Below are positions 1 to 64,000 of a DNA stretch of 64,000 bases, piece by piece. Every line of letters begins with the position of its first letter. Within the stretch, counting starts at the first letter, position 1. Where the stretch lies: assembly GCA_030690545.1 (NCBI GenBank), contig JAUYGN010000010.1, positions 1 to 64,000 on the forward strand, read 5' to 3'. The notes under the pieces are model-generated. The model worked only from the letters and a program-made list of their open reading frames with translations. It ran no database searches and was not told the DNA's origin. The position numbers and the translations under genes are program-made. Source of the stretch: Solirubrobacteraceae bacterium (GTDB lineage: Bacteria; Actinomycetota; Thermoleophilia; Solirubrobacterales; Solirubrobacteraceae).

Positions 1-1387
1 CCGCGCCTCCGCCCTCGGGTGGCCCGCCGGGCGCCGTCGAGGGGCCGTGGGGCAGCTCCTCGCGCGGCGTCAGTCCGTCGACGCCGTGGCCGAACCCCTC
101 GGCCTCGTCGGGTGCCGTCACGCCGCCGGTGACCTCGTCGACGGCGTCCGGCCGGGCGGTCGCCAGCGGCGCGTCCTGGGCGCCGCGCGTCGGCGACGCC
201 GTGCCGTGGGTGATCAGCGCGCCGGACAAGCCCGTCCCGGAGGCGCCGATCCGGGCCTTCGCGGCGTCCGCGCGCGACGAGGAGGCCGGCGTGGAAGCCG
301 CCGGCGCCGGACGACCGGTGCGAACGTCGTGGATCGGGCTCGCAGCCGCCGCGACACCCGGCGCGGCATTCACAGCAGCCTTCGTTGCGCCGGCCCCGGC
401 CGCAGTGGCGCCGCCGCCATGAGACGGCAGGATCTGGTGGCGGACCTCGGCGGCTCCGCCGGCTGCGAGCGCAGCGCAGCAGACGACCGCCGTGACCTTC
501 GCGGAGGCTCCGCCGCCTGCCACGACGACCGCGCCGCCGCCGGCCGCGGCGCCACCGCTTGCGGCGCCGCCGCCCGCCGCGCCGCCGATGCCGACGAGCT
601 TCAGCGCCGCCACGAGCAGCCCCGGTCCGGGTGACAGCGCGCCGAGGCCGTCGCGCACGGCGCGCAGCTGGCCGCGGTACTCGGCGCAGCCCGAGCAGTC
701 ACGCATGTGACGGCGTGCCCGTCCGCTCGCGCGCACGCCGCGATCGAACGCGTCGGCAAGGTCGCCGCGGATCTCCACGCAGGCGGTGTCGCGTGCCTCG
801 GCTGCCTCGACGAGGCCGATGCGGGCGCGCACGAGCAAGGACTTGACGGCCTGCAGCGAGACGCCGAGCGCGTCGGCGAGCTCGGCGTAGGTCAGCCCGT
901 CCATCTCGCGCATCAGCAGTGCCGAGCGCTGCTGCTCGGGCAGGCGGCGGACGTCCTCGATCAGGCGACGCAGGTCGTCTCGGCGCTCGGCCTCGAGCGT
1001 CGGGTCGCGCAGTGGCCGGCGCGACGTCTCGAACAGGTCGATCGCCGGCGGGACCGGCTTGCGCAGGTGGTCGATGCAGCGGTTGTGCGCGACGCGGTAC
1101 AGCCAGGCGCGCAGGGAGACCGGGCGGTCGTTGTCGCGCAGCGAGGAGTAGGCGCGTAGGAAGACGTCCTGCAGCGCGTCCTCGGCGTCCTGGCGCGCGC
1201 CGCCGAGCATCTGCCGGGCATAGACGAAGAGGCGCTGGCGGTAGCGATCGTGGATGACGCCGAACGCCACGTCGTTGCCGGCGCGAAAGAGCGCCACGAG
1301 CTGCTCGTCGGATCGCAGCCGCAGCAGGGGCGCCGTGACCGAGATCCGGTTGAGTGCGGCGGGTGCTCTGAGCGCTCCGGCCTCCAT
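1..1387 (-). CDS. ECF sigma factor with fused zinc-finger/Ala-Gly tail (partial)
   Basis: RNA polymerase sigma-70 of the extracytoplasmic-function type; it directs transcription from its own promoter set. The ATG at 1387 follows an AGCGAGGATC ribosome site. Region 2 (about residues 25-95) contains DAEDALQDVFLRAYSSL and the AWLYRVAHN helix; region 4 (about 125-185) contains LPEQQRSALLMREMDGLTY and a helix-turn-helix. Beyond that comes a short Hx3Cx2C motif (HMRDCSGC, about residue 227) like the zinc-binding anti-sigma zf-HC2 fold, then a very Ala/Gly-rich stretch with a possible membrane segment around residues 285-305 and an Ala/Pro-rich tail. No stop is reached before base 1, so the C-terminus is missing. 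Sigma factors with an attached anti-sigma-like tail are known in actinobacteria; here it may hold the sigma factor in check. Its promoter targets cannot be told from the sequence. Confidence 0.85.
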   Translation of the reverse strand, partial: MEAGALRAPAALNRISVTAPLLRLRSDEQLVALFRAGNDVAFGVIHDRYRQRLFVYARQMLGGARQDAEDALQDVFLRAYSSLRDNDRPVSLRAWLYRVAHNRCIDHLRKPVPPAIDLFETSRRPLRDPTLEAERRDDLRRLIEDVRRLPEQQRSALLMREMDGLTYAELADALGVSLQAVKSLLVRARIGLVEAAEARDTACVEIRGDLADAFDRGVRASGRARRHMRDCSGCAEYRGQLRAVRDGLGALSPGPGLLVAALKLVGIGGAAGGGAASGGAAAGGGAVVVAGGGASAKVTAVVCCAALAAGGAAEVRHQILPSHGGGATAAGAGATKAAVNAAPGVAAAASPIHDVRTGRPAPAASTPASSSRADAAKARIGASGTGLSGALITHGTASPTRGAQDAPLATARPDAVDEVTGGVTAPDEAEGFGHGVDGLTPREELPHGPSTAPGGPPEGGGA

Positions 1388-1516
1388 GTGATCCTCGCTG
1401 CACTGTAACCATCCCGTAGGCGAGAAGTTGTGCGCACCCGCCCTGATGTCGGCCACGATCGGCATCGGCGTCCCGGTCGGCAGCCGCCCGATCACGAGCG
1501 TGGCGCGCGATCGTTC

Positions 1517-1597
1517 GAGCGGGTCCACCAGGTCGTGATGAACCTCGTCGAGAACGCGGTGCGCTTCTCACCGCGGCCGGGCCATGTCGCGCTGAAG
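1517..1597 (+). pseudogene. Remnant of a histidine kinase ATPase domain
   Basis: A short frame reads VHQVVMNLVENAVRFSP, which matches the N-box of sensor histidine kinases (QxxxNLxxNAxxFSP). The rest of the kinase (H box, G boxes) is absent, and the reading frame on both sides looks non-coding. I read it as a decayed fragment between the sigma factor and the cupredoxin gene, not a working gene. Confidence 0.5.
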
Positions 1598-1719
1598 GCG
1601 TCGCCGAGCGTCGCGAGCCGCATGGCAGCACATGGTCGTGACGCTGCCGCGGGCGCGCGCGCGACGACTGCCGGAGCCCCCCGGATCCGGGCGCGCGCGA
1701 CTGACGTACGCTGGCCGGC

Positions 1720-2142
1720 ATGAGGCCCGAGCTTGCGCTGATCGCCGCCGCCGTCGCGCTCGCCGCGCTCGTCGGCTGCGGGGAGCAGCGCGGCGATGCG
1801 ACCCGCACGGCGCCGCAGGCCGTTGGCACGGTGCCGGCCACCGACCCTCGCGCGGTCGCGACCGTCGCCGTGTCGCTCGTCGACTACGCGCTCGACATCG
1901 GCGAGGTCGCGCCGCGCGTCGAGCGCGCGGGGCTGATCGCCTTCGAGGCGACGAACGACGGCCTCGTGCGCCACGCGCTGGCGGTCGACGGGCCGTCGGG
2001 GCAGGAGCGAACGCCGCCGCTGCGCCTCGGCGAGCGCGCGACGCTCGCCGTCCGCCTGCCGGCCGGCACGTACAAGTGGTACTGCCCGCTCGCCGACCAC
2101 GAGCGGCGCGGGATGTTCGGCCGGCTGCGCGTGGCGGAGTAG
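1720..2142 (+). CDS. Cupredoxin-like lipoprotein
   Basis: 140-residue exported lipoprotein: hydrophobic segment then the lipobox LVGC (Cys20), so it should be anchored outside the membrane. The C-terminal half looks like a type I copper (plastocyanin/amicyanin-like) fold: a His in VRHALAV (about 88) and the ligand cluster YCPLADHERRGM, giving the Cys-x4-His-x4-Met spacing of blue copper sites. A likely role is a periplasmic electron carrier. It stands alone, with a converging NUDIX gene downstream and a hairpin between them. The fold is judged from the ligand pattern only. Confidence 0.75.
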   Translation: MRPELALIAAAVALAALVGCGEQRGDATRTAPQAVGTVPATDPRAVATVAVSLVDYALDIGEVAPRVERAGLIAFEATNDGLVRHALAVDGPSGQERTPPLRLGERATLAVRLPAGTYKWYCPLADHERRGMFGRLRVAE

Positions 2143-2168
2143 CGGTCGCGCCCCGGCGTGGCAGCCTG

Positions 2169-2185
2169 ACCCCGTCCGGCGGGGT
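2169..2185. terminator. Hairpin between converging genes
   Basis: Perfect 6-bp inverted repeat ACCCCG / CGGGGT with a 5-base loop, sitting between the stops of the cupredoxin gene (+) and the NUDIX gene (-). There is no U tract, as is common in high-GC genomes; it could work in both directions. Confidence 0.4.
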
Positions 2186-2213
2186 GAACGCGCCACGCCT
2201 TCGGTCTGGGCGG

Positions 2214-2822
2214 CTACGCGTAGCCGGGCTCGCCCGGCAGCACGATTCGCGGCCGTGGGCCGTCCAGCACGACGCGCGGCATGATCGCGCGGATCTCGCG
2301 CCCTCGAGCATGTGCGAGGAGCTCGTCGACCGTCGCGAACGCGGCGAGCTCCTCGAGGTGGCGCAGCGTCGGGAAGACGAGCGCGAGCTCGTCGTCCTCG
2401 TAGGCGGCGAGTGCCGCGCGCGGCGTCGTCCAGCGCAGATCGATGCACTCCTCGCCGTCGACGCGCGCCCGCTCGCCGTCCGGTGCGCGCGCGAGGAAGA
2501 ACCTCGTGTCGAAGCGGATCTCGATCAGCTCCGGCGTGATCCAGCGGCTGTACTCGATCAGCGTCGCAGGCGCGATGCCCTCCAGGCCGGCCTCCTCGGC
2601 GAGCTCGCGCACGGCCGCGGCACGGTGTGACTCGGCGCCGTCCACCGCCCCGCCGGGGAACACCCAGAAGCCGCCCATGAAGCGCTGCGCCGGATTGCGC
2701 CGGACGAGCAGCAGCTCGAGCCCGCCGGCGGCGTCGCGCACGACGATCAGCGAGGCCGACTGGCGCGGTGGCGTCGGTGCTCCCTCGCGCCGCAGTCGCT
2801 CGCCGGTCGTCGGTCGCTCCAC
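2214..2822 (-). CDS. NUDIX hydrolase
   Basis: 202 residues with a complete Nudix box (Gx5Ex7RELxEExGL) spanning [18 protein letters not shown] and AEEAGL, about residues 57-79. The box coordinates Mg2+ for cleavage of a nucleoside diphosphate linked to another moiety. The longer C-terminal part with [16 protein letters not shown] resembles the NUDT7/NUDT19 coenzyme A diphosphatase branch, but the substrate is uncertain. Cytoplasmic, no signal peptide. It diverges from the rubredoxin gene with only 30 bases between starts. Confidence 0.85.
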
Positions 2823-2852
2823 GCCCCGAAGCTATCGCCTACCCTGCAGCCC

Positions 2853-3035
2853 ATGACCACCGAGACCGCCACCACCCGTTGGATCTGCGAGTCCTGCGGC
2901 TTCATCTACGACCCCGACGAGGGTGATCCCGACGGCGGCATCCCGCCCGGAACGGCGTTCGCGGACATTCCCGACACATGGTTCTGTCCCGTCTGCGGCG
3001 CCCGCAAGAAGGACTTCACGCCCTACGAGGACTAG
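2853..3035 (+). CDS. Rubredoxin
   Basis: 60-residue iron-sulfur-free redox carrier with one Fe bound by four cysteines: CESCG (12-16) and CPVCG (45-49), plus the conserved [12 protein letters not shown] and [15 protein letters not shown] segments. Length is normal for the family. The ATG at 2853 lies about 10 bases after TACCCT, so the mRNA may be leaderless. The redox partner is not evident from the neighbours. Confidence 0.95.
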
Positions 3036-3047
3036 CGCCCGAGCCGC

Positions 3048-3497
3048 TCAGTCGCGGGGCGTGAAGCGCAGCACGTAGGGAAAGTCACCGAAGCTCACGT
3101 CGACGTGGAAGCGCCCGTCGATCGTCAGCTCGCGACGCCCGCTGCGCGCGGCGGCCGGCTCGACGAGCGCCACGGCGCCGCGCGGATCGCCCTCGCGGCG
3201 CGTCAGCGTCGCCTCGAACGGGACCTGCGACGTGAAGTCGAGCGCGGCGTCCTCGGGCGCGTACTGCTCGAAGCGCACGAGGTAGCGCCCCTCGAACGTG
3301 AACGGCCCGTGGATCGCCGGCGAGCTCTCGCCGCGCACGACGATCTCGCCCGTCCCGGCGGGGCGGGTGGCAAGCGCCGGCTGCGTGGCCGTCCGGACCG
3401 GGGCCGACGTCGTCGCGTCCGGGCCGTCGTCGTTGCCGCACCCGGCGAGCACGGCGAGCGCGACCAGAAGGAGCGCCAGCGCCCAGGAATCCTGCAT
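3048..3497 (-). CDS. Hypothetical lipoprotein
   Basis: 149 residues with a lipoprotein signal (hydrophobic segment ending LAGC, Cys19), then a Thr/Ala-rich linker and a beta-rich domain of about 95 residues (GPFTFEGRYLVRFEQYAPED, later FHVDVSFGDFPYVLRF). I recognise no family. It diverges from the molybdate operon, with the CCTA box at 3527 between them, but the box is placed for the rightward genes. Confidence 0.6.
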   Translation of the reverse strand: MQDSWALALLLVALAVLAGCGNDDGPDATTSAPVRTATQPALATRPAGTGEIVVRGESSPAIHGPFTFEGRYLVRFEQYAPEDAALDFTSQVPFEATLTRREGDPRGAVALVEPAAARSGRRELTIDGRFHVDVSFGDFPYVLRFTPRD

Positions 3498-3526
3498 GCC
3501 GCGATCCTAACGACTATGCTCTGAAA

Positions 3527-3543
3527 CTTAGGTGTTGCCTAGA
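3527..3543 (+). promoter_or_regulatory. CCTA box 1, upstream of ferritin-like/modABC operon
   Basis: CTTAGGTGTTGCCTAGA fits the recurring 17-bp dyad of this window. Its right end overlaps a good -10 hexamer TAGACT (3540-3545). The first gene starts 30 bases downstream. Confidence 0.6.
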
Positions 3544-3572
3544 CTGGGCTGATCAGAGAGAGGACGACGCAG

Positions 3573-4196
3573 GTGATCGAGCTAGATCGTGGGGAGTTTC
3601 TTCGCTTGGGGGCCGGTGGAGTGGTCGGCGTGACGGCAGCGGGCCTGCTGGGGCCCGCAGCCGCGCGCGCACAGCTGCCGGCGCCGGCGCCGCAGGAGGA
3701 CGACATCGCCTTCCTGTCCTTCGCCGCCGTCGCCGAGCGCGCGAGTCGCGACGTCTACCGCGCCGCGCTGCGCCAGCGCGGAGCCGGGCTGTCGGCGCGC
3801 GAGCGCCGCCATCTGAGCCGCGTGGCCTCGGCCAAGCGCGCGCACATCCAGCGTCTCGACCGGGCGCTGGGCGAGGAGGCCCCCGGTGCCGACGACTTCG
3901 TGACGGTCCTGCCCGACGGGGCGGTCACGACGCGCGCCCGAGCGCTCGCGCTCGCCGAGCGGCTCGAGACGCTGCTCGTCCGCGTGTACCTCAACGGCGT
4001 CGGCTACGCCGCCGACCCGGCCACGCGCCTGCTGCTCGGCCGCCTGCTCGCCTACGACGCGCAGGCGGTCACCTGGCTGCGCGTCGCGGCCGGCAAGGCG
4101 TCTCCCGCGGGCCTGCAGACGCCGATCGACCTCGAGGCCGCCGGCGAGGCGCTCGAGGGGTTCCTGTCCACTCCCGACTTCCAGGACGACGAGTGA
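3573..4196 (+). CDS. Exported ferritin-like protein
   Basis: 207 residues beginning at GTG with a Tat/Sec-like signal (RGEFLRLGAGG, hydrophobic stretch, AARAQ cut site near residue 34), so it is predicted outside the membrane. The body is all-helical with Glu/His/Tyr residues (AERASRDVYRAAL about 52, SAKRAHIQRLDRAL about 84) like the ferritin-like fold of exported actinobacterial proteins. I cannot assign metal ligands confidently. It is the first gene of the operon and its stop overlaps the modA start (TGATG), so it is probably translated together with the molybdate transporter. A role in metal handling is inferred from position only. Confidence 0.6.
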   Translation: MIELDRGEFLRLGAGGVVGVTAAGLLGPAAARAQLPAPAPQEDDIAFLSFAAVAERASRDVYRAALRQRGAGLSARERRHLSRVASAKRAHIQRLDRALGEEAPGADDFVTVLPDGAVTTRARALALAERLETLLVRVYLNGVGYAADPATRLLLGRLLAYDAQAVTWLRVAAGKASPAGLQTPIDLEAAGEALEGFLSTPDFQDDE

Positions 4197-4942
4197 TGCC
4201 CAGCAGCAACCAGCTCCGCAGAGTCCCCGTCGCGATCGCAACGGCGATCGCGCTCTGTCTCGCCGTGCCGGCCTCGGCGAGCGCCCTGAATGCGTATGCC
4301 GCGGCCTCGCTGCGCGAGGTCCTGCCGCAGATCGACCGCAGCCCGACGTACAACTTCGCCGGCTCGAACGTGCTCGAGACGCAGATCAGGCGCGGCGCGC
4401 CGGCGGACGTCTTCCTGGCCGCCAGCGTCAAGGAGCCGCAGGCGCTCTTCCGTGCCGGTCGCTGCACGCGGCCGGTGACGTTCGCGACGAACAAGGTCGT
4501 GCTGCTCGTGCCGCGCACCAACGCAGCCGGGATCCGCTCGGTCTACACGCTGCGTCGCGGCGGGCTGCGGCTGTCGATCGGCAACCGCGGCGTGCCGATC
4601 GGCGACTACACGCGCCAGCTGCTGCGGCGGCTCGGACTGTCGCGCGTGCTGACGACGAACACGGTGAGCAACGAGTCCAACGTCGCCAACGTCGTCTCGA
4701 AGGTCGCGCTCGGCTCGGCCGACGCCGGCTTCGCCTACGTCACCGACGGACGGATCGCCAGCGATCGCGTCCGGGCGATCAGGCTGCCGACCTACGCCCA
4801 GCCGCCCGTGCGCTACCAGATGTGCCGGGTCGTGCGGTCCGGCGTCGACGCTGCGGGCGCGCAGGCGTTCATCAACCGCGTGCGCTCCGACAGCGGCCGC
4901 CGGACGCTGCGCGCCGCCGGCTTCGGGGTGCCGCGGCGCTAG
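4196..4942 (+). CDS. modA: Molybdate ABC transporter, substrate-binding protein
   Basis: 248-residue exported binding protein that delivers molybdate (or tungstate) to ModBC. A Sec signal ends near ASASA (about residue 27). The mature start NAYAAASLREVLPQI and the segments NFAGSNVLETQIRRGAPADV and GDYTRQLLRRLG are typical ModA landmarks; the first supplies Ser ligands for the oxyanion. I chose ATG 4196, which overlaps the preceding stop as TGATG; the adjacent GTG 4193 is equally possible. No lipobox, unlike the second ModA at 36420. First of three adjacent mod genes. Confidence 0.9.
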   Translation: MPSSNQLRRVPVAIATAIALCLAVPASASALNAYAAASLREVLPQIDRSPTYNFAGSNVLETQIRRGAPADVFLAASVKEPQALFRAGRCTRPVTFATNKVVLLVPRTNAAGIRSVYTLRRGGLRLSIGNRGVPIGDYTRQLLRRLGLSRVLTTNTVSNESNVANVVSKVALGSADAGFAYVTDGRIASDRVRAIRLPTYAQPPVRYQMCRVVRSGVDAAGAQAFINRVRSDSGRRTLRAAGFGVPRR

Positions 4943-4954
4943 CGCTCGACCCGG

Positions 4955-5824
4955 TTGGCATCGATCGCGCAACCGACGCCGGCCGCGCGCGCGGGGAGGG
5001 CGGGACTGTCCGCCCTCCTCGCGCTGTGCGTCGGCGTCACGCTCACCTTCCTCGCGCTGCCGATCGTGGCGCTCTTCTCCGAGGCGCCGCTGCTCGACGT
5101 CCCGCGGCTGCTCGGAGATCCCGCCGTGCAGGACACGCTGCGCGTCACGGCGCGCACGAACCTCGTCGCGAACCTCCTGATCATCGGGCTCGGCACGCCG
5201 ACGGCGTACGTGCTCGCGACGCGCCGCTTCCGCGGGCGCTCGCTCGTCGTGACGCTCGTCGAGCTGCCGCTCGTGCTGCCGCCGGCCGTCGCCGGCATCG
5301 GGCTGCTGGCCGCGTTCGGCGTCGGCGGCCTGCTCGGCGACGACCTCAACCGCGCCGGCATCGTGCTGCCGTTCAGCGAGTGGGCGGTCGTGCTCGCCGT
5401 GACGTTCGTCGCGTCGCCGTTCTTCGTGCGCCAGGCGATCTCGACGTTCGAGGCCGTCGATCCGGCGCTGACCGACGCCGCGCGCACGCTCGGCGCCAGC
5501 CCGGCGCGCACGTTCTGGCGCATCTCTCTGCCGCTCGCGGTCCCCGGCCTGATCGCCGGCTGGGTGCTGGCGTTCGCGCGCGGCGTGGGAGAGTTCGGCG
5601 CGACGATCGTCTTCGCCGGCAACATCCAGGGCCAGACGCAGACGCTCACGCTCGCCGTCTACGAGCAGCTCGACCTGAGCTTCGACATCGCGCTGTCGAT
5701 CGGCATCCTGCTCGTCGTGCTGAGCGCCGGCGTGCTGCTCTCCTACAAGCTGATCGTCGCCTGGCGGGACGGGCGCGCGGCGCCGGCGCCGCCGACCGCC
5801 CTCGGCGACGCCCGCTCGGCATGA
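4955..5824 (+). CDS. modB: Molybdate ABC transporter, permease
   Basis: 289-residue inner-membrane permease of the ModB/CysTW type with about six hydrophobic segments. The cytoplasmic coupling helix carries the EAA-like motif FEAVDPALTDAARTLGASPA followed by a conserved Gly, and the tail has ARGVGEFGATIVFAG, both diagnostic of ModB. Translation starts at TTG 4955, 12 bases after the modA stop. The stop overlaps the modC start (ATGA), which fits a coupled modABC operon. Confidence 0.92.
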   Translation: MASIAQPTPAARAGRAGLSALLALCVGVTLTFLALPIVALFSEAPLLDVPRLLGDPAVQDTLRVTARTNLVANLLIIGLGTPTAYVLATRRFRGRSLVVTLVELPLVLPPAVAGIGLLAAFGVGGLLGDDLNRAGIVLPFSEWAVVLAVTFVASPFFVRQAISTFEAVDPALTDAARTLGASPARTFWRISLPLAVPGLIAGWVLAFARGVGEFGATIVFAGNIQGQTQTLTLAVYEQLDLSFDIALSIGILLVVLSAGVLLSYKLIVAWRDGRAAPAPPTALGDARSA

Positions 5825-6891
5825 TCGCAAGCGCCGTCGGGGTGAAGGATCGCGCGGAGCGCCTCGAGCTCGACATCGTCGTCGCGCTGCGCTCGTTCGT
5901 GCTCGACGTCGCGCTCTCGATCGGGTGCGAGACGCTCGCGCTCGTCGGTCCGTCGGGGGCCGGCAAGACGACGGTGCTGCGCGCGATCGCGGGCCTGCGC
6001 CGTCTCGATCGCGGACGGATCGCGCTCGGCGAGCAGGCCTGGTATGACAGCGCGGACGGCGTCGACCTGCCGCCGGAGCGGCGCTCGGTCGGCCTCGTGT
6101 TCCAGGAGTACGCGCTGTTTCCGCACATGGACGTGCGCGCCAACGTCGCCTTCGGCGGCGGCGCGCAGCGCGTCGACGACCTGCTCTCGCGATTTCGCAT
6201 CGGGCACCTCGCCGGCGAGCGGCCGACGGCGCTGTCCGGCGGCGAGCGCCAGCGCGTCGCGCTGGCCCGCGCGCTGGCCCGCGATCCGTCGGTGCTGCTG
6301 TTCGACGAGCCGCTGTCGGCGCTGGATGCGCACACGCGCGGCGTCGTGCGCGGCGAGCTGCAGGACCTGCTCGCCGAGCTCGCGCTGCCGGCGCTGCTCG
6401 TGACGCACGACTTCCGCGACGCGGCCGCGCTGGCCGATCGGATCGGCGTGATCGTCGACGGGACGATGCGCCAGATCGGCACCGCCGCCGAGCTCGTCGA
6501 CCGGCCGGCCGACGCGTTCGTCGTCAGCCTGACCGGCGGCAACCTGCTGGAGGGCGTCGCACGACCGCTCGACGGGGGCGGCAGCGAGGTGCGGCTCGCG
6601 GACGGGGTCGTCGTGCGCTCCGACGAGCGCGCGACGGGACCGGTCAACGTCGCGATCTACCCGTGGGAGGTCGGCGTCGAGGCGTGCGGCACGCCGAACG
6701 GCGCGGTCAACGCGATCGTCGCACCGGTCTCCGGACTGACGCCGGAGGGCGGGCGCGTGCGGGTGCGGGTCGGCTCGCTGACCGCCGAGACGACGCGCGA
6801 GGAGGCGGAGCGGATCGGGCTGCGTCGCGGCGAGCCGGCGCGCGCCTGCTTCTCGGCCGCGGACGCGCGCCTGCTGACGATCGACGGCTGA
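5821..6891 (+). CDS. modC: Molybdate ABC transporter, ATPase
   Basis: 356-residue ATPase driving the ModB channel. Walker A GPSGAGKT (43-50), Q-loop FQEYALFPHMDV, signature LSGGERQR (about 138), Walker B VLLFDEP (about 158) and switch His in LLVTHDFRD. A C-terminal TOBE-like region (about 230-350) probably binds oxyanion and lets intracellular molybdate slow transport, as in other ModC proteins. The ATG overlaps the modB stop by 4 bases. Last gene of the first mod operon; the Mop-domain regulator follows in its own unit. Confidence 0.93.
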   Translation: MIASAVGVKDRAERLELDIVVALRSFVLDVALSIGCETLALVGPSGAGKTTVLRAIAGLRRLDRGRIALGEQAWYDSADGVDLPPERRSVGLVFQEYALFPHMDVRANVAFGGGAQRVDDLLSRFRIGHLAGERPTALSGGERQRVALARALARDPSVLLFDEPLSALDAHTRGVVRGELQDLLAELALPALLVTHDFRDAAALADRIGVIVDGTMRQIGTAAELVDRPADAFVVSLTGGNLLEGVARPLDGGGSEVRLADGVVVRSDERATGPVNVAIYPWEVGVEACGTPNGAVNAIVAPVSGLTPEGGRVRVRVGSLTAETTREEAERIGLRRGEPARACFSAADARLLTIDG

Positions 6892-6937
6892 GCCTGCGAA
6901 GGGCCGCGAGCCGCAGCGCGCGCCGCTGAGCCCCCGT

Positions 6938-6969
6938 AACCTATGTACGACCGCGACTGCATGTAGGGT
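6938..6969 (+). promoter_or_regulatory. Split CCTA-like half-sites before the Mop regulator
   Basis: Two half-sites resembling the CCTA box, AACCTATGTA (6938-6947) and GCATGTAGGGTT (6959-6970), face each other with wider spacing than elsewhere. TAGGGT could be the -10, placing the transcript start about at the ATG 6978. This is consistent with weak self-control, but the match is poor. Confidence 0.35.
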
Positions 6970-6977
6970 TCTAAGCA

Positions 6978-7352
6978 ATGGATGAAGGAATCCGCATCGG
7001 CATCGCCGCCCAGGCGCTCGGCGTGAGCGTCGATACGTTGCGCCGCTGGGAGCGCGACGGCCGGATCGAGTTCGAGCGTCGCGGCAACCGGCGCGTGCTC
7101 GCTCCCGAGGAGCTGGCGCGGGTGCTGCGCGACCGCGGCACGAATCCGCGCTCGAGCGCGCGCAACCGGATGGCGGGCGTCGTCATCGACGTGCAGCGCG
7201 ACGGCGTCATGGCGCAGATCGACCTCGCCTGTGGCCCCTTCCGGATCGTCTCGCTGATGTCGCGCGAGGCGGCGGACGAGCTCGAGCTCAAGCCCGGGCA
7301 GACCGCGACGGCCGTCGTGAAGTCGACGATCGTCGTCGTCGAGCGCACGTAG
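6978..7352 (+). CDS. One-component molybdate regulator (MerR-type HTH + Mop/TOBE)
   Basis: 124 residues in two domains. Residues 3-50 form a MerR/excisionase-type winged helix (IGIAAQALGVSVDTLRRWER, then RIEFERRGNRRVLAPEEL). Residues 58-122 form a single Mop/TOBE domain (NRMAGVVIDVQRDGVMAQID, RIVSLMSREAADELELKPGQ, AVVKSTIVVVE) of the kind that binds molybdate or tungstate at subunit interfaces. Proteins of this design are common in actinobacteria and are thought to replace ModE. It lies immediately after modABC and is the best candidate to bind the CCTA boxes, although nothing in the sequence proves that. The start follows closely on a -10-like TAGGGT, so the mRNA may be leaderless. Confidence 0.9.
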   Translation: MDEGIRIGIAAQALGVSVDTLRRWERDGRIEFERRGNRRVLAPEELARVLRDRGTNPRSSARNRMAGVVIDVQRDGVMAQIDLACGPFRIVSLMSREAADELELKPGQTATAVVKSTIVVVERT

Positions 7353-7479
7353 CGCCGGCTCGACGCGACGACGCTGGCCCTCACGCGCGCGGGAAACATC
7401 GCTGCTGGCGAGTGGCCGCTTCTGTGGGCGGAAATGGTCTCCGGGCGGATGGGTGCGCGCTCGGACACGACGCAGCCTG

Positions 7480-7509
7480 GTGACAAAGTACTTACGCATT
7501 GCGTAGGAT
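7480..7509 (+). promoter_or_regulatory. Promoter with CCTA box 2 inside the spacer
   Basis: GTGACA (7480-7485), an 18-base spacer and TAGGAT (7504-7509). The near-perfect dyad CTTACGCATTGCGTAGG (7491-7507) fills the spacer and overlaps the -10, so a bound regulator would control or remodel the promoter. No gene starts until 7777. Confidence 0.6.
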
Positions 7510-7515
7510 ATGCTG

Positions 7516-7664
7516 GCTCGCGACGACGTGATCCACGCTCGGCTCGGCCCGCGCCCCCCGACGCTGCTCCGCGCGGGCAGGTCCCGAGAGGAACCGTGAT
7601 CGCGCGCTCGCGAATGGCACCCGGCGCCCGCCGTCCACTCCTCCCCCCGAATGGCGGGCGCCGG
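7516..7664 (+). ncRNA. Candidate small RNA ending in a strong hairpin
   Basis: The 7353-7776 interval holds no credible gene. A transcript from the promoter at 7480-7509 would start near 7516 and reach a perfect 12-bp inverted repeat, CCGGCGCCCGCC (7621-7632) and GGCGGGCGCCGG (7653-7664). The 20-base loop contains CTCCTCCCCCC, which could pair with AGGAGG-like ribosome sites. There is no U tract after the stem. A small regulatory RNA or a structured leader for the 7777 gene are both possible; this is prediction only. Confidence 0.3.
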
Positions 7665-7745
7665 CGTGCTGCGACTTGGACGCAGGCCGGGGGTGAAGCG
7701 GGCTGCCCGATCGCTCCGTCGCCTGTTAGGCTCCCTGTCCAACCA

Positions 7746-7762
7746 CCTATGTAATGCATAGG
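7746..7762 (+). promoter_or_regulatory. CCTA box 3, before the acidic repeat protein
   Basis: CCTATGTAATGCATAGG, one of the best copies of the dyad, immediately upstream of the ribosome site AGGAGGG (7767-7773) of the next gene. Confidence 0.65.
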
Positions 7763-7776
7763 CGATAGGAGGGAAC

Positions 7777-8169
7777 ATGTCTGAGCAGGAGCAGATGATC
7801 GCCGGCCCGACCGGCAACGAGGCGACGATCGCCGCGATCGCCGACGTCCTCGCCGCGATCGGCAGCGACGGCGGCGCGATCGAGTGGGCCGACGAGGAGC
7901 CCGTTCAGTCGCCTGCGCCCGGAACGCCGGCCGCCGCGTCCGGCGCGACGATCAGCCATGGGCCGATCCGCCTGCGCGACAGCGCGCCGCCGTCGCCGAG
8001 CGACGACCACCCCGCGGTCGAGCAGGAGGTCGACGCCGCGGCGGACGAGCCCGTCGGGCATGGCGCGATCCGGCTGCGCGAGGGCGATCAGGCACCGCTG
8101 TCGTCGGCGGACGTCACCCCGATTGCGCGCGCCGACATCCTCGACGCGATCGCCGCGACGGAGTCCTGA
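7777..8169 (+). CDS. Acidic protein with HGxIRLR repeats, unknown
   Basis: 130 residues, strongly acidic, no signal or membrane segment. Begins at ATG after AGGAGGG with a rather short gap. An N-terminal helical part (NEATIAAIADVLAAIGSDGG) is followed by two copies of a short motif, ISHGPIRLRDSAPP (about 64) and GHGAIRLREGDQAP (about 95), and a helical end ARADILDAIAATES. I recognise no family. It is followed closely by the signal-less ModA-like gene and preceded by a CCTA box, so it belongs to the molybdenum block and may partner with that protein. Function unknown. Confidence 0.6.
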   Translation: MSEQEQMIAGPTGNEATIAAIADVLAAIGSDGGAIEWADEEPVQSPAPGTPAAASGATISHGPIRLRDSAPPSPSDDHPAVEQEVDAAADEPVGHGAIRLREGDQAPLSSADVTPIARADILDAIAATES

Positions 8170-8188
8170 AGCGCCGCATGCGTCAGCG

Positions 8189-8881
8189 GTGACCGCCGAG
8201 GACGGGCTGAGGGTTCTCGCGGCGGGCTCGCTGCGTCCCGCGTTCGACGTGCTCGGCGCCGCGGCGCCGGGAACGCTGCGCTTCGCGTACGCCAACGCGC
8301 GGGACCTGGCGCGGCGGATCGAGGCGGGCGAGCCGGCGGACGTCTTCGCCTCCGCCAGTGCCGAGCACCCGGCCGCGCTGCATGCGGCCGGGCTCGTGAG
8401 CGCGCCGCGGCCGTTCGCGTCCAACGTGCTCGTCGCGGCCGTGCCTGTCGCCAGCCCCGCGCGTGACTTCGCGGTGCTTGCGGCGCCCGGCACCCGCGTC
8501 GTCATCGAGGTCGAGGGGATCCCGCTCGGCGACTACACGCGGGCGGCGCTGGCCCGGCTCGACGAGTTGCACGGCGGCGAGTTCGCGGCGCGCGTCTACG
8601 ACAACGTCGTCGCGCAGGAGCAGACCGTCGACCATGTCGCCGCGCTGCTGCTGGGCGGCGAGGCCGACGCGGCCGTCCTCTACGCGACCGACGTCGCGGC
8701 CCGCCCGGACGGGCTGCGCGCGATCGCGCTACCGGCGGCTGCGGCGGTCGAGGTGACGTGCGTCGCCTGCACCGTCGCTGCGGCGGCGCGGCCCGACGCC
8801 GCGAAGGCCTGGGTCGAGGGTCTCACAGCGCCCGCGGCCCAGGCGGTCCTGCGGCGTGCGGGCTTCGGTCCGCCGCGCTGA
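8189..8881 (+). CDS. ModA-like oxyanion-binding protein without signal peptide
   Basis: 230 residues homologous to ModA over the whole length: LRVLAAGSLRPAFDVLG at the start, EAGEPADVFASASAEHPAAL, IPLGDYTRAALARLD and VDHVAALLLGGEADAAVLYA. The fold starts right at residue 6, so there is no room for a signal peptide. The GTG at 8189 is the only start that does not run into non-ModA-like upstream sequence. It is therefore predicted to be cytoplasmic, or exported by another route. It follows the acidic repeat gene by 19 bases with no ribosome site I can see. A molybdate buffer or chaperone inside the cell is a possible role (inference). Confidence 0.75.
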   Translation: MTAEDGLRVLAAGSLRPAFDVLGAAAPGTLRFAYANARDLARRIEAGEPADVFASASAEHPAALHAAGLVSAPRPFASNVLVAAVPVASPARDFAVLAAPGTRVVIEVEGIPLGDYTRAALARLDELHGGEFAARVYDNVVAQEQTVDHVAALLLGGEADAAVLYATDVAARPDGLRAIALPAAAAVEVTCVACTVAAAARPDAAKAWVEGLTAPAAQAVLRRAGFGPPR

Positions 8882-9013
8882 GGTTCCCGACGGGCGGTGA
8901 CCGGCGGCGTGGCCGCGCGCCGCTGCGGCATCGGCGAGGCGCCGGCTGGGCGCGTGACAGCTGCCGGGCGTCGCGGTGATGCGGCGTTGGCCCGTCCACG
9001 TTGGGTGGGACAC

Positions 9014-9047
9014 TTGCATATAACCTATGCAATACCTAGGTTATATG
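9014..9047 (+). promoter_or_regulatory. CCTA box 4 within a 31-bp perfect-arm palindrome
   Basis: The box CCTATGCAATACCTAGG (9024-9040) sits in a longer dyad with perfect 11-bp arms, CATATAACCTA (9017-9027) and TAGGTTATATG (9037-9047), and a 9-base centre. TTGCAT (9014-9019), 17 bases, TAGGTT (9037-9042) makes a plausible rightward promoter. This is the strongest copy in the window. Confidence 0.75.
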
Positions 9048-9086
9048 GATCGAGGGATCTGCCGGATGTGAGGAAGGGTGGTCTGA

Positions 9087-9269
9087 GTGAGTGCGCGGGG
9101 CGGTGGTGATGGGCGTGGCGGTCGTGCGGTGCCGTCGCGGGCGTTCGATGGGCTGTCAGGTCGTCGTGATCGCGCGATCTGGTGGGGGCGATGCGTCGTG
9201 TTCACCGTGTGTGTTCTCGCGCTCGCGCTCGCGGCAGTCGGCGTTGGCGCTCGGATCGCGCTGGCGTAG
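9087..9269 (+). CDS. Small single-pass membrane protein, unknown
   Basis: 60 residues from GTG 9087, with AGGAAGG (9071-9077) nine bases upstream. The N-terminal 32 residues are Gly/Arg-rich and basic; the rest is one hydrophobic segment (VVFTVCVLALALAAVGVGA, about 37-55), so it should sit in the membrane with its N-terminus inside. It is the only gene downstream of the strongest CCTA box. No family recognised. The short length leaves some chance that it is not a gene and that the operator drives an RNA instead. Confidence 0.5.
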   Translation: MSARGGGDGRGGRAVPSRAFDGLSGRRDRAIWWGRCVVFTVCVLALALAAVGVGARIALA

Positions 9270-9395
9270 ACGACGTTCGAAGCTCGACGGTCGACGACGA
9301 CGCGTACCGGTGCTCGAGGAGTCCACCGTCGTGGGTGTGTCGACGGTTGTCCTCAGGAGCGCCGTTGACGTCGGTCGCGGGCACGATGTCGTTCC

Positions 9396-9884
9396 TCAGG
9401 CGATGAGGTCGAAGTTCCCGGCAAGCACCGTTGCGAGCCTTCCGGTGCGCCAGCCCCGTGCGACGTCGCGGACGAGCGGCGACGGCTGGTCGCGATAGCG
9501 GCGCGTGATCACGCGCGGCGCGGCCGTGCCGTTGTCGGGCGGGCGTTCGGTCTGCGGCGTGCAGACGACCAGCGCCGCGTTGCGGACGGTGCCCGGACGG
9601 GCGCCGCCGCGGTCGTCGCGGGGCGCCTCCCAGACGTGCAGGCCCGTCTCGCGACGCAGCAGGCGAAAGGCCGCGAAGCCGCTCACGTCCAGCAGGTGCG
9701 CGTCGCCTGAGGGCGACTCGTCGGTGATCGTCATTCCGCGCAGGTGCGCCCAGTCGCGGTACATCGAGACGAGGCGCTCCGGCCACGTCGGATCGGCGCA
9801 GTCCGCCGCGGGGCGGATGAGCAGCCACGCGTCGCGCGGCTCGGCGGCGTCGAGCGCCGCGAGCTCCTCCTCGAGCAGGAACAC
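9396..9884 (-). CDS. PCRF-like (release-factor-like) protein of the mos operon
   Basis: 162 residues resembling the PCRF domain of class I peptide-chain release factors: RLVSMYRDWAHLRGMTITD, then HLLDVSGFAAFRLLRRETGL and HVWEAP parallel the mRF core around the GxHRVQRVP region. The GGQ peptidyl-hydrolysis domain is absent, so it cannot act as a normal release factor. The same frame stays open and helix-like upstream to the mosA stop, but I find no ATG, GTG or TTG there; GTG 9884 is the first standard start. It is the third gene after mosB and mosA on the minus strand, so a role in molybdenum storage, perhaps in assembly, is inferred from position. Confidence 0.6.
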   Translation of the reverse strand: MFLLEEELAALDAAEPRDAWLLIRPAADCADPTWPERLVSMYRDWAHLRGMTITDESPSGDAHLLDVSGFAAFRLLRRETGLHVWEAPRDDRGGARPGTVRNAALVVCTPQTERPPDNGTAAPRVITRRYRDQPSPLVRDVARGWRTGRLATVLAGNFDLIA

Positions 9885-9981
9885 GCGCTGGGCGAGCAGG
9901 CGCGTCAGCTCCGCCGCGCCCGCCCGGCCCGCGACGTGGTGGAGGCGGTGGGCGAGGGACGCCAGCTGCGTGTCGCCGCGG

Positions 9982-10821
9982 TCAGTCGGTGTAAATGATC
10001 GTCCCGACGTGCTCGCCGGCCAGCGCCTTCGTGATGTTGCCGGGCGTCAGGCCGTTGACGATCTGGATCTCCTTGACGTGCTTGGCGTTGCCCATCAGCT
10101 CGAGCACGAGCCGGTCGATCGGCAGCGTCGGCAGGTCGCGCTCGATCAGCTCGGCCGCGCTGATGCGCGGGATGAGCTCGGCCTCGCCGTCGGCGGCGGT
10201 CGCCGGATCGCGCGTGTAGACGCCGTCGACGTCCTTGACGAAGACCGTCCGCGCGGCGCCGTAGGCGTCGGCGATCAGGAACGGCCCGGTGTCGGCCTGG
10301 TGCGGCGGGATCTTGCCGACGGGCGGCGGGTGCTCGAAGAGCTCGTAGGGCGGGTACCCGTTGGAGACGGCGGCCGGGGTCGCGGAGAGGTGCACGGCGA
10401 GCTGGTGGCCGACGCTTGTGTGCGGCAGGTAGGAGACGCCGTCCTCGGCGAGCAGCGCGGCGACGATGTGCCCGTTCTGCTCGGCCTCGGTCGCAGCGAG
10501 GGCGGCGAGCGCGCCGGTCGGCAGGCCGAGGTCGAGCGCGACGCCGTAGACGTGCCGCGCGCGGATGCCCGGTCCGGTCGCGATCAGCAGGCGATGGTCG
10601 GCGAACGCGGCCCGCAGCTCGTCGACGACGGGCAGGACGGCGTCGCGGCCGCGGTCCATGATCGAGCGGCCGCCGATCGAGACGACGTTCAGCCACGGCA
10701 GCAGCCGCATGATCGGACGGTCGGTGACGGGGCGCACGAGCTCGCGGTCGAGCAGCGTCTGGCGCATCAGCGCCGAGGGGACGTCCTTGGCGGCGAAGAG
10801 GTCGGGCTTGTAGTCGGTCAT
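9982..10821 (-). CDS. mosA: Molybdenum storage protein, alpha subunit
   Basis: 279 residues of the amino-acid-kinase/UMP-kinase fold. It closely follows the Azotobacter storage-protein alpha subunit as I remember it: LARQTLxDRxLxRPV-like start, LLPWLNVVSIGGRSIMDRG, ATGPGIRARHVYGVALDLGL, LHLSATPAAVSNGYPPY, HQADTGPFLIADAYGA and VNGLTPGNITKALAGEHVGT. With MosB it should form an ATP-dependent cage storing polyoxomolybdate or tungstate in the cytoplasm. The ATG at 10821 follows AGGAG and lies 34 bases after the mosB stop. Confidence 0.9.
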   Translation of the reverse strand: MTDYKPDLFAAKDVPSALMRQTLLDRELVRPVTDRPIMRLLPWLNVVSIGGRSIMDRGRDAVLPVVDELRAAFADHRLLIATGPGIRARHVYGVALDLGLPTGALAALAATEAEQNGHIVAALLAEDGVSYLPHTSVGHQLAVHLSATPAAVSNGYPPYELFEHPPPVGKIPPHQADTGPFLIADAYGAARTVFVKDVDGVYTRDPATAADGEAELIPRISAAELIERDLPTLPIDRLVLELMGNAKHVKEIQIVNGLTPGNITKALAGEHVGTIIYTD

Positions 10822-10855
10822 GAGGTTCTCCTGAAGGTCGTCGCGGGGAGGGCGG

Positions 10856-11674
10856 TCATGCCGCCGAGATGACGGTGCCGACGTGCTCGCCGGCGAGCGC
10901 GCGGGTCAAGAGGCCGGGCTTGAGGCCGTTGACGACCTGGATCGAGGTCGCGTGGCGCGCGTTGCGGATCAGCTCCAGCAGCGGGCGCTCGACGACGAGG
11001 TCGGGCAGGTCGAGCGCGATCAGCTCGTCGATCGTGATCGACTCGATCAGCTTGGCGTTCGGGTCGCTCTTCGGGTTGGCCGTGTAGAGGCCGTCCTCGT
11101 CCTTGACGTAGATCATGTTCTTCGCGCCGTAGACCTCGGCGACGAGCCAGCAGCCGGCGTCGGTGCGGTAGGGCGGGATGACGCCCTCGGCGGGCGAGTG
11201 CTGCCACATGTCGTAGGGCGGCATGCCGGGGAAGATCGCCGCGCCGCACTCGGCGAGGTACAGGGGGATCGCGCCGAAGCCCGAGCCGCCGACGACCGGC
11301 ACGCCGTGGCGCGCCATCAGGTAGCCGAGGATCTGCGCGTTCTGACCCGCGACGGCGCTGCCGATGTCGGTCATCACGCCGGTCGGCAGGCCGAACTGCG
11401 AGGCCAGCGCATAGAGATGGCGCGCGCGCGTGCCGGCGCCGGTGCCGATCAGCAGCTGGTGGTCGCGCCGGGCCGCGACGAGCTCCTCGACGACCGGCAG
11501 GATCGCGCTGCTGCCGCGATCGATCAGGCTCTGGCCGCCGATCTTCACGACGTTCGCGTCGGGAAGGATCGCGTAGTCGGTTGCGGTCGCGCTGGCCTCG
11601 ATCAGCTCGCTGTCGCTGAGCGAGCGGCTCATCAGCAGCGACTGGAGCGCACCGTGATCCCCGTGGTCTGCCAT
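10856..11674 (-). CDS. mosB: Molybdenum storage protein, beta subunit
   Basis: 272 residues, amino-acid-kinase fold, matching the storage-protein beta subunit: LMSRSLSDSELIEAS, LPDANVVKIGGQSLIDRG, IGTGAGTRARHLYALASQFG, VVGGSGFGAIPLYLAE, EGVIPPYRTDAGCWLVAE, IYVKDEDGLYTANPKS and VNGLKPGLLTRALAGEHVGT. The start is ATG 11674 behind AAGGAG; an upstream in-frame start would lie inside the promoter. First gene of a mosB-mosA-PCRF-like operon. Its promoter carries a palindrome different from the CCTA box, which suggests separate control (storage is expected when metal is plentiful). Confidence 0.92.
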   Translation of the reverse strand: MADHGDHGALQSLLMSRSLSDSELIEASATATDYAILPDANVVKIGGQSLIDRGSSAILPVVEELVAARRDHQLLIGTGAGTRARHLYALASQFGLPTGVMTDIGSAVAGQNAQILGYLMARHGVPVVGGSGFGAIPLYLAECGAAIFPGMPPYDMWQHSPAEGVIPPYRTDAGCWLVAEVYGAKNMIYVKDEDGLYTANPKSDPNAKLIESITIDELIALDLPDLVVERPLLELIRNARHATSIQVVNGLKPGLLTRALAGEHVGTVISAA

Positions 11675-11689
11675 CGGATTTTCTCCTTG

Positions 11690-11728
11690 CCTAGAAGTTC
11701 TAGGACGAGAGTCTAGGAGAACTGTCAA
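11690..11728 (-). promoter_or_regulatory. mosBA promoter with CCTAGAA-type palindrome
   Basis: On the minus strand TTGACA (11728-11723) is followed, at a -10 distance, by the perfect 15-bp palindrome CCTAGAACTTCTAGG (11704-11690). A further half-site CCTAGA lies at 11716-11711 inside the spacer. The half-site differs from the CCTA box (CCTAGA, not CCTATG/CCTAGG). It overlaps the start region, as a repressor site would. Confidence 0.5.
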
Positions 11729-11749
11729 ATGATTCGCGCAAACGACCTG

Positions 11750-12664
11750 TTAGCTCACGGCATCAGTGGGCGTCGAGGCGGGCCGTGGAGCTCGATGCAG
11801 CGCGACGCCGGCGACGACGAGCATGATGCCGGCGACCTCGACGGCGATCGGGATCTGGGCCAGCAAGACGATGCCGACGACCGTCGCCGTCGCCGGCAGC
11901 AGCGACACCATCAGCGCGTAGCTCGCGCGATCGAGCCGCGCCAGCGCGAGCTGGTCTGCGATGTAGGGGATCACCGACGAGGACACGCCGACGCCGACGC
12001 CCGCCAGCAGCGCGAGGGGATCGGCTGACACGCCGATCGCCTGCCAGCCGCCGATCGGCGTGATGACGACTGCGGCGACGAGCATCGACGCGGCGAGACC
12101 GTCGATGCCGCTCATCGCGTCGCGCTTGGCGACGCGGTCGGCGAGCACGATGTAGAGCGCGAAGAGGGCCGCGTTGACGAACGCCAGGACGAGCCCGAGC
12201 GGCTCGATGCCGAGCTGCACGTCGGTCAGCAGGTAGACGCCTGGCACGGCGAGCGCGAGCGCGCCGGCGTTGCGCGGGGTGCGGGCGCCGAGTGCGGCCA
12301 GCGCGATGACCGGCAGGAACTCGATCGCGGCGACGGTGCCGAGCGGGAGCCGGTCGATCGCGACGTAGAAGCACCCGTTCATGACGGCCAGCACGGCGCC
12401 CCAGGCGATCAGCAGCCGCCTGCCGTGACGGTCCTGGGCCGCGAACGTCCGCCATGGCCTGCGCCAGGCCGCGAAGATCAGCGCGGCCGAGGCGATCCGC
12501 AGCCAGGCCACCCCGAGGACGTCGACGCGGGCGAAGAGCAGCACCGCGAACGCCGGGCCGAGGTAGTGGAACACGGCGCTCGTGGCGAAGTACAGCTGCG
12601 GCGGCGCGGTGTGGACGGCGCGCGCGAGCCGGCGCGGCGCCGGCGCTGAGGGCGAGGCGGCCAT
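11750..12664 (-). CDS. EamA-family transporter (RhtA-like)
   Basis: 304 residues with about ten hydrophobic segments in two EamA halves (drug/metabolite transporter superfamily). Conserved bits include FHYLGPAFAVLLFARVD, WLRIASAALIFAAW, PLGTVAAIEFLPVIALAAL and SSVIPYIADQLALARL, which resemble the threonine/homoserine exporter RhtA. Likely exports an amino acid or related metabolite. It diverges from the Lrp-type regulator at 12728, a common pairing for an exporter and its regulator; this supports an amino-acid substrate. Confidence 0.85.
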   Translation of the reverse strand: MAASPSAPAPRRLARAVHTAPPQLYFATSAVFHYLGPAFAVLLFARVDVLGVAWLRIASAALIFAAWRRPWRTFAAQDRHGRRLLIAWGAVLAVMNGCFYVAIDRLPLGTVAAIEFLPVIALAALGARTPRNAGALALAVPGVYLLTDVQLGIEPLGLVLAFVNAALFALYIVLADRVAKRDAMSGIDGLAASMLVAAVVITPIGGWQAIGVSADPLALLAGVGVGVSSSVIPYIADQLALARLDRASYALMVSLLPATATVVGIVLLAQIPIAVEVAGIMLVVAGVALHRAPRPASTPTDAVS

Positions 12665-12727
12665 CGCGTGAAGGATGACCGGCGTTCAAGCGCTTCTACA
12701 GCCCAGATCGCCGCTAGTATCGGGCTC

Positions 12728-13219
12728 ATGGCTATGAATCAGAGAACTTCTGTGCGTTTCGCCGATGATGGGCTGCTCGACGAGACGAACCTGCGTCTGC
12801 TCGCCGAGCTGCAGCGCGACGCGCGCCTCTCGATCGCGGAGCTGGGCCGGCGCGTCGGCCTCTCGTCGCCGGCCGTCGCCGAGCGGCTCAAGCGCCTGGA
12901 GAGCGAGGGCGTGATCACCGGATACCGCGTCGAGCTCGATCCGCGACGGCTCGGCTACGGCCTCGGCGTCGTGATCCGGATCCGTCCGAACCCGCGCCAG
13001 CTCGCAGAGGTCGCGGCACTCGCCCGCGACACCCCGGAGGTGATCGAGTGCCATCGCGTCACCGGCGAGGACTGCTACGTGATGACGGCCTACGTCCGCG
13101 ACGTCGAGCACCTCGAGACGGTGATCGACGCGTTCGCCGCCTATGGGCAGACGACGAGCGCGATCATGCAGTCCGCGCCGGTTCCGCGGCGTGGCCTGTC
13201 GCTGCGCAGCGCGCCGTAG
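12728..13219 (+). CDS. Lrp/AsnC-family transcriptional regulator
   Basis: 163 residues. The N-terminal HTH (about 17-62) reads DETNLRLLAELQRDARLSIA, ELGRRVGLSSPAVAERLKRL and ESEGVITGYRVELDP, and the C-terminal RAM domain (about 75-150) has VIECHRVTGEDCYVMTAYV. It should bind an amino acid and control nearby genes, most likely the diverging EamA transporter. TAGTAT (12714-12719) lies just before the ATG, so the message is nearly leaderless. ATG 12734 is a possible alternative start. Confidence 0.9.
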   Translation: MAMNQRTSVRFADDGLLDETNLRLLAELQRDARLSIAELGRRVGLSSPAVAERLKRLESEGVITGYRVELDPRRLGYGLGVVIRIRPNPRQLAEVAALARDTPEVIECHRVTGEDCYVMTAYVRDVEHLETVIDAFAAYGQTTSAIMQSAPVPRRGLSLRSAP

Positions 13220-13238
13220 CGGCGCGAGGCTGCCACGC

Positions 13239-14669
13239 TCACGACAGGCGGACGACGCCCCGCATGCGGACCGTGCCCGCGGCGCGCGGGATCAGCAGAT
13301 CGCGACGTCCGGTCGTCCCGGGGGCGACGCGCATCGTCAGGCGACAGCGCTTGCCCGACAGGCGCGTGCCGAGCGTGACCGTCACCCCGCGGCCAGAGAC
13401 GCGCGCCCGGTTTGTGCAGCCGCTGCGCAGCCGGACGGTGAGCCGGAAGATCCGCAGCGGCGTCGCGTGGCTGCCGGCGACCGGAGCCTGGACGGGGGGC
13501 GGCAGCGGCGGCGCCGGGGGCAGCGGTGGCGCCGGGGGCGGCGGTGGCGCGGGCGGCGGCGCCTGGCAGTTCGGGCGCGTGCCCGTCTGGCCCGGCGGGC
13601 ACGGCTGCGGCGTGATCGTGTAGGAGCCCTCCACGTACCGGCGCAGCTCGATCGGGACGGCGGCGAGGTCGCCGCCGACGAGCACCGGGCCGGGGTGGAA
13701 CCCGCGGGCCTCGGCGACCGCCCGGCCCTCGGGGGAGAGGAGGTACTTCAGCACCTCGAGCGCCGCCGGCGCGTTGCCCGCGCCTTCGACGGGCGCCATC
13801 GTCGGCCTGATCACGCTGCCGCGGAACGTCTCACCGGCGGCGTTCGTGAACGACTCCTTCGCGTAGCCGGACTCGTATGCGGGCTCGGCGAGGTTGACCT
13901 CGGGCGGCAGCGAGAGGAAGGGCACGTCGAAGACGCGGGCGAGGTGGCGGTACATGAAGAGCGCGTCGATCTCGCCGTCGAGGAACTCGGCGGCGGACGT
14001 CGGGCCGAACATCTGCTCAGGGTTGCGATCGTCGCCGAGGATGCGCTGCTTGAGGCCCGCCTCGCCGCTGAAGCGCTCCGACAGCTGCGCGACGAGCACC
14101 GTGAAGTAGCCCGAGGGGTCGTGGTCGGGATCGGCACGCGCGACCCTGACGCCGGGCAGCTCGAGCGGCGCGTACCACGGCTGCTCGCCCCGCTCGGCCT
14201 TCTCGAACTCCGCGAGGAGCCGGCTCCTCGGGCTGTACGCCAGCACCATCTCCGCACGCGCGAAGGTCGCGAACCAGCGCACCTTGCTGTCCTTCCCGTC
14301 GTCCATCAGCAGCTGGTTGGCGTTCGCGTCGGCGCTGCCGAACAGGTCGGCCGGCAGCGAGCCGTCCTTGATCCCGCGCGCGATCGTCAGCGAGTTGCCG
14401 CCCGCGCTCTGGACGGCGATCCCGCGCGGCGCCAGTGCCGGGGCGAGGTCCGACAGCACGAGATCGTTGAGCATCCCGGCGTGACCGATGAGCACGTCAC
14501 CGGTGGCGGGCGGGTCGGCGGCGAGCGCCCGGGGCCCGCCGTACGCCAGCACGACGGCGATGCTCGCGAGCAGGGCGAGCGCCAGGGACGCTCGACGCGG
14601 CGCCGGCGCAGGCAGTCGCCGGACACCCGGGCGGCAGTCGGTCGCCCGCAGGTTCTCGAACTCGGTCAT
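13239..14669 (-). CDS. WtpA-like tungstate/molybdate-binding protein with C-terminal domain
   Basis: 476 residues. A signal peptide ends near ALAAD (about 50). The binding domain (about 58-330) looks like the extracellular oxyanion-binding WtpA/ModA-type fold: DVLIGHAGMLNDLVLSDLAP, GIKDGSLPADLFGSADANAN, RAEMVLAYSPRSRL, DPDHDPSGYFTVLVAQL and ALEVLKYLLSPEGRAVAEAR. A Pro-rich linker follows (about 350-395), then an 80-residue basic beta-rich domain with paired Cys (LRSGCTNRARVSGRG, SGKRCRLTMRV) like those on other surface proteins here. No transporter genes are adjacent, so it may supply one of the ModBC pairs. Good ribosome site GGGAGGAG before ATG 14669. Confidence 0.75.
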   Translation of the reverse strand: MTEFENLRATDCRPGVRRLPAPAPRRASLALALLASIAVVLAYGGPRALAADPPATGDVLIGHAGMLNDLVLSDLAPALAPRGIAVQSAGGNSLTIARGIKDGSLPADLFGSADANANQLLMDDGKDSKVRWFATFARAEMVLAYSPRSRLLAEFEKAERGEQPWYAPLELPGVRVARADPDHDPSGYFTVLVAQLSERFSGEAGLKQRILGDDRNPEQMFGPTSAAEFLDGEIDALFMYRHLARVFDVPFLSLPPEVNLAEPAYESGYAKESFTNAAGETFRGSVIRPTMAPVEGAGNAPAALEVLKYLLSPEGRAVAEARGFHPGPVLVGGDLAAVPIELRRYVEGSYTITPQPCPPGQTGTRPNCQAPPPAPPPPPAPPLPPAPPLPPPVQAPVAGSHATPLRIFRLTVRLRSGCTNRARVSGRGVTVTLGTRLSGKRCRLTMRVAPGTTGRRDLLIPRAAGTVRMRGVVRLS

Positions 14670-14698
14670 CGGCTCCTCCCTCGCTCGGCCGATTCATA

Positions 14699-14715
14699 CC
14701 ATTGCAATACCTAGG
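14699..14715 (-). promoter_or_regulatory. CCTA box 5, before the WtpA-like gene
   Basis: On the minus strand CCTAGGTATTGCAATGG lies directly before a -10-like TATGAA (14698-14693), filling the place of a 17-base spacer. It points at the WtpA-like gene starting at 14669. Confidence 0.6.
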
Positions 14716-14767
14716 TGCACGGTAGCCGATTCGCCGTCGGAGGGGAGCGTTCCCTGGATGGCAAGTA

Positions 14768-14784
14768 CCTATGCGAAGCATATG
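14768..14784 (+). promoter_or_regulatory. CCTA box 6, before the pilD operon
   Basis: CCTATGCGAAGCATATG, symmetric around GAA, followed by TATGTT (14781-14786) as a possible -10. It heads the rightward run of five closely packed genes ending with the site-2 protease. Confidence 0.65.
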
Positions 14785-14866
14785 TTTAGATCCCACCGAT
14801 GCCCATGATCTCGACACGCTCCAGCGCGGCCCGTCGCGCCGACGACCCGAGCTCACCGGCGGCGGC

Positions 14867-15139
14867 GTGATCTGCTGCGCCCTCTGCGGCAGTCCGGTCG
14901 GCACGGGAGCGGTCTGCGGCCAATGCGGCTGGGAGCCGCACGACGCGGGCGGATACGGCGATCCGGTCGTGGCTGACGTACGGGATGCCGGCGCTCTCGG
15001 TGGAACGCTCGATGAGGCCGATCCGCCGCGCTGGCTGGATGTCGATCCGCTGGGCCGCGACGAGGCGCTGGCGATGCGGGGATCGGGATGGGGCGTCGAT
15101 CCCGACGAGACGCGTCGTGCCCGCGTGCCCGAGCCGTGA
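14867..15139 (+). CDS. Zinc-ribbon protein with VapB-type antitoxin tail
   Basis: 90 residues from GTG 14867. The earlier in-frame ATG 14771 lies inside the CCTA box, so it is unlikely. Residues 4-20 form a CxxC-x9-CxxC zinc ribbon (CALCGSPVG, then CGQCGW). Residues 65-86, DEALAMRGSGWGVDPDETRR, match the C-terminal toxin-binding tail of VapB antitoxins (family pattern LRGSGWxGDLDxMR). The usual ribbon-helix-helix DNA-binding N-terminus is missing and replaced by the zinc ribbon. Its stop overlaps the PIN gene start (GTGA), the classic antitoxin-toxin arrangement. A 23-codon frame (14799-14870) ends on its start codon and could couple translation. Confidence 0.65.
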   Translation: MICCALCGSPVGTGAVCGQCGWEPHDAGGYGDPVVADVRDAGALGGTLDEADPPRWLDVDPLGRDEALAMRGSGWGVDPDETRRARVPEP

Positions 15140-15564
15140 TCCTGGTCGACGCGACGGCGTGGATCGAGTACCTGCGCGCGACGGGCGGCCCGGTCGATCT
15201 GCGGGTGCGCGAGCTGATCGCCGCGCGCGAGCCGCTCGCCGTCACGGACCTCGTCCTGATGAAGGTGCTCGCCGGCGCGCGCGACGACGCCCATCGTCAC
15301 CGCCTGCGGCGGCTGCTCGCCGGATGCGCGTACCTGCCGGTCGAGGGGCCCGGCGACTACGAGCGCGCCGCCGACCTGTACCGGCGCTGCCACGCGGCAG
15401 GGATCAAGATCCGCCGTCTGCCCGAGTGCGTGATCGCGACCGTCGCGATCCGGCATGGCGCGGCCCTGCTGCACGCCGATCCGGGGTTCGACGACATCGC
15501 CCGCTGCACGCCGCTGCAGCTGGCGGCGCTCGGCGGGACGGACGGTGCACGACGTTCGCAGTGA
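15136..15564 (+). CDS. PIN-domain protein (VapC-like), active site altered
   Basis: 142 residues with a PIN-fold: ILVDATAWIEYLR at the start, TDLVLMKVLAG, ECVIATVAIRHGAALLHADP and GFDDIA. VapC toxins need four acidic residues for Mg2+-dependent RNA cleavage. Here Asp5 and Asp115 are kept, but the Glu in the family motif LxEVLxG is Lys43 (AAG instead of GAG) and the Asp of DxLIA is Glu97. RNase activity is therefore doubtful. It overlaps the zinc-ribbon/VapB-tail gene by 4 bases and is followed 9 bases later by the next gene of the pilD operon. A binding or regulatory role is possible (inference). Confidence 0.8.
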   Translation: MILVDATAWIEYLRATGGPVDLRVRELIAAREPLAVTDLVLMKVLAGARDDAHRHRLRRLLAGCAYLPVEGPGDYERAADLYRRCHAAGIKIRRLPECVIATVAIRHGAALLHADPGFDDIARCTPLQLAALGGTDGARRSQ

Positions 15565-15573
15565 CCACCGCCG

Positions 15574-15825
15574 ATGGATGACCCGGCCGATGAGCGCGCC
15601 GTGTCGATGCCGCTCGGTACGAGCGGCACGATCGACTACGTCTTCGACGGGCAGCTGTGGGCCGAATGGCGCCGGTTCGCGGGCGCGGACCGTCCCGTCA
15701 GGCAGCCGACCCGGGTCATGCTCGAGGTCGTCATCAGGGCGCTGGGGCAGGACGGCGACGAGATCGAGCGCGCACGCTCGATCGATCCGGTCGGCGCCGC
15801 GCGGATCGACGCGCGCCAGGCGTAG
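15574..15825 (+). CDS. Hypothetical protein
   Basis: 83 residues from ATG 15574. The middle part TIDYVFDGQLWAEWRRF and MLEVVIRALGQDGDEIERA looks like a compact helical protein without signal or membrane segment. No family recognised. It lies between the PIN gene (9 bases) and prepilin peptidase (33 bases) on the same strand, so it is probably co-transcribed. Confidence 0.5.
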   Translation: MDDPADERAVSMPLGTSGTIDYVFDGQLWAEWRRFAGADRPVRQPTRVMLEVVIRALGQDGDEIERARSIDPVGAARIDARQA

Positions 15826-15858
15826 CGGGTTGAGCGCGAGGCCATCGGTGTCGCGCTC

Positions 15859-16626
15859 GTGACGCCAGCGTTGGTCGTCACGTTCGCCGCGGCCGGCGGC
15901 CTCGTCGCCGGCTCGCTGCTGAACGTCGTGGCGGACCGCCTCCCGCGGCGCGAATCGCTGCTGGCCTCGCTGCCGCGCTGTCTGTCGTGCGGGCGCCGCG
16001 TGCGCCTGCGCGACAGCGTGCCGGTGCTGTCATGGCTGCTGCTGCGCGGGCGCTCTCGCGACTGCGGCGCTCCGATCGCGGCGCGCCAGGCGATCGTCGA
16101 GGTCCTGACCGCCGCGCTGTTCGCCGCCGTCGTCCTCGTGCTGCACGGAGACGTGGCGGCGACCGTCCTCGGGCTGATCCTCGTCGCGTTCCTCATTCCG
16201 CTGGCGCTGATCGATCTCGACCACCGCATCCTGCCCAACCGGCTGACCGCGCCGGCCGCCGTACTCGCCGTCATGGCCGGGACCGTGCTCGATCCCGGCG
16301 GCCAGGTCGAGCGCCTGATCGCGGGCGCGGCCGCCGGCGGGACCTTCCTGGCGATCGCGCTCGCCTACCCGGCGGGCATCGGCCTGGGCGACGTCAAGCT
16401 CGTCGGGCTGCTGGGGCTGTTCCTCGGGCGGGAGGTGGCCGTCGCCGTCCTCGCCGCGCTCCTGCTGGGCATCGGTGTCGGCGCGGCGATCATGGCCCGC
16501 CAGGGCATCGCCGAGGGGCGCAAGACGGCGATCCCCTTCGGCCCGTTCCTCGCCGCCGGCGCCGTCGTCGCGCTGCTCGTCGGGCCGGGGCTCGTGCAGG
16601 GCTACCTGGACGGGTTCCGGGGCTGA
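15859..16626 (+). CDS. pilD: Prepilin peptidase (A24)
   Basis: 255-residue membrane aspartic protease that cleaves and usually N-methylates type IV prepilins at the membrane. Both catalytic Asp motifs are present: LIDLDHRILPN (about 116-126) and GIGLGDVKL (about 174-182), among about seven membrane segments. The cytoplasmic loop keeps CLSCGRR, but the second Cys pair is reduced to a single DCG, so the zinc site may be incomplete. Starts at GTG 15859. It should process the pilin-type proteins encoded at 21517, 24998, 26560 and 34797. Confidence 0.92.
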   Translation: MTPALVVTFAAAGGLVAGSLLNVVADRLPRRESLLASLPRCLSCGRRVRLRDSVPVLSWLLLRGRSRDCGAPIAARQAIVEVLTAALFAAVVLVLHGDVAATVLGLILVAFLIPLALIDLDHRILPNRLTAPAAVLAVMAGTVLDPGGQVERLIAGAAAGGTFLAIALAYPAGIGLGDVKLVGLLGLFLGREVAVAVLAALLLGIGVGAAIMARQGIAEGRKTAIPFGPFLAAGAVVALLVGPGLVQGYLDGFRG

Positions 16627-16642
16627 CCATGGAGATCGGCGC

Positions 16643-17758
16643 GTGAGCTGGCTACTCGCCTTCGGAGGGTTCGCGGCGCTGGTGATCCTGCACGAGGCGG
16701 GGCACTTCGTCGTCGCGAAGGCGGTCGGCATGCGCGTCGAGCGCTTCGCGCTGTTCTTCCCGCCGCTGATCCTCAAGGTACGCCGCGGCGAGACCGAGTA
16801 CGGCCTCGGATGCATTCCGGCCGGCGGGTACGTCCGAATCACCGGGATGAGCCGGCACGAGAAGATCGCGCCGGACGTCGAGCATCGCGCCTACTACCGC
16901 CAGAAGGCGTGGAAGCGAGTCTGCGTGATCGTCGCCGGCCCGGCGGTCAATCTCGTGCTCGCGTTCGCGATCCTGTGGGTGCTGTTCGCGGTGGACGGCG
17001 TGCGGGCCACGGTGCCTGTGGTGGGGGAGGTGACGACCGGGGCGCCGGCGGCGGGTGCGCTGCGCGCGGGCGACCAGCTGCTGTCGGTCGCCGGGCAGCC
17101 AGCCTTCGCCGCGGGTCTGAGCCCCGAGGAGGCCGAGCGGAGCGTCGAGCGCGTGCAGCGGACGGTGGCCGCGCACCGGTGTGCCGGCCGGCAGGTTGCC
17201 GGATGCGCGGCGCAGGCACCGGTGCGGATGACGTTCCTGCGCGAGGGCCGTCAGGGCAGCATCGAGGTGACTCCGCGCCATGACGGGCAGCTGGGTCGGT
17301 CTGCGGTCGGCCTGCGGTTCGCCACGGACTCGATCTCCGTCGGCATCGGCTCGGCCGCCGCGCGCAGCGGGACGACGATGTGGACGATCACGACCACGAC
17401 CGTCGATGGGATCGTGCGGCTGTTCCACGACAGCCAGGCTCGCCGCGACGTATCCGGCGTCGTCGGGTCCTACGACGTCGTGCGCCGGTCCTTCGAGTTC
17501 GACACCATCCAGGCGATCCGGCTGCTCGCCGTGATCTCGCTCTCGCTGGCGATCGTCAACCTGTTTCCGATCCTGCCGCTGGACGGCGGACACGTCTTCT
17601 GGGCGCTCGCCGAGAAGCTTCGCGGGCGGCCGACCTCGCTGCGCGTCATGCAGGGCAGCGGCCTGGTCGGCATCCTGTTCGTGGGGTTTCTCTTCGCCGT
17701 CGGGTTGCACGCCGACATCGGACGCCTGACGAGCGGCGAAGGCTTCGGGTTGCGGTAG
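16643..17758 (+). CDS. Site-2 zinc metalloprotease (RseP-like, M50)
   Basis: 371-residue intramembrane protease. HEAGH (17-21) supplies the zinc ligands and the third ligand lies in NLFPILPLDGG near the C-terminus. A PDZ-like domain occupies about 115-210, with an inserted Cys-containing stretch (HRCAGRQVAGCAAQ). Relatives cut anti-sigma factors or clear signal peptides in the membrane. GTG 16643 lies 16 bases after pilD, so it is probably the last gene of that operon. Its substrate is unknown; an anti-sigma factor or pilin remnants would fit the context. Confidence 0.88.
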   Translation: MSWLLAFGGFAALVILHEAGHFVVAKAVGMRVERFALFFPPLILKVRRGETEYGLGCIPAGGYVRITGMSRHEKIAPDVEHRAYYRQKAWKRVCVIVAGPAVNLVLAFAILWVLFAVDGVRATVPVVGEVTTGAPAAGALRAGDQLLSVAGQPAFAAGLSPEEAERSVERVQRTVAAHRCAGRQVAGCAAQAPVRMTFLREGRQGSIEVTPRHDGQLGRSAVGLRFATDSISVGIGSAAARSGTTMWTITTTTVDGIVRLFHDSQARRDVSGVVGSYDVVRRSFEFDTIQAIRLLAVISLSLAIVNLFPILPLDGGHVFWALAEKLRGRPTSLRVMQGSGLVGILFVGFLFAVGLHADIGRLTSGEGFGLR

Positions 17759-17873
17759 CTCGCCGATGCATGGTCGCGGTCAGGCAACACGCTCACGCGG
17801 AGGTTCGAGCGCGATTCGTGCTTGGCGCCGGCGATCGCCGGCGGCTGGTCTCGCGGACATGTAGTCTGATATC

Positions 17874-17890
17874 CCTATGCAATAGCTAGG
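17874..17890 (+). promoter_or_regulatory. CCTA box 7, before the 42-residue ORF
   Basis: CCTATGCAATAGCTAGG, with TAGGAA (17887-17892) overlapping its right half as a possible -10. The small gene at 17908 and the large surface protein follow. Confidence 0.65.
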
Positions 17891-17907
17891 AATGGGGCTC
17901 CTAGCGG

Positions 17908-18036
17908 ATGCAGAGCACAAGCACGATCGGGGGAGACGACGCGCACATGGACGTCACCGAGCAGACGACAGCCCGCATTGCGGGGCTTGAGAGCGACATG
18001 GACTACATCCTCGGCTCGCTCATGGCGCGGAGATGA
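17908..18036 (+). CDS. 42-residue ORF coupled to the surface-protein gene
   Basis: A small frame from ATG 17908 encodes 42 residues, with an acidic helical C-terminal half (ARIAGLESDMDYILGSLMAR). Its stop overlaps the start of the 808-residue gene as ATGA, the same coupling used throughout this region, and it lies right behind a CCTA box promoter. No family recognised. It could be a small protein or a translated leader that sets translation of the next gene. Confidence 0.45.
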   Translation: MQSTSTIGGDDAHMDVTEQTTARIAGLESDMDYILGSLMARR

Positions 18037-20459
18037 GCGCGGACGATCCGGACACCGCCCGCTCCGATGAGCCCGAGGGCGGCGAGGCGCCCGAGCGGCG
18101 TCCTGCGAGACCGGCCGGTGGCCCGCGTCCGCAACGGTCATCGGACGGCTCCGCCCCCGGAGATCTCCGTCCCGGCGAGTTCGGTGCGGGCGTGCCGGGA
18201 TCTGGTCGCCCCGATGCCGGTGGTCCCGATGCCGGTGGTCTCGACCCCGGTGCTCCCGGTGCCGGTCATCCTGGTCCCGCAAACCCGGCACCGGGCGGTC
18301 CCGCCGGTCCTCCCGATGCCGGGCACCCCGGTCCCGCAAGTCCCGCACCCGGTGGTCCAGGGCCACGTCCGACCCTCTGGCGAGGCCCCGGGGCATCGTC
18401 TGCCTCTCCGGACTCAGCCGGACCGCCTTCGCCGGGGCCGACCGCGCCGCCTGAGGTCCCGGCGTCCACCGGTGTGCGACCGCCGGCGAGCCCCCCACCG
18501 CCTGCGAGCCCGCCATCACGTCCGAACCTGCTCGCGCCCGCGAGCCCGCCTTCGCCACCGCCCGCGTCGCCGGAGGGCAGCCGCTTCTCGCGGCTGAGCG
18601 CGAAGGCGTCGACGCGTCTGTCGCGTCTGCGCGAAGGAGTCACCGACGTCTTCTTCCATCCGGCGCAGTCCGCTGACGCCGCTCGGGCGCAGAGCACGCC
18701 GCAAGACGGTGAGAGCGAGCCGGCAGAGCGTGCCGGCGGCTCGAGGTTCACGCCGCGGGTGATCGCCTGGTCGGCTGCCGGCTTCCTCGCGATCGCGGTC
18801 GCCGCCGGTGCGTTCGTCCTGCTGCGAGACGACGATTCCTCGACCGCGCCTGGGGAGACCGCTCTGGGACCGGAGGCGCTCGACCGGCCCTCCCGGGGCG
18901 GGCCGGGAGCCGGAGCGGGCGCGCCGGGTGCTCCTGGCGCGGACGGTGCTTCGGGCCGGGCGGGTCCGGGTGTGGGCGGTGCTCCCGGGAGGACGGGTCA
19001 GCGTGCTGGCGGTGCGCCGGGTAGAGCGGCGCCGGGCACGGCCGGAGCTCGTGGCCGAGCGGGTCGCGGCGCGGCAGGCGCTCCGGGCACCGTCCCGGCG
19101 CCGGGAGCGGCAGGCGGTCCCAACGGGCCGGCGGCCGGATCGGGCGCTTCGGGCGCGAGACCCTCACCGGACCCGGTGACGGACGCGATCAATCCGCCGC
19201 GGCCCTCCCGTCCCGGGACGAACCGGCCGTCCCCGTCCCGGCCGCCGTCGTCTCCGTCCCGGCCGTCGCCCCCGCCGTCGTCGTCCCCGCCGCCTCCACC
19301 GTCGTCGTCGCCCCCGCCGCCACCATCGTCCTCCCCGCCGCCGCCACCGTCGTCGTCCCCGCCGCCCCCCGCCGCGAACCCGCCGTCGGACCCAAGCAGG
19401 CCGGAGACGAGGGATCCGGATGCGAGCAGCCCGGGCACGACGACCCCGGGGGACGCGACGACGCCGGGCGACGCCCCGAACCCGGACACCGAGCCGGCGA
19501 AGCCTCAGGAGCCGGTCGGCTTCGCTCGCGCACTCGTCATCCCGACCGGCCGATCTCAGCTGCTGCTGCCGGGCCTGCCGTCGTTGGGAGCCCCGCCGCG
19601 CGTCGCGCTCGACGCGACGCCTCGTGCCGTAGCGAGCACCCCGGACGGATCGGGCGGCTTCGTCGCCGCGGGAACGCGGGTGATCGCCGTCGACCTCGCG
19701 ACGCGGCAGGGGAATGTCAGCGGCCAGCTCGATCTGAAAAGGACGATCACCGGGCTGACGGTGTCGCCCGACGGCAAGCGCCTGCTCGCCTCGCGGCGCG
19801 GCGCGATCGACATCGTCGACGTCGACGTCGCGACGCTCGCGCGCACCGGCAGCATCTCGCTCAACGGCGCGCAGCCGGGCGCGCTCGACATCTCGCCCGA
19901 CGGGCGGCGCGCGGCCGTCGCGCTTGGTCGCCGAATCGCGTTCGTCGACCTCGTCGGCGAGCGGCTGCTGCGCCGCAAGACCGTTGGCGCGATCGGCGGC
20001 GTCAGCTTCGCCCCTTCCGGCCGGCTCGTCTGGGTCAGCACGACGAACGGGATCCTCCGCGGCCTCGATCGCATCAGCGCCAGCGAGCGCTCCCGGATCC
20101 GCCTCGGGCGCGGCGTCGGGACCGGCCTGGCGATCGCGCCCGACGGCCGCCGCGCCGCGGTCGCCGCCAACCGCGGCGGCTCGTCCGTCGCGATCGCCGA
20201 CCTGCGCCGCCAGCGCCTGCAGACCCGCGTGCGCACCGGCAAGGGCGTGGGCACGCCGGTCTACTCCGAGGACGGCTCGCGCCTGTACGTCGCGGACGGC
20301 GGCGCGAGCACGATCTCGATCGTCTCGACGCGCTCGAACAAGCGCATCGCCGCGTACTGGCTGGGCGCCGGCCTGCGCCCGCGCGGGCTGGCCCTGCGCG
20401 CCCCTCCCGCCGGCGAGGGCTCGGCGGACCAGGATTCGAGCACCGGCCCGCGCCCTTGA
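18033..20459 (+). CDS. Membrane-anchored Gly/Pro-rich protein with beta-propeller head
   Basis: 808 residues in four parts. Residues 1-240 are a disordered Gly/Pro-rich region with collagen-like GxP runs. About 242-265 is one membrane segment (VIAWSAAGFLAIAVAAGAFV). About 280-450 is a Gly-rich then Pro-rich stalk that includes the SSSPPPPP repeat. About 490-800 is a YVTN/WD-like beta-propeller with recurring SPDGKRLLAS-type strands (SPDGRRAAVAL, APDGRRAAVAA, SEDGSRLYVAD). No signal peptide, so the first 240 residues should stay inside and the propeller should be displayed outside. Followed by the murein endopeptidase with a 4-base overlap. A cell-envelope or pilus-associated scaffold is inferred. 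Confidence 0.7.
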   Translation: MSADDPDTARSDEPEGGEAPERRPARPAGGPRPQRSSDGSAPGDLRPGEFGAGVPGSGRPDAGGPDAGGLDPGAPGAGHPGPANPAPGGPAGPPDAGHPGPASPAPGGPGPRPTLWRGPGASSASPDSAGPPSPGPTAPPEVPASTGVRPPASPPPPASPPSRPNLLAPASPPSPPPASPEGSRFSRLSAKASTRLSRLREGVTDVFFHPAQSADAARAQSTPQDGESEPAERAGGSRFTPRVIAWSAAGFLAIAVAAGAFVLLRDDDSSTAPGETALGPEALDRPSRGGPGAGAGAPGAPGADGASGRAGPGVGGAPGRTGQRAGGAPGRAAPGTAGARGRAGRGAAGAPGTVPAPGAAGGPNGPAAGSGASGARPSPDPVTDAINPPRPSRPGTNRPSPSRPPSSPSRPSPPPSSSPPPPPSSSPPPPPSSSPPPPPSSSPPPPAANPPSDPSRPETRDPDASSPGTTTPGDATTPGDAPNPDTEPAKPQEPVGFARALVIPTGRSQLLLPGLPSLGAPPRVALDATPRAVASTPDGSGGFVAAGTRVIAVDLATRQGNVSGQLDLKRTITGLTVSPDGKRLLASRRGAIDIVDVDVATLARTGSISLNGAQPGALDISPDGRRAAVALGRRIAFVDLVGERLLRRKTVGAIGGVSFAPSGRLVWVSTTNGILRGLDRISASERSRIRLGRGVGTGLAIAPDGRRAAVAANRGGSSVAIADLRRQRLQTRVRTGKGVGTPVYSEDGSRLYVADGGASTISIVSTRSNKRIAAYWLGAGLRPRGLALRAPPAGEGSADQDSSTGPRP
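19278..19370 (+). repeat. SSSPPPPP-coding tandem repeat
   Basis: 24-base unit coding Ser3-Pro5, three full copies and one copy short of a Pro, in the stalk of the 808-residue protein. The copies differ mainly at third codon positions, so the array is old enough to have drifted but could still change length. Confidence 0.8.
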
Positions 20460-21286
20460 AGCCCGTCAGGCACCGGTCGGCGGCGCCGACCGCCGCGCTC
20501 GTGGTCGCGTGCGTCGCGCTGGGCGGGTGCGCGGGCGGCAGCGAAGCGCCGATCGAGCAGGTCCGCGTGCTGCGCCTGACGCCCGCAGCGCTCATCACCA
20601 AGCAGGCGCCCGCGCGCGAGGAGCAGGCGCCCGCGCAGGACGAGCAGACGCCTACGCGCGACGAGCAGGCGCCCGCGCGCGACGAGACGATCGTGCGTGC
20701 CTCCGTCGTGAGCGCTCCTCGCTCGTCCCTGCCGCCCCCGATGTCGGTGCCGGACGTCGGCTCGATCGCCGCCGGCGCCACGAACGACGGCCGGCTCCTG
20801 AACGGGCTGCTGCTGCCCGGCAGCGGACCGGACTGGGTGACCTACGACCCGGGCCTCGGCACGACGCCGAGCCGTGCCGAGCGGCGCTGGGGCACCGACC
20901 GGCTGCTGGCGTTCCTGCTCTACGTCCTGCGCGACTACCGGCTCGCCAACCCCGGCGCGCCGCCCGTCGTGATCGGCGACCTCAGCCGCCCGCACGGCGG
21001 CCCGTTCGGCAGCGATCACGGCGGCCTCGGCCACGTGTCGCACCAGAACGGCCTCGACGTCGACGTCTTCTACCCGCGCCGGGACCGCGCGCTGTTGCCG
21101 CCGACCCGGGTCGCGCAGGTCGATCGCGTCCTCGCGCAGGATCTCGTCGACCGCTTCGTCGCGGCGGGCGCGCAGTACGCGTTCGTCGGGTTGAACGTCG
21201 GCCTCGTCGGACCGCCGCAGGTCGTGCGGGCGATCCCCCACCACGACGATCACATCCACGTGCGGATCGCCGGCTGGCGGCGCTGA
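20456..21286 (+). CDS. MepA-like murein endopeptidase lipoprotein
   Basis: 276 residues from TTG 20456, overlapping the previous stop (TTGA). Lipoprotein signal with LGGC (about Cys22), then a low-complexity EQAPARD spacer and a catalytic domain resembling penicillin-insensitive murein endopeptidase (M74). Likely zinc ligands lie in RPHGGPFGSDHGG, HQNGLDVDVF and HHDDHIHVRI. Such enzymes cut peptidoglycan cross-links, and many envelope-spanning machines need one to open the wall. Its place just before pilin and pilB fits that job (inference). Confidence 0.8.
   Translation: MKPVRHRSAAPTAALVVACVALGGCAGGSEAPIEQVRVLRLTPAALITKQAPAREEQAPAQDEQTPTRDEQAPARDETIVRASVVSAPRSSLPPPMSVPDVGSIAAGATNDGRLLNGLLLPGSGPDWVTYDPGLGTTPSRAERRWGTDRLLAFLLYVLRDYRLANPGAPPVVIGDLSRPHGGPFGSDHGGLGHVSHQNGLDVDVFYPRRDRALLPPTRVAQVDRVLAQDLVDRFVAAGAQYAFVGLNVGLVGPPQVVRAIPHHDDHIHVRIAGWRR
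20603..20686 (+). repeat. QAPAR(E/D)E heptad-coding repeat
   Basis: Four copies of a 21-base unit (CAGGCGCCCGCGCGCGAGGAG and variants) coding QAPAREE, QAPAQDE, QTPTRDE, QAPARDE. They form the charged spacer between lipid anchor and enzyme domain. Confidence 0.8.
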
Positions 21287-21331
21287 GGCATCGTCCTCGA
21301 TGCCCTTCGCCGTGGTCTCTCCGGCCGCCAC

Positions 21332-21361
21332 TTGACATGAGTCCTAGGCTTTGCATAGGTT
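21332..21361 (+). promoter_or_regulatory. Pilin promoter with CCTA box 8
   Basis: Consensus TTGACA (21332-21337), 18 bases, TAGGTT (21356-21361). The box CCTAGGCTTTGCATAGG (21343-21359) fills the spacer and overlaps the -10. The leader is about 150 bases long and contains a hairpin CACCGC-GAA-GCGGTG near 21378. Confidence 0.75.
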
Positions 21362-21516
21362 AGCTGGTCGTCGGCGCACCGCGAAGCGGTGTGCGCGAAA
21401 CCGCATCGGCGGAACGCGCATGTCTTCGCTCGCAGACGGATCACCTGCGAGGCGGGACGGCAGGGCCGGACCAGCACAGCTTTCGCGGCAACCAGCGTCA
21501 AAGGGGGATGGGCCAA

Positions 21517-21876
21517 ATGAAGGACCGAATCAAGCGTTTGAAGGTAGGCGGGGGCCAGGACGGCTTCACGCTCATCGAGCTCCTCGTCGTCATCACGATC
21601 CTCGGCATCCTCGCCGCGATCGTCGTGTTCTCGGTCGGCGGCATCAACGATCGCGGCCATGACTCCGCGTGTGAGTCGGACGTATCGACGCTGCGCATCG
21701 CGCAGGAAGCGCATTTCGCGCAGGAGGGCTCGTACGCGAATGAGGACGCTCTGGTGGCTGAGAATTTCCTGGCGAAGGCGTCCGTCTATCACGACACGAC
21801 CGGTGGTGCCACCACTTACAACATCACCCGCGTGGAGACCCCGGTGCCGCCCGGCGGCCCGTGCCCCGTGCCCTAA
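21517..21876 (+). CDS. Type IV pilin (major pilin candidate)
   Basis: 119 residues with a short class III leader: basic residues, then QDG|FTLIELLVVITILGILAA with Glu5 after the cut, as PilD requires. The remaining 85 residues form a small globular pilin domain with Cys at both ends (DSACESDVS and GPCPVP), a typical disulfide-bounded D-loop. ATG 21517 is preceded by GGGGG at a good distance; ATG 21508 is too close to it. Its own promoter, long leader and following hairpin mark it as a separately expressed, probably abundant pilin. Confidence 0.9.
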   Translation: MKDRIKRLKVGGGQDGFTLIELLVVITILGILAAIVVFSVGGINDRGHDSACESDVSTLRIAQEAHFAQEGSYANEDALVAENFLAKASVYHDTTGGATTYNITRVETPVPPGGPCPVP

Positions 21877-21920
21877 CCACTGACGGGCCTGGCAGCTCCG
21901 CAGGTCGCCAGCACTGGCGA

Positions 21921-21962
21921 CGAGGTGCAGCGGGAGCGGCTCGAGCCGCTCCCGCGACCTCG
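21921..21962 (+). terminator. Strong hairpin after the pilin gene
   Basis: Outer stem CGAGGT / ACCTCG and a perfect inner 10-bp stem CGGGAGCGGC / GCCGCTCCCG around a TCGA loop, 45 bases after the pilin stop. No U tract. It probably ends or stabilises the pilin mRNA and separates it from pilB. Confidence 0.65.
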
Positions 21963-22019
21963 TCGTCCATCACGAGCGATCGTGGTGGACGGCCTGTCGC
22001 GGTCCGCACTCGATCAACA

Positions 22020-22036
22020 CATAGGTAATGCACAGG
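22020..22036 (+). promoter_or_regulatory. CCTA box 9, before pilB
   Basis: CATAGGTAATGCACAGG, a recognisable but weaker copy of the dyad, 58 bases before the pilB start. No clear -35; TACGCT (22041-22046) could be the -10. Confidence 0.5.
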
Positions 22037-22093
22037 CGTGCTACGCTCGCGTGGTGCTGAGGCCATCGTGTGTGTGGCTCGGAGGGTGCCGGC

Positions 22094-23905
22094 ATGTCTG
22101 AATCTCCGACGACGGAGCTGACAGCGCAACCCGAGCCCGATGACGGAGCGGCGGCGCAAGCGCTCCCGACGGTCGCGGGCACGCCCGTGCCGCCGGAGCC
22201 TGCGACGTCCGAGGAGGATCCGCGGCCGGAGCTCTTCGGCGAGCGGCTCGTCCGGCGAGGCCTGATCACGCAGACGCAGCTCGGCGAGGTCCTGCTGCAG
22301 CAGGAGGCGTCCGGCAAGCGGATCGGCAACCTGCTCGTCGAGCTCGGCGCGCTCGACGATCGCGACCTCGCCGTCGAGCTCGGCGACATCTTCGGCCTGC
22401 CGCTCGTCGATCTCCGGGCGGAGCAGCCCGAGCAGCCCGCGCTCCAGACGATCCCGGAGGGCGTCGCCCGCTCGAGCGTCGTGCTGCCGCTGCGCCTGGC
22501 CGGCGAGGCGCTCGAGATCGCCGTCGCCGACCCGCTCGACGAGCCTGGCATCGACGCCGTCGAGTCAGCTGCCGGCCGCGAGGTGCGTCTGCTCGTCGCG
22601 CCGGCGTCGGAGATCCTGCGCGCGATCCAGACGTCCTACCGCTCGCTGACCGACGTCGACCGCCTCGTCGATGCGTTCGAGGCGGTCGACGCGCTACGCA
22701 GCTCGGCTGCGGCCATCACCGCGGACGAGGGTGACGACGCACCGATCGTGCGGCTCGTGACCCAGGTCATCACGCAGGGCCTGCGCGACCGTGCCTCCGA
22801 CGTGCACATCGAGCCGCAGAACGACCGCGTCCGGGTTCGCTTCAGGATCGACGGCGCGCTGCACGACGTGCTCGCGCTGCCGGCCTCGATGGCGTCCGCG
22901 CTCGTCAGCCGCCTGAAGATCATGGCGGCGATGAACATCGCCGACCGGCGCCGCTCGCAGGATGGCCAGATCGCGATGACCGTCGACGACCGCGAGATCG
23001 ACGTCCGCGTCAACACCTGCCCCACGGTGTGGGGCGAGAAGGCGGTCCTGCGGCTGCTCGATCGCACACGCGTCCTCTACCGGCTCGACGACCTCGGCAT
23101 GCGCCCCGAGACGCACGCCGCGTTCACGCAGCTCGTCCGCGCGCCGTTCGGGATGGTCGTCTGCGCCGGGCCGACCGGTAGCGGCAAGACGACGACGCTG
23201 TACGCGACGCTCGCCGAGGTCAACCAGACCGAGCGCAACGTCACGACGATCGAGGATCCCGTCGAGTACGTCTTCCCGTCGCTGACGCAGATCCCGATCA
23301 ACGAGCAGGCCGGGTTGACGTTCGCCACCGGCCTGCGCGCGATCCTGCGCCAGGATCCCGACGTGATCCTCGTCGGTGAGATCCGCGACGCCGACACCGC
23401 GCGAATCGCGATCGAGTCGGCGCTCACCGGCCACCTCGTGCTCTCGTCGCTGCACGCGACCGATGCCTGCGCCGCCCTGCAACGCCTCGTCGACATGGGC
23501 ATCGAGCCGTTCCTCGTGACCTCGACGGTGACCGGGATGGCGAGCCAGCGACTCATCCGCCGCGTCTGCGACGAGTGCCGGGTCGAGATCGAGCCGAAGG
23601 TCGACGAGGTGGCGTTCTACCGCGAGCACGCAGCCCCCGGCGCCCCGCCGCTGGGACGCGTGTGGGAGGGCGAGGGCTGCAACTTCTGCTCGCAGACGGG
23701 CTATCGCGATCGCGTCGGCGTCTTCGAGCTCGTCCGCATGACAGAGTCGATCAAGCGGCTCATCGTCGAAGGCGCGTCGGTCGAGGAGCTGCGCGCCGCC
23801 GCGCAGCGCGACGGCACCCGCTCGCTGTTGCAGGAGGCACTCGGGCTCGTCCAGGCCGGTGTGACGACGAACGCAGAGGTCGTGCGCAGTGTCTACGGCG
23901 GTTGA
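22094..23905 (+). CDS. pilB: Pilus assembly ATPase PilB
   Basis: 603-residue GspE/PilB ATPase that powers pilus extension at the inner membrane. An N-terminal MshEN-like domain (GERLVRRGLITQTQLGEVLL, about 47-100; a domain that can bind c-di-GMP in relatives) precedes the ATPase core: Walker A GPTGSGKTT (about 358), IEDPVEYVFPSLTQ, Walker B DPDVILVGEIRD, His box LSSLHATDA. The zinc-binding tetracysteine is present as CDEC and CNFC. ATG 22094 is chosen because GGAGG lies eight bases upstream. First gene of a run of seven overlapping genes to 29926. Confidence 0.95.
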   Translation: MSESPTTELTAQPEPDDGAAAQALPTVAGTPVPPEPATSEEDPRPELFGERLVRRGLITQTQLGEVLLQQEASGKRIGNLLVELGALDDRDLAVELGDIFGLPLVDLRAEQPEQPALQTIPEGVARSSVVLPLRLAGEALEIAVADPLDEPGIDAVESAAGREVRLLVAPASEILRAIQTSYRSLTDVDRLVDAFEAVDALRSSAAAITADEGDDAPIVRLVTQVITQGLRDRASDVHIEPQNDRVRVRFRIDGALHDVLALPASMASALVSRLKIMAAMNIADRRRSQDGQIAMTVDDREIDVRVNTCPTVWGEKAVLRLLDRTRVLYRLDDLGMRPETHAAFTQLVRAPFGMVVCAGPTGSGKTTTLYATLAEVNQTERNVTTIEDPVEYVFPSLTQIPINEQAGLTFATGLRAILRQDPDVILVGEIRDADTARIAIESALTGHLVLSSLHATDACAALQRLVDMGIEPFLVTSTVTGMASQRLIRRVCDECRVEIEPKVDEVAFYREHAAPGAPPLGRVWEGEGCNFCSQTGYRDRVGVFELVRMTESIKRLIVEGASVEELRAAAQRDGTRSLLQEALGLVQAGVTTNAEVVRSVYGG

Positions 23906-25001
23906 GCCGACGCTGGCCGAGCGCGGCCGCGGCATCCTGCAGATCGAGCTGACGCCGAAGAAGGTCAAGCCGGTCCACCTCATGAACTTCTGCCGGTACC
24001 TGTCGGTGTTCCTGACGGCCGGCATCCCGATCCTCGACGCCCTGGCGATCATCGAGGTCGACACGCCCGACAAGAAGCTCAAGCAGGTGATCCGAGAGAT
24101 CTCCGCTGCCCTGCGCCAGGGCGACAACCTCGCCACCGCGGTCGCGGTGCACGGTGGGTCGCTGCCGAACTTCTTCGTCAGCATGGTGACCGCCGCCGAG
24201 GAGACGGGGCAGATCGCAGCCGTCCTCGGCCAGATCGCCGTCTACATCGAGCGCGACATCGAAGCACGCCGGAAGTTCAAGAGCGCGCTGACCTATCCAT
24301 CGGTCGTCGTCGGGATGTCGCTGGTCGCGGTGGTCGTCCTCGTGACCTTCGTACTGCCGCGCTTCGTGACGTTCTTCAAGGACTTCGGCGCAGAGCTGCC
24401 GCTCCCGACCAGGATTCTCGTCGCCGTCAGCGAGTTCGTCGCCGGCTTCGGGCTGTTCGTGCTGGTGGGCCTCGTGCTGGTCGGGCTCACGCTCGTGTTC
24501 GGGACGGTGCGGGGAAAGGGCCGCCTGCTGCGCGACCGCGCGATCCTTCGCATGCCGCTGTCGGGGAAGGTGATCCGCTTCGCCGTCGTCGAGCGCTTCT
24601 GCCGCGTGCTGAGCTCGATGGTCCAGGCCGGCGTGCCGCTGCCCGTGGCGCTCGACCTCGCCGCGACCGGTGCGAGCAACCGGGCGTTCGCCGAGAAGCT
24701 GCGCCTGGCGCGCCGCGAGATGATCGAGGGCCAAGGGCTCTCCGGGCCGCTTGCCGCAACCGGCATGTTCCCCGTGGCCGCCGTGCAGATGATGCGCGTC
24801 GGGGAGGAGACCGGCACGCTCGAGGAGCGCCTGTCGGAGATCTCGAGCTTCTACGGCAAGGAGGTCGAGCACCGGCTCAAGCGGCTCACCGACCTGCTCG
24901 AGCCTGCGGCCGTCGTCTTCGTCGGCCTGCTCGTCGGCTTCGTCGCGGTGGCGATCGTGTCGGCGATCTACGGCGTCTTCCAGGGGACGAACCTGAAGTG
25001 A
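23889..25001 (+). CDS. pilC: Pilus inner-membrane platform protein PilC
   Basis: 370 residues of the GspF/PilC family: two repeated helical cytoplasmic domains (LMNFCRYLSVFLTAGIPILD about 32; IRFAVVERFCRVLSSMVQAG about 230) and three membrane segments, ending VGFVAVAIVSAIYGVFQ. It connects PilB/PilT rotation to pilin insertion. The GTG start overlaps pilB by 17 bases and the stop overlaps the next gene (GTGA). Confidence 0.95.
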   Translation: MSTAVEPTLAERGRGILQIELTPKKVKPVHLMNFCRYLSVFLTAGIPILDALAIIEVDTPDKKLKQVIREISAALRQGDNLATAVAVHGGSLPNFFVSMVTAAEETGQIAAVLGQIAVYIERDIEARRKFKSALTYPSVVVGMSLVAVVVLVTFVLPRFVTFFKDFGAELPLPTRILVAVSEFVAGFGLFVLVGLVLVGLTLVFGTVRGKGRLLRDRAILRMPLSGKVIRFAVVERFCRVLSSMVQAGVPLPVALDLAATGASNRAFAEKLRLARREMIEGQGLSGPLAATGMFPVAAVQMMRVGEETGTLEERLSEISSFYGKEVEHRLKRLTDLLEPAAVVFVGLLVGFVAVAIVSAIYGVFQGTNLK

Positions 25002-26563
25002 GCCCTGCCCCGTTCACTTCGCAGGACCTGCACGTGGTCGGGCACGCCGCGGGGCCGTCGCAGCGCGCCGACGAGTCGGGCGAGACGCTGATCGAGCTCA
25101 TCATCGCGGTGTCGATCATGTCGATCACGATCGTCGCGATCGTCGCCGCACTCGCTGCGGCGGTTGCGAACGCGACGCGACAGCGGGCCGACGCGCAGGG
25201 CCAGGCGGTCCTCACGACGCTCGGCGAATGGACGCGAGATGCCGACTTCATCCCCTGCGCGACCCCGGGCGAGTACAACGCGCTTCCTGGCAGGCCGCCG
25301 GCGCCCGAGGGCTTCGGCGTGCGGGTGACGCGCGTTGCGTCGTGGGACGGGGCCGGCTATCTGGCGGGTGCTGTGCTGAGCGCCGACGCCGGTGCCGGCG
25401 CGGGCACGATCGAGGTCGACGACGTCGCCGGGCTGCCGGCCGCGCCGTTCGACGTCCGCGTCGGTCCCGTGGAGGGCCCGCAGGAGCCGGAGTCGCTGCG
25501 GGTGACGGTCGTCGACGCCGCAGCGGGGACGCTGACGGTCGACGCCGACCCGGAGACGGGCGACCCCGAACCGACCGCGGTCGACCACGCCGAGGGCGAC
25601 GCCGTCTCGGTCTGCTCCTCGCCGGATCCGGACGGCGACGGCGTCGTCGCGGGGACCACGTACCAGGCACAGCTTCTCACGCTCGGCGTCACCGGGCCGG
25701 GCATTCCGCTCGGCGACGGCACGCAGCCCTACGAGGCGACGGCGACCGTCGCCAAGCGCGGCCCGCTCATCATCCCGACGCTCACGGCGACCGCGCACGC
25801 GCCGCTTGCGAGCGACGCGGACGCGTGCGCAGATCCCGGGCCCGCGCCGGATCCCCCGCCGCCCGACCCGCCGGCCGGCAGGCCGCTCTGGATCTGCAGC
25901 ACCGCGTCCCTCGCCACGCCGGTCACGGGCGCGTCCCCGGGCGGCGCGGTGACGTTCGCGCTCTACGGCCCCGGCGCCTACGACGAGCAGACGGGCGCCT
26001 GCGCGGGCGATGCGGTCAGCCTGACCGGTCCGCCGCCGACCGTCGACATCGTCGATCCCGGCAGGATCGACTCCGGCACGTTCACGTTCACGCCGGAGAC
26101 GCCGGGGACCTATCGCTGGAGCGTGTCGTACCGCGGCGATGAGGCCCACGAGGGGGCGACGGTCGCCTGCGGCGCCGCCGGGCAGAGCTTCGACGTCGCG
26201 CAGGCCGAGCCGACGCTGACGGCGGTCGCGCCCGTCGCGGGCGAGGATCCGCCGCCCGCGACGATCGCGGTGGGGGGCGTCGCCGTCGCGAACCTCGCGG
26301 ACAGCGTGAGTCCGAATCCCGACGCACCGCAGCCGATCGAGTTCGCGCTCTACGGAGCAGAGGACGACGACTGCTCGGCGACGGATCCAGAGCCGGCGCC
26401 GACGATCGTGCCGAGCACCGAGCCCGCGGCGATCGACGACGACTATCAGGCCGAGCTGTTCGCGACGCCCGGATCGTTTCATTGGCAGGCGACCTACCTC
26501 GCGAACGCGAACAACGCGGAGGCGAAGACCGCGTGCGTCCCGGTCACGGTGACCGAGCCATGA
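24998..26563 (+). CDS. Large minor pilin with Ig-like segments
   Basis: 521 residues. The N-terminus carries a pilin-type helix GETLIELIIAVSIMSITIVA (about 28-47) with Glu at the expected place; its leader is longer than usual. Then about 470 residues of acidic beta-rich sequence with a LPAAPFDVRVGP/TLTVDADPETG module like those of the next gene, and two Ig-like stretches (GTYRWSVSYRGDEAHEGATV, FHWQATYLANANNAEAKTAC). Probably a tip or adhesion subunit. It overlaps pilC and the following minor pilin by 4 bases each. Confidence 0.8.
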   Translation: MSPAPFTSQDLHVVGHAAGPSQRADESGETLIELIIAVSIMSITIVAIVAALAAAVANATRQRADAQGQAVLTTLGEWTRDADFIPCATPGEYNALPGRPPAPEGFGVRVTRVASWDGAGYLAGAVLSADAGAGAGTIEVDDVAGLPAAPFDVRVGPVEGPQEPESLRVTVVDAAAGTLTVDADPETGDPEPTAVDHAEGDAVSVCSSPDPDGDGVVAGTTYQAQLLTLGVTGPGIPLGDGTQPYEATATVAKRGPLIIPTLTATAHAPLASDADACADPGPAPDPPPPDPPAGRPLWICSTASLATPVTGASPGGAVTFALYGPGAYDEQTGACAGDAVSLTGPPPTVDIVDPGRIDSGTFTFTPETPGTYRWSVSYRGDEAHEGATVACGAAGQSFDVAQAEPTLTAVAPVAGEDPPPATIAVGGVAVANLADSVSPNPDAPQPIEFALYGAEDDDCSATDPEPAPTIVPSTEPAAIDDDYQAELFATPGSFHWQATYLANANNAEAKTACVPVTVTEP

Positions 26564-28242
26564 GTCGCACGCGCGAGGCCGGCTTCACCCTCCCCGAGCT
26601 GCTGATCGCGGTCACGCTTCTGGCAATCGTCATCGGCGTGCTCAGCCAGGCCGTCATCGTCGGCCTGAAGACGACGGCGGCGACCGCGACGACGCTGATC
26701 GGGGTCGCCGATTCGCGCGTGCTGAGCTCGCATCTCCAGACGGACGTCAAGCAGGCCGACACGCTCGGCACGACCGGTGGCCCGCCGTGCAGCTCGACGG
26801 CGCCCGAGCTCGCCTCGGCGACCCGCGTGCTGTGGACGCTCGGCGACGTGTCGCAGGACGGAACGCGGGTCGTCGCGGCGTACTTCGTCGTGCGCGTCCC
26901 CGCGGACCCCGGCGAGGGCACGTCCGCGCGCAGCGAGCTGCGCCGGCTCGCGTGCTCGCTCGACGGCGACGGTGCCGCGACGCCGACGGAGTCGCCCGGC
27001 ATCGTCGTGGCCAGCTGGCCCGGCCTCGCCGACGACCCGGTGATCGCGTGCGACGATCGTCCGCGCCCGCCCGGCGGCCGCACGGTGCTCGCCGAAGCGA
27101 TCGCCGCGGACGCGACGATCGTCGAGGTCGCCGGATCGATCCGGCTGCCGGAGTCCGGCCCCTACACGCTGTTCGTCGGCGATGAGCCGATGGAGGTCAC
27201 CGCCGGCTTCGGCACCGACGAGCTGACGGTGACCCGGACGACCCCCGAGGTCGGCCACGCGGGCGGCACGCCCGTGACCTGGGGTCCGCTGCTCGCGGCG
27301 GCGAGCGACGAATCCGAGACGACGCTGACGATCGCGAACCCCGGTGGGCTGCCCGCCGCGGACGAGCCCTACACGATCTTCGTCGGCGGCGAGCAGATGG
27401 AGGTCGCCGCGGGCTCCGGCGGCGGCACCCTGGACGTCGAGCGCTCGTCGGCGCCCGCGGCGCACCCGGCGGGCACGCCGATCTCGCTCGGTCCGGTCGT
27501 CCTCGGGGCACTCGGCGAGACGGACACGACGCTGACGGTGTCCGACGCGTCGAGCCTGCCCGCGCCCGAGCCGACGTACCGGATCGACGTCGGCGGCGAG
27601 GCGATGACGGTGACCGCCGTCGATGCTGCGACGAACGAGGTCACCGTCGAGGAGCGCCCGGCCGGCGTCGCGCATCCGCTCGGCGCTCCGCTGACCCATA
27701 CGCAATGCGGGGCGAGCGCGGATCGCTTCGCCTCGCCCGCGGTGGCGCTGCTGTTGGAGCAGATCGACGAGACGGAGACCGTCCTGGCGGTCGATGACGT
27801 CAGCGGACTGCCGGCGAGCCCGCCGCCGTACCGGATCTTCGTCGAGGACGAGCCGATGACGGTCGATTCCGTGGAGGACAACGAGCTGACGGTGACGCGC
27901 GGGACACCGCCCGCCGAGCACCCGGCCGGCGCCGCGGTCGTCTGGCGGCCGCGGATGCTGCGAACGCCGCTCGCCGCGGCGGGGACTCTGGTCTCGCTTG
28001 CGGATGCGACGGGCCTGCCGTCGTCCGGCCCGAGCTACCGGGTGTCGATCGGTGACGAGTCCCTGCGGGTGACGGGCGGGTTCGGCACGCTGGATCTCCA
28101 GGTCAGCCGGTCGTCCGGCGCGGCCCACCTCGCTGGCACGCCCGTCGAGTGGGTGCCCGGCTCGATCGCCGTGCGGGTTCCGGCGTCCGGCGCGGTGGGC
28201 TCCAAGCCGTACGGCCTGCTCGTGACACGGAGGTCGACGTGA
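26560..28242 (+). CDS. Minor pilin with five tandem beta modules
   Basis: 560 residues. Class III signal EAG|FTLPELLIAVTLLAIVIG, a pilin-like domain to about residue 165, then roughly five repeats of 70-85 residues with the pattern LP-x-YxIFVGxExMxV, then TLxVxR, then AHxAGTPV (for example PYTLFVGDEPMEV, PYTIFVGGEQMEV, TYRIDVGGEAMTV, PYRIFVEDEPMTV). Similar modules occur in phage tail and actinobacterial surface proteins. The long repeat array should extend from the pilus surface or tip. ATGA overlap with the gene before, TGATG with the gene after. Confidence 0.8.
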   Translation: MSRTREAGFTLPELLIAVTLLAIVIGVLSQAVIVGLKTTAATATTLIGVADSRVLSSHLQTDVKQADTLGTTGGPPCSSTAPELASATRVLWTLGDVSQDGTRVVAAYFVVRVPADPGEGTSARSELRRLACSLDGDGAATPTESPGIVVASWPGLADDPVIACDDRPRPPGGRTVLAEAIAADATIVEVAGSIRLPESGPYTLFVGDEPMEVTAGFGTDELTVTRTTPEVGHAGGTPVTWGPLLAAASDESETTLTIANPGGLPAADEPYTIFVGGEQMEVAAGSGGGTLDVERSSAPAAHPAGTPISLGPVVLGALGETDTTLTVSDASSLPAPEPTYRIDVGGEAMTVTAVDAATNEVTVEERPAGVAHPLGAPLTHTQCGASADRFASPAVALLLEQIDETETVLAVDDVSGLPASPPPYRIFVEDEPMTVDSVEDNELTVTRGTPPAEHPAGAAVVWRPRMLRTPLAAAGTLVSLADATGLPSSGPSYRVSIGDESLRVTGGFGTLDLQVSRSSGAAHLAGTPVEWVPGSIAVRVPASGAVGSKPYGLLVTRRST

Positions 28243-28721
28243 TGCGCGCCCGCACGCTGCTCCGCGCGCGCATCGCGCCCGCGTCGAGCGAGAGTGGCGC
28301 ATCCTTGATCATCGCGCTCGCCTTCCTCACCCTCGTCGCGGTCGGTGCGCTCGCGCTCGCGAGCCTTGGCTTCACCTCGCAGAAGGCAGCCAACGTCCAC
28401 GCCGAAGGCGACCGCCTCGTCGGCGCGCTCGAGAGCGGCCTGCAGGGTGCGATCGAGGAGGTGCGGGTGCGCGAGCCGTTCGCCTGCCCGGCGACCGTCG
28501 CGCCTCCGCTGGTCGTCGACGGACACGCGGTCACGGTGGAATGCGACGCGGACGCGGACGCGACGCTGCGGCTCGTCGCCACGTCGGGCGCATGTCCGAT
28601 CCGGCCGTCGCGGACGCTCGAGGCGATCGTCACGTTCTCGACGATCGGGGACGGCGATGGCGCGCGGATCGCCCGCATCACCGCGTGGAGAACCATCCAA
28701 GACCCCTGCCCGACGCCATGA
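28242..28721 (+). CDS. PilX-like minor pilin component
   Basis: 159 residues with an N-terminal hydrophobic helix (ASLIIALAFLTLVAVGALAL, about 23-42) preceded by ESG, like PilX/GspK-type minor pilins that lack Glu5. It has two Cys pairs in a short C-terminal domain. ATG 28242 follows GGAGG and overlaps the previous stop (TGATG); the stop overlaps pilT (ATGA). Probably part of the pilus tip-initiation complex (inferred from position and size). Confidence 0.7.
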   Translation: MRARTLLRARIAPASSESGASLIIALAFLTLVAVGALALASLGFTSQKAANVHAEGDRLVGALESGLQGAIEEVRVREPFACPATVAPPLVVDGHAVTVECDADADATLRLVATSGACPIRPSRTLEAIVTFSTIGDGDGARIARITAWRTIQDPCPTP

Positions 28722-29926
28722 CCGAGCACGTCAACCGCATGCAGACCGACGGAGCCGAGCACACGCTGCACTCGGCCCAGAACGACGCTGGCGGAAGCCT
28801 GCTGACGAGCGCGCCGGTGCCGGCGCTGCTCGATGCCTGCCTCACCGCGCTCTGGGATCACGGCGGGACCGATCTCATCATCACCGCGGGCGCGCCGCCG
28901 CTACTGCGCATCGATGGCGAGATCCACCCGATGGAGGGCCGCCAGACGCTGACGTCCGCGGTGACGTCGAGTGTCATCCGCGAGCTGCTCGGCCCCGAGC
29001 TGACGGCGGTGTTCGAGCGCAACAAGCAGGCCGACTTCGCGTTCAGCTGGAGAGATCAGGCTCGGCTGCGCGGAAACGCGTTCATGCAGAAGGGCACGGC
29101 GGCGCTCGCGCTGCGCATGCTCACGCTGCAGATCCCGACGATGGACCAGCTCAACCTGCCCGCCACCGTTCAGGGCTGGACCGACCTGCCGCGCGGGCTC
29201 GTGCTCGTGACCGGCCCGACCGGCAGCGGCAAGTCGACGACGCTCGCCTCGATGCTCGACCACATCAACACCCACCAGGCGCGGCACATCGTCACGATCG
29301 AGGATCCGATCGAGTACTTCCATTTCCACAAGCGCGGCGCGGTGAACCAGCGCGAAGTGGGGCCCGACACCAACTCGTTCGCCGACGGCCTGCGCGCCGT
29401 CCTGCGCGAGGATCCCGACGTCCTGCTGATCGGCGAGATGCGCGACCCGGAGAGCATCCAGGCGGCGCTGACGATCGCCGAGACCGGCCATCTCGTGTTC
29501 GCGACGCTGCACACGAACGACACGGCGCAGACGTTCGACCGGATCGTCGACGTCTTCCCGGCCGAACGCCAGCCGCAGATCCGGCTGCAGCTCGCGCACA
29601 CGCTCGCCGGCGTGCTGCACCAGCTCCTGATCCCCCGCGTCGACGGTGGGCGGGTCGCGGCGTTCGACGTCCTCAACGCCACGCAGGCCGTGCGCAACCT
29701 CGTGCGCGAGGGCAAGACGCGCCAGATCCGCAACATCGTCGCGACCGGCCAGCGCGAGGGGATGCAGACGCTCGAGATGTCGCTCAGCGAGCTCGTCGTG
29801 GTCGGCGTCATCGGCTACGGGGAGGCGCTCGAGCACAGCCTCTACCCCGACGAGGTCGTTGCTCCGGCAGCGGCGGAGCCGGCGCTCGACGGAGGCGCTG
29901 CCGCAGCGCCGCCGGCCCGCGGCTGA
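28718..29926 (+). CDS. pilT: Pilus retraction ATPase PilT
   Basis: 402 residues. N-terminal PAS-like region (GGTDLIITAGAPPLLRIDGE about 46), Walker A GPTGSGKST (about 165), IEDPIEYFHFHKRGAVNQRE, Walker B DPDVLLIGEMRD, His box ATLHTNDTAQT and the C-terminal helices of PilT (AIRNLIREGK-type motif AVRNLVREGKTRQI). It powers pilus retraction, so this pilus should be dynamic (twitching or uptake) and not a fixed secretion pseudopilus. Confidence 0.95.
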   Translation: MTEHVNRMQTDGAEHTLHSAQNDAGGSLLTSAPVPALLDACLTALWDHGGTDLIITAGAPPLLRIDGEIHPMEGRQTLTSAVTSSVIRELLGPELTAVFERNKQADFAFSWRDQARLRGNAFMQKGTAALALRMLTLQIPTMDQLNLPATVQGWTDLPRGLVLVTGPTGSGKSTTLASMLDHINTHQARHIVTIEDPIEYFHFHKRGAVNQREVGPDTNSFADGLRAVLREDPDVLLIGEMRDPESIQAALTIAETGHLVFATLHTNDTAQTFDRIVDVFPAERQPQIRLQLAHTLAGVLHQLLIPRVDGGRVAAFDVLNATQAVRNLVREGKTRQIRNIVATGQREGMQTLEMSLSELVVVGVIGYGEALEHSLYPDEVVAPAAAEPALDGGAAAAPPARG

Positions 29927-29939
29927 AGCGCTCGGATCG

Positions 29940-30458
29940 ATGACCGCCAACAGTCCGCACGATCGCTTCCGACCGGTCCCGAAGCCGCCGCCGGGGTTCA
30001 GCGCAGTCGCCGCGCAGCCGGCCCCGCAGCGCGCCGCGATGGTCGCTGGCTCCGCGCGGCGCGCCGGGTTCTGGAGGCGATTCGTGGCGGCGCTCATCGA
30101 CCACACGCTCATCGTCGGACTGTCGCTGCCGTTGTTCGCGATCGACGCCGCGCTGTACTACGTCGTGGGCATCCTCGGCGGGATCGTGTACCTGACCGTC
30201 CTCGAAGGCGGTGCGAGAGGGCAGACGATCGGCAAGCGAGCGCTCGGCATCCGCGTCGTCAGCCACGCAGCCGGCGCGCCGATCGGCCGCGTCCGCGCGT
30301 TCATCCGCTACGTCGGCCGCTACGTGTCCTCGATCCTGCTGCTCGGCTACCTGTGGATGCTGTTCGACCGCGAGAAGCAGACCTGGCACGACAAGATGGC
30401 GGGCTCGATCGTGGTGCGGGCCGCCGACGCCTCGCCTTCCGGCCCGGTCGTCAGCTGA
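29940..30458 (+). CDS. RDD-family membrane protein
   Basis: 172 residues. After a Pro-rich N-terminal 40 residues comes the RDD domain: RRAGFWRRFVAALIDHTLIV (R and D motif residues), two to three membrane segments, GGARGQTIGKRALGIRVV and WHDKMAGSIVV near the end. Function of the family is poorly known (some are ion antiporters). It lies 13 bases after pilT and closes the pilB operon. Confidence 0.8.
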   Translation: MTANSPHDRFRPVPKPPPGFSAVAAQPAPQRAAMVAGSARRAGFWRRFVAALIDHTLIVGLSLPLFAIDAALYYVVGILGGIVYLTVLEGGARGQTIGKRALGIRVVSHAAGAPIGRVRAFIRYVGRYVSSILLLGYLWMLFDREKQTWHDKMAGSIVVRAADASPSGPVVS

Positions 30459-30677
30459 CGACGCCGCTCGTTCGGGCTCGGCACCCGACGCTCGGCAGCT
30501 CACGAACTCGGATGGTCCCGATAGCGCGACCGGCCGGGCCTGCGACCGGCTCGCCGTTCGCGTGGTGGCGTCAATCCAGCATCACTCATAAGCGAAGGCG
30601 CCGGGCACGGCGACCGGACAATCCAGAAGCCGTATCCGACAGAAGCGCAGTAGTAGTTGGGCGGCCCGCCGATTTCA

Positions 30678-30694
30678 TCTATGTATTACCTATG
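30678..30694 (+). promoter_or_regulatory. CCTA box 10, upstream of the FG-GAP/RTX gene
   Basis: TCTATGTATTACCTATG, located 8 bases upstream of a separate -35 element. In this copy the box is upstream of the promoter instead of inside it, so it may work by activation. The 30459-30840 interval otherwise holds only the promoter and leader. Confidence 0.55.
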
Positions 30695-30702
30695 GACATT
30701 TC

Positions 30703-30730
30703 TTGACTTGCTGCTGATCTAGCGCATAGT
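30703..30730 (+). promoter_or_regulatory. Promoter of the FG-GAP/RTX gene
   Basis: TTGACT (30703-30708), 16 bases, CATAGT (30725-30730), then a leader of about 100 bases ending in AGGGGG (30831-30836) before the start. Confidence 0.5.
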
Positions 30731-30840
30731 CTGGCGACCGTTCTCGGCGGCGGCGGGGAGGGCGGACGACGCGTGGTCCCGCCTGCCGGCGAGGTTGATC
30801 GAAGTCAGTTGCTAACCGTCGTTACACGACAGGGGGATGG

Positions 30841-32451
30841 ATGTTCAGCTTCGATGTTCAGCAGCGATCGCGGTCGCGAGGCCGTCCGGCGACGGTGCCC
30901 GGTGGCATGCGGCGCACGGCAGCGCGATGCGCGCTCGCATCGGTGATCGGGATCACGGCGATCGGGTCCGCGGTCTCGGCCGCGGCCGCTGCTACGCCGG
31001 CGAGCTTCGATGCGGCGTCGACCTTCGGGCTCAATGGAGGTGCGCGCCCCACGGCCGTGGCGGTCGGCGATCTCAACGGCGACGGCAAGCTCGACACCGT
31101 TACGAGCAACCGCACGTCGAACACGGTGTCGGTGCTGCTCGGCGATGGCGCTGGCGGCCTCGGCACGGCGACGAGCTTCGGGCTCGGCGGCGCCACCTCA
31201 CCGATCGCCGTGGCGATCGCCGACCTCGACAACGACGGCAAGCTCGACGTGGTGACGTCGAACGGCGCGCACAACAGCGTCTCGGTCCTGCTGGGTGATG
31301 GCACGGGCGACCTTGGCACCGCGACGACGTTCTCCCTCGCGGGAGGCCAGTTCCCGAACGACATCGCCATCGGCGACCTCGACGGCGACGGCAATCCGGA
31401 CGTCGTCACGTCGAACGGCAACTCCGACAACGTCTCGGTGCTGCTCGGCGACGGTCTCGGCGGCCTCGGCACGGCGGCGAGCCACGGGCTCAGCGGCGGC
31501 GACTTCCCGCAGAGCGTCGCGATCGCCGACCTCGACGGCGACGGCAAGCTCGACGTCACGGTCGCCAACCTGTTCACGAACGACGTGTCGGTGCTGCTCG
31601 GCGACGGTGCCGGCGGCCTCGGCTCCGCTGCCAACTTCGCGACCGGCTCGCTGCCGGTCGCCCTTGCCGTGGCGGACCTCGACGGCGACGGCAAGCGCGA
31701 TGTCGCGACGGCGAACCTCAGCGGGAGCACGTCGGTGCTGCTCGGTGATGGCGCAGGCGGTCTCGGCAGCCCAAGCGCATTCGGGCTCGGCAGCGGGGCG
31801 AACGGGCCGAGCGCGATCGTCGTCGGTGATCCGAACGGCGACACCGAGCCCGATCTCATCACCGCCAACGGCACGTCGCACAACGTCTCGGTTCTCGCCG
31901 GCGACGGAGCCGGCGGCTTCGGTCTGGCAAGCGTGTTCGGTCTCGCGGGGCCTCGAGGACCGAGCGGAATCGCCGTCGGCGATCTCAACGGCGACGGGAG
32001 GCCCGACCTCGTCACGAGCAACGAGACGACCAGCAACGTCTCGGTGCTGCTCAACAACCTCGTGCCGAGCTGCGACGGCCATCCGGCGACGATCGTCGGC
32101 ACGGAAGGCAACGACGTCCTCGTCGGCACCAGCGGCGACGACGTCATCGTCGGGCTGGGCGGCAACGACGTCATCGTCGGGCTGGGCGGCAACGACATCA
32201 TCTGCGGCGGCGCCGGCGACGATGTCATCGACGGTGGCTCGGGGCACGACCGGCTGTTCGGCCAGGCCGGCAACGACGTCATCTCCGGCGGCGCCGGCGA
32301 CGACGTGATCTCCGGTGGCTGGGGCGACGACGTCATCTCGGGCGGAAACGGTGACGACACGATCGACGGCGCCGCTGGCTGGGACGTCTGCGCCGGTGGC
32401 TCGGGCACCGACACGGCTGTCAACTGCGAGATCGAGAGCTCCATCCCCTAG
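30841..32451 (+). CDS. Secreted FG-GAP/VCBS and RTX repeat protein
   Basis: 536 residues. A signal peptide (TAARCALASVIGITAIGSAV, AAAAATPA cut region about 50). Then about seven FG-GAP/VCBS repeats of about 55-60 residues with the Ca2+ loop DLNGDGKLD/DLDGDGKLD and VSVLLGDGAGGLG, forming an integrin-like propeller (about 55-405). Then RTX nonapeptides (GGNDVIVGL, GAGDDVIDG, GWGDDVISG, about 430-525) that bind calcium. Likely a secreted or surface Ca2+-dependent adhesion or matrix protein. ATG 30907 is an alternative start. Confidence 0.85.
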   Translation: MFSFDVQQRSRSRGRPATVPGGMRRTAARCALASVIGITAIGSAVSAAAAATPASFDAASTFGLNGGARPTAVAVGDLNGDGKLDTVTSNRTSNTVSVLLGDGAGGLGTATSFGLGGATSPIAVAIADLDNDGKLDVVTSNGAHNSVSVLLGDGTGDLGTATTFSLAGGQFPNDIAIGDLDGDGNPDVVTSNGNSDNVSVLLGDGLGGLGTAASHGLSGGDFPQSVAIADLDGDGKLDVTVANLFTNDVSVLLGDGAGGLGSAANFATGSLPVALAVADLDGDGKRDVATANLSGSTSVLLGDGAGGLGSPSAFGLGSGANGPSAIVVGDPNGDTEPDLITANGTSHNVSVLAGDGAGGFGLASVFGLAGPRGPSGIAVGDLNGDGRPDLVTSNETTSNVSVLLNNLVPSCDGHPATIVGTEGNDVLVGTSGDDVIVGLGGNDVIVGLGGNDIICGGAGDDVIDGGSGHDRLFGQAGNDVISGGAGDDVISGGWGDDVISGGNGDDTIDGAAGWDVCAGGSGTDTAVNCEIESSIP

Positions 32452-32510
32452 GGGAGCGGTCTCGCATGCATACGAACTACGTCAACAGAACAACGAGAAA
32501 GGTGGAGGAC

Positions 32511-33833
32511 ATGCACAGACGTTTCGACGGCCATGTGGCCGCGCGCCCAGCGCGCGCGGTCGGAGGTCGGTGGTGGCGGCGACGCAACACGGTGCTCGCC
32601 GGCACGCTGACGGCGGCGATGCTCGGCCTGGGAGCGCAGGCCAGTCAGGCGCAGGAGGTCGTCGAGATGGGGGCGGCCAACAACGTGTACCAGACGATGC
32701 GCGAGGCGGCACCGATCCTCGCGGCCGGCAGCGGTGCGGAGACGTTCACGTCGAACGCGACGCCGCAGGTCGGCGGTTGGTGGAACGCCCTCGGTGCCGA
32801 CAGCAACCCCGATACGACGACGCTGCGTGGCATCACGTCGGGGAACCTGCGTAAGCAGTTGCTCGGGCCTGGGCCGTATACGGCGCCTGGTGCGGCGTGT
32901 TCGACGCCTGCGACGACGTGTCCGTACGGGCCGTTGCAGATCGATGCGTTCTTCTCAGCCGATCAGGGCAACGTCAATCAGGTGCTTCTGGAGGACGTCG
33001 ACGGGGGTACGTGTGAGACGGGAGCCGGCCAGGGACAGGGCGGCGAGAACGTGACGGCGTGCCCTGGGCGCGAAGACACCAAGACGCTGTTTACCGTCGG
33101 TCGGCTGGCGATCTACAGTTGCGACGCGGCATACGCGACCGAAGGTGACGACGCCGGTAGTCCTGGTGCTCCGGTCGGTGCCGATCCGAACGGGAGCGGC
33201 AACGGCGTTCCGACGTCGCCGAACTGCAAGGCGGCGCCGGTGACGCTGGACTCCGACGACATGGATGGCCTCGTCGAGTGGCTCGATGCGAGCGACAGCA
33301 ACAAGATGGCGATCGCGTTGCCGTCGTCGGCGCCGTTCGGGGCTGCTGCTCGGCAGGCGTTGATCAACGCGAGCACGGAGGATTGGGAGTACGACGATTC
33401 GTCGGGTAACGCCGATCAGAACGCGTGGCCGGCGGGCACTGGGGCCAATCAGTGCGAGGGCACGTTGCCGACGGGTGCCGTTTGTCAGGTGCGGTTGGAG
33501 GCGGGCATCAGCCAGGTGCGTGGTGCTGTGACGTCGAACACGGTGCAGGTCGGGCTTGCGGCATTGTCGAATCTGCGGAACATCACGTGGACGTCGGGCC
33601 CGGACGACGGGTTGACGACCGATGATCCGAATGTCGTGATCCCGGTGCCGGAGTCGGCGTATACGACGGGGTACGGTCGGATCGAGCAGTATGCCGTCGG
33701 GATCGAGCGCTCGACGCCTGACGGTGACAAGGAGGACGTCGTCGATGACATCCTCGGTGGCGGCCCGTTCAGCGTGACGGGTACCACGGTGCAGACGATC
33801 TTCGCGAACTACGGATACGAGCCGCTGCCGTAG
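32511..33833 (+). CDS. Secreted protein, unknown
   Basis: 440 residues with a signal peptide (TVLAGTLTAAMLGLGAQA, cut near SQAQEV). ATG 32511 follows GGAGG. The mature part has DFFSADQG-like segments (LQIDAFFSADQGNVNQVLL), several Cys, and VPESAYTTGYGRIEQYAVG near the end. It reminds me loosely of periplasmic binding proteins but I cannot assign it. Third codon positions use more G and T (GGTGCGG, GCGTTGATC) than neighbours, so it may have a different origin. It follows the FG-GAP/RTX gene by 59 bases and ends at a strong hairpin. Confidence 0.75.
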   Translation: MHRRFDGHVAARPARAVGGRWWRRRNTVLAGTLTAAMLGLGAQASQAQEVVEMGAANNVYQTMREAAPILAAGSGAETFTSNATPQVGGWWNALGADSNPDTTTLRGITSGNLRKQLLGPGPYTAPGAACSTPATTCPYGPLQIDAFFSADQGNVNQVLLEDVDGGTCETGAGQGQGGENVTACPGREDTKTLFTVGRLAIYSCDAAYATEGDDAGSPGAPVGADPNGSGNGVPTSPNCKAAPVTLDSDDMDGLVEWLDASDSNKMAIALPSSAPFGAAARQALINASTEDWEYDDSSGNADQNAWPAGTGANQCEGTLPTGAVCQVRLEAGISQVRGAVTSNTVQVGLAALSNLRNITWTSGPDDGLTTDDPNVVIPVPESAYTTGYGRIEQYAVGIERSTPDGDKEDVVDDILGGGPFSVTGTTVQTIFANYGYEPLP

Positions 33834-33873
33834 CCGGCTTCGCGATAGTGAAGAAGTAGTAGCGCTGGGTTCG

Positions 33874-33903
33874 GGGCGGGCGAGCGAAGGAGCTCGTCCG
33901 CCC
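33874..33903 (+). terminator. Hairpin after the secreted protein gene
   Basis: 12-bp stem GGGCGGGCGAGC / GCTCGTCCGCCC (one G-U pair) with a GAAGGA loop, 41 bases after the stop; a likely terminator before the next promoter. Confidence 0.6.
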
Positions 33904-33962
33904 GGCCAGCGTCACGCCGAACCGCGTCCACTCTAGGAGGGAGGCGGCGTCTCGCTTGAGAC

Positions 33963-33998
33963 TTGACACGCTCGGGCAAAATCTATGTACTGCCTAGG
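33963..33998 (+). promoter_or_regulatory. Promoter with CCTA box 11
   Basis: TTGACA (33963-33968) and, 13 bases later, TCTATGTACTGCCTAGG (33982-33998), which covers the expected -10 position (TGTACT at a 17-base spacer). It drives the Excalibur gene and probably the pilin-propeller and modABC2 genes behind it. Confidence 0.65.
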
Positions 33999-34062
33999 TG
34001 CATTGCGTCGCGGGGGCCTGGCTCGGCGCACCTGGTTGTCGAACGAAGGAGCTTGGAGGGGG

Positions 34063-34758
34063 ATGAAGCAGCGGATCGTCGTCGATTCCGGCGCGGAGCA
34101 TGGTGCGCCGCCACGCTCGCCTCGCCGGCGGCCGTCGGCAATCGCGTGGCTCGCCTTGGGGGGCGTCCTGCTCGTGGCGCTCGGCGCCGCCGTGATCGTC
34201 CTGCGAGGCGGTGGCGATGACGACGTGCTTCCGGCGAACAACGAGCGGTGCGGGCCGAAGGAGTCGCAGCCGCGAAGCGCGCTGTGCCCGGAGAGCGAGA
34301 CGTTCGACCCGATGCGGTACGTCCGCATCGGGGACCTGTACGACTGCTCCACGTTCGCCACCCAGGCTGACGCCCAGGCCGTGCTGCGCGCCGATCCGGG
34401 CGACCGCAACCGGCTCGACGACAACCGCGACGGCATCGCGTGCCCGCACCTGCGCGAGCCGCGGGACTTCGAGCCCGTCGAGCAGGTCCTGCGCTCGAAG
34501 TGCCGGCAATCGGATCCGCGCAGCGCGCGCTGTCCCGAGCGGTGGCGGCGCTTTGACCGCTTCGATCACGTCAAGAGCCAGGCCGGCGAGTTCAACTGCG
34601 CGTACTTCGCCAGCCAGGCCGACGCGCAGGCGGTGCTCCGCTACCAGATGAGCGATCCCAACGACTTGGACGACGACTACGACGGCATCGCGTGTCCGGA
34701 TCTACCGGGCCCGAAGGACCGCAAGCCCGTCCCGCGGCCTCCCAAGCCGGCCACTTGA
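34063..34758 (+). CDS. Membrane-anchored protein with two Excalibur domains
   Basis: 231 residues: basic N-terminus, one membrane segment (AIAWLALGGVLLVALGAAVI, about 26-45), then two extracellular Excalibur calcium-binding repeats, each with FxCxxFxxQADAQAVLR and the loop DDNRDGIAC or DDDYDGIAC (about 95-130 and 175-212). ATG 34063 follows GGAGGGGG. Excalibur domains occur on surface nucleases and wall proteins; here there is no enzyme domain. It shares a transcript with the pilin-propeller gene 38 bases downstream. Confidence 0.8.
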   Translation: MKQRIVVDSGAEHGAPPRSPRRRPSAIAWLALGGVLLVALGAAVIVLRGGGDDDVLPANNERCGPKESQPRSALCPESETFDPMRYVRIGDLYDCSTFATQADAQAVLRADPGDRNRLDDNRDGIACPHLREPRDFEPVEQVLRSKCRQSDPRSARCPERWRRFDRFDHVKSQAGEFNCAYFASQADAQAVLRYQMSDPNDLDDDYDGIACPDLPGPKDRKPVPRPPKPAT

Positions 34759-34796
34759 AAGCACAGCCAACACATCTCAAGGAGTCGAGGACAACG

Positions 34797-36338
34797 ATGC
34801 ATCCACAGCGACGGTGGCGACAGTTCGGCAACAGCGCGCAGGCCCGCCGCAGCGAGTCGGGCTTCACGCTCATCGAGCTGCTCGTCACGATCACGATCCT
34901 CGGCATCCTGGCCGCGGTCGTGGTCTTCGCGGTGAGCGGCATCAACGATCGAGGTGAGCGGTCTGCGCGCGCTGCCGATGAGCGCGTCCTGCGAACCGCC
35001 CTGGAGGCGTACTGCGCACGCCACAAGAAGTACGCGGAGATTCCCGAGTTGAAGAACGAGAAGTTCCTGGCCGACGATGGGTTGCCGAGAACCGTATACC
35101 ACACAGTGACAACCGGATCCGACGAGGAATGCGGCGAGGGCGACGACTCGTCGTACGTCATTTCAGGCAATGAGACGACAGTCGTCGACAGCTTGGATAT
35201 CCCGGGCCTGGGCCCAGCGCACGTCGCGGTCGATACCGACACGAACGCCGTCTACGTCAGCAACATCCAGTCGGAGAACGTGTCGATATTCGACGGCAAC
35301 ACCAACCAGCACGTCGCGAACGTGCCTACGGGTTCCGGCAACGCGAACGCGAAATGGATCACGGTCAACCCCAACAACAACAAGGTCTACGCGTCGTACA
35401 CCAACAACATCGCCGTCATCGACGGGACCGACCCGGCGAACCCACTGGTCCTGGAGACGATTTCGACAGCAGGCAACGTCAGCGCGCCGATGGTCGTGAC
35501 CTCGACGGGCAACGTCTACGCGAGGACGAACAGCACGACGTACGTCATCGACGGCGCCAGCGACAGCGCGAGCACCGTCGACCTCGGACTACCCCAGCCA
35601 CACCTCGCCGCCGGCGGCTCGCGGGCCTACGCGGTGGGTAGCACGTCGGGGCCGGGTGTCATCAAGATCATCGACGCCGGTGGAGCCATCGACGAGGCGA
35701 CGTTCAACTCGACCGAGCCGGGGTGCACGCAGAACCCGGCGCCGTCGGCGGTCTGCGAGCTCGGTCCCGTAAGCAACATGCGGCAGCCGAAGGTCGACGC
35801 TGCGGTCGGTCGCGTGTTCCTCCACGGACGGGTCTCCGTGGCGACGCCGAGCGGCACCGCGAACGCTCGGTCGAAGGTCTGGGTGCTCAACGCCGCGACG
35901 GGCGCCGTCATCTCCTCGTACCGCGAGGCGGACTCGACTCCCAACTCGTCGGTGGGCGCGTACAACCCGAACACGCGCCGGCTGCACGTCGCGCTCGACG
36001 TCGCGGGTGCGTTCCCGGTCCGCGCCTACGACGTCATGGCCGATCCCGCCGTCGTGGATCTCGGCATCGCGCCGCTCCCCGGCCCCCCGTCGGCCGTCAG
36101 CGTGGACTCGGACGTCGCCGTCGTCAATCCGAACACGAACCGGCTCTACCTCGCGCTCTTCCAGCCCAATCCGACCCTCGGGTCGCCGGGGGGTCTCGCC
36201 GTCCTTGACGTCTCGGGAACGTTCGATGCGTCGGGCGTCCTCGCCGGGGCGAACATCAGGGGCATCGCCGTGAACCCGAACACGAACCGGGTCTACGCGA
36301 TCGACGCCAACGGCCCGACGCTTCACATCCTCGAGTAG
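34797..36338 (+). CDS. Pilin/beta-propeller fusion protein
   Basis: 513 residues. Class III signal ESG|FTLIELLVTITILGILAA (about 20-40) and a pilin domain nearly the same as the major pilin at 21517 (AVSGINDRG against SVGGINDRG) to about residue 120. It then runs into a YVTN-type propeller of about 380 residues: HVAVDTDTNAVYVSNIQSEN, ITVNPNNNKVYASYTNNIAV, GAYNPNTRRLHVAL, VVNPNTNRLYLALF and IAVNPNTNRVYAIDANG. So the pilus could carry a propeller head on some subunits. AAGGAG precedes ATG 34797. It lies between the Excalibur gene and modABC2 with small gaps. Confidence 0.85.
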   Translation: MHPQRRWRQFGNSAQARRSESGFTLIELLVTITILGILAAVVVFAVSGINDRGERSARAADERVLRTALEAYCARHKKYAEIPELKNEKFLADDGLPRTVYHTVTTGSDEECGEGDDSSYVISGNETTVVDSLDIPGLGPAHVAVDTDTNAVYVSNIQSENVSIFDGNTNQHVANVPTGSGNANAKWITVNPNNNKVYASYTNNIAVIDGTDPANPLVLETISTAGNVSAPMVVTSTGNVYARTNSTTYVIDGASDSASTVDLGLPQPHLAAGGSRAYAVGSTSGPGVIKIIDAGGAIDEATFNSTEPGCTQNPAPSAVCELGPVSNMRQPKVDAAVGRVFLHGRVSVATPSGTANARSKVWVLNAATGAVISSYREADSTPNSSVGAYNPNTRRLHVALDVAGAFPVRAYDVMADPAVVDLGIAPLPGPPSAVSVDSDVAVVNPNTNRLYLALFQPNPTLGSPGGLAVLDVSGTFDASGVLAGANIRGIAVNPNTNRVYAIDANGPTLHILE

Positions 36339-36419
36339 TCATGAAGGCACGACCGAAACGACCCTGCCCGCAGTTTCCGGACAACAGCGGCATCAGATGA
36401 CGACGAGAGGCCACGAACG

Positions 36420-37193
36420 ATGACCGCGAGGTACCGACGAATGAGACGGATCTGGATCCTGCCGATGTTGCTCGCCGCGTTCCTCGCGGCCTCGGGCTGC
36501 GGCGGCGGCGGTGAGCTGCGCGTCTCGGCGGCCGCGTCGCTGCAGGCGTCGTTCACCGAGTACGGCGGCAAGTTCGAGGAGGCCGAAGCGAGCTTCTCCT
36601 TCGCAGGCTCGGATGTGCTCGCGGCGCAGATCCGCAGCGGCGCCCGTCCCGACGTGTACGCGGCGGCGAACACGACGCTGCCGGACGCGCTGTACGTCGA
36701 GCAGCTCGTGGAGAAGCCGATCCGGTTCGCGAGCAACGAGCTCGTCCTCGCGAAGCCGGCGAACAGTCGCAAGATCACCTCGCTCGCCGACATCCGGCGC
36801 AGCGGCGTGCGGCTCGCGATCGGCTCGCCGACGGTGCCGGTCGGGTCGTACACGCGCACGGTCCTCGCGAAGCTGCTGCGCTCGCAGCGCGAAGCGATCT
36901 ACGCGAACGTGCGCACCGAGGAGCCCGATGTGTCGGGCATCGTCGGCAAGCTCACCCAGGGCGCGGTCGACGCGGGCTTCGTCTACCGCACCGACGTGCG
37001 CGCGACGAACGGCAGGCTCGAAGAGATCACGCTGCCGAGCCGGCTTCAACCGGTGGTCGAATACTCCGTCGCCGTCGTGCGGGGCACAGAGCGTCCCGCG
37101 GAGGCGAAGGCGTTCGTCTACGGGCTGCTGTCCGGCGACGGCCGCCGCGCGCTCGATGGCGCCGGGTTCCAGCCGCCGGCGCGAACGGGGTGA
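36420..37193 (+). CDS. modA: Molybdate-binding lipoprotein (second ModA)
   Basis: 257 residues. Lipoprotein signal ending ASGC (about Cys25), then ModA: LRVSAAASLQASFTEYGGKF, FSFAGSDVLAAQIRSGARPD, SPTVPVGSYTRTVLAKLL and VDAGFVYRTDVRA. Lipid anchoring differs from the first ModA. It lies 81 bases after the pilin-propeller stop, with no CCTA box or clear promoter in that gap, so it is probably read from box 11. Confidence 0.9.
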   Translation: MTARYRRMRRIWILPMLLAAFLAASGCGGGGELRVSAAASLQASFTEYGGKFEEAEASFSFAGSDVLAAQIRSGARPDVYAAANTTLPDALYVEQLVEKPIRFASNELVLAKPANSRKITSLADIRRSGVRLAIGSPTVPVGSYTRTVLAKLLRSQREAIYANVRTEEPDVSGIVGKLTQGAVDAGFVYRTDVRATNGRLEEITLPSRLQPVVEYSVAVVRGTERPAEAKAFVYGLLSGDGRRALDGAGFQPPARTG

Positions 37194-37206
37194 GCCGCGG
37201 CGACCC

Positions 37207-38010
37207 ATGAGCGGATCGCGCCGCTGGTTCGGTGCGGCGCTGTTCCTGGCGCTCGCGACGGTCCTGACGTTCCTGACGCTGCCGATCGTCGCGATCTTCG
37301 TCGACTCGAGCCCCGCGACGCTGCTCGCGAGCCTCGGCGAGGAGGGCGTGCTCGACGCGCTGCGGCTGAGCCTGCTGTGCACGGCGACCGCGGTCGTCGT
37401 GATCGTCGTCGTCGGTACGCCGGCGGCGTACCTGCTGGCGACGCGGCGCTTCCGCGGCCGCTCGACGATCGTCACGCTCATCGAGCTGCCGCTCGTCCTG
37501 CCCCCGGCGGTCGCCGGCATCGGCCTGCTCGCGGCGCTCGGGCCGAACGGGCTGCTCGGCGGCTGGGTCACGGACCTCGGCCTCGAGCTCGTGCTGAGCA
37601 CCGCCGGCGTGATCGTCGCGCTGATCTTCGTCTCGGCGCCGTTCTACCTGCGCCAGGCGCAGTCCGCCTTCGAGGCGGTCGACGCGACATGGCTGGATGC
37701 GTCGCGGACGCTCGGCGCGAGCGAGGCGCGGACGTTCTTCGCCGTCGCGATCCCGACGTCGAGCGTCGGGTTGGTCTCGGGCGTCGCGCTGGCGTGGGGG
37801 CGGGCGCTGGGGGAGTTCGGCGCGACGCTGATGTTCGCGGGGTCGTTTCGCGGGGTCACGCAAACGGCGCCGCTGGCGATCTACGAGCGCTTCGCGAACA
37901 ACTTCACGAGCGCGCTCGCGCTGTCGGCAGTGCTCGTCGCGGTCTCCGCCGCGCTGCTGCTGACGATCAAGCTGCTGACCGGCACGGCGTGGCTCAATGC
38001 TGCGCGTTGA
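37207..38010 (+). CDS. modB: Molybdate permease (second ModB)
   Basis: 267-residue permease with about six membrane segments, FEAVDATWLDASRTLGASEA coupling motif and WGRALGEFGATLMFAGSF signature. Similar in sequence to the first ModB (shared ATRRFRGRS and PLVLPPAVAGIGLLAA), so the two sets are paralogues within this window. ATG 37207 lies 13 bases after modA2. Its end overlaps modC2 by 14 bases. Confidence 0.92.
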   Translation: MSGSRRWFGAALFLALATVLTFLTLPIVAIFVDSSPATLLASLGEEGVLDALRLSLLCTATAVVVIVVVGTPAAYLLATRRFRGRSTIVTLIELPLVLPPAVAGIGLLAALGPNGLLGGWVTDLGLELVLSTAGVIVALIFVSAPFYLRQAQSAFEAVDATWLDASRTLGASEARTFFAVAIPTSSVGLVSGVALAWGRALGEFGATLMFAGSFRGVTQTAPLAIYERFANNFTSALALSAVLVAVSAALLLTIKLLTGTAWLNAAR

Positions 38011-39064
38011 GGTCGCCACGCGGTTGGGCTTGTTCGAGCTCGACGCCGCGATCGAGGTGCCGGCGGGCAGATGCCTCGCGCTTGCCGGACCGTCTGGCGC
38101 TGGCAAGACATCGGTATTGCGCGTCGCTGCGGGGCTTGTCCGTCCCGAACGCGGGATCGTGCACTGTGGCGACGAGGTGTGGCTCGACGTCGCCGCCGGC
38201 GTCTGCGTCCCGCCGGAGGCGCGCCGCTGCGGGTACGTCTTCCAGGAGTACGCGTTGTTTCCGCACCTGCGGGCGTGGCAGAACGTTGCCTATGGCCTGG
38301 CCGGCGAGCCTCGTGAGGATCGCCGGCGCCGCGCGCTCGAGTTGCTCGACCGCTTCGGTCTCGCCGACCGCGCCGACGCGCGGCCGCGGACGCTGTCGGG
38401 CGGGGAGCGCCAGCGCGTCGCACTTGCTCGCGCGCTCGCTCGCGAACCGCTCGCGTTGCTGCTCGACGAGCCGCTGTCGGCGCTCGACGCGCGCTCGCGC
38501 GCGTCGGCGTCGCGCGAGCTGCTCGCGGTGCTGCGCTCGGCGGGGGCGCCGGTGCTGCTCGTGACGCACGACTTCGCGGAGGCGGCGCTGCTCGGCGATC
38601 GCGTCGCGATCGTCGACGGGGGACGGATCGTCCAGGAGGGCACCGCCGCGCAGCTCGCCGCCGCGCCCGCGTCAGCGTTCGTCGCCGACTTCGCCGGCGC
38701 GGTCGTGCTGAGCGGCGTCGCACGGCGCGACGGCGACGGGCCGACGCTGATCGAGCTCGAGGGCGGCGCCGTCATCGCCAGCGCCGAGCGGGGCGCGGGG
38801 CCGGTGTCGGTGAGCGTCTATCCGTGGGAGATCGAGCTCGCGCCGCTCGGGGCGCCGCACCCCGGGTCGGAGCGCAACCGGCTCGAGGCCGAGGTCGTCT
38901 CCGTCACGGCCGTCGGTGGTCGCGTGCGCGTCGGCCTCGCGGCGCCGCAGCCGCTCGTCGCCGAGATAAGCGCGGTGGCCGCGAACGCGCTCGACCTGGT
39001 TGAGCGGGCGCGGGTGGCGGCCACGTGGAGCGTCGCCGCCACCCGACTGCTCGACGGCGCGTAA
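37997..39064 (+). CDS. modC: Molybdate transporter ATPase (second ModC)
   Basis: 355 residues: Walker A GPSGAGKT (31-38), FQEYALFPHLRAW, signature LSGGERQR, Walker B LLLDEPLSALD, switch His in LLVTHDFAE, and a C-terminal TOBE-like regulatory part including VSVYPWEIELAPLGAP (compare VAIYPWEVGVEACG in the first ModC). Last gene of the Excalibur/pilin-propeller/modABC2 run. Confidence 0.93.
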   Translation: MLRVEVATRLGLFELDAAIEVPAGRCLALAGPSGAGKTSVLRVAAGLVRPERGIVHCGDEVWLDVAAGVCVPPEARRCGYVFQEYALFPHLRAWQNVAYGLAGEPREDRRRRALELLDRFGLADRADARPRTLSGGERQRVALARALAREPLALLLDEPLSALDARSRASASRELLAVLRSAGAPVLLVTHDFAEAALLGDRVAIVDGGRIVQEGTAAQLAAAPASAFVADFAGAVVLSGVARRDGDGPTLIELEGGAVIASAERGAGPVSVSVYPWEIELAPLGAPHPGSERNRLEAEVVSVTAVGGRVRVGLAAPQPLVAEISAVAANALDLVERARVAATWSVAATRLLDGA

Positions 39065-39299
39065 GCCGTCGGGGCATCCTTGAGTAGGACATGCTGTTGC
39101 CGCATGCGGTCAGGCGGGTGACGAACGCGTCACAGCGCCGCCCCGCGGTCGATCAGGGCTGCGGCTGTCGGTGACCCTCACGCTGATCGCGTTGGGCCGG
39201 CACTGCCGCGATGGGCTATCGGTGTCGTAGTCAACCTCGACTACGCGCAACCGGACGACAACAGGCAGGAGCCCTCTTGTGCCGTCGCGGTGCGGAATT

Positions 39300-39316
39300 C
39301 CTATGCGGTTCTTATG
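39300..39316 (+). promoter_or_regulatory. CCTA box 12 (weak)
   Basis: CCTATGCGGTTCTTATG keeps the left half and a partial right half. It is the only recognisable element in the 39065-39387 interval and lies 72 bases before the next gene. Confidence 0.4.
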
Positions 39317-39387
39317 TTCGGGTCGGACGATCTCGGCCAGTCGGACCAGTCGGACCAGCCTCGGACAGCAGTGAGAGGGGATGGAGC

Positions 39388-40113
39388 ATGAGCCCGAGAA
39401 GGATCGCCGTCGTCGTGGTGAGCGGTGCGTTACTGGCCGGCGGCACGGGCGCGGCGATCGCGGCCGTGACGAGCGACGATGCCAAGCAGGCCGAGCAGGC
39501 GATCCTCGACGATGCTGCCAAGCGCCTCGAGGTGACGCCGGAGAAGCTGCGCGACGCGTTGTCGGCGGCGCGCGATGCGCAGCTTGACCGGGCGGTCAAG
39601 GACGGCAAGCTGACGCAGCAGCAGGCCGATGCGATCAAGCAGCGTCGCCAGCAGTCCGGGCGTGTGCTCGGTGGCGGATCGGTCGGTGCCAAGCGGGGCG
39701 GCAAGCGCGGCGGCCACGGCGGTCGTGGCGCAGGCTTCGGCTTCGGGACGCGCGGCGGCCTGTTCGGCGCCGATCTCGCGAAGGCGCTCGGGATCACTCG
39801 GGAGCAGTTGCATGAGCAGTTGCGTGCTCGCAAGAGCGTCGCCGAGATCGCCGAGGCGCAGGGCAAGTCGCTGTCGGACGTGCGTACCGCGCTGAAGGCC
39901 GACGCCAAGCGGCGGCTGGACGAGGCGGTCGCCGACGGCAAGCTCACGCAGGAGCGTGCCGACAGGCTGCGGGCGGGCGTCAACGAAGGGATCGATCGGA
40001 TCGGCGAGGCGCGCTCGGTTCGCCCGCGCTCGCATCGCCGCGGCGGCAAGCCCCGTGTGCGGCCGGGAAGCTTCGCACCCTCTGGCGGCGTCGTGCCCGG
40101 CAGGCAGTCGTAG
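39388..40113 (+). CDS. Exported helical repeat protein, unknown
   Basis: 241 residues. A signal-like segment (AVVVVSGALLAGGTGAAIAA) is followed by two helical units that both contain a KxRLDxAVxDGKLTQxQAD motif (RDAQLDRAVKDGKLTQQQAD about 65; KRRLDEAVADGKLTQERADR about 175). They are separated by a Gly/Lys/Arg-rich loop (GAKRGGKRGGHGGRGAGFGF) and a LAKALGITREQLHEQLR segment. Such proteins are common exported proteins of unknown role in actinobacteria. ATG 39388 follows GAGGGGATGGAG. The basic Gly-rich loop could bind nucleic acid or wall polymers (speculative). Confidence 0.7.
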   Translation: MSPRRIAVVVVSGALLAGGTGAAIAAVTSDDAKQAEQAILDDAAKRLEVTPEKLRDALSAARDAQLDRAVKDGKLTQQQADAIKQRRQQSGRVLGGGSVGAKRGGKRGGHGGRGAGFGFGTRGGLFGADLAKALGITREQLHEQLRARKSVAEIAEAQGKSLSDVRTALKADAKRRLDEAVADGKLTQERADRLRAGVNEGIDRIGEARSVRPRSHRRGGKPRVRPGSFAPSGGVVPGRQS

Positions 40114-40145
40114 GCCCGGACATCACCGTCGGATCGGGTGCTGGC

Positions 40146-40675
40146 TCAGTCGGTCGGCGGCCAGTCGATCCGCTCGACGAGGTCGGCCGCACCGAGGTCG
40201 ATCAGCCGGCTGCGGTCGATCGGCCGGTAGGTGCCGTCGTCGAGCGCGAGCCAGTGGACTGACGGTCCGCTGGGATCGACGATGAGGATCTCGTCGACTC
40301 CGCGCTGGGCGTAGAACGGCAGCTTCTCCCACGACTCGTCGCCGGGCGAGACGATCTCGAGCACGAGCGCGGCGGTCGGCAGCCAGACGCCGCGTGGGCG
40401 ATCGCGGTGTACGCCTCCGTCGGGCACCCGGTAGTCGTGTTCGGACTCGCCGAGGTTGAACTCGCCGATCGCCGGCACGAGGCCGGCCGCGCGCGCCGGC
40501 CGTCGACGATGACCGCGAGCTGTTGCGCGATCTCCGCGTGCTCGCCAGACGGCGCCGGAACCATGTGCAGGACGCCCTCCCACACCTCGTCCAGGCGATC
40601 GAGCCCGGCTCTGCGCCGACGCTCGAGGACTTCGTCGAGTCCTGCCGACGATGGCTCGAGGATCAGCGTCCGCAT
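40146..40675 (-). pseudogene. Uma2/DUF820 endonuclease-like gene, frameshifted
   Basis: The N-terminal part (GLDRLDEVWEGVLHMVPAPS, EHAEIAQQLAVIVDG) and the C-terminal part (GEFNLGESEHDYRVPDGG, ALVLEIVSPGDESWEKLPFY, VDEILIVDPSGPSVHWL) of a Uma2-family PD-(D/E)xK protein lie in different minus-strand frames. The switch is near 40484-40500, in a GC repeat (GGCCGCGCGCGCC) that can also form a hairpin. This is either a real frameshift or a sequencing error in a difficult run. The conserved EI..D..K-type residues are present once the frames are joined. Confidence 0.75.
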
Positions 40676-40782
40676 GCGACGACTTTACATTGACACGCGC
40701 AGACCGCCACCCGTACGCACCGACCCCGCCCGACGCCCTCGCCGGGGTGGCCAGCGCTGTCGACTGCTGGCGACCTCCTATT

Positions 40783-40801
40783 CCTAGGTGTTTGCTAGGT
40801 T
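40783..40801 (+). promoter_or_regulatory. CCTA box 13 with overlapping -10
   Basis: CCTAGGTGTTTGCTAGG (40783-40799); TAGGTT (40796-40801) serves as -10 and ends 6 bases before ATG 40808, so the transcript should be leaderless. Confidence 0.65.
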
Positions 40802-40807
40802 GCCGGA

Positions 40808-43096
40808 ATGCGCGCTGTGCGAACGGGAGGGTGCGCTGGCTTGCTGCGACGCTCCCTCCCCGTGCTGCTGGCCGGCGCCGCCGGGCTGGCCGTGTCCGCT
40901 GCTCCCGCGGGCGCCGCGGACTTCACCTGGACCGGAGCCGCGCCGCAGCCGAGCTGGTCGCTGCCGGCGAACTGGGGCGCGGCGGCGCCGAGCGACCCGG
41001 TCGACACGCTGCGTTTCCCGGCGCTCACTTCCCCGGCGTGCGCTTCGAGCCCGTCGGCGGCCGCGTGCTATGTGAGCACCAACAACCTCGCCCCCGGCCT
41101 GGGGGTCGGCGGCATCGAGCTCGACGGCGGCACGCCGTACGAGCTGTCGGGCAACGCGATCACGCTCGGGGCGGGCGGCATCGCGGTCTCCGGGGCGGCG
41201 GCCGGCGAGCCCGCGTTCCCTGAGCTCGGCATGCCGGTCGCGCTCGGCGCGCCGCAGACCTGGTCGATGGAGGCCGGGGCCGTCGATCACGAGCTGCTGG
41301 TCACCGGCGGCGTGACGGCGGATCCGAGCACCGGCCTCACGGCTCAGCTCGGCCGGGGCACGTACCTGGTGCTGCTCTCGGAGGCCGAGGTCGGGCCGGT
41401 GACCGCGACGGGCGACGGGTCACTCGCGCTCGGGTTCCCGCCCCGGCAGGGACGGCTGAACGCGAGCAACGGCAGGCTCGTGAGCCTCGTCGACGGGGCG
41501 TCGCTGCTCGTGCTCGACGGCGTCAGCGGGCCGCTGGCCACCGACGGCGGCGCCGTTCAGCTGGGCCAGTTCGACCGGGCCGGGGAGCTCGCGGTCAACG
41601 GGACGGTGACGCTGGACTCGGCAGGCGCGCTGATCGCCTTCGTCAACAGCCCCGGGACGGAGCCGGGCAGCGACTACTCGCGGCTGCGGGCGACCGGCGA
41701 CGTCAACCTCGCGGGGGCACAGCTGATCCCCTTCGGCGGCGTCGATCCCGACACGCAGGCGTGCCCGCAGCCGACGCCCGACGATGTGCTGACGATCGTC
41801 GAGACGACGGACGGAGCGGTCAGCGGCACGTTCGCTGGCGTGCCGAACGGCGCGACGGTGGAGTTGACGTGCATCGGCGCGAGCGGCACGCCGCCGACGG
41901 CTCGCATCGACTACACGACCACGACTGTCACGGCGACGATCCTGACGGCCGGGACGCCGCCTGAACCGACGACGACGACGCTCGACGCAAGCCCCTCGAG
42001 CGCGGTGACCAACCAGCCGGTGACGCTCACGGCGACCGTCTCGGCGGAGTCCGGCACGCCGGCGGGAACGGTCCGCTTCGAGCGTGCCGGCACGCAGATC
42101 AGCGACTGTGCCGCGCGAGAGCTGGACGATGACGGCGTCGCGACGTGCCAGGCGTCGTTCGCAGCCGCCGGCTCGCCGCATCAGCTGACGGCGCGGTTCA
42201 CGCCCGCTCCCGGCGGCTCGCTCGCGAGCTCGACGAGCCCGGCAAGCAGCGTCACCGTGACGCCGGCGGCGACGACGGCGGTCGTGACCTTCCCGGTGAG
42301 CACGATCGGGCTCAACCAGCCGATCCTGCTGACCGCCACGATCACGCCCGCCCACACCGGCCCGGCGAGACCGCAGGGCCTCGTCGACTTCCGCGTCGAC
42401 GGTGTGCCGCTGGACGGCTGCACGGGCGTTGAGCTGACGCCGCAGGAGTCGTCGTCGATCACGCAGTGCGAGCTGACGTACTTCGGCGGGGGCACCGGCA
42501 GCCAGACCGATCAGATCAGCGTGCGGTATCTCGGCGACGCGAGCTTCTCGGGCTCGACGTCGCCCGACAGTCCGCTGACGGTCGTCCTCTCGCAGCCGTC
42601 ACCGTCCCCGAGCCCGCCGGTGACCGCGCCGGCGCCCCCGGTGAGCGTCGGCGCGATCCCGCCGCCGCCGGCGACGACGACCGGCCCTGTGGGGCGGGCG
42701 AGCACCGGTCGCGCACAGGTGCGCGGGACGTCCGTCGACGTGCGACTTGCGTGCGCCGGCGCGCGCGGGCGCTCGTGCAGGATCACGCTGAAGACGACGA
42801 CGGTCGTGGTCCGCCGCGGCGGCAGGGTCCTGTCGGTGCGTCCGGCGCAGTCGGCGGCGAGGACGACGCGCCGCACCCTCACGGTCGCCCCCACGCGGAC
42901 CGTGACGCTCGCGGCCGGCAGCCGCCGGACGATCCGCTACAAGCTCAGCGCCGCCGGCGCGCGCCTGCTCGCCGGCCGCCGCCAGCTCGCGGTCACGATG
43001 CTCGCGACACAGCGCACGGCGAGCGGTCGCAGCACGAACGTCAGCAGGCAGGTGCTGCGGTTCAAGGCCCCCGCCAAGGCGAAGCGCAAGCGATAG
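40808..43096 (+). CDS. Large secreted surface protein with Ig-like domains
   Basis: 762 residues. Signal peptide (SLPVLLAGAAGLAVSAAPAG, AAD cut near 38). A beta-helix-like passenger region (about 40-390; FTWTGAAPQPSWSLPANWG, VGGIELDGGTPYELSGNAIT, GDVNLAGAQLIPFGG) resembles autotransporter-type repeats. Two Ig-like (Big_3-like) domains follow (about 395-490 and 495-595; TTTTLDASPSSAVTNQPVTL, VRFERAGTQISDCAA, VDFRVDGVPLDGC), then a Pro-rich linker and a basic beta-rich end with paired Cys similar to that of the WtpA-like protein. Probably displayed on the cell surface. A terminator hairpin follows. Confidence 0.8.
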   Translation: MRAVRTGGCAGLLRRSLPVLLAGAAGLAVSAAPAGAADFTWTGAAPQPSWSLPANWGAAAPSDPVDTLRFPALTSPACASSPSAAACYVSTNNLAPGLGVGGIELDGGTPYELSGNAITLGAGGIAVSGAAAGEPAFPELGMPVALGAPQTWSMEAGAVDHELLVTGGVTADPSTGLTAQLGRGTYLVLLSEAEVGPVTATGDGSLALGFPPRQGRLNASNGRLVSLVDGASLLVLDGVSGPLATDGGAVQLGQFDRAGELAVNGTVTLDSAGALIAFVNSPGTEPGSDYSRLRATGDVNLAGAQLIPFGGVDPDTQACPQPTPDDVLTIVETTDGAVSGTFAGVPNGATVELTCIGASGTPPTARIDYTTTTVTATILTAGTPPEPTTTTLDASPSSAVTNQPVTLTATVSAESGTPAGTVRFERAGTQISDCAARELDDDGVATCQASFAAAGSPHQLTARFTPAPGGSLASSTSPASSVTVTPAATTAVVTFPVSTIGLNQPILLTATITPAHTGPARPQGLVDFRVDGVPLDGCTGVELTPQESSSITQCELTYFGGGTGSQTDQISVRYLGDASFSGSTSPDSPLTVVLSQPSPSPSPPVTAPAPPVSVGAIPPPPATTTGPVGRASTGRAQVRGTSVDVRLACAGARGRSCRITLKTTTVVVRRGGRVLSVRPAQSAARTTRRTLTVAPTRTVTLAAGSRRTIRYKLSAAGARLLAGRRQLAVTMLATQRTASGRSTNVSRQVLRFKAPAKAKRKR

Positions 43097-43107
43097 CGAT
43101 CGTCGGT

Positions 43108-43127
43108 CCGGCTGGACTACCAGCCGG
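43108..43127. terminator. Hairpin between converging genes
   Basis: Perfect 8-bp stem CCGGCTGG / CCAGCCGG with an ACTA loop, between the stops of the 762-residue gene (+) and mihF (-). Probably works in both directions. Confidence 0.6.
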
Positions 43128-43132
43128 CTGCC

Positions 43133-43501
43133 CTACCTTCGCAGACGGTCCGCGAGCTCGCGGCGCTGGCGCTCTGACAGTCCGCCGATCGTCTTGGCGG
43201 GCGAGATCCGGCACTGCGTGAGGATCTTGTGGACCTTCACCTGCCCGTACTTCGGCACTGCGAGCAGTGTGTCGAGAACCCTGGCGGTCAGCATGAACTC
43301 CGGCGGATCGAGCAGCAGCGGGTCGATCGCGCGGCGCCCGGCCTTGAGGTCGCGCTTGAGCCTCGCCCGTCGCGTGCGGATGTCGTTTGCGCGGTCGAGC
43401 GCCTCGAGTCGCTGGTTCAGCGTGCGCGCGGGCGCGGTCGGCTGCTGGGCGCGGGCGCGGGATGTCACGTGCGCCGTGCCGCTCGGTCCCGGCGCCGTCA
43501 T
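43133..43501 (-). CDS. mihF: Integration host factor, actinobacterial type (mIHF)
   Basis: 122 residues. The conserved core TRRARLKRDLKAGRRAI, PPEFMLTARVLDTLLAVPKY, VKVHKILTQCRIS and KTIGGLSERQRRELADRLRR is that of actinobacterial mIHF, with its helix-two-turn-helix DNA-binding part. It bends DNA and helps organise the nucleoid. The first 30 residues are a variable tail. Its ATG overlaps the stop of the LppX-like gene (ATGA), so it is the second gene of that unit. This is unusual, because mIHF is normally next to guanylate kinase (gmk). Confidence 0.92.
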   Translation of the reverse strand: MTAPGPSGTAHVTSRARAQQPTAPARTLNQRLEALDRANDIRTRRARLKRDLKAGRRAIDPLLLDPPEFMLTARVLDTLLAVPKYGQVKVHKILTQCRISPAKTIGGLSERQRRELADRLRR

Positions 43502-44613
43502 CCCGAGACGGTGCCGCGCTGCGCGTCGGCGAGGCTGGCGGGGTCGATCGCCTGGTCGGCGGGCGGGATCTCGACGTCGACCTTCGTGCCGAAGTCGTAG
43601 AGCTCGATGCGCTGGGTGATCGTCGTGCGCTGACCGGCGGTGCTGGTGGTGACCGTGTGGGTCATGCGGCGCACGATGTCGTCGTCGCCGATCCAGATCT
43701 CCATCGGGAGCTTGCTGGTGTCGGAGAGCTCGATGATCTGCTGCATCGAGCGGCGGACCGCGGAGCGCTGGGCGGCGGGCAGCGCGTCGGGGACCTTGTC
43801 GAAGTCGATCGTCGCCCGGTAGCGGGTGGTCGGCACGCCGCGCACCGTGTCCGTGCCGATGCGGGTGACGTCACCGCTGACCGCCTTGAGGTAGTGCAGG
43901 GACTGCGTCGGGTCCTGGCCGCTCACCCGGGTGAGCGCGGCGAGGTCGATGCCGGCCTGCTCGCCCACCGCGGCGAGGTCGAGCTTGATCCATCGCTTGC
44001 CCGCGGGCAGCGCACGGTCGAACGCCGGCGAGCTCATGTAGAAGGTCAAGCCGTCGAAGATCAGGTGCTGCTCGATCGTGCCGCCGCCGGCCGACGCGCC
44101 GCCGGGCATCGAGGAGACGTCCATCGTGAGCGTCATCTCGCCGCGCCCGCTCGTGTTGTCGAAGCGTCCCTCGGCCGTCGTCGGGATCGTGCCGCGACCG
44201 CCGTGGGAGATCGTCTGCCGCAGCGATAGGCGCACCCCGCCGGTCGCGGCGGTCTTGTCGGCAGCCGACGCGAGCGCCTGCGGCGTCAGGACGTCGGAGG
44301 AGCCGAGACCAGTCAGCGGCACCGCCACCGCGAGCGCGGCGCCGGCGAGCAGGAGGCACGCCAGCGCCCACACCGAGTATCGCGGACGTCGCCCGCGCTG
44401 CCGGGCGGGCCCGCGCTCGGTTGCCGGCACCGGGGCGATATCCGGCGCCTCGGGCGCCTTCGAGACCGACCGGAATCGCTCCGGCGGGTCGGTCATCGTC
44501 GCTCGCGCGAGCCGGTCGGCACTCGCCGGCTGCTCAGCGCGCCGAGCGGGGCGCGACGGTTGCAAGAAGCGCCGGCGGATGAAGGACGGCGTTGAGACAT
44601 GAATCCTCTCCAC
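43498..44613 (-). CDS. LppX/LprG-like envelope protein
   Basis: 371 residues. A cytoplasmic basic N-terminus is followed by one membrane segment (YSVWALACLLLAGAALAVAV, about 80-99) and an extracellular domain of about 260 residues with the layout of LppX/LprAFG lipid carriers: LRQTISHGGRGTIPTTAEGR, GRGEMTLTMDVSSMPG, TFYMSSPAF, KRWIKLDLAAVG, YRATIDFDKVP and LPMEIWIGDDDIVRRMTHTV. No lipobox. The GTG at 44613 lies about 8 bases behind a -10 (leaderless), but ATG 44496 is another possible start. A role in lipid transport or sensing is suggested by the family. Confidence 0.7.
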   Translation of the reverse strand: MERIHVSTPSFIRRRFLQPSRPARRAEQPASADRLARATMTDPPERFRSVSKAPEAPDIAPVPATERGPARQRGRRPRYSVWALACLLLAGAALAVAVPLTGLGSSDVLTPQALASAADKTAATGGVRLSLRQTISHGGRGTIPTTAEGRFDNTSGRGEMTLTMDVSSMPGGASAGGGTIEQHLIFDGLTFYMSSPAFDRALPAGKRWIKLDLAAVGEQAGIDLAALTRVSGQDPTQSLHYLKAVSGDVTRIGTDTVRGVPTTRYRATIDFDKVPDALPAAQRSAVRRSMQQIIELSDTSKLPMEIWIGDDDIVRRMTHTVTTSTAGQRTTITQRIELYDFGTKVDVEIPPADQAIDPASLADAQRGTVSG

Positions 44614-44623
44614 TCGACGGCTG

Positions 44624-44640
44624 ACTAGGCAATGCCCAGA
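44624..44640 (-). promoter_or_regulatory. CCTA box 14, before the LppX-like/mihF unit
   Basis: On the minus strand TCTGGGCATTGCCTAGT, its right end overlapping TAGTCA (44627-44622) as a -10; the GTG start follows about 8 bases later. Confidence 0.5.
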
Positions 44641-44783
44641 TAGCGCGCAGCGTATCGCGACGGCCGCCTCAAGGGAAGTCCGTGGAGCATTGCGAGAACG
44701 AGCATCGCGTACGCGTCGCCGGCCTTTCGTCGCGACCTACGAGTTCTGTGACGCACGGTCATACCGATGGTTAGACTGGGGTC

Positions 44784-45011
44784 ATGTCGTATCGAGTGGG
44801 ACCGAAAGGACAGGTCGTGGTGCCCAAGCACATCCGCGAGACGCTGGGCATCGCTCCGGGGGATGAGGTGGATGTCGACGTGATCGACGGGGAGGTCCGG
44901 ATTCGCCGCCGCAGCGCGATGCGGACGCTGCTCGGGATCGCCGCCACCGGTGCTTCGACGGCGGACCTCGAAGCATCGCGGGCGCGTGAGCGGGCGCGCG
45001 ACGGCGCGTGA
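44784..45011 (+). CDS. AbrB-type antitoxin (VapB-like)
   Basis: 75 residues with a SpoVT/AbrB swapped-hairpin DNA-binding domain: YRVGPKGQVVVPKHIRETLG, IAPGDEVDVDVIDGEVRIRR (1-44), then a helical tail that should bind the toxin. It would neutralise the PIN toxin and repress its own promoter. TAGACT lies just before the ATG. GTGA overlap with the next gene. Confidence 0.88.
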   Translation: MSYRVGPKGQVVVPKHIRETLGIAPGDEVDVDVIDGEVRIRRRSAMRTLLGIAATGASTADLEASRARERARDGA

Positions 45012-45397
45012 CGGTCGTTCTCGATTCATGGGCCGCTCTGGCCGTCATCAAGCGAGAAGCCAGCGCGATGCGGGTGCTCGAGCTGCTCGGCGACGAGCAG
45101 CCGCTGATGAGCTGGATCAACCTCGGAGAGATCGCGTACCTCGAGGAGCGTCGCCTCGGCCGCCTCCGCGCCGATGAGATCGTCGATGCGCTGGCACGTG
45201 CGGTGCGCGCCGAGCTCCCCGACGTCGCGCTCGTCAGAGCGGCCGCGCACTGCAAGGCGCAAGGCGGGCTCTCGTACGCGGACGCCTTCGCGGCGGCGAC
45301 CGCGATCCGTCACGACGCCGACCTGCTGACCGGCGACGACGAGCTCGTCGCGTTGCACGCGCGCGACGGCCTGCGCGTCGTCGACGTGCGTCATTGA
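45008..45397 (+). CDS. PIN-domain toxin (VapC-like)
   Basis: 129 residues. The PIN acidic residues are present: VVLDSWAALAVIKRE (Asp6), MSWINLGEIAYLEER (Glu), LSYADAFAAATAI (Asp) and DADLLTGDDEL (Asp). It should be a Mg2+-dependent RNase held by the AbrB-type partner. In contrast to the PIN protein at 15136, nothing in its active site looks altered. The last bases overlap nothing of importance; the next gene has its own start at 45469. Confidence 0.9.
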   Translation: MTVVLDSWAALAVIKREASAMRVLELLGDEQPLMSWINLGEIAYLEERRLGRLRADEIVDALARAVRAELPDVALVRAAAHCKAQGGLSYADAFAAATAIRHDADLLTGDDELVALHARDGLRVVDVRH

Positions 45398-45468
45398 CGA
45401 CGCCCGCCGCGGGAACCGCTCTCAGGGGAGGCGCGATCGTCTGGCGGCAGGATCTATCGTTGCGCCCC

Positions 45469-46050
45469 ATGGCCAGGCAGCGATCACGGCGCTCCTTCGG
45501 AAAGCTCGGGCGGCGCGCGATGCATCGCCGCTACGAGGTCGCGGCGGAGGCCGGCGACGCCGACGCGATGCTCTTCCTCGCCACGGTGCGCGCGCGTGAC
45601 GATCCCGAGGCGTCGCGCGTCTGGTTTCGCCGCTCCGCGGAGGCCGGCAACGTCCACGCGATGTACATCGTCGGCCTGCTGCTCGAGCCGCGCGAGGCCG
45701 ACGCCTCACGGAGCTGGCTCGAGCGGGCGGCCGAGCACGGGCACGTCGACGCGATGATCAAGCTCGGTGTGCTCGCGCAGGAGGTGGGCAAGAAGGGCGA
45801 GGCCCGGCAGCGCTACGCGCGGGCGGCCGACCGCGGCAGCGTGATCGCGATGTTCAACCTCGGCCTGCTGCTGGAGGGCAGCGATCGCGACGCGGCGCGC
45901 GGGTGGTATGAGAAGGCCGTCGACGGCGGCGACGTCGACGCGATGTTCAACCTCGGCCGGCTGATCGAGGGCGACGAGCCGGACGCCGCACGCGAGCTCT
46001 GGGAGCGCGCCGCCGCGGCGGGGCAGCCGGAGGCCCAGGAGCGCCTGTAG
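45469..46050 (+). CDS. Sel1/TPR-like repeat protein
   Basis: 193 residues with about four Sel1-like repeats of about 34-36 residues (AAEAGDADAMLFLATV, SAEAGNVHAMYIVGLLL, AAEHGHVDAMIKLGVLA, AVDGGDVDAMFNLGRLI). Such solenoids mediate protein-protein contacts. No signal peptide. ATG 45469 is preferred because the repeats start soon after, and TATCGT lies just upstream. Confidence 0.85.
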   Translation: MARQRSRRSFGKLGRRAMHRRYEVAAEAGDADAMLFLATVRARDDPEASRVWFRRSAEAGNVHAMYIVGLLLEPREADASRSWLERAAEHGHVDAMIKLGVLAQEVGKKGEARQRYARAADRGSVIAMFNLGLLLEGSDRDAARGWYEKAVDGGDVDAMFNLGRLIEGDEPDAARELWERAAAAGQPEAQERL

Positions 46051-46062
46051 TCCCAGGCGCTG

Positions 46063-46074
46063 CGCCCGCGGGCG
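46063..46074. terminator. Small palindrome between converging genes
   Basis: CGCCCGCGGGCG between the Sel1-like gene (+) and bioA (-); a weak terminator candidate without loop or U tract. Confidence 0.25.
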
Positions 46075-46080
46075 TCCGGT

Positions 46081-47382
46081 CTACGCCGCCTGCGCCAGGA
46101 CCGGCGCCGCCGTCGCCTCGCGGACCGATGCCGCCGTGATCTGGACGAGGTGGCGCAGCTCCTCGCTGCTGATCGCCAGCGGCGGCATCAGCACGACGAC
46201 GTCGCCCAGCGGCCGCACGATCGCGCCGCGCCGGCGCGCGGCGAGCGTGACCTGATGGCCGATGCGGGCCGCGAGCGGGAAGCCCTCGAGCTCGATGCCG
46301 ACCATGAAGCCGCGCCGGCGGACCTCCGCGACGCGGCGCAGCGGCGCGACGAACTCGTCGAGCAGGTCGCCGAGCAGGTCGATCTTCGGCCCCAGCGCCT
46401 CGAGCGTGCGCTCGCGCTCGAAGACGTCGAGCGTCGCGAGCGCGGCTGCGCAGGCGAGCGGGTTGCCGGTGTAGGTATGGCCGTGGAAGAAGGTCCGCAG
46501 GTCCTCGTGCGCGCCGAGGAAGGACTCGTAGATGCGCTCCGACGCGAGCGTCGCCGCGAGCGGCATGTAGCCGCCGGTCAAGCCCTTGGCGACGCACATG
46601 AGGTCCGGCGCGACGTCCTCCTGCTCGCAGGCGAACATCGTTCCCGTGCGCCCGAAGCCCGTCGCGACCTCGTCGCAGATCAGCAGCACGTCGTGCTCGT
46701 CGCACAGCTCGCGGACCGCCCGCAGGTAGCCGTCGGGGTGCGTGACGATCCCGGCCGCGCCCTGCACGAGCGGCTCGACGATGACCGCCGCGACCTCGCC
46801 GGCGTGCGCGCGCAGCAGTACCTCCATGTGGCCCGCGTCGCCCGGCTCGGCCTGCCAGGACTTGAACAGCAGCGGCCCGAAGCAGGCATGGAAGAGCTCC
46901 ATCCCGCCGACGGAGACCGAGCCGATCGTGTCGCCGTGGTAGGCGTCGCGCAGCGTGATGAAGCCGTTGCGGCCGAGCTCGCCGCGCTGGCGCCAGTGCT
47001 GAAATGCCATCTTCAGCGCGACCTCGGCGGCGGTCGAGCCGTTGTCGGAGTAGAAGACGCGGCTCAGCCCGCGCGGCGCGAGCTCGACGAGTCGCTGGGC
47101 GAGCTCGATCGCGCCGGGGTGCGAGAGGCCGAGCATCGTCGTGTGCGCGACGCGCTGCAGCTGCTCGCGTACGGCGCGGTCGATCGCCGGATGGGCGTGG
47201 CCGTGGATGTTGCACCACAGCGACGAGACGCCGTCGAGGTAGGCGTTGCCCTCCGAGTCGTACAGCGTGCAGCCGGCCGCGCGCTCGATGATCAGCGGCT
47301 CTTCCTCGCACCAGCCCTGCTGCTGCGTGAACGGGTGCCAGAGCACCCGCTTGTCGATGTCTGCGAGCTCCCGCGTGGTCAT
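46081..47382 (-). CDS. bioA: Adenosylmethionine-8-amino-7-oxononanoate aminotransferase
   Basis: 433-residue PLP-dependent class III aminotransferase of biotin synthesis, converting KAPA to DAPA with SAM as amino donor. Landmarks: LWHPFTQQQGW at the N-terminus, SSLWCNIHGHAHPAID, YSDNGSTAAEVALKMAFQ, AYHGDTIGSVSVGG, LLICDEVATGFGRTGTMFAC and the PLP lysine in CVAKGLTGGYMPLAAT. Start ATG 47382. It is separated from bioFDB by a diverging gene. Confidence 0.95.
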   Translation of the reverse strand: MTTRELADIDKRVLWHPFTQQQGWCEEEPLIIERAAGCTLYDSEGNAYLDGVSSLWCNIHGHAHPAIDRAVREQLQRVAHTTMLGLSHPGAIELAQRLVELAPRGLSRVFYSDNGSTAAEVALKMAFQHWRQRGELGRNGFITLRDAYHGDTIGSVSVGGMELFHACFGPLLFKSWQAEPGDAGHMEVLLRAHAGEVAAVIVEPLVQGAAGIVTHPDGYLRAVRELCDEHDVLLICDEVATGFGRTGTMFACEQEDVAPDLMCVAKGLTGGYMPLAATLASERIYESFLGAHEDLRTFFHGHTYTGNPLACAAALATLDVFERERTLEALGPKIDLLGDLLDEFVAPLRRVAEVRRRGFMVGIELEGFPLAARIGHQVTLAARRRGAIVRPLGDVVVLMPPLAISSEELRHLVQITAASVREATAAPVLAQAA

Positions 47383-47471
47383 GGGCGTGACCCTAAGCAC
47401 GGGTGCGGACGAACCGCCGCGCGTGCCGGGGTGACCCCTCGGCGCCCTCCGGCGAATACGCTCCCACGCCC

Positions 47472-48980
47472 GTGCGACGCCTGCCCGAACCACCGCTCAG
47501 CCTGATCGTCTTCGTCGTCGGCCTGAGCATCCTCGGTGCGGAGATCGCCGCCGCGCGGCTGCTGGCGCCGTACTTCGGCGCATCGACGATCGTCTGGGCG
47601 AACACGATCGGGATCGTGCTCGTCGCGCTGTCGATCGGCTACTGGTACGGCGGCCGGCTCGCCGATCGCAACCCGACGCTTGAGGGCCTCTACCGGATCG
47701 TGCTGCTGTCGGGGCTGCTGCTGTCGGTCGTCCCGTTCGTCGCCGACCCGTTCCTGCGCGTCGCCGTCGACGCGCTCGACGCGATCTCCGCCGGCGCGTT
47801 CGTCGGCTCGCTGGTCGGCGTCGTCGTGCTGATCGCGACGCCGGTGCTCGTCTCGGGCGCGGTCGCTCCCTACGCGCTGCGCCTGGCGGTCAAGGACGTC
47901 GCCGAGGCGGGCACGGTCTCCGGGCGCCTGTACGCGATCTCGACCGTCGGCTCGCTGCTGGGGACGTTCTCCTCGGCGCTCGTGCTGATCCCGCTGATCG
48001 GCACGCGGCGGACGTTCATCCTCTACGGCCTGGCGCTCGTCGTGATCGGGGTCTACGGCCTCGCCAGACGGCGACTGGTGCTCCTGCCGGCGGTCGTCGC
48101 GGTCGCGCTCGTGATGCCGTTCGGCACGATCAAGGGGGAGACCGAGGCCGGCGCGCGCGTGATCCACGAGACCGACACCGAGTACCAGTACGCCCGCGTC
48201 GTGCAGAGCGCCAACGGCACCCGCACGCTCGAGCTCAACGAGGGCCAGGCAGTGCACTCGCTGCGCCGGCCGAACTCGTATCTCACCGACAACATCTGGG
48301 ACGACTACATGATCGTCACCTTCGCCGCCCAGGACCGCCCGCCGGGGAAGGTGGCGATCCTCGGCAACGCGGCCGGCACGACCGCGCGCGCCTACGGCCA
48401 CTACTTCCCGCGGACGCAGATCGACGGCGTCGAGATCGACGGCGAGCTGACCGAGATCGGGCGGCGCTACTTCGACATGCAGGCACCGGGCCTGCGCACG
48501 CACACCGCCGACGCGCGCCCGTTCCTGCGCCGCACGAAGGAGCGCTACGACGCGATCTTCGTCGATGCCTACCGCCAGCCGTACATCCCGTTCTACCTCG
48601 CCACGCGCGAGTTCTTCGAGCTCGCGCGCGACCGCCTGAACCCGGGCGGGGTGGTCGTCGTCAACGCCGGCCACCCGGAGGGCTCCGACGATCTCGAGAA
48701 GGTGCTCGGCGCGACGATGGCGAGCGTCTTTCCGACCGTGCTGCGCGACCCGTCCCAGCGCGTCAACACGCTGCTGCTCGGCACCGCAGGCAGCGCCTCG
48801 GCGCAGCGCCTGCGCGACAACGCGGCGTCGCTGCCGCCCGACCTGCAGCCGCTGGCGATCGCCGCCGCCGGGCGGGTCGAGCCGCGCCTGCCCGGCGGCC
48901 GCGTCTACACCGACGACATCGCTCCGGTCGAGTGGTTGATCGACTCGTCGATCGTCAGCTTCGCGGCGGGCGGGGGCTGA
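47472..48980 (+). CDS. Membrane-fused spermidine-synthase-like protein
   Basis: 502 residues. About seven membrane segments occupy residues 8-215 (VFVVGLSILGAEIAAARLLA, YGASTIVW-type loop YFGASTIVWANTIG). A SpeE-like Rossmann methyltransferase-fold domain follows (about 240-440; VAILGNAAGTTARAYGHYFP, IDGVEIDGELTEIG, YDAIFVDAYRQPYIPFYL). Many such fusions do not make polyamines; the true reaction is unknown. The GTG at 47472 lies about 10 bases after TACGCT (leaderless). It diverges from bioA. Confidence 0.8.
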   Translation: MRRLPEPPLSLIVFVVGLSILGAEIAAARLLAPYFGASTIVWANTIGIVLVALSIGYWYGGRLADRNPTLEGLYRIVLLSGLLLSVVPFVADPFLRVAVDALDAISAGAFVGSLVGVVVLIATPVLVSGAVAPYALRLAVKDVAEAGTVSGRLYAISTVGSLLGTFSSALVLIPLIGTRRTFILYGLALVVIGVYGLARRRLVLLPAVVAVALVMPFGTIKGETEAGARVIHETDTEYQYARVVQSANGTRTLELNEGQAVHSLRRPNSYLTDNIWDDYMIVTFAAQDRPPGKVAILGNAAGTTARAYGHYFPRTQIDGVEIDGELTEIGRRYFDMQAPGLRTHTADARPFLRRTKERYDAIFVDAYRQPYIPFYLATREFFELARDRLNPGGVVVVNAGHPEGSDDLEKVLGATMASVFPTVLRDPSQRVNTLLLGTAGSASAQRLRDNAASLPPDLQPLAIAAAGRVEPRLPGGRVYTDDIAPVEWLIDSSIVSFAAGGG

Positions 48981-49066
48981 TCAGGCGAGCGACGGTCGGG
49001 CAGGCCGCTGCGGCGCCGCCATCGCCGCCCGCGGCCGGCCCCGCCTGTCCTCGCCGTGCCGGACGG

Positions 49067-49747
49067 TCAGATCCAGCGAACGAACGCGAGCGCCGCGCCG
49101 GCGCGCGCGAGGTCGTCGACGGCGCTGGTCGTCGCGGCGAGCGTCGCGACCTCGACGTCGCCGCGCTGCGCGATCGTCGCGCGGTTGGAGCGCTCCAACA
49201 CGGTCGGCTCGTCGGGCCACGGCGTGAGCACGACGGCGCGCACGTCCAGCCCGGCGCCGCGGGCGGCCTCGATCGTCAGCAGCGAGTGGTTGATCGTGCC
49301 CAGGCCCGGCCGCGCGGCGACGACGAGCGGCAGGCCGAGCGCGACGGCGAGGTCGCGCACGTCGAAGTCCCCGAATGGGACGAGCAGCCCCCCGACGCCT
49401 TCGACGACGAGCACGTCCGCGCCGGTCGCCGCCGCACGCGCAGCGGCGACGAGCGCGTCGAGGTCGAGCATCCGTCCCGCCAGCTCGGCCGCGAGGTGCG
49501 GCGAGACCGCGGGTCCGAACGTCGCGCTCGTCACGTCCTCGGGCAGCATGCCCGCGGCGGCCGCGAGCAGCTCGTGGTCGGGCGGCCAGCCGGCGCCGGT
49601 GCCGGGCGCGTCGAGGCCCGTCACGACGGGCTTGAAGGCCGCGACGCGCTCGCCCCGCGCGCGCAACGCCGCGACGATCGCCGCGGCCACGACGGTCTTG
49701 CCGGCGCCGGTGTCGGTGCCCGTGACGAAGCAGCCGCGCGGGGACAC
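49067..49747 (-). CDS. bioD: Dethiobiotin synthetase
   Basis: 226 residues. P-loop FVTGTDTGAGKT (7-18), AAFKPVVTGL, LVVEGVGGLLVPFG and AARPGLGTINHSLLTIEAAR are typical BioD motifs. It closes the ureido ring with ATP and CO2. Third gene of the bioB-bioF-bioD unit on the minus strand, 9 bases after bioF. Confidence 0.95.
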   Translation of the reverse strand: MSPRGCFVTGTDTGAGKTVVAAAIVAALRARGERVAAFKPVVTGLDAPGTGAGWPPDHELLAAAAGMLPEDVTSATFGPAVSPHLAAELAGRMLDLDALVAAARAAATGADVLVVEGVGGLLVPFGDFDVRDLAVALGLPLVVAARPGLGTINHSLLTIEAARGAGLDVRAVVLTPWPDEPTVLERSNRATIAQRGDVEVATLAATTSAVDDLARAGAALAFVRWI

Positions 49748-49756
49748 GCGCCGCCG

Positions 49757-51007
<1,251 letters not shown>

Positions 51008-51014
51008 GGGACCG

Positions 51015-52250
51015 TCAGCCTCGCGCCGGCGGCGCCGCCGAAGCCGGTGCCGGCGCGGCAGCGATCCCAGCACCGAGCGCGACCTCGCCGGCACCGGGGC
51101 GCGGCTTGCCCGAGACCTCGGGCCGCGGCGGGATCGGGCCGCGCTTGCGCGCGAAGCGCAGCTGCGTCGATGGATCCCACAGCCGCACGTCGAGGCCCGC
51201 GAAGGGACCGTCGCCGTCGGAGCCCGCCGCATCGGAGACCGCGGCGGGCGTCTCGCCCTCGAGCCAGCCGCTGCGGTTGTCGGGACGCGGGTCGGAGCCG
51301 TTGTCGGGCTGGCGCGCAACGTTCAGGCCGAGGTCCTCGAACATCGCGCGGTCCTCGTCGGGCGTGTTGCCGAGCGTCGTCAGGAAGTTGCCCATCATGA
51401 CGCCGTTGATGCCCGCGCGGACGGCGAGCTGCTGCAGCTCGCCGATGTTCTCGACGCGCCCGCCGCAGAGCCGGAACAGCGCGTCGGGCAGGATCAGGCG
51501 GAAGATCGCGATCCACTTCACGGCCTCCCACGGATCCATGTGCTCGCGGTCGCCGAACTTCGTCCCGGGGCGCGGGTTGAGCAGGTTGATCGGCACCGAC
51601 GTCGGGTCGATCGCGGCGAGCTCGAAGGCCATCTCGACGCGCTGCTCGCGCGACTCGCCGAGGTTGAGGATCCCGCCGACGCACGTCTCCAACCCCGCCT
51701 CGCGGACCGCGTCGATCGTCCGCAGCCGGCCCTCGTAGCGGACCGTCTGCGAGACCTCGGGGTAGTAGGACTCGGCCGTCTCGACGTTGTGGTGCACGCG
51801 CTGCACGCCGGCGTCCTTGAGCGCCTTCGCGCGCGCCGGCGACATGTGCCCGATCGACGCGCAGCGCTTGAGGTTCGTGTGCTGCGCGACGAGCCGCGTG
51901 CCCTCCAGCACCTTCTGGAAGTCGCGCTTGGACAGCCCCTGGCCCTGCGTGACCATGCAGAAGCGGTGTGCGCCGGCGGCCTCGGCGGCGCGCGCGTGCT
52001 CGAGGATCTGCTCGGGCTCCATCATCGCGTGCATCGGCGTCTCGGCCTCGGCGAAGCGCGACTGGGCGCAGAAGCCGCAGTCCTGCGCGCAGCCGCCGGA
52101 CTTCGCGTTGACGAGCGAGCACATGTCGGTCGCGTCCTCGAAGCGCTCGACGCGCGCCTGCCAGGCGCGCTCGATCAGCGCCTCGATCGCCGCGTGGTCC
52201 TCGAGCTCGCCGAGCGCGAGCGCCTCCTCGCGCGTGATCAGGGGTGCCAT
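51015..52250 (-). CDS. bioB: Biotin synthase
   Basis: 411-residue radical-SAM enzyme inserting sulfur into dethiobiotin. The cluster motif Cx3Cx2C reads CAQDCGFC (about 54-61) after SLVNAKSGG. Other conserved parts are VTQGQGLSKRDFQ, RVHHNVETAESYYPEV, CVGGILNLGESREQRVE, PINLLNPRPGT, LCGGRVENIGELQQLAV and MMGNFLTTLGNTPDED. About 75 extra residues follow the usual end, Pro/Ala-rich with DPSTQLRFARKRGPIPPRPE; their role is unknown. First gene of the bio unit. Confidence 0.93.
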   Translation of the reverse strand: MAPLITREEALALGELEDHAAIEALIERAWQARVERFEDATDMCSLVNAKSGGCAQDCGFCAQSRFAEAETPMHAMMEPEQILEHARAAEAAGAHRFCMVTQGQGLSKRDFQKVLEGTRLVAQHTNLKRCASIGHMSPARAKALKDAGVQRVHHNVETAESYYPEVSQTVRYEGRLRTIDAVREAGLETCVGGILNLGESREQRVEMAFELAAIDPTSVPINLLNPRPGTKFGDREHMDPWEAVKWIAIFRLILPDALFRLCGGRVENIGELQQLAVRAGINGVMMGNFLTTLGNTPDEDRAMFEDLGLNVARQPDNGSDPRPDNRSGWLEGETPAAVSDAAGSDGDGPFAGLDVRLWDPSTQLRFARKRGPIPPRPEVSGKPRPGAGEVALGAGIAAAPAPASAAPPARG

Positions 52251-52281
52251 CGCGCCGCAGACTGCCAGTCGCGCCGGACGG

Positions 52282-53070
52282 TCAGTCGGCCCATTGCGCG
52301 ACGAGCGGCGCGTGGTCGGAGGGCTTGGTCCCCTTGCGGTAGTCGCGCTCGATGCCGACCCGCTCGAGCGCCGGCGCGAGCCGCTGCGAGACGAGGACGA
52401 GGTCGATCCGCAGGCCGAGGCCGCGATGGAAGTGCCCCTGCCGGTAGTCCCACCACGTGAAGTGCGCGCCGTCGGGATCGAGCACGCGGTAGGCGTCGAC
52501 GAGCCCGCCGGCCTGCAGCAGCGCGTCGATCCGCGAGCGCTCCTCGCCGGTCACGTGCGTCGAGGTCGCGAAGGCCGCCGGGTCGTAGACGTCGACGTCG
52601 GCCGGCGCGACGTTGAAGTCGCCGGCGACCGCGAGTGGCGCTCCGCCGCCGCCGTCGGACCGCAGCGCGCTCACCCGCGCCGCCGCGGCGTCGAGGAACG
52701 CGAGCTTCTCGACGAACGTCGGCGAGCCGACCTCGCGACCGTTCGGGACGTACGTGCTGATGACGCGCACGCCTCCGACGGTCGCCTCGATCCAGCGTGC
52801 CTCGTCGTCGCGCAGCTCGCCGGGCAGCCCGCTGACGGGATCCTCCAGCGCCAGCTCGGCGCGGGCCACGATCGCGACGCCGGCCCAGCGCCCGGCCGAG
52901 TGATGGACGGCGTGGTATCCCGCCGCGGCCAGCTCGTCGGCCGGGAAGGCGGCGTCCTCGCACTTCGTCTCCTGCAGGCAGACGACGTCGGGCGCGTGCT
53001 CGGCGAGGAGCTCGAGCACGCGCGGCAGGCGCATCTTCAGCGAGTTGACGTTCCAGGTGACGAGCTGCAT
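52282..53070 (-). CDS. xthA: Exodeoxyribonuclease III
   Basis: 262-residue AP endonuclease/3'-5' exonuclease of base-excision repair. Motifs: LVTWNVNSLKMRLPRVLELL (Asn), VVCLQETKCED (metal Glu), VISTYVPNGREVGSPTF, LAVAGDFNVAPADVDVYDP, FTWWDYRQGHFHRGLGLRID and PSDHAPLVAQW (catalytic Asp-His). Full length. Precedes bioB on the same strand by 31 bases. Confidence 0.95.
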   Translation of the reverse strand: MQLVTWNVNSLKMRLPRVLELLAEHAPDVVCLQETKCEDAAFPADELAAAGYHAVHHSAGRWAGVAIVARAELALEDPVSGLPGELRDDEARWIEATVGGVRVISTYVPNGREVGSPTFVEKLAFLDAAAARVSALRSDGGGGAPLAVAGDFNVAPADVDVYDPAAFATSTHVTGEERSRIDALLQAGGLVDAYRVLDPDGAHFTWWDYRQGHFHRGLGLRIDLVLVSQRLAPALERVGIERDYRKGTKPSDHAPLVAQWAD

Positions 53071-53104
53071 GGGCGGCGACGAAGGCTACGCCGCCCGCGC
53101 GTTC

Positions 53105-53317
53105 CTAGCCCAGGATGACGAGCGTGTCGCCCTCGTCGACGGGCTGACCCTCCTCGCAGAGGATCTCCGCGACGACGCCCGGATCCTCCGCTTCGACGGG
53201 CATCTCCATCTTCATCGACTCGAGCGTGACGACCGTGTCGCCCTCCTCGATCTGGTCGCCGACCTTGCACTCGAGCCTCCAGACGATGCCCGTGATGTGG
53301 GCCTGCACCTCAACCAT
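53105..53317 (-). CDS. Small biotinyl/lipoyl carrier protein
   Basis: 70 residues forming just the biotinyl-attachment domain, with the modified lysine in ESMKMEMPV (Lys36) and the matching hairpin VEAEDPGVVAEILCEEGQPV. Stand-alone carriers of this kind serve acyl-CoA or pyruvate carboxylases. It lies 34 bases before xthA and the bio genes, next to the pathway that makes its cofactor; the carboxylase partner is not in this window. Confidence 0.92.
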   Translation of the reverse strand: MVEVQAHITGIVWRLECKVGDQIEEGDTVVTLESMKMEMPVEAEDPGVVAEILCEEGQPVDEGDTLVILG

Positions 53318-53367
53318 TGCGTCTCCTTGTCGCGGGCACGGCAGCGTGTGGCAGAGTAGCCGCCGGT

Positions 53368-54051
53368 ATGGACGCCGCCACGATCGTGATCGTCACCGCC
53401 CACGACGAGGCCGACCGGCTCGGCGAGACGCTCGCCGCGCTCGAAGCCGCCTTCCCGGGCGCCCGCGTGATCGTCGCCGACGACGGCTCCACCGACGGCA
53501 CCGCTGCGGTCGCCGAGCGCGCCGGCGCGGAGGTCGTCCGCAGCGAGCGCGCGATCGGCAAGGGCGGCGCCGCGACGCTCGCCGCGCGGCGCGTCCTGAG
53601 CCGCGCGCTCGAGCCCGACCCGCCGGTCTTCGTGCTCGTCGACGGCGACCTCGCCGGCAGCGCCGCTCGGTTGACCGAGCTCGCGGACGCCGTTCGCAAG
53701 GGACGCTGCGACCTCGCGGTCGCCGTCTTCGCGTCGCGTGTCGGCGGCGGCTTCGGCTTCGCCGTCGGCTTCGCGCATCGCGCGATCCGCAAGCTCACCG
53801 GCCTGGACCTGCAGGCGCCGATCTCCGGCCAGCGCGCGCTCAGCGGGCCGGCGTTCGCGACCGTCGTCCCGTTCGCCCCGCGCTTCGGGATGGAGATCGG
53901 CATGACCGTCGACGCCGCTCGCGCGGGCTTTCGCGTCGAGGAGATCGCGCTCGACCTCGCCCATCGCGCGACCGGGCGCACCTGGCGCGGCTTCCTGCAT
54001 CGCGGCCGCCAGCTCGTCGACTTCCTCGCCGTCTACGCCAGCCGGCGCTGA
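53368..54051 (+). CDS. Family 2 glycosyltransferase
   Basis: 227 residues of the GT-A fold: TIVIVTAHDEADRLGETLAA, VIVADDGSTDGTAAVAERAG (nucleotide-sugar binding), GKGGAATLAARR and a DxD-type VLVDGDLAG (about 89). Resembles dolichyl-phosphate-sugar synthase-like or glucosyl-3-phosphoglycerate synthase-like enzymes. The acceptor is unknown. It diverges from the biotinyl-carrier gene by about 50 bases. Confidence 0.82.
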   Translation: MDAATIVIVTAHDEADRLGETLAALEAAFPGARVIVADDGSTDGTAAVAERAGAEVVRSERAIGKGGAATLAARRVLSRALEPDPPVFVLVDGDLAGSAARLTELADAVRKGRCDLAVAVFASRVGGGFGFAVGFAHRAIRKLTGLDLQAPISGQRALSGPAFATVVPFAPRFGMEIGMTVDAARAGFRVEEIALDLAHRATGRTWRGFLHRGRQLVDFLAVYASRR

Positions 54052-54314
54052 CGCGCGCGACTCGTGACGTCCGGTCGAGTCGCGAGCTCGGGACTTTGGA
54101 CGATGGTCGGTTGGTCGTCTCCCCGACCGGATCTACGTTGCAGTGCATCACCGCTGGCGAGCTCTCCCGTCGTCGGTGGCGACATCGAGCATCGGCGTGG
54201 CGCGGGCCACGCTGGCGCTGACATTCCGAGGGCATCGGCCGGGGCCGTCCATCCTCCCGGCCCCGGCCGCGCCCTCGTGCACCTCCGTGGGCGCGCGCGG
54301 GTACGGTCCCCGGG

Positions 54315-55802
54315 GTGATCCTCGCGATCGACCAGGGAACGACCGGCACGACCTGCCTCGTGTTCGACGAGTCGGCCCAGCCGATCGGCCGCGCGTACCG
54401 CGAGTTCCGCCAGCACTTCCCCAGGCCCGGCTGGGTCGAGCACGACGCCGCCGAGATCTGGGAGGTGACCCGGGCCGTCGCGCTCGAGGCGCTCGACGAC
54501 GCGGGCGTGGGCGGCGGCGACCTGCGGGCGATCGGGATCACCAACCAGCGCGAGACCGTCTGCGTCTGGGACCGGCAGACCGGCGAGCCGCTGCATCACG
54601 CGCTCGTCTGGCAGGACCGTCGCACCGCGCAGCGCTGCGACGCGCTGCGCAGCGCCGGCCACGAGCCGCTCGTGCGCACGCGCGCGGGGCTCGTGCTCGA
54701 TCCGTACTTCAGCGCGACGAAGATCGAGTGGCTGCTCGAGCACGTCGACGGCCTGCGCGAGCGCGCGGAGTCCGGCCGCGCCGCCTTCGGGACGATCGAC
54801 GCCTGGCTCGTCTTCAAGCTGACGGGAGAGCACCGCACCGACGTCACGAACGCCTCGCGCACGATGCTCTACGACATCCGCCGCGGCGACTGGGACGACG
54901 AGCTGCTGTCCCTGTTCGGCGACGTCCCGCGCGCCGCGCTGCCCGAGGTGCTGCCGAGCATCGGCGAGTTCGGCACGCTGCGCGGCGGCGCGCTCGGCGA
55001 GGATCACGACGGCGTCCCGGTGAGCGGGATCGCGGGCGATCAGCAGGCCGCGCTCTATGGGCAGGGCTGCCTCGACCCGGGCCTGGGCAAGAACACGTAC
55101 GGCACCGGCTCGTTCGTGCTGCTGAACGCCGGCGACACCGCGCCGACCGCGCCCGCCGGCCTGCTGGCGACCGTCGCCTGGGGGATCGGCAACCGCACGA
55201 TCTACGCGCTCGAGGCGGCGATCTTCATCACCGGCGCGGGCGTGCAGTGGCTGCGCGACGGCCTCGGGATCATCGAGGCGGCGGCCGAGACCGAGCAGCT
55301 CGCCGGCTCGCTTGACTCCAACGACGGCGTCTACTTCGTGCCGGCGCTGACGGGGCTGGGCTCACCGCACTGGGATCCCTACGCGCGCGGCACGATCGTC
55401 GGGCTGACGCGCGGCAGCACGCGCGCGCACCTCGCGCGCGCGACGCTCGAGGCGATCGCCTTCCAGACCGTCGACGCGGTGCAGGCGATGGAGGCGGCGT
55501 CCGGTCAGCCGCTGGAGGAGCTGCGCGCCGACGGCGGCGCGACCGTCAACCGCTGGCTGATGCAGTTTCAGGCCGACGTGCTCGGCGCGCCGGTCGCGGT
55601 CGCCGAGCTGACCGAGACGACGGCGCTCGGCGCCGCGCTGCTGGCCGGGGTCGGGATCGGCGCATGGACGCAGGCGGACGTCGCGCGGCGCGACGGCGAG
55701 GGCGCCCGCTACGAGCCGCGGATCGGCGCCGACGAGCGCGACGCGCTGATCTCGCAGTGGCGCCGGGCCGTAGAACGTGCTGGTGATTGGGCACGTGAGT
55801 AA
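54315..55802 (+). CDS. glpK: Glycerol kinase
   Basis: 495-residue FGGY kinase making sn-glycerol 3-phosphate. Motifs: LAIDQGTTGTTCLVFDESAQ, GWVEHDAAEIWEVTRAVALE, GITNQRETVCVWDRQTGEPL, GRTVWQ-like VWQDRRTAQRC, GIAGDQQAALYGQGC and GKNTYGTGSFVLLN. Full length from GTG 54315. It is followed 9 bases later by an acyltransferase that could use the product. The 54052-54314 interval before it shows no feature I can support. Confidence 0.95.
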   Translation: MILAIDQGTTGTTCLVFDESAQPIGRAYREFRQHFPRPGWVEHDAAEIWEVTRAVALEALDDAGVGGGDLRAIGITNQRETVCVWDRQTGEPLHHALVWQDRRTAQRCDALRSAGHEPLVRTRAGLVLDPYFSATKIEWLLEHVDGLRERAESGRAAFGTIDAWLVFKLTGEHRTDVTNASRTMLYDIRRGDWDDELLSLFGDVPRAALPEVLPSIGEFGTLRGGALGEDHDGVPVSGIAGDQQAALYGQGCLDPGLGKNTYGTGSFVLLNAGDTAPTAPAGLLATVAWGIGNRTIYALEAAIFITGAGVQWLRDGLGIIEAAAETEQLAGSLDSNDGVYFVPALTGLGSPHWDPYARGTIVGLTRGSTRAHLARATLEAIAFQTVDAVQAMEAASGQPLEELRADGGATVNRWLMQFQADVLGAPVAVAELTETTALGAALLAGVGIGAWTQADVARRDGEGARYEPRIGADERDALISQWRRAVERAGDWARE

Positions 55803-55811
55803 GGTTGCACG

Positions 55812-56615
55812 ATGGCGAGGATGAAGCGCAGCGAGCAGCTCGCGGCGATGGGCAGCGGCGGCCGGGACGAGCGCCCGGCGCAGCACTTCGACGAGTTCCA
55901 CGAGCGCTCGCGCACGAAGGAGCCCGACTACGCCTACGAGATCGTGCGCGTCCTGACCGGCTTGTGGGCATTGACGTTCTTTCGCACGCGGACGATCTCC
56001 AGTGAGAAGGTCCCGCAGAGCGGCCCGGTCATCCTGGCGCCCAACCACGGGTCGTTCATGGACCACTTCTTCCTCGCCGCGTTCATCCGCCGCAAGGTGC
56101 AGTTCATGGCGAAGTCCCAGCTCTTCCAGCCGCCGCTGCAGTACGTCTACTCGCACGGCGGCGTCTTTCCGCTGCGCCGCGGCCATCGCGACGACGAGGC
56201 GTTCGTCACGGCGCGCGCGATCCTCGAGCGCGGCGGCACCGTCGCGATGTACTGCGAGGGCACGCGCTCGCGCGACGGCAAGCTCTCGCAGCGTCCCAAG
56301 CCGGGCATCGGGCGCCTCGCGCTGGAGACCGGCGCGCCGATCGTGCCGGTCGCGATCCACGGCTCGGCGAAGGTGCGCAACTGGCGCAGGGGGCAGTTTC
56401 CCAAGGTCACCGTCCAGTACGGCGATCCGATCCGCTACGAGGCCGTCGAGACCCCGACGCGCGACCAGCAGATGAGCGTCGCCGAGGAGATCTTCGGCGA
56501 GATCCGCGTCCTGTACTCGGGACTCGAGACGCTTGGTCGCAAGGGCGTCCTGCAGCGCGTGCGCGAGCAGCGCCGCCTCGAGCGGCGCGGCAAGAAGCGC
56601 GCCGCGACGGCGTAG
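55812..56615 (+). CDS. 1-acyl-glycerol-3-phosphate acyltransferase
   Basis: 267-residue PlsC-type acyltransferase at the membrane. Catalytic NHGSFMDHFF (HX4D, about 77), FPLRRGHRDDEAF, YCEGTRSRDGKL and the hydrophobic PIVPVAIHG block are present. It acylates lysophosphatidate in phospholipid synthesis. Co-directional and 9 bases after glpK, so glycerol activation and acylation may be co-expressed. Confidence 0.9.
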   Translation: MARMKRSEQLAAMGSGGRDERPAQHFDEFHERSRTKEPDYAYEIVRVLTGLWALTFFRTRTISSEKVPQSGPVILAPNHGSFMDHFFLAAFIRRKVQFMAKSQLFQPPLQYVYSHGGVFPLRRGHRDDEAFVTARAILERGGTVAMYCEGTRSRDGKLSQRPKPGIGRLALETGAPIVPVAIHGSAKVRNWRRGQFPKVTVQYGDPIRYEAVETPTRDQQMSVAEEIFGEIRVLYSGLETLGRKGVLQRVREQRRLERRGKKRAATA

Positions 56616-56724
56616 CCGCTCGCCGTCGGCAACCGGACCCGATCATCGCAGCCCGGTCTCGGGGCGCGGATAGCCTCCTGATCTCGATGACCGTCACGCT
56701 GCTCACCTCTCGCGCGCCGCGGCG

Positions 56725-57318
56725 ATGAACATGGGTGCGGTCAGAGCGGCGGCGGCGGTGTTCGCGCTCGGGGTGCTCGTCGTCTGGCTGGTCACGCCGA
56801 TCGGCAACGCGTGCCCCGACGTCAACCGGCTGCCGGCCGGCAGCTCGGGCTCCTCGTCACCCTCGTTCACCCCGCCGCTGACGCGCACCTGCACGTACAG
56901 CACCGCGGACGGCACGCAGGCGCGCCGGCGCTACGTGCCGGTCGTCGACTGGCTCGTGCTCGCCGTCGTCGCCGGCGTGACCGGGGTGGGGGTGGGGCTG
57001 ATCGGACCGGCGGCGCCGGGGACTGCCCGCACTCCCGAGTCGCGGACGGCGCCCGAGGCGCGGTCCGAGGGGACGTCCAACGCGCGTCGCGCGACGCCGT
57101 TCGCGCTGACGCTGCGAGACCGGCGCGCGCGGGACCCCGAGCGCGAGCGTGCCGTGCGACCGCCGTCCGCACCCTCCGCGCCGCGGACGCCGCCGTCAGC
57201 CAACCCCGAGCAGGCGGACGGCGAGCAGAGCGTGCGCGCCGCCGAGGAGCGTGAGCGTGCCGCTGCCGAGCGCGAGCGGGCGCGCCGGGAGCGGGCGAAG
57301 CGTCGCGGGCGCGGCTGA
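56725..57318 (+). CDS. Hypothetical membrane protein
   Basis: 197 residues with two membrane segments (AAAAVFALGVLVVWLVTPIG about 8-27; VVDWLVLAVVAGVTGVGVGL about 72-92), an extracellular loop between them with two Cys, and a charged cytoplasmic tail ending in a Glu/Arg-rich helix (AAEERERAAAERERARRERA). No family recognised. Confidence 0.6.
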   Translation: MNMGAVRAAAAVFALGVLVVWLVTPIGNACPDVNRLPAGSSGSSSPSFTPPLTRTCTYSTADGTQARRRYVPVVDWLVLAVVAGVTGVGVGLIGPAAPGTARTPESRTAPEARSEGTSNARRATPFALTLRDRRARDPERERAVRPPSAPSAPRTPPSANPEQADGEQSVRAAEERERAAAERERARRERAKRRGRG

Positions 57319-57333
57319 CCCGCGGAGCGCGGG
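57319..57333. terminator. Hairpin between converging genes
   Basis: Perfect 6-bp stem CCCGCG / CGCGGG with a GAG loop, directly after the membrane-protein stop and before the converging cupin gene. Confidence 0.45.
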
Positions 57334-57376
57334 CGCTGACGTCGCGTGGGCCGCTCGGCGGCTGCCGGCGTCCGGC

Positions 57377-57745
57377 TCAGCGCGCCCAGGGCACTTCGAC
57401 GGAGTCCTCCTGCGGCGCGTCGCGGGCGACGACGTACTCGGCGGTCTCGGTCTCCGACGGGTTCTCGAGCAGGTGCGTCTCGCGCGGAGGGACGTAGACG
57501 AGGTCGCCGGGCTCGAGCAGGATGCCGTGCTCGAGCTCCTCGCCCCAGCGCACGTGCAGGCACCCGCCGAGCATGTAGACGGCCGACTCGCAGTCGGCGT
57601 GGAAGTGCGGCCGCGACTGCGCGCCCGGCGGGACGCGGTAGACGCCCATGTAGATGTTCGTCGCCGCGGTCGTGTTCTGCGACACCTCGGCGCCCACGAC
57701 GCCACGCTGGACTCCATGCTCCGCTCGGGACTTGACGATCTGCAC
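57377..57745 (-). CDS. Cupin-domain protein
   Basis: 122 residues, one cupin barrel. Motif 1 contains PHFHADCESAVYMLGGCLHV (His-x-His...Glu type ligands), motif 2 EPGDLVYVPPRETHLLENPS. A metal-binding small-molecule enzyme or sensor; ligand unknown. Stands alone on the minus strand. Confidence 0.85.
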   Translation of the reverse strand: MQIVKSRAEHGVQRGVVGAEVSQNTTAATNIYMGVYRVPPGAQSRPHFHADCESAVYMLGGCLHVRWGEELEHGILLEPGDLVYVPPRETHLLENPSETETAEYVVARDAPQEDSVEVPWAR

Positions 57746-57909
57746 GGCGCAGAGACTACTCTCAGATCAGATTGTCGGAAACCCGCAGAGCGGAAACTCG
57801 ACGTTCTGAGGTGCGCGTGTCCAGTCCGGCCGCGCGAGCGGTGTCGCGTTCGCGCCGACAGTCAGCGCGAACGCGATGCGGCTCGGTCCGCTGCGGGGCG
57901 CTGGGCGCG

Positions 57910-58737
57910 CTACGTCGTCATGCCCGTGAACTGCCCGCCGGTGACGTTCAGCGTCTGGCCGTGCACGTAGTTCGACCACGGCGAGCAGAGGAAGAAGACG
58001 CCGCCGGCGGCCTCCTGCGCGGTGCCGGGGCGACCGAGCGGGATGACGTAGTTGGCCATCGCGCGCATCTGCTCGGGGATTCCGAGCTGGACGGTCTCGC
58101 CGCCGACCTCGATCGTGTTGTCGTCGACCTTGGCCGCCGTCAGGCGGGTGTCGATGAAGCCGAAGGCGACCGCGTTGACGTTGATCTTGAACCGGCCCCA
58201 CTCCTTGGCCAGCGTCTTCGTCAGGCCGACGACGGCCGCCTTGCCGGCGGCGTAGTTGGCCTGCCCGGCGTTGCCCATCGTGCCCGAGATCGAGGAGACG
58301 TTGACGACCTTGCGAAAGACCTCGACGCCCGCCTCGCGCTCCTTCTTCGCCGGCTCGCGCAGGTGCGCAGCGGCGGCGCGCAGGACGCGGAAGGGGACGA
58401 CGGCGTGGATGTCGAGCATTCGCTGGAAGGCGTCGTCGGACATCTTGTGGACCATGCCGTCGATCGTGTAGCCGGCGTTGTTGACGACGATGTCGAGCTT
58501 GCCCCAGGCGTCGACCGCCGTCCGCACGAGCTCGTCGCAGGCGCCCGACGCGGTCAGGTCGCCGCCGTAGACGACGGTCTCGCCGGCGATCTCGGAAGCC
58601 GTCTGCTCGGCGACGTCGCCGTCGAGGTCGTTGATCAGGACCTTCGCGCCGTGCTCTGAGAGCAGCTCTGCGGTCGCGCGGCCGATGCCTCGTGCCGAAC
58701 CGGTGACGATCGCGACCTTGCCGTCCAGAACTCCCAT
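57910..58737 (-). CDS. Short-chain dehydrogenase (FabG/HsdA-like)
   Basis: 275-residue NAD(P)-dependent SDR: cofactor motif TGSARGIG (about 13-20), NNAGYTIDG, catalytic Ser in VNVSSISG, and Tyr-x3-Lys in ANYAAGKAAVVGL. The long insert around 135-150 and ending VTGGQFTGM resemble fatty-acid or beta-oxidation reductases. ATG 58737 is chosen because it begins right at GVLDGKVAIVTG. A TetR-type palindrome lies upstream, so its expression is probably induced by a ligand. Confidence 0.9.
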   Translation of the reverse strand: MGVLDGKVAIVTGSARGIGRATAELLSEHGAKVLINDLDGDVAEQTASEIAGETVVYGGDLTASGACDELVRTAVDAWGKLDIVVNNAGYTIDGMVHKMSDDAFQRMLDIHAVVPFRVLRAAAAHLREPAKKEREAGVEVFRKVVNVSSISGTMGNAGQANYAAGKAAVVGLTKTLAKEWGRFKINVNAVAFGFIDTRLTAAKVDDNTIEVGGETVQLGIPEQMRAMANYVIPLGRPGTAQEAAGGVFFLCSPWSNYVHGQTLNVTGGQFTGMTT

Positions 58738-58774
58738 GCGATGCGCTCCTTGTCGTGGTTTGCGCGCGCACGAT

Positions 58775-58800
58775 ATCGACTGGCTGACTGGCCAGTCGAT
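58775..58800 (-). promoter_or_regulatory. TetR-type operator before the SDR gene
   Basis: Perfect 10-bp inverted repeat ATCGACTGGC / GCCAGTCGAT with a 6-base centre TGACTG, 37 bases before the SDR start. The form matches operators of fatty-acid-type TetR repressors. It also lies before the diverging SDR at 58930. No TetR gene is in the window. Confidence 0.6.
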
Positions 58801-58929
58801 GTCTGCCCGGGGGGTCTGCGCCCCGTCGGCGCCGGCGCCGGTGCGTCGAATGACTCGCGCCACACGCGAACGATTCGACACACCTCGGCACGATGAAGCC
58901 GGGTCCGCCGAGCCCGTAGCCTGCTGAGC

Positions 58930-59697
58930 ATGATCGCGCTCATCACCGGCGCCTCGAGCGGGATCGGCGCGGCCACCGCCCGCCGCCTGGCTCGCGAGCC
59001 CGGAACGCAGCTCGTCCTCGTCGCGCGCCGCGAGGAGCGCCTGCGCGCGCTCGCCGCCGAGCTCGCCCCGACGCCGGCGACGATCCTCGCGATCGACCTC
59101 ACCGACGACGATGCGCCGGCACGGATCGCGGCGCACGTCGAGCAGGAGCACGGCCGCCTGGACCTGCTCGTCAACAACGCCGGCGCCGCCTGGCGCGGGA
59201 CGTTCGGCGAGGCCGGCTGGGAGAACGTGCGCCGCCACATGGAGCTGAACTTCGACGCCCAGGTGCGCGTGACCGAAGCGCTGCTGGCGCTGATTCGCCG
59301 CAGCGCGCCGAGCGCGATCGTCAACGTCGCGAGCACCGCCGGGCGCGTCAGCCGCGCGCGCACCGGCGCCTACTCGGCGAGCAAGTTCGCGCTCGCCGGC
59401 TGGACCGACGCGCTGCACCTCGAGGAGGCCGTCCACGGCGTCCACGTCGGCCTCGTGCTGCCGGGCTTCGTCGCGACCGAGGGCTTCCCGCAGCGCCAGC
59501 TCGTCGACCGGCGCCTGACGCGCTGGATCGTCTCCACTCCCGAGAAGGTCGCCGAGGCGATCGTCCAGGCGGGACCCGGCGGCCGCGCCGAGCGCTATGT
59601 GCCGCGCCCGTACTGGCTCGCGGCGACGGCGCGCGTCGTGCTGCCGGCCGCGGTGCGGCGGGCGACGCGCGGCAGCGCGCCGCCCGCGGACTTGTAG
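58930..59697 (+). CDS. Short-chain dehydrogenase
   Basis: 255 residues: cofactor TGASSGIG (6-13), LVNNAGAAW, Ser in VNVASTAGR, Tyr-x3-Lys in GAYSASKFALAGW, and a C-terminal extension with PRPYWLAATARVVLPAAVRR that may touch the membrane. Typical of the DltE/YqjQ-like SDR group; substrate unknown. It is followed 9 bases later by an enoyl-CoA hydratase, so a fatty-acid link is likely. Confidence 0.88.
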   Translation: MIALITGASSGIGAATARRLAREPGTQLVLVARREERLRALAAELAPTPATILAIDLTDDDAPARIAAHVEQEHGRLDLLVNNAGAAWRGTFGEAGWENVRRHMELNFDAQVRVTEALLALIRRSAPSAIVNVASTAGRVSRARTGAYSASKFALAGWTDALHLEEAVHGVHVGLVLPGFVATEGFPQRQLVDRRLTRWIVSTPEKVAEAIVQAGPGGRAERYVPRPYWLAATARVVLPAAVRRATRGSAPPADL

Positions 59698-59706
59698 ATT
59701 GCGCTC

Positions 59707-60489
59707 GTGACCTACGAGACGCTGCGCTACGAGGTCGCCGACGCCGTCGCGACGATCGCGCTCGACCAGCCGCAGACGCGCAACGCGCTCTCCGACGGGC
59801 TGCTCGACGAGCTGCTCGCCGCGCTCCAGGCAGCCCGCAACGACGAGGCCGTCCGCGTCGTCGTGCTCGCCTCCACGCACGAGACCGTCTTCTCCAGCGG
59901 CGGCGACCTCGCGGGCTTCGCCGCCGACGACGAGCTCGTCGATCGCCACGCCGCCAACGACCGCTTCCCGCGCCTGTTCTCACTGATCGGCGAGCTCGGC
60001 AAACCGGTCGTCTGCGCCGCCGGTGGCCACGTGCTGGCCGGCGCGCTCGGGCTGGCGCTCGCCTGCGACCTCGTGATCGCCTCCGAGGATGCGACCTTCG
60101 GCACGCCGGAGATCAACGTCGGCCTGTTTCCGTTCATGGTCAGCGCGCTCGTCGCACGCCACGTCGGGCGCAAGCAGATGACCGAGCTGCTGCTGCTCGG
60201 CCGGCGCATCGACGCGCACGAGGCGCACCGGCTGGGCCTCGTCAACCGCGTCGTCGCGCCCGGCGAGCTCGACGCGGCGGTCGCCGACTGGGCGGCTCAG
60301 CTGGCGGCCAAGTCGCCGCTGCTGATGAGACTCGGCAAGGACGCGCTCCACGCCCAGCAGGACATGGCGCTGCGCGAGGCGCTCGAGTACCTGCGCGCGC
60401 AGCTGACGCTGGCCCAGTCCACGCAGGACGCGCATGAGGGCATCGCCGCCTTTCGCGAGCGCCGGGAGCCGCAGTGGAAAGGCAGCTAG
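59707..60489 (+). CDS. Enoyl-CoA hydratase/isomerase family protein
   Basis: 260-residue crotonase. IALDQPQTRNALSDGLLDEL, the first oxyanion loop FSSGGDLAGFAAD, and CAAGGHVLAGALGLALACDL with the second; a Glu at TFGTPEINVGLFPFM sits where the catalytic acid is expected. Hydrates enoyl-CoA or carries out a related reaction. GTG 59707. The end overlaps the arginase-family gene by 16 bases. Confidence 0.9.
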   Translation: MTYETLRYEVADAVATIALDQPQTRNALSDGLLDELLAALQAARNDEAVRVVVLASTHETVFSSGGDLAGFAADDELVDRHAANDRFPRLFSLIGELGKPVVCAAGGHVLAGALGLALACDLVIASEDATFGTPEINVGLFPFMVSALVARHVGRKQMTELLLLGRRIDAHEAHRLGLVNRVVAPGELDAAVADWAAQLAAKSPLLMRLGKDALHAQQDMALREALEYLRAQLTLAQSTQDAHEGIAAFRERREPQWKGS

Positions 60490-61217
60490 CCGCGCTGCTG
60501 TGCCGCACGTCCGATCGCGCTGGCGACGCCGCGACCGGCACGCGCGAGCTCGCCGAGCTGCTCGGCGCGCGGATCATCGGCACGCCGGGGACGCCACAGG
60601 CGCTGGCCTTCGAGGACGACCTGCGCCGGTCGCGCGGCTGCCTGCTGGAAGCCGGCGGCCAGGTCGACGACGCGCTCGATGCCGGACGGATGCCGATCCT
60701 GCTCGCCGGCGAGTGCTCGATCTGCGTCGCGACGCTGCCCGTCGTCGCGCGCCACCGGCCCGCGGCGCGCGTGCTCTGGCTCGACGCCCACGCGGACTTC
60801 AACACGCCCGTGACGACCGCCAGTCGCCATCTCGCCGGGATGTGCCTGGCGGGCGCCTGCGGGCTCTGGGACACGGGCTTCGGCGCGGGGCTCGATCCGG
60901 CGCGCGTGATCATGTTCGGCGTGCGCGACGTGGAGGGCGGCGAGCGCGTCGCGCTCGACCGCGCCGGCGTCTACCGGCTCGAGCAGCCCGCGCAGCTGGA
61001 GGGGATGGAGCTCTTCGTGCACATCGATCTCGACGTGCTCGACCCGGAGGCGCATCCGGCGAGCTTCCCCGCCCCCGGCGGCCTGGCGCCGGAGGCGCTG
61101 CTCGAGCTGCTCGCCTACGTCGACGGCGCCGCGACGATCGTCGGCGCCGAGATCACGTCGGCTGCGCCGGGCTACGCGCGGGTGGCGGCGACGGCGATCG
61201 CACCGCTGCTGGCGTAG
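60474..61217 (+). CDS. Arginase/agmatinase-family protein
   Basis: 247 residues with the ureohydrolase fold: LWLDAHADFNTP and HIDLDVLDPEAHPAS supply most of the dinuclear metal ligands. The first motif reads LLAGECSI where GGDHS is usual, so one His/Asp ligand position is changed; relatives with GECS occur in distant members. It should hydrolyse a guanidino or formimino compound, but the substrate is uncertain. Confidence 0.8.
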   Translation: MERQLAALLCRTSDRAGDAATGTRELAELLGARIIGTPGTPQALAFEDDLRRSRGCLLEAGGQVDDALDAGRMPILLAGECSICVATLPVVARHRPAARVLWLDAHADFNTPVTTASRHLAGMCLAGACGLWDTGFGAGLDPARVIMFGVRDVEGGERVALDRAGVYRLEQPAQLEGMELFVHIDLDVLDPEAHPASFPAPGGLAPEALLELLAYVDGAATIVGAEITSAAPGYARVAATAIAPLLA

Positions 61218-61261
61218 CGCGGGCGCAACGTCGATGCCGGCGGCGACGCCTACGCGGCAGG

Positions 61262-61444
61262 CTACGTCTTGATCTGCTTGGCGTCCTCGGCGTCGTCGTC
61301 GTTGGAGTGCATGCTCGACAGCGAGTTCTTGAACTCGCGCAGCCCGTGGCCGAGCGACTTGCCGGCCTCGGGGAGGCGCTTGGGCCCAAGCACGATGAGC
61401 GCGATGAGGAGGATGATGACGAGTTGCATGGGTCCGATTGGCAT
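61262..61444 (-). CDS. tatA: Twin-arginine translocase subunit TatA
   Basis: 60 residues: one membrane helix (QLVIILLIALIVLGPKRLPE) followed by the amphipathic helix AGKSLGHGLREFKNSL and an acidic tail. It forms the protein-conducting part of Tat with TatC (not in the window). ATG 61444 is chosen because the helix begins right after; GGAG lies upstream. Confidence 0.93.
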   Translation of the reverse strand: MPIGPMQLVIILLIALIVLGPKRLPEAGKSLGHGLREFKNSLSSMHSNDDDAEDAKQIKT

Positions 61445-61555
61445 AGGTCTGAGAGCTCCTGACGGGTCGCCGGCAATGCGGTCGTAGTACGTGTAGCGCA
61501 TCAACTCGTGAAACCGATCACTGACGATTGTTAAGGTGCGCTAGCGTCCCGTCGC

Positions 61556-64000
61556 GTGGACGAGCGACCGCTGTGCTACGAGGGATTCGATCCCGCTGAG
61601 GAGGGGTTGCGCGAAGCCCTGACGTCGACCGGCAACGGCTACTTCTGCACGCGCGGCACGGCTGAGTGGGAGGACGCCGGCGGCGTGCACTACCCGGGCA
61701 CGTACGCCCATGGCCTGTACAACCGCGAGACGACGATCATGGGCGGGCGGCCGGTCCTCAACGAGGACCTCGTCAACCTGCCCAACTGGCTCGTGCTGAA
61801 GCTCAGGATCGAGGGCGAGGACGCGTTCGGGCTCGACAACGTCGAGCTGCTGGACTATCGCCACGAGTACGACGTCGCGACGGCGATGGTGATCCGCGAG
61901 CTGCGCTTCCGCGATCGCGGCGGACGCGAGACGTCGCTGCGCAGCCGCCGCTTCGCGAGCATGGCCCACTCCCACCAGGCGGGGATCGAATGGACGATCA
62001 TCCCGGAGAACTGGTCCGGCTCGGTGGAGATCGTCTCCGCGCTCGACGGGCGCGTCACGAACGGCGGCGTCGAGCGCTACGGCGCGCTGGAGGGGCGCCA
62101 CCTCGACCCGGTCTCGCCGCGCACGTTCGGCCCCGAGATCGTCGCGCTGCACGTCGAGACGCGTCAGTCGAACATCTACGTCGCCGAGGCGGCGCGCACG
62201 CGCGTCTTTCGCGGCACCGACCAGCTCGACGTCCAGCGCTCGCTCTTCCAGGTCGAGGACTACATCCAGCAGGTGCTGCGCTTCGACGTGCAGCGCGGCG
62301 CTGCCATGCGCGTCGAGAAGCTCGTCTCCTTCTACACGTCGCGCGACCGCGCGATCAACGAGCCACTGACGAACGCCGGCAAGTCCGTCGCGCGCTACCC
62401 GGACTTCGAGGAGGCGCTGCAGCGACATACGCGCGCCTGGGACGAGCTGTGGCGCTCGAGCGACATCACCCTGCCCGGCGACGAGCGCGTCCAGCAGCTG
62501 CTGCGTCTGCACATCTCGCACATCCTGCAGGTCTGCTCGCTGCACACGACGAACCACGACGCCGGCGTCCCCGCCCGCGGCCTCAACGGCGAGGCCTACC
62601 GCGGGCACGTCTTCTGGGACGAGCTGTACGTCTTTCGCTACCTCACCTCGCGCCTGCCGGAGATCACCCGCGAGCTGCTGATGTATCGCTACCGGCGCCT
62701 CGGCGAGGCCCGCGCGGCCGCGCGCGAGGCCGGCTATGCGGGCGCGATGTTCCCCTGGCAGAGCGGCAGCGACGGCAGCGAGGAGACCCAGGTCGTCCAC
62801 CTCAACCCCCTGTCGGGCCACTGGGATCCGGACCTCAGCCACCGCCAGCGCCACGTCAACGCGGCGATCTTCTACAACGTCTGGCACTACCACCAGGCGA
62901 CCGACGACCTCGACTTCCTGCGCGACCACGGCGCCGAGATGATGCTCGAGATCGCCCGCTTCTGGGGCTCGATCGCGCACTACGACGCCGACCGCGATCG
63001 CTACGAGATCCACGGCGTGATGGGTCCCGACGAGTTTCACGAGCAGTACCCGGGCGCGCAGGAGGGCGGGCTGCGCAACAACGCCTACACGAACGTCATG
63101 GTGGCGTGGATCTGCGAGCAGGCGCAGGTCGTGCTCGGCCTGCTGACCGAGCGCCGCCGCGACACGCTGCGCGCGAAGCTCGGCCTGACCGACGACGAGA
63201 TCGCCAAGTGGCAGGCGATGAGCCGCAGGATGTACGTGCCGTTTCACGGCGACGGCATCATCAGCCAGTTCGAGGGCTACGAGGAGCTCGAGGAGCTCGA
63301 CTGGGACGGCTACCGCGCCAAGCACGGCAACATCCAGCGCCTGGACCGGATCCTGCGCGCCGAGGGCGACGATCCGGACCGCTACAAGCTCGCCAAGCAG
63401 GCCGATACCGTGCTGCTGTTCTTCCTCTTCTCCCCGCAGGAGATCGAGCGGCTGTTCGAGCGCCTCGGCTACGACTGGGACCCCGACAGCGCCGCGCGCA
63501 ACATCGACTACTACGACCAGCGCACCTCGCACGGCTCGACCCTGAGCTACATCGCGCACGCCGGCGTGCTCGCCCCGATCGACCCCGAGCGCTCGTGGGA
63601 GCGCTTCCTCGTCGCGCTCGAGAGCGACGTCGGCGACGTCCAGGGCGGCACGACGAAGGAGGGGATCCACCTCGGCGTGATGGCGGGGACGCTGGACCTC
63701 GTCCAGCGCGCGTACACCGGCGCGGAGATCCGCGACGGCGTCCTGTACTTCGCGCCGACGATGACCGAGCGGCTCGACGGGCTCTCCTTCCCGATGCAGG
63801 TGCGCGGCACGCCGATCCGCGTCACGGTCCGAACCGGCGAGCTGACGGTCGTCATCACCGGCGGCTTCAGCCGGGCGATCAAGGTCGCGATCGGCGACGA
63901 CGTGCGCGAGGTCGGCGCCGGCGAGCGCTGCACGTTCGTGCTCGGCACGCCGGCCGGAGTCGGCCAGTCCAGCGACAGCGACAGCGAACGGAGCCGGTGA
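61556..64000 (+). CDS. GH65 glycoside phosphorylase/hydrolase
   Basis: 814 residues, complete with stop at the right edge. GH65 landmarks: ALTSTGNGYFCTRG, YPGTYAHGLYNRET, RHVNAAIFYNVWHYHQATDD, and the catalytic acid in IHGVMGPDEFHEQYPGAQEG. HFWRGHVFWDE-like YRGHVFWDELYVFRYL and GGTTKEGIHLGVMAGTLDLV (phosphate-binding loop region) point to an inverting phosphorylase of maltose, trehalose or kojibiose. The exact disaccharide is not decided by the sequence alone. GTG 61556 follows TAGCGT closely (leaderless). Confidence 0.92.
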   Translation: MDERPLCYEGFDPAEEGLREALTSTGNGYFCTRGTAEWEDAGGVHYPGTYAHGLYNRETTIMGGRPVLNEDLVNLPNWLVLKLRIEGEDAFGLDNVELLDYRHEYDVATAMVIRELRFRDRGGRETSLRSRRFASMAHSHQAGIEWTIIPENWSGSVEIVSALDGRVTNGGVERYGALEGRHLDPVSPRTFGPEIVALHVETRQSNIYVAEAARTRVFRGTDQLDVQRSLFQVEDYIQQVLRFDVQRGAAMRVEKLVSFYTSRDRAINEPLTNAGKSVARYPDFEEALQRHTRAWDELWRSSDITLPGDERVQQLLRLHISHILQVCSLHTTNHDAGVPARGLNGEAYRGHVFWDELYVFRYLTSRLPEITRELLMYRYRRLGEARAAAREAGYAGAMFPWQSGSDGSEETQVVHLNPLSGHWDPDLSHRQRHVNAAIFYNVWHYHQATDDLDFLRDHGAEMMLEIARFWGSIAHYDADRDRYEIHGVMGPDEFHEQYPGAQEGGLRNNAYTNVMVAWICEQAQVVLGLLTERRRDTLRAKLGLTDDEIAKWQAMSRRMYVPFHGDGIISQFEGYEELEELDWDGYRAKHGNIQRLDRILRAEGDDPDRYKLAKQADTVLLFFLFSPQEIERLFERLGYDWDPDSAARNIDYYDQRTSHGSTLSYIAHAGVLAPIDPERSWERFLVALESDVGDVQGGTTKEGIHLGVMAGTLDLVQRAYTGAEIRDGVLYFAPTMTERLDGLSFPMQVRGTPIRVTVRTGELTVVITGGFSRAIKVAIGDDVREVGAGERCTFVLGTPAGVGQSSDSDSERSR

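Follow-up and report, generated by a model that had tools for sequence, protein, structure and literature searches.

The locus described here raises the question of why genes for a type IV pilus should carry what looks like the operator of a molybdenum regulon, and in which direction such an operator would act. ModE, a molybdate-responsive one-component regulator, senses through TOBE/Mop domains and controls modABC by means of palindromic operators overlapping promoters. TunR-type regulators, which respond to tungstate in Desulfovibrio, combine an excisionase-type HTH with TOBE. The window, that is, the whole stretch of DNA analysed, comprises 64 kb of contig C72 from a genome (G000) of 3.53 Mb in 149 contigs with 72% G+C.

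Molybdenum and pilus genes of the window

The features identified are collected in Table 1. The molybdenum inventory of a preliminary description of this DNA, two modABC sets, a storage protein and two extra binding proteins, is borne out: the storage protein is represented by two MoSto subunits, alpha and beta, like those of the solved MoSto, and the extra binding proteins are a free ModA and a WtpA-like protein. The elements of a type IVa pilus (prepilin, PilB, PilC, PilD and PilT) were all identified. PilM was not found in the window, so that a PilM/N/O set is not represented there; one PilM is encoded elsewhere in the genome (C78).

The gap between modA3 and the pilin-propeller gene is of about 80 bp and o32466 starts 14 bp past the FG-GAP gene. 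Since neither modA3B3C3 nor o32466 is preceded by a promoter-like gap, pilus and molybdenum genes probably share transcripts, and two predicted transcription units probably combine pilus/adhesin genes with modABC or with a ModA-like gene. The latter, o32466, is likely a divergent ModA homologue. Members of its family match SBP_bac_11 (7e-5, 0.0012 and 0.052) and the TIGR01256 modA model (5.6e-5, 5e-4 and 0.009), all below the cut-offs, and the family profile retrieves only ModA chains among PDB sequences, with weak matches. Comparison of o32466 with a ModA alignment by hhalign gave no match, and the AlphaFold prediction, made from a 4-sequence alignment, has a pLDDT of 29.

Table 1. Genes, promoters and molybdenum-type (Mo-type) boxes of the window, in order of position
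Feature	Position	Strand	Evidence
Mo-type box before ferritin2-modA1B1C1, weakest counted site	3527-3543	+	10.3 bits
modA1-modB1-modC1	4196-6891	+	modA equivalog above cut-off; Pfam ABC_tran
One-component regulator: MerR/HTH_17 (excisionase-type) HTH + one TOBE/Mop domain	6978-7352	+	
Mo-type box in GTGACA-18-TAGGAT match, geometry as pilin promoter	7491-7507	+	13.9 bits
Mo-type box before orf7777-modA2, strongest site	7746-7762	+	30.6 bits
modA2, free ModA-type binding protein	8189-8881	+	TIGR01256 83.5 bits, above cut-off
Mo-type box, extended palindrome ATAACCTATGCAATACCTAGGTTAT, second strongest; before small membrane-protein ORF at about 9088	9024-9040	+	28.2 bits
MoSto alpha (9982-10821), beta (10856-11674)	9982-11674	-	phmmer 7e-94 and 5e-109 to MoSto chains
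SBP476, WtpA-like oxyanion-binding protein, C-terminal extension	13239-14669	-	WtpA 9e-29, below equivalog cut-off; SBP_bac_11
Mo-type box before divergent SBP476 gene	14699-14715	-	16.1 bits
Mo-type box before zinc-ribbon/PIN/pilD/M50 operon	14768-14784	+	19.3 bits; overlaps -10 TATGTT
pilD prepilin peptidase	15859-16626	+	Pfam A24_N_bact / Peptidase_A24
Mo-type box before o18033 (membrane-anchored beta-propeller-like) and M74 peptidase	17874-17890	+	22.4 bits
Pilin sigma70-type promoter TTGACA-18-TAGGTT	21332-21361	+	-35 21332-21337, -10 21356-21361
Mo-type box, pilin promoter, palindrome CCTAGGCTTTGCATAGG	21343-21359	+	22.5 bits
Major pilin, type IV prepilin signal	21517-21876	+	N_methyl 1.2e-8
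Mo-type box before pilB	22020-22036	+	19.3 bits, 14/17 to CCTATGTAATGCATAGG
pilB	22094-23905	+	T2SSE + MshEN; TIGR02538 1.3e-164
pilC	23889-25001	+	43-51% to pilC of other actinobacterial pilus loci
Minor (pre)pilin-like o24998, o26560, o28243	24998-28721	+	N_methyl 1.3e-6 (o26560), weak 0.006 (o24998)
pilT retraction ATPase	28718-29926	+	TIGR01420 2e-130, above cut-off
Mo-type box upstream of TTGACT-16-CATAGT match, FG-GAP/RTX + o32466 unit	30678-30694	+	19.3 bits
FG-GAP/RTX secreted protein	30841-32451	+	Pfam; relative within S. diastatochromogenes pilus locus
o32466, divergent ModA-like secreted protein (likely)	32466-33833	+	Also in Streptomyces pilus loci
Mo-type box in promoter (TTGACA), Excalibur / pilin-propeller / modA3B3C3 unit	33982-33998	+	18.2 bits
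Excalibur-type membrane protein of pilus module	34063-34758	+	Pfam; relatives in both Streptomyces pilus loci
Pilin fused to beta-propeller, candidate tip adhesin	34692-36338	+	N_methyl 1.2e-8, Lactonase; relatives in Streptomyces pilus loci
modA3-modB3-modC3, 3' of pilin-propeller gene, without own box	36420-39064	+	Gap sequence
Mo-type box before small secreted-looking protein gene o39211	39300-39316	+	18.7 bits
Mo-type box before Big_3_5 secreted protein gene	40783-40799	+	13.4 bits

The box as operator of the molybdenum regulon

The box pattern was searched in 146 genomes of the family, and 29 loci (L044-L072) were fetched by the pattern alone. The box adjoins modA, an HTH-TOBE regulator or ferritin2-modA in 23 of them and is therefore taken as the operator of the molybdenum regulon. 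In many members of a regulator group at roughly 50% identity it ends a few bases 5' of the start codon. This operator, shared by modA/modABC and the regulator as in a TOBE regulon, is a 17-bp palindrome, about CCTATGYAATGCNTAGG.

The regulator of the window joins a DNA-binding domain to a TOBE/Mop domain, as in a molybdate-responsive one-component regulon. Its Pfam matches to TOBE (2.9e-12) and MerR (3e-9) are both above cut-off, the NCBIfam Mop match (3.9e-14, 52.4 bits) is just under the 55-bit cut-off of that model, and the TOBE part matches the solved molybdate-binding structures 1h9j and 1gug. It is the single HTH-TOBE match of the genome by protein search and lies near the boxes; other TOBE matches are in longer frames. 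An identification as ModE proper was ruled out since domain and box both differ, the N-domain being MerR/HTH_17 with one TOBE stretch and the box unlike the ModE consensus. Just before the regulator gene (window 6935-6975) are two half-sites, CCTATGTA and TGCATGTAGG, separated by a wide gap, where autoregulation with altered spacing is possible.

Sites were scored with a symmetric 17-bp matrix built from 20 boxes before regulator or modA genes, all from other genomes, and counts were compared with a dinucleotide Markov null of 30 windows. The window contains 13 sites of at least 10 bits (range 10.3-30.6), against 0.2 expected; the 14th-best score is 8.2 bits, a clear gap below the counted sites, and no site of at least 14 bits occurred in the 30 null windows. 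On inspection the box sites of the window lie upstream of genes. The promoters of pilin, pilB, the pilD operon and further surface genes score 13-23 bits with this matrix from other genomes, and at least six pilus/surface promoters each have a high-scoring box of their own.

The whole-genome pattern scan (3.53 Mb) placed 7 of 10 distinct places in the window. The matrix scan outside C72 covered 1.42 Mb (about 40% of the genome), a sample that includes a few contigs picked for earlier pattern or TOBE matches, and gave just three sites above 13 bits; the genome may thus have further weak regulon members. The C97 site (18.0 bits) lies about 40 bp from modA of a third modABC operon and serves as an internal positive control. 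The C33 site (23.1 bits) precedes a 52-54% paralogue of o32466, and the C131 site (C131:44525 = L241:14525, 26.4 bits) precedes the gene of an RCC1 + DUF6531 surface protein. In the other 19.8 kb of C72 there is one site, of 14.9 bits (C72:78508); this site and C40:7244 (12.1 bits) are apparently within coding sequence and were taken as chance.

The central claim of the preliminary description, that of a molybdenum-type operator at pilus genes, is upheld by the occurrence of the same box at modA and regulator promoters of the family and at the third modABC (C97), with one HTH-TOBE gene nearby. At the level of sequence the presence of this regulon's operator at the pilus genes is well supported. 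Boxes that the preliminary description does not mention were identified upstream of the o18033, FG-GAP, Excalibur/pilin-propeller, o39211 and Big_3_5 genes. The predicted set comprises the molybdenum genes modABC1, modA2, SBP476, modABC3 (via the Excalibur unit) and modABC on C97; the pilus genes pilin, pilB-pilC-minor pilins-pilT-RDD and the pilD unit; and the surface genes o18033, FG-GAP/RTX, o32466, Excalibur, pilin-propeller and Big_3_5.

MoSto was dropped as a target. Its promoter has no matrix site over threshold, and its region (11690-11715) contains TTGACA, a further CCTAGA and, near 11690, a different palindrome, CCTAGAAGTTCTAGG, unscored by the matrix. The latter may be a differently spaced variant of the operator.

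Origin and distribution of the pilus module

No PilB better than about 42% was found in the other 145 genomes of the family. The closest ones (53-61%) belong to Streptomyces sp. SID10853, S. diastatochromogenes, an Acidimicrobiia MAG and a scatter of other genomes in the phylum. Among 12 loci compared, only the two Streptomyces have relatives of Excalibur, pilin-propeller and o32466; beyond these, no further o32466 turned up in the 396 phylum genomes sampled or in a plasmid search. The minor pilin-like o24998 was rejected as a tracer of the module as it evolves too fast. Region 30600-36340 has a G+C of 0.679 versus 0.726, and its genes are also lower in GC3. Since the family genomes lack a close orthologue and the nearest full match is in two Streptomyces, horizontal acquisition of the module is the likeliest reading.

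The pilus promoters of all 12 related loci are without a Mo box, and the molybdenum link is therefore, within the sample, peculiar to this genome. Two further pilB loci of the same genome (C20 and C81) have no box in the sequence scanned, and the PilM locus (C78) has none in the part scanned. Since the pil boxes come from a single genome, which is a 149-contig assembly, footprinting them across species is impossible. Both Streptomyces loci present TGAYTAATCA palindromes between divergent pilin and pilB (L110:9493-9615 and L111:9758-9882; 4 matches versus 0.23 expected in the two loci), and the module therefore seems to be under another operator in Streptomyces. A similar palindrome, GTCAATGATTGAC, was noted in the Streptomyces Excalibur/o32466 region.

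Mode of control and alternative explanations

The box of the pilin promoter had been placed exactly in the spacer. Promoter and box are both present, the box covering most of the spacer and reaching four bases into the -10, so the placement holds only in part; the second and third boxes, at pilB and at the pilD operon, are real and less perfect. No good -35/-10 stands beside the pilB box. The 3' half-site supplies the -10 of the pilin (TAGGTT), 7491 (TAGGAT), pilD-operon (TATGTT) and C131 (TAGGCT) promoters, at 17-18 bp from -35 matches that are not all good. A box over spacer and -10 suggests repression when Mo/W is sufficient.

The account that we regard as probable is that a Streptomyces-type type IV pilus/adhesin module was acquired into or beside the molybdenum locus and that the local HTH-TOBE molybdate/tungstate sensor has its operator in the promoters of this module. 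The oxyanion-bound sensor would occupy the box and, at the -10/spacer, shut RNA polymerase out of the pilin, pilD-operon and mod promoters, which would be off. On Mo/W shortage the apo-sensor would leave, and ModABC, the extra binding proteins, the retractable pilus and the secreted partners would be made together. Binding of ModE depends on oxyanion; by analogy, binding of this sensor would need it too and shortage would therefore derepress. Binding of the box by the sensor, the direction of control and a foraging or attachment role of the pilus are what we infer from the sequence. As the preliminary description suggested, the pilus may respond to Mo/W, with shortage (or, in that description, alternatively excess) as the inducer, and may move cells or gather material. 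A dedicated Mo/W-foraging appendage, in which the retractable pilus, with its own ModA-like protein and propeller adhesin and both co-transcribed and co-regulated with uptake, would reach or capture metal (bound to minerals, organic matter or other cells), is conceivable and doubtful.

Not everything fits a simple repressor, because the pilB box is imperfect, the FG-GAP box lies upstream and MoSto has no site. The FG-GAP and C33 boxes precede TTGACT/TTGACG -35 matches by about 8-9 bp and lie upstream of the best promoter match, so that activation is possible at some sites. This position would allow the sensor to activate the pilus in Mo/W sufficiency, or to be a dual regulator, for instance for attachment where molybdoenzymes can run, and with metal in excess the storage protein encoded alongside would be of use. 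We hold this to be unlikely, however, since the pilin, 7491, pilD-operon and C131 boxes are in the classical repressor position and the modA uptake genes have the same box.

It is less likely still that the sensor binds and pilus expression is incidental, the boxes having spread, or been captured along with promoters, on arrival of the foreign module, and bringing little effect or advantage. The island does lie within the mod region, and the link is found in one genome, the two Streptomyces and ten other related loci being unboxed; but mere insertion would give one or two boxed promoters and not at least six, and three other contigs have boxes as well, at a module paralogue, at a surface protein gene and at modABC. 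It appears very improbable that the palindrome is the site of another regulator, merely shared by the mod genes: most box-carrying loci of the family have it directly before the HTH-TOBE gene or modA, and one HTH-TOBE regulator was found in the genome. Repression in sufficiency by the HTH-TOBE sensor, with induction by Mo/W shortage, remains the preferred account.

Relation to known systems

The system can be described as the regulon of a TOBE sensor into which a pilus has been recruited. In its excisionase-type HTH plus TOBE architecture the regulator resembles the TunR type. With ModE of E. coli it shares a TOBE-type one-component sensor and palindromic operators at mod promoters, whereas its DNA-binding domain is of MerR/excisionase type with a single TOBE, in contrast to the ModE-type winged helix with tandem TOBE. 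The operators also differ, about CCTATGYAATGCNTAGG here versus the ModE consensus ATCGCTATATAN6TATATAACGAT given in PMC2700814. The ModE regulon text of that work, in which regulons wider than modABC are predicted (Geobacter sulfurreducens), names no pilus target.

The pilus resembles other Gram-positive type IV pili in its type IV pilin and its assembly and retraction ATPases (survey PMC3244431). The Streptomyces row of this survey has tad only, without a Pil-type operon, and its part on Gram-positive type IV pili names no metal control. The Streptomyces loci L110 and L111 share relatives of pilA, pilB, pilC, pilD, pilT, Excalibur, pilin-propeller and o32466, one of them also of FG-GAP, but have no Mo box in a promoter, TGAYTAATCA in the divergent pilin/pilB region and no mod genes in 21 kb. 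In the literature searched, molybdate or ModE together with pili brought up no type IV pilus described as controlled by a molybdate/tungstate operator. If the favoured account is right, trace-metal homeostasis would reach past transport to a surface machine, a pilus gained horizontally would be seen to have undergone regulatory capture, and the rare actinobacterial pilus modules with ModA-like proteins would gain a possible function. A defined set of testable promoters results.

Genes adjacent to other boxes

The protein with a Ferritin_2 domain (window 3573-4196) precedes modA1, an arrangement also present in genome G005 (L045), where the ferritin2-modA unit is behind a box like the unit at 3527. 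The short ORF behind the 9024 box (window 9024-9270) has one membrane stretch and is without annotated partner. On the opposite side of the C131 box is the gene of a multi-pass membrane protein (AI-2E-transporter-like). Directly 5' of modA2, orf7777 (7777-8169) encodes a 130-aa protein, its family unassigned, with two HG(P/A)IRLR(D/E) motifs.
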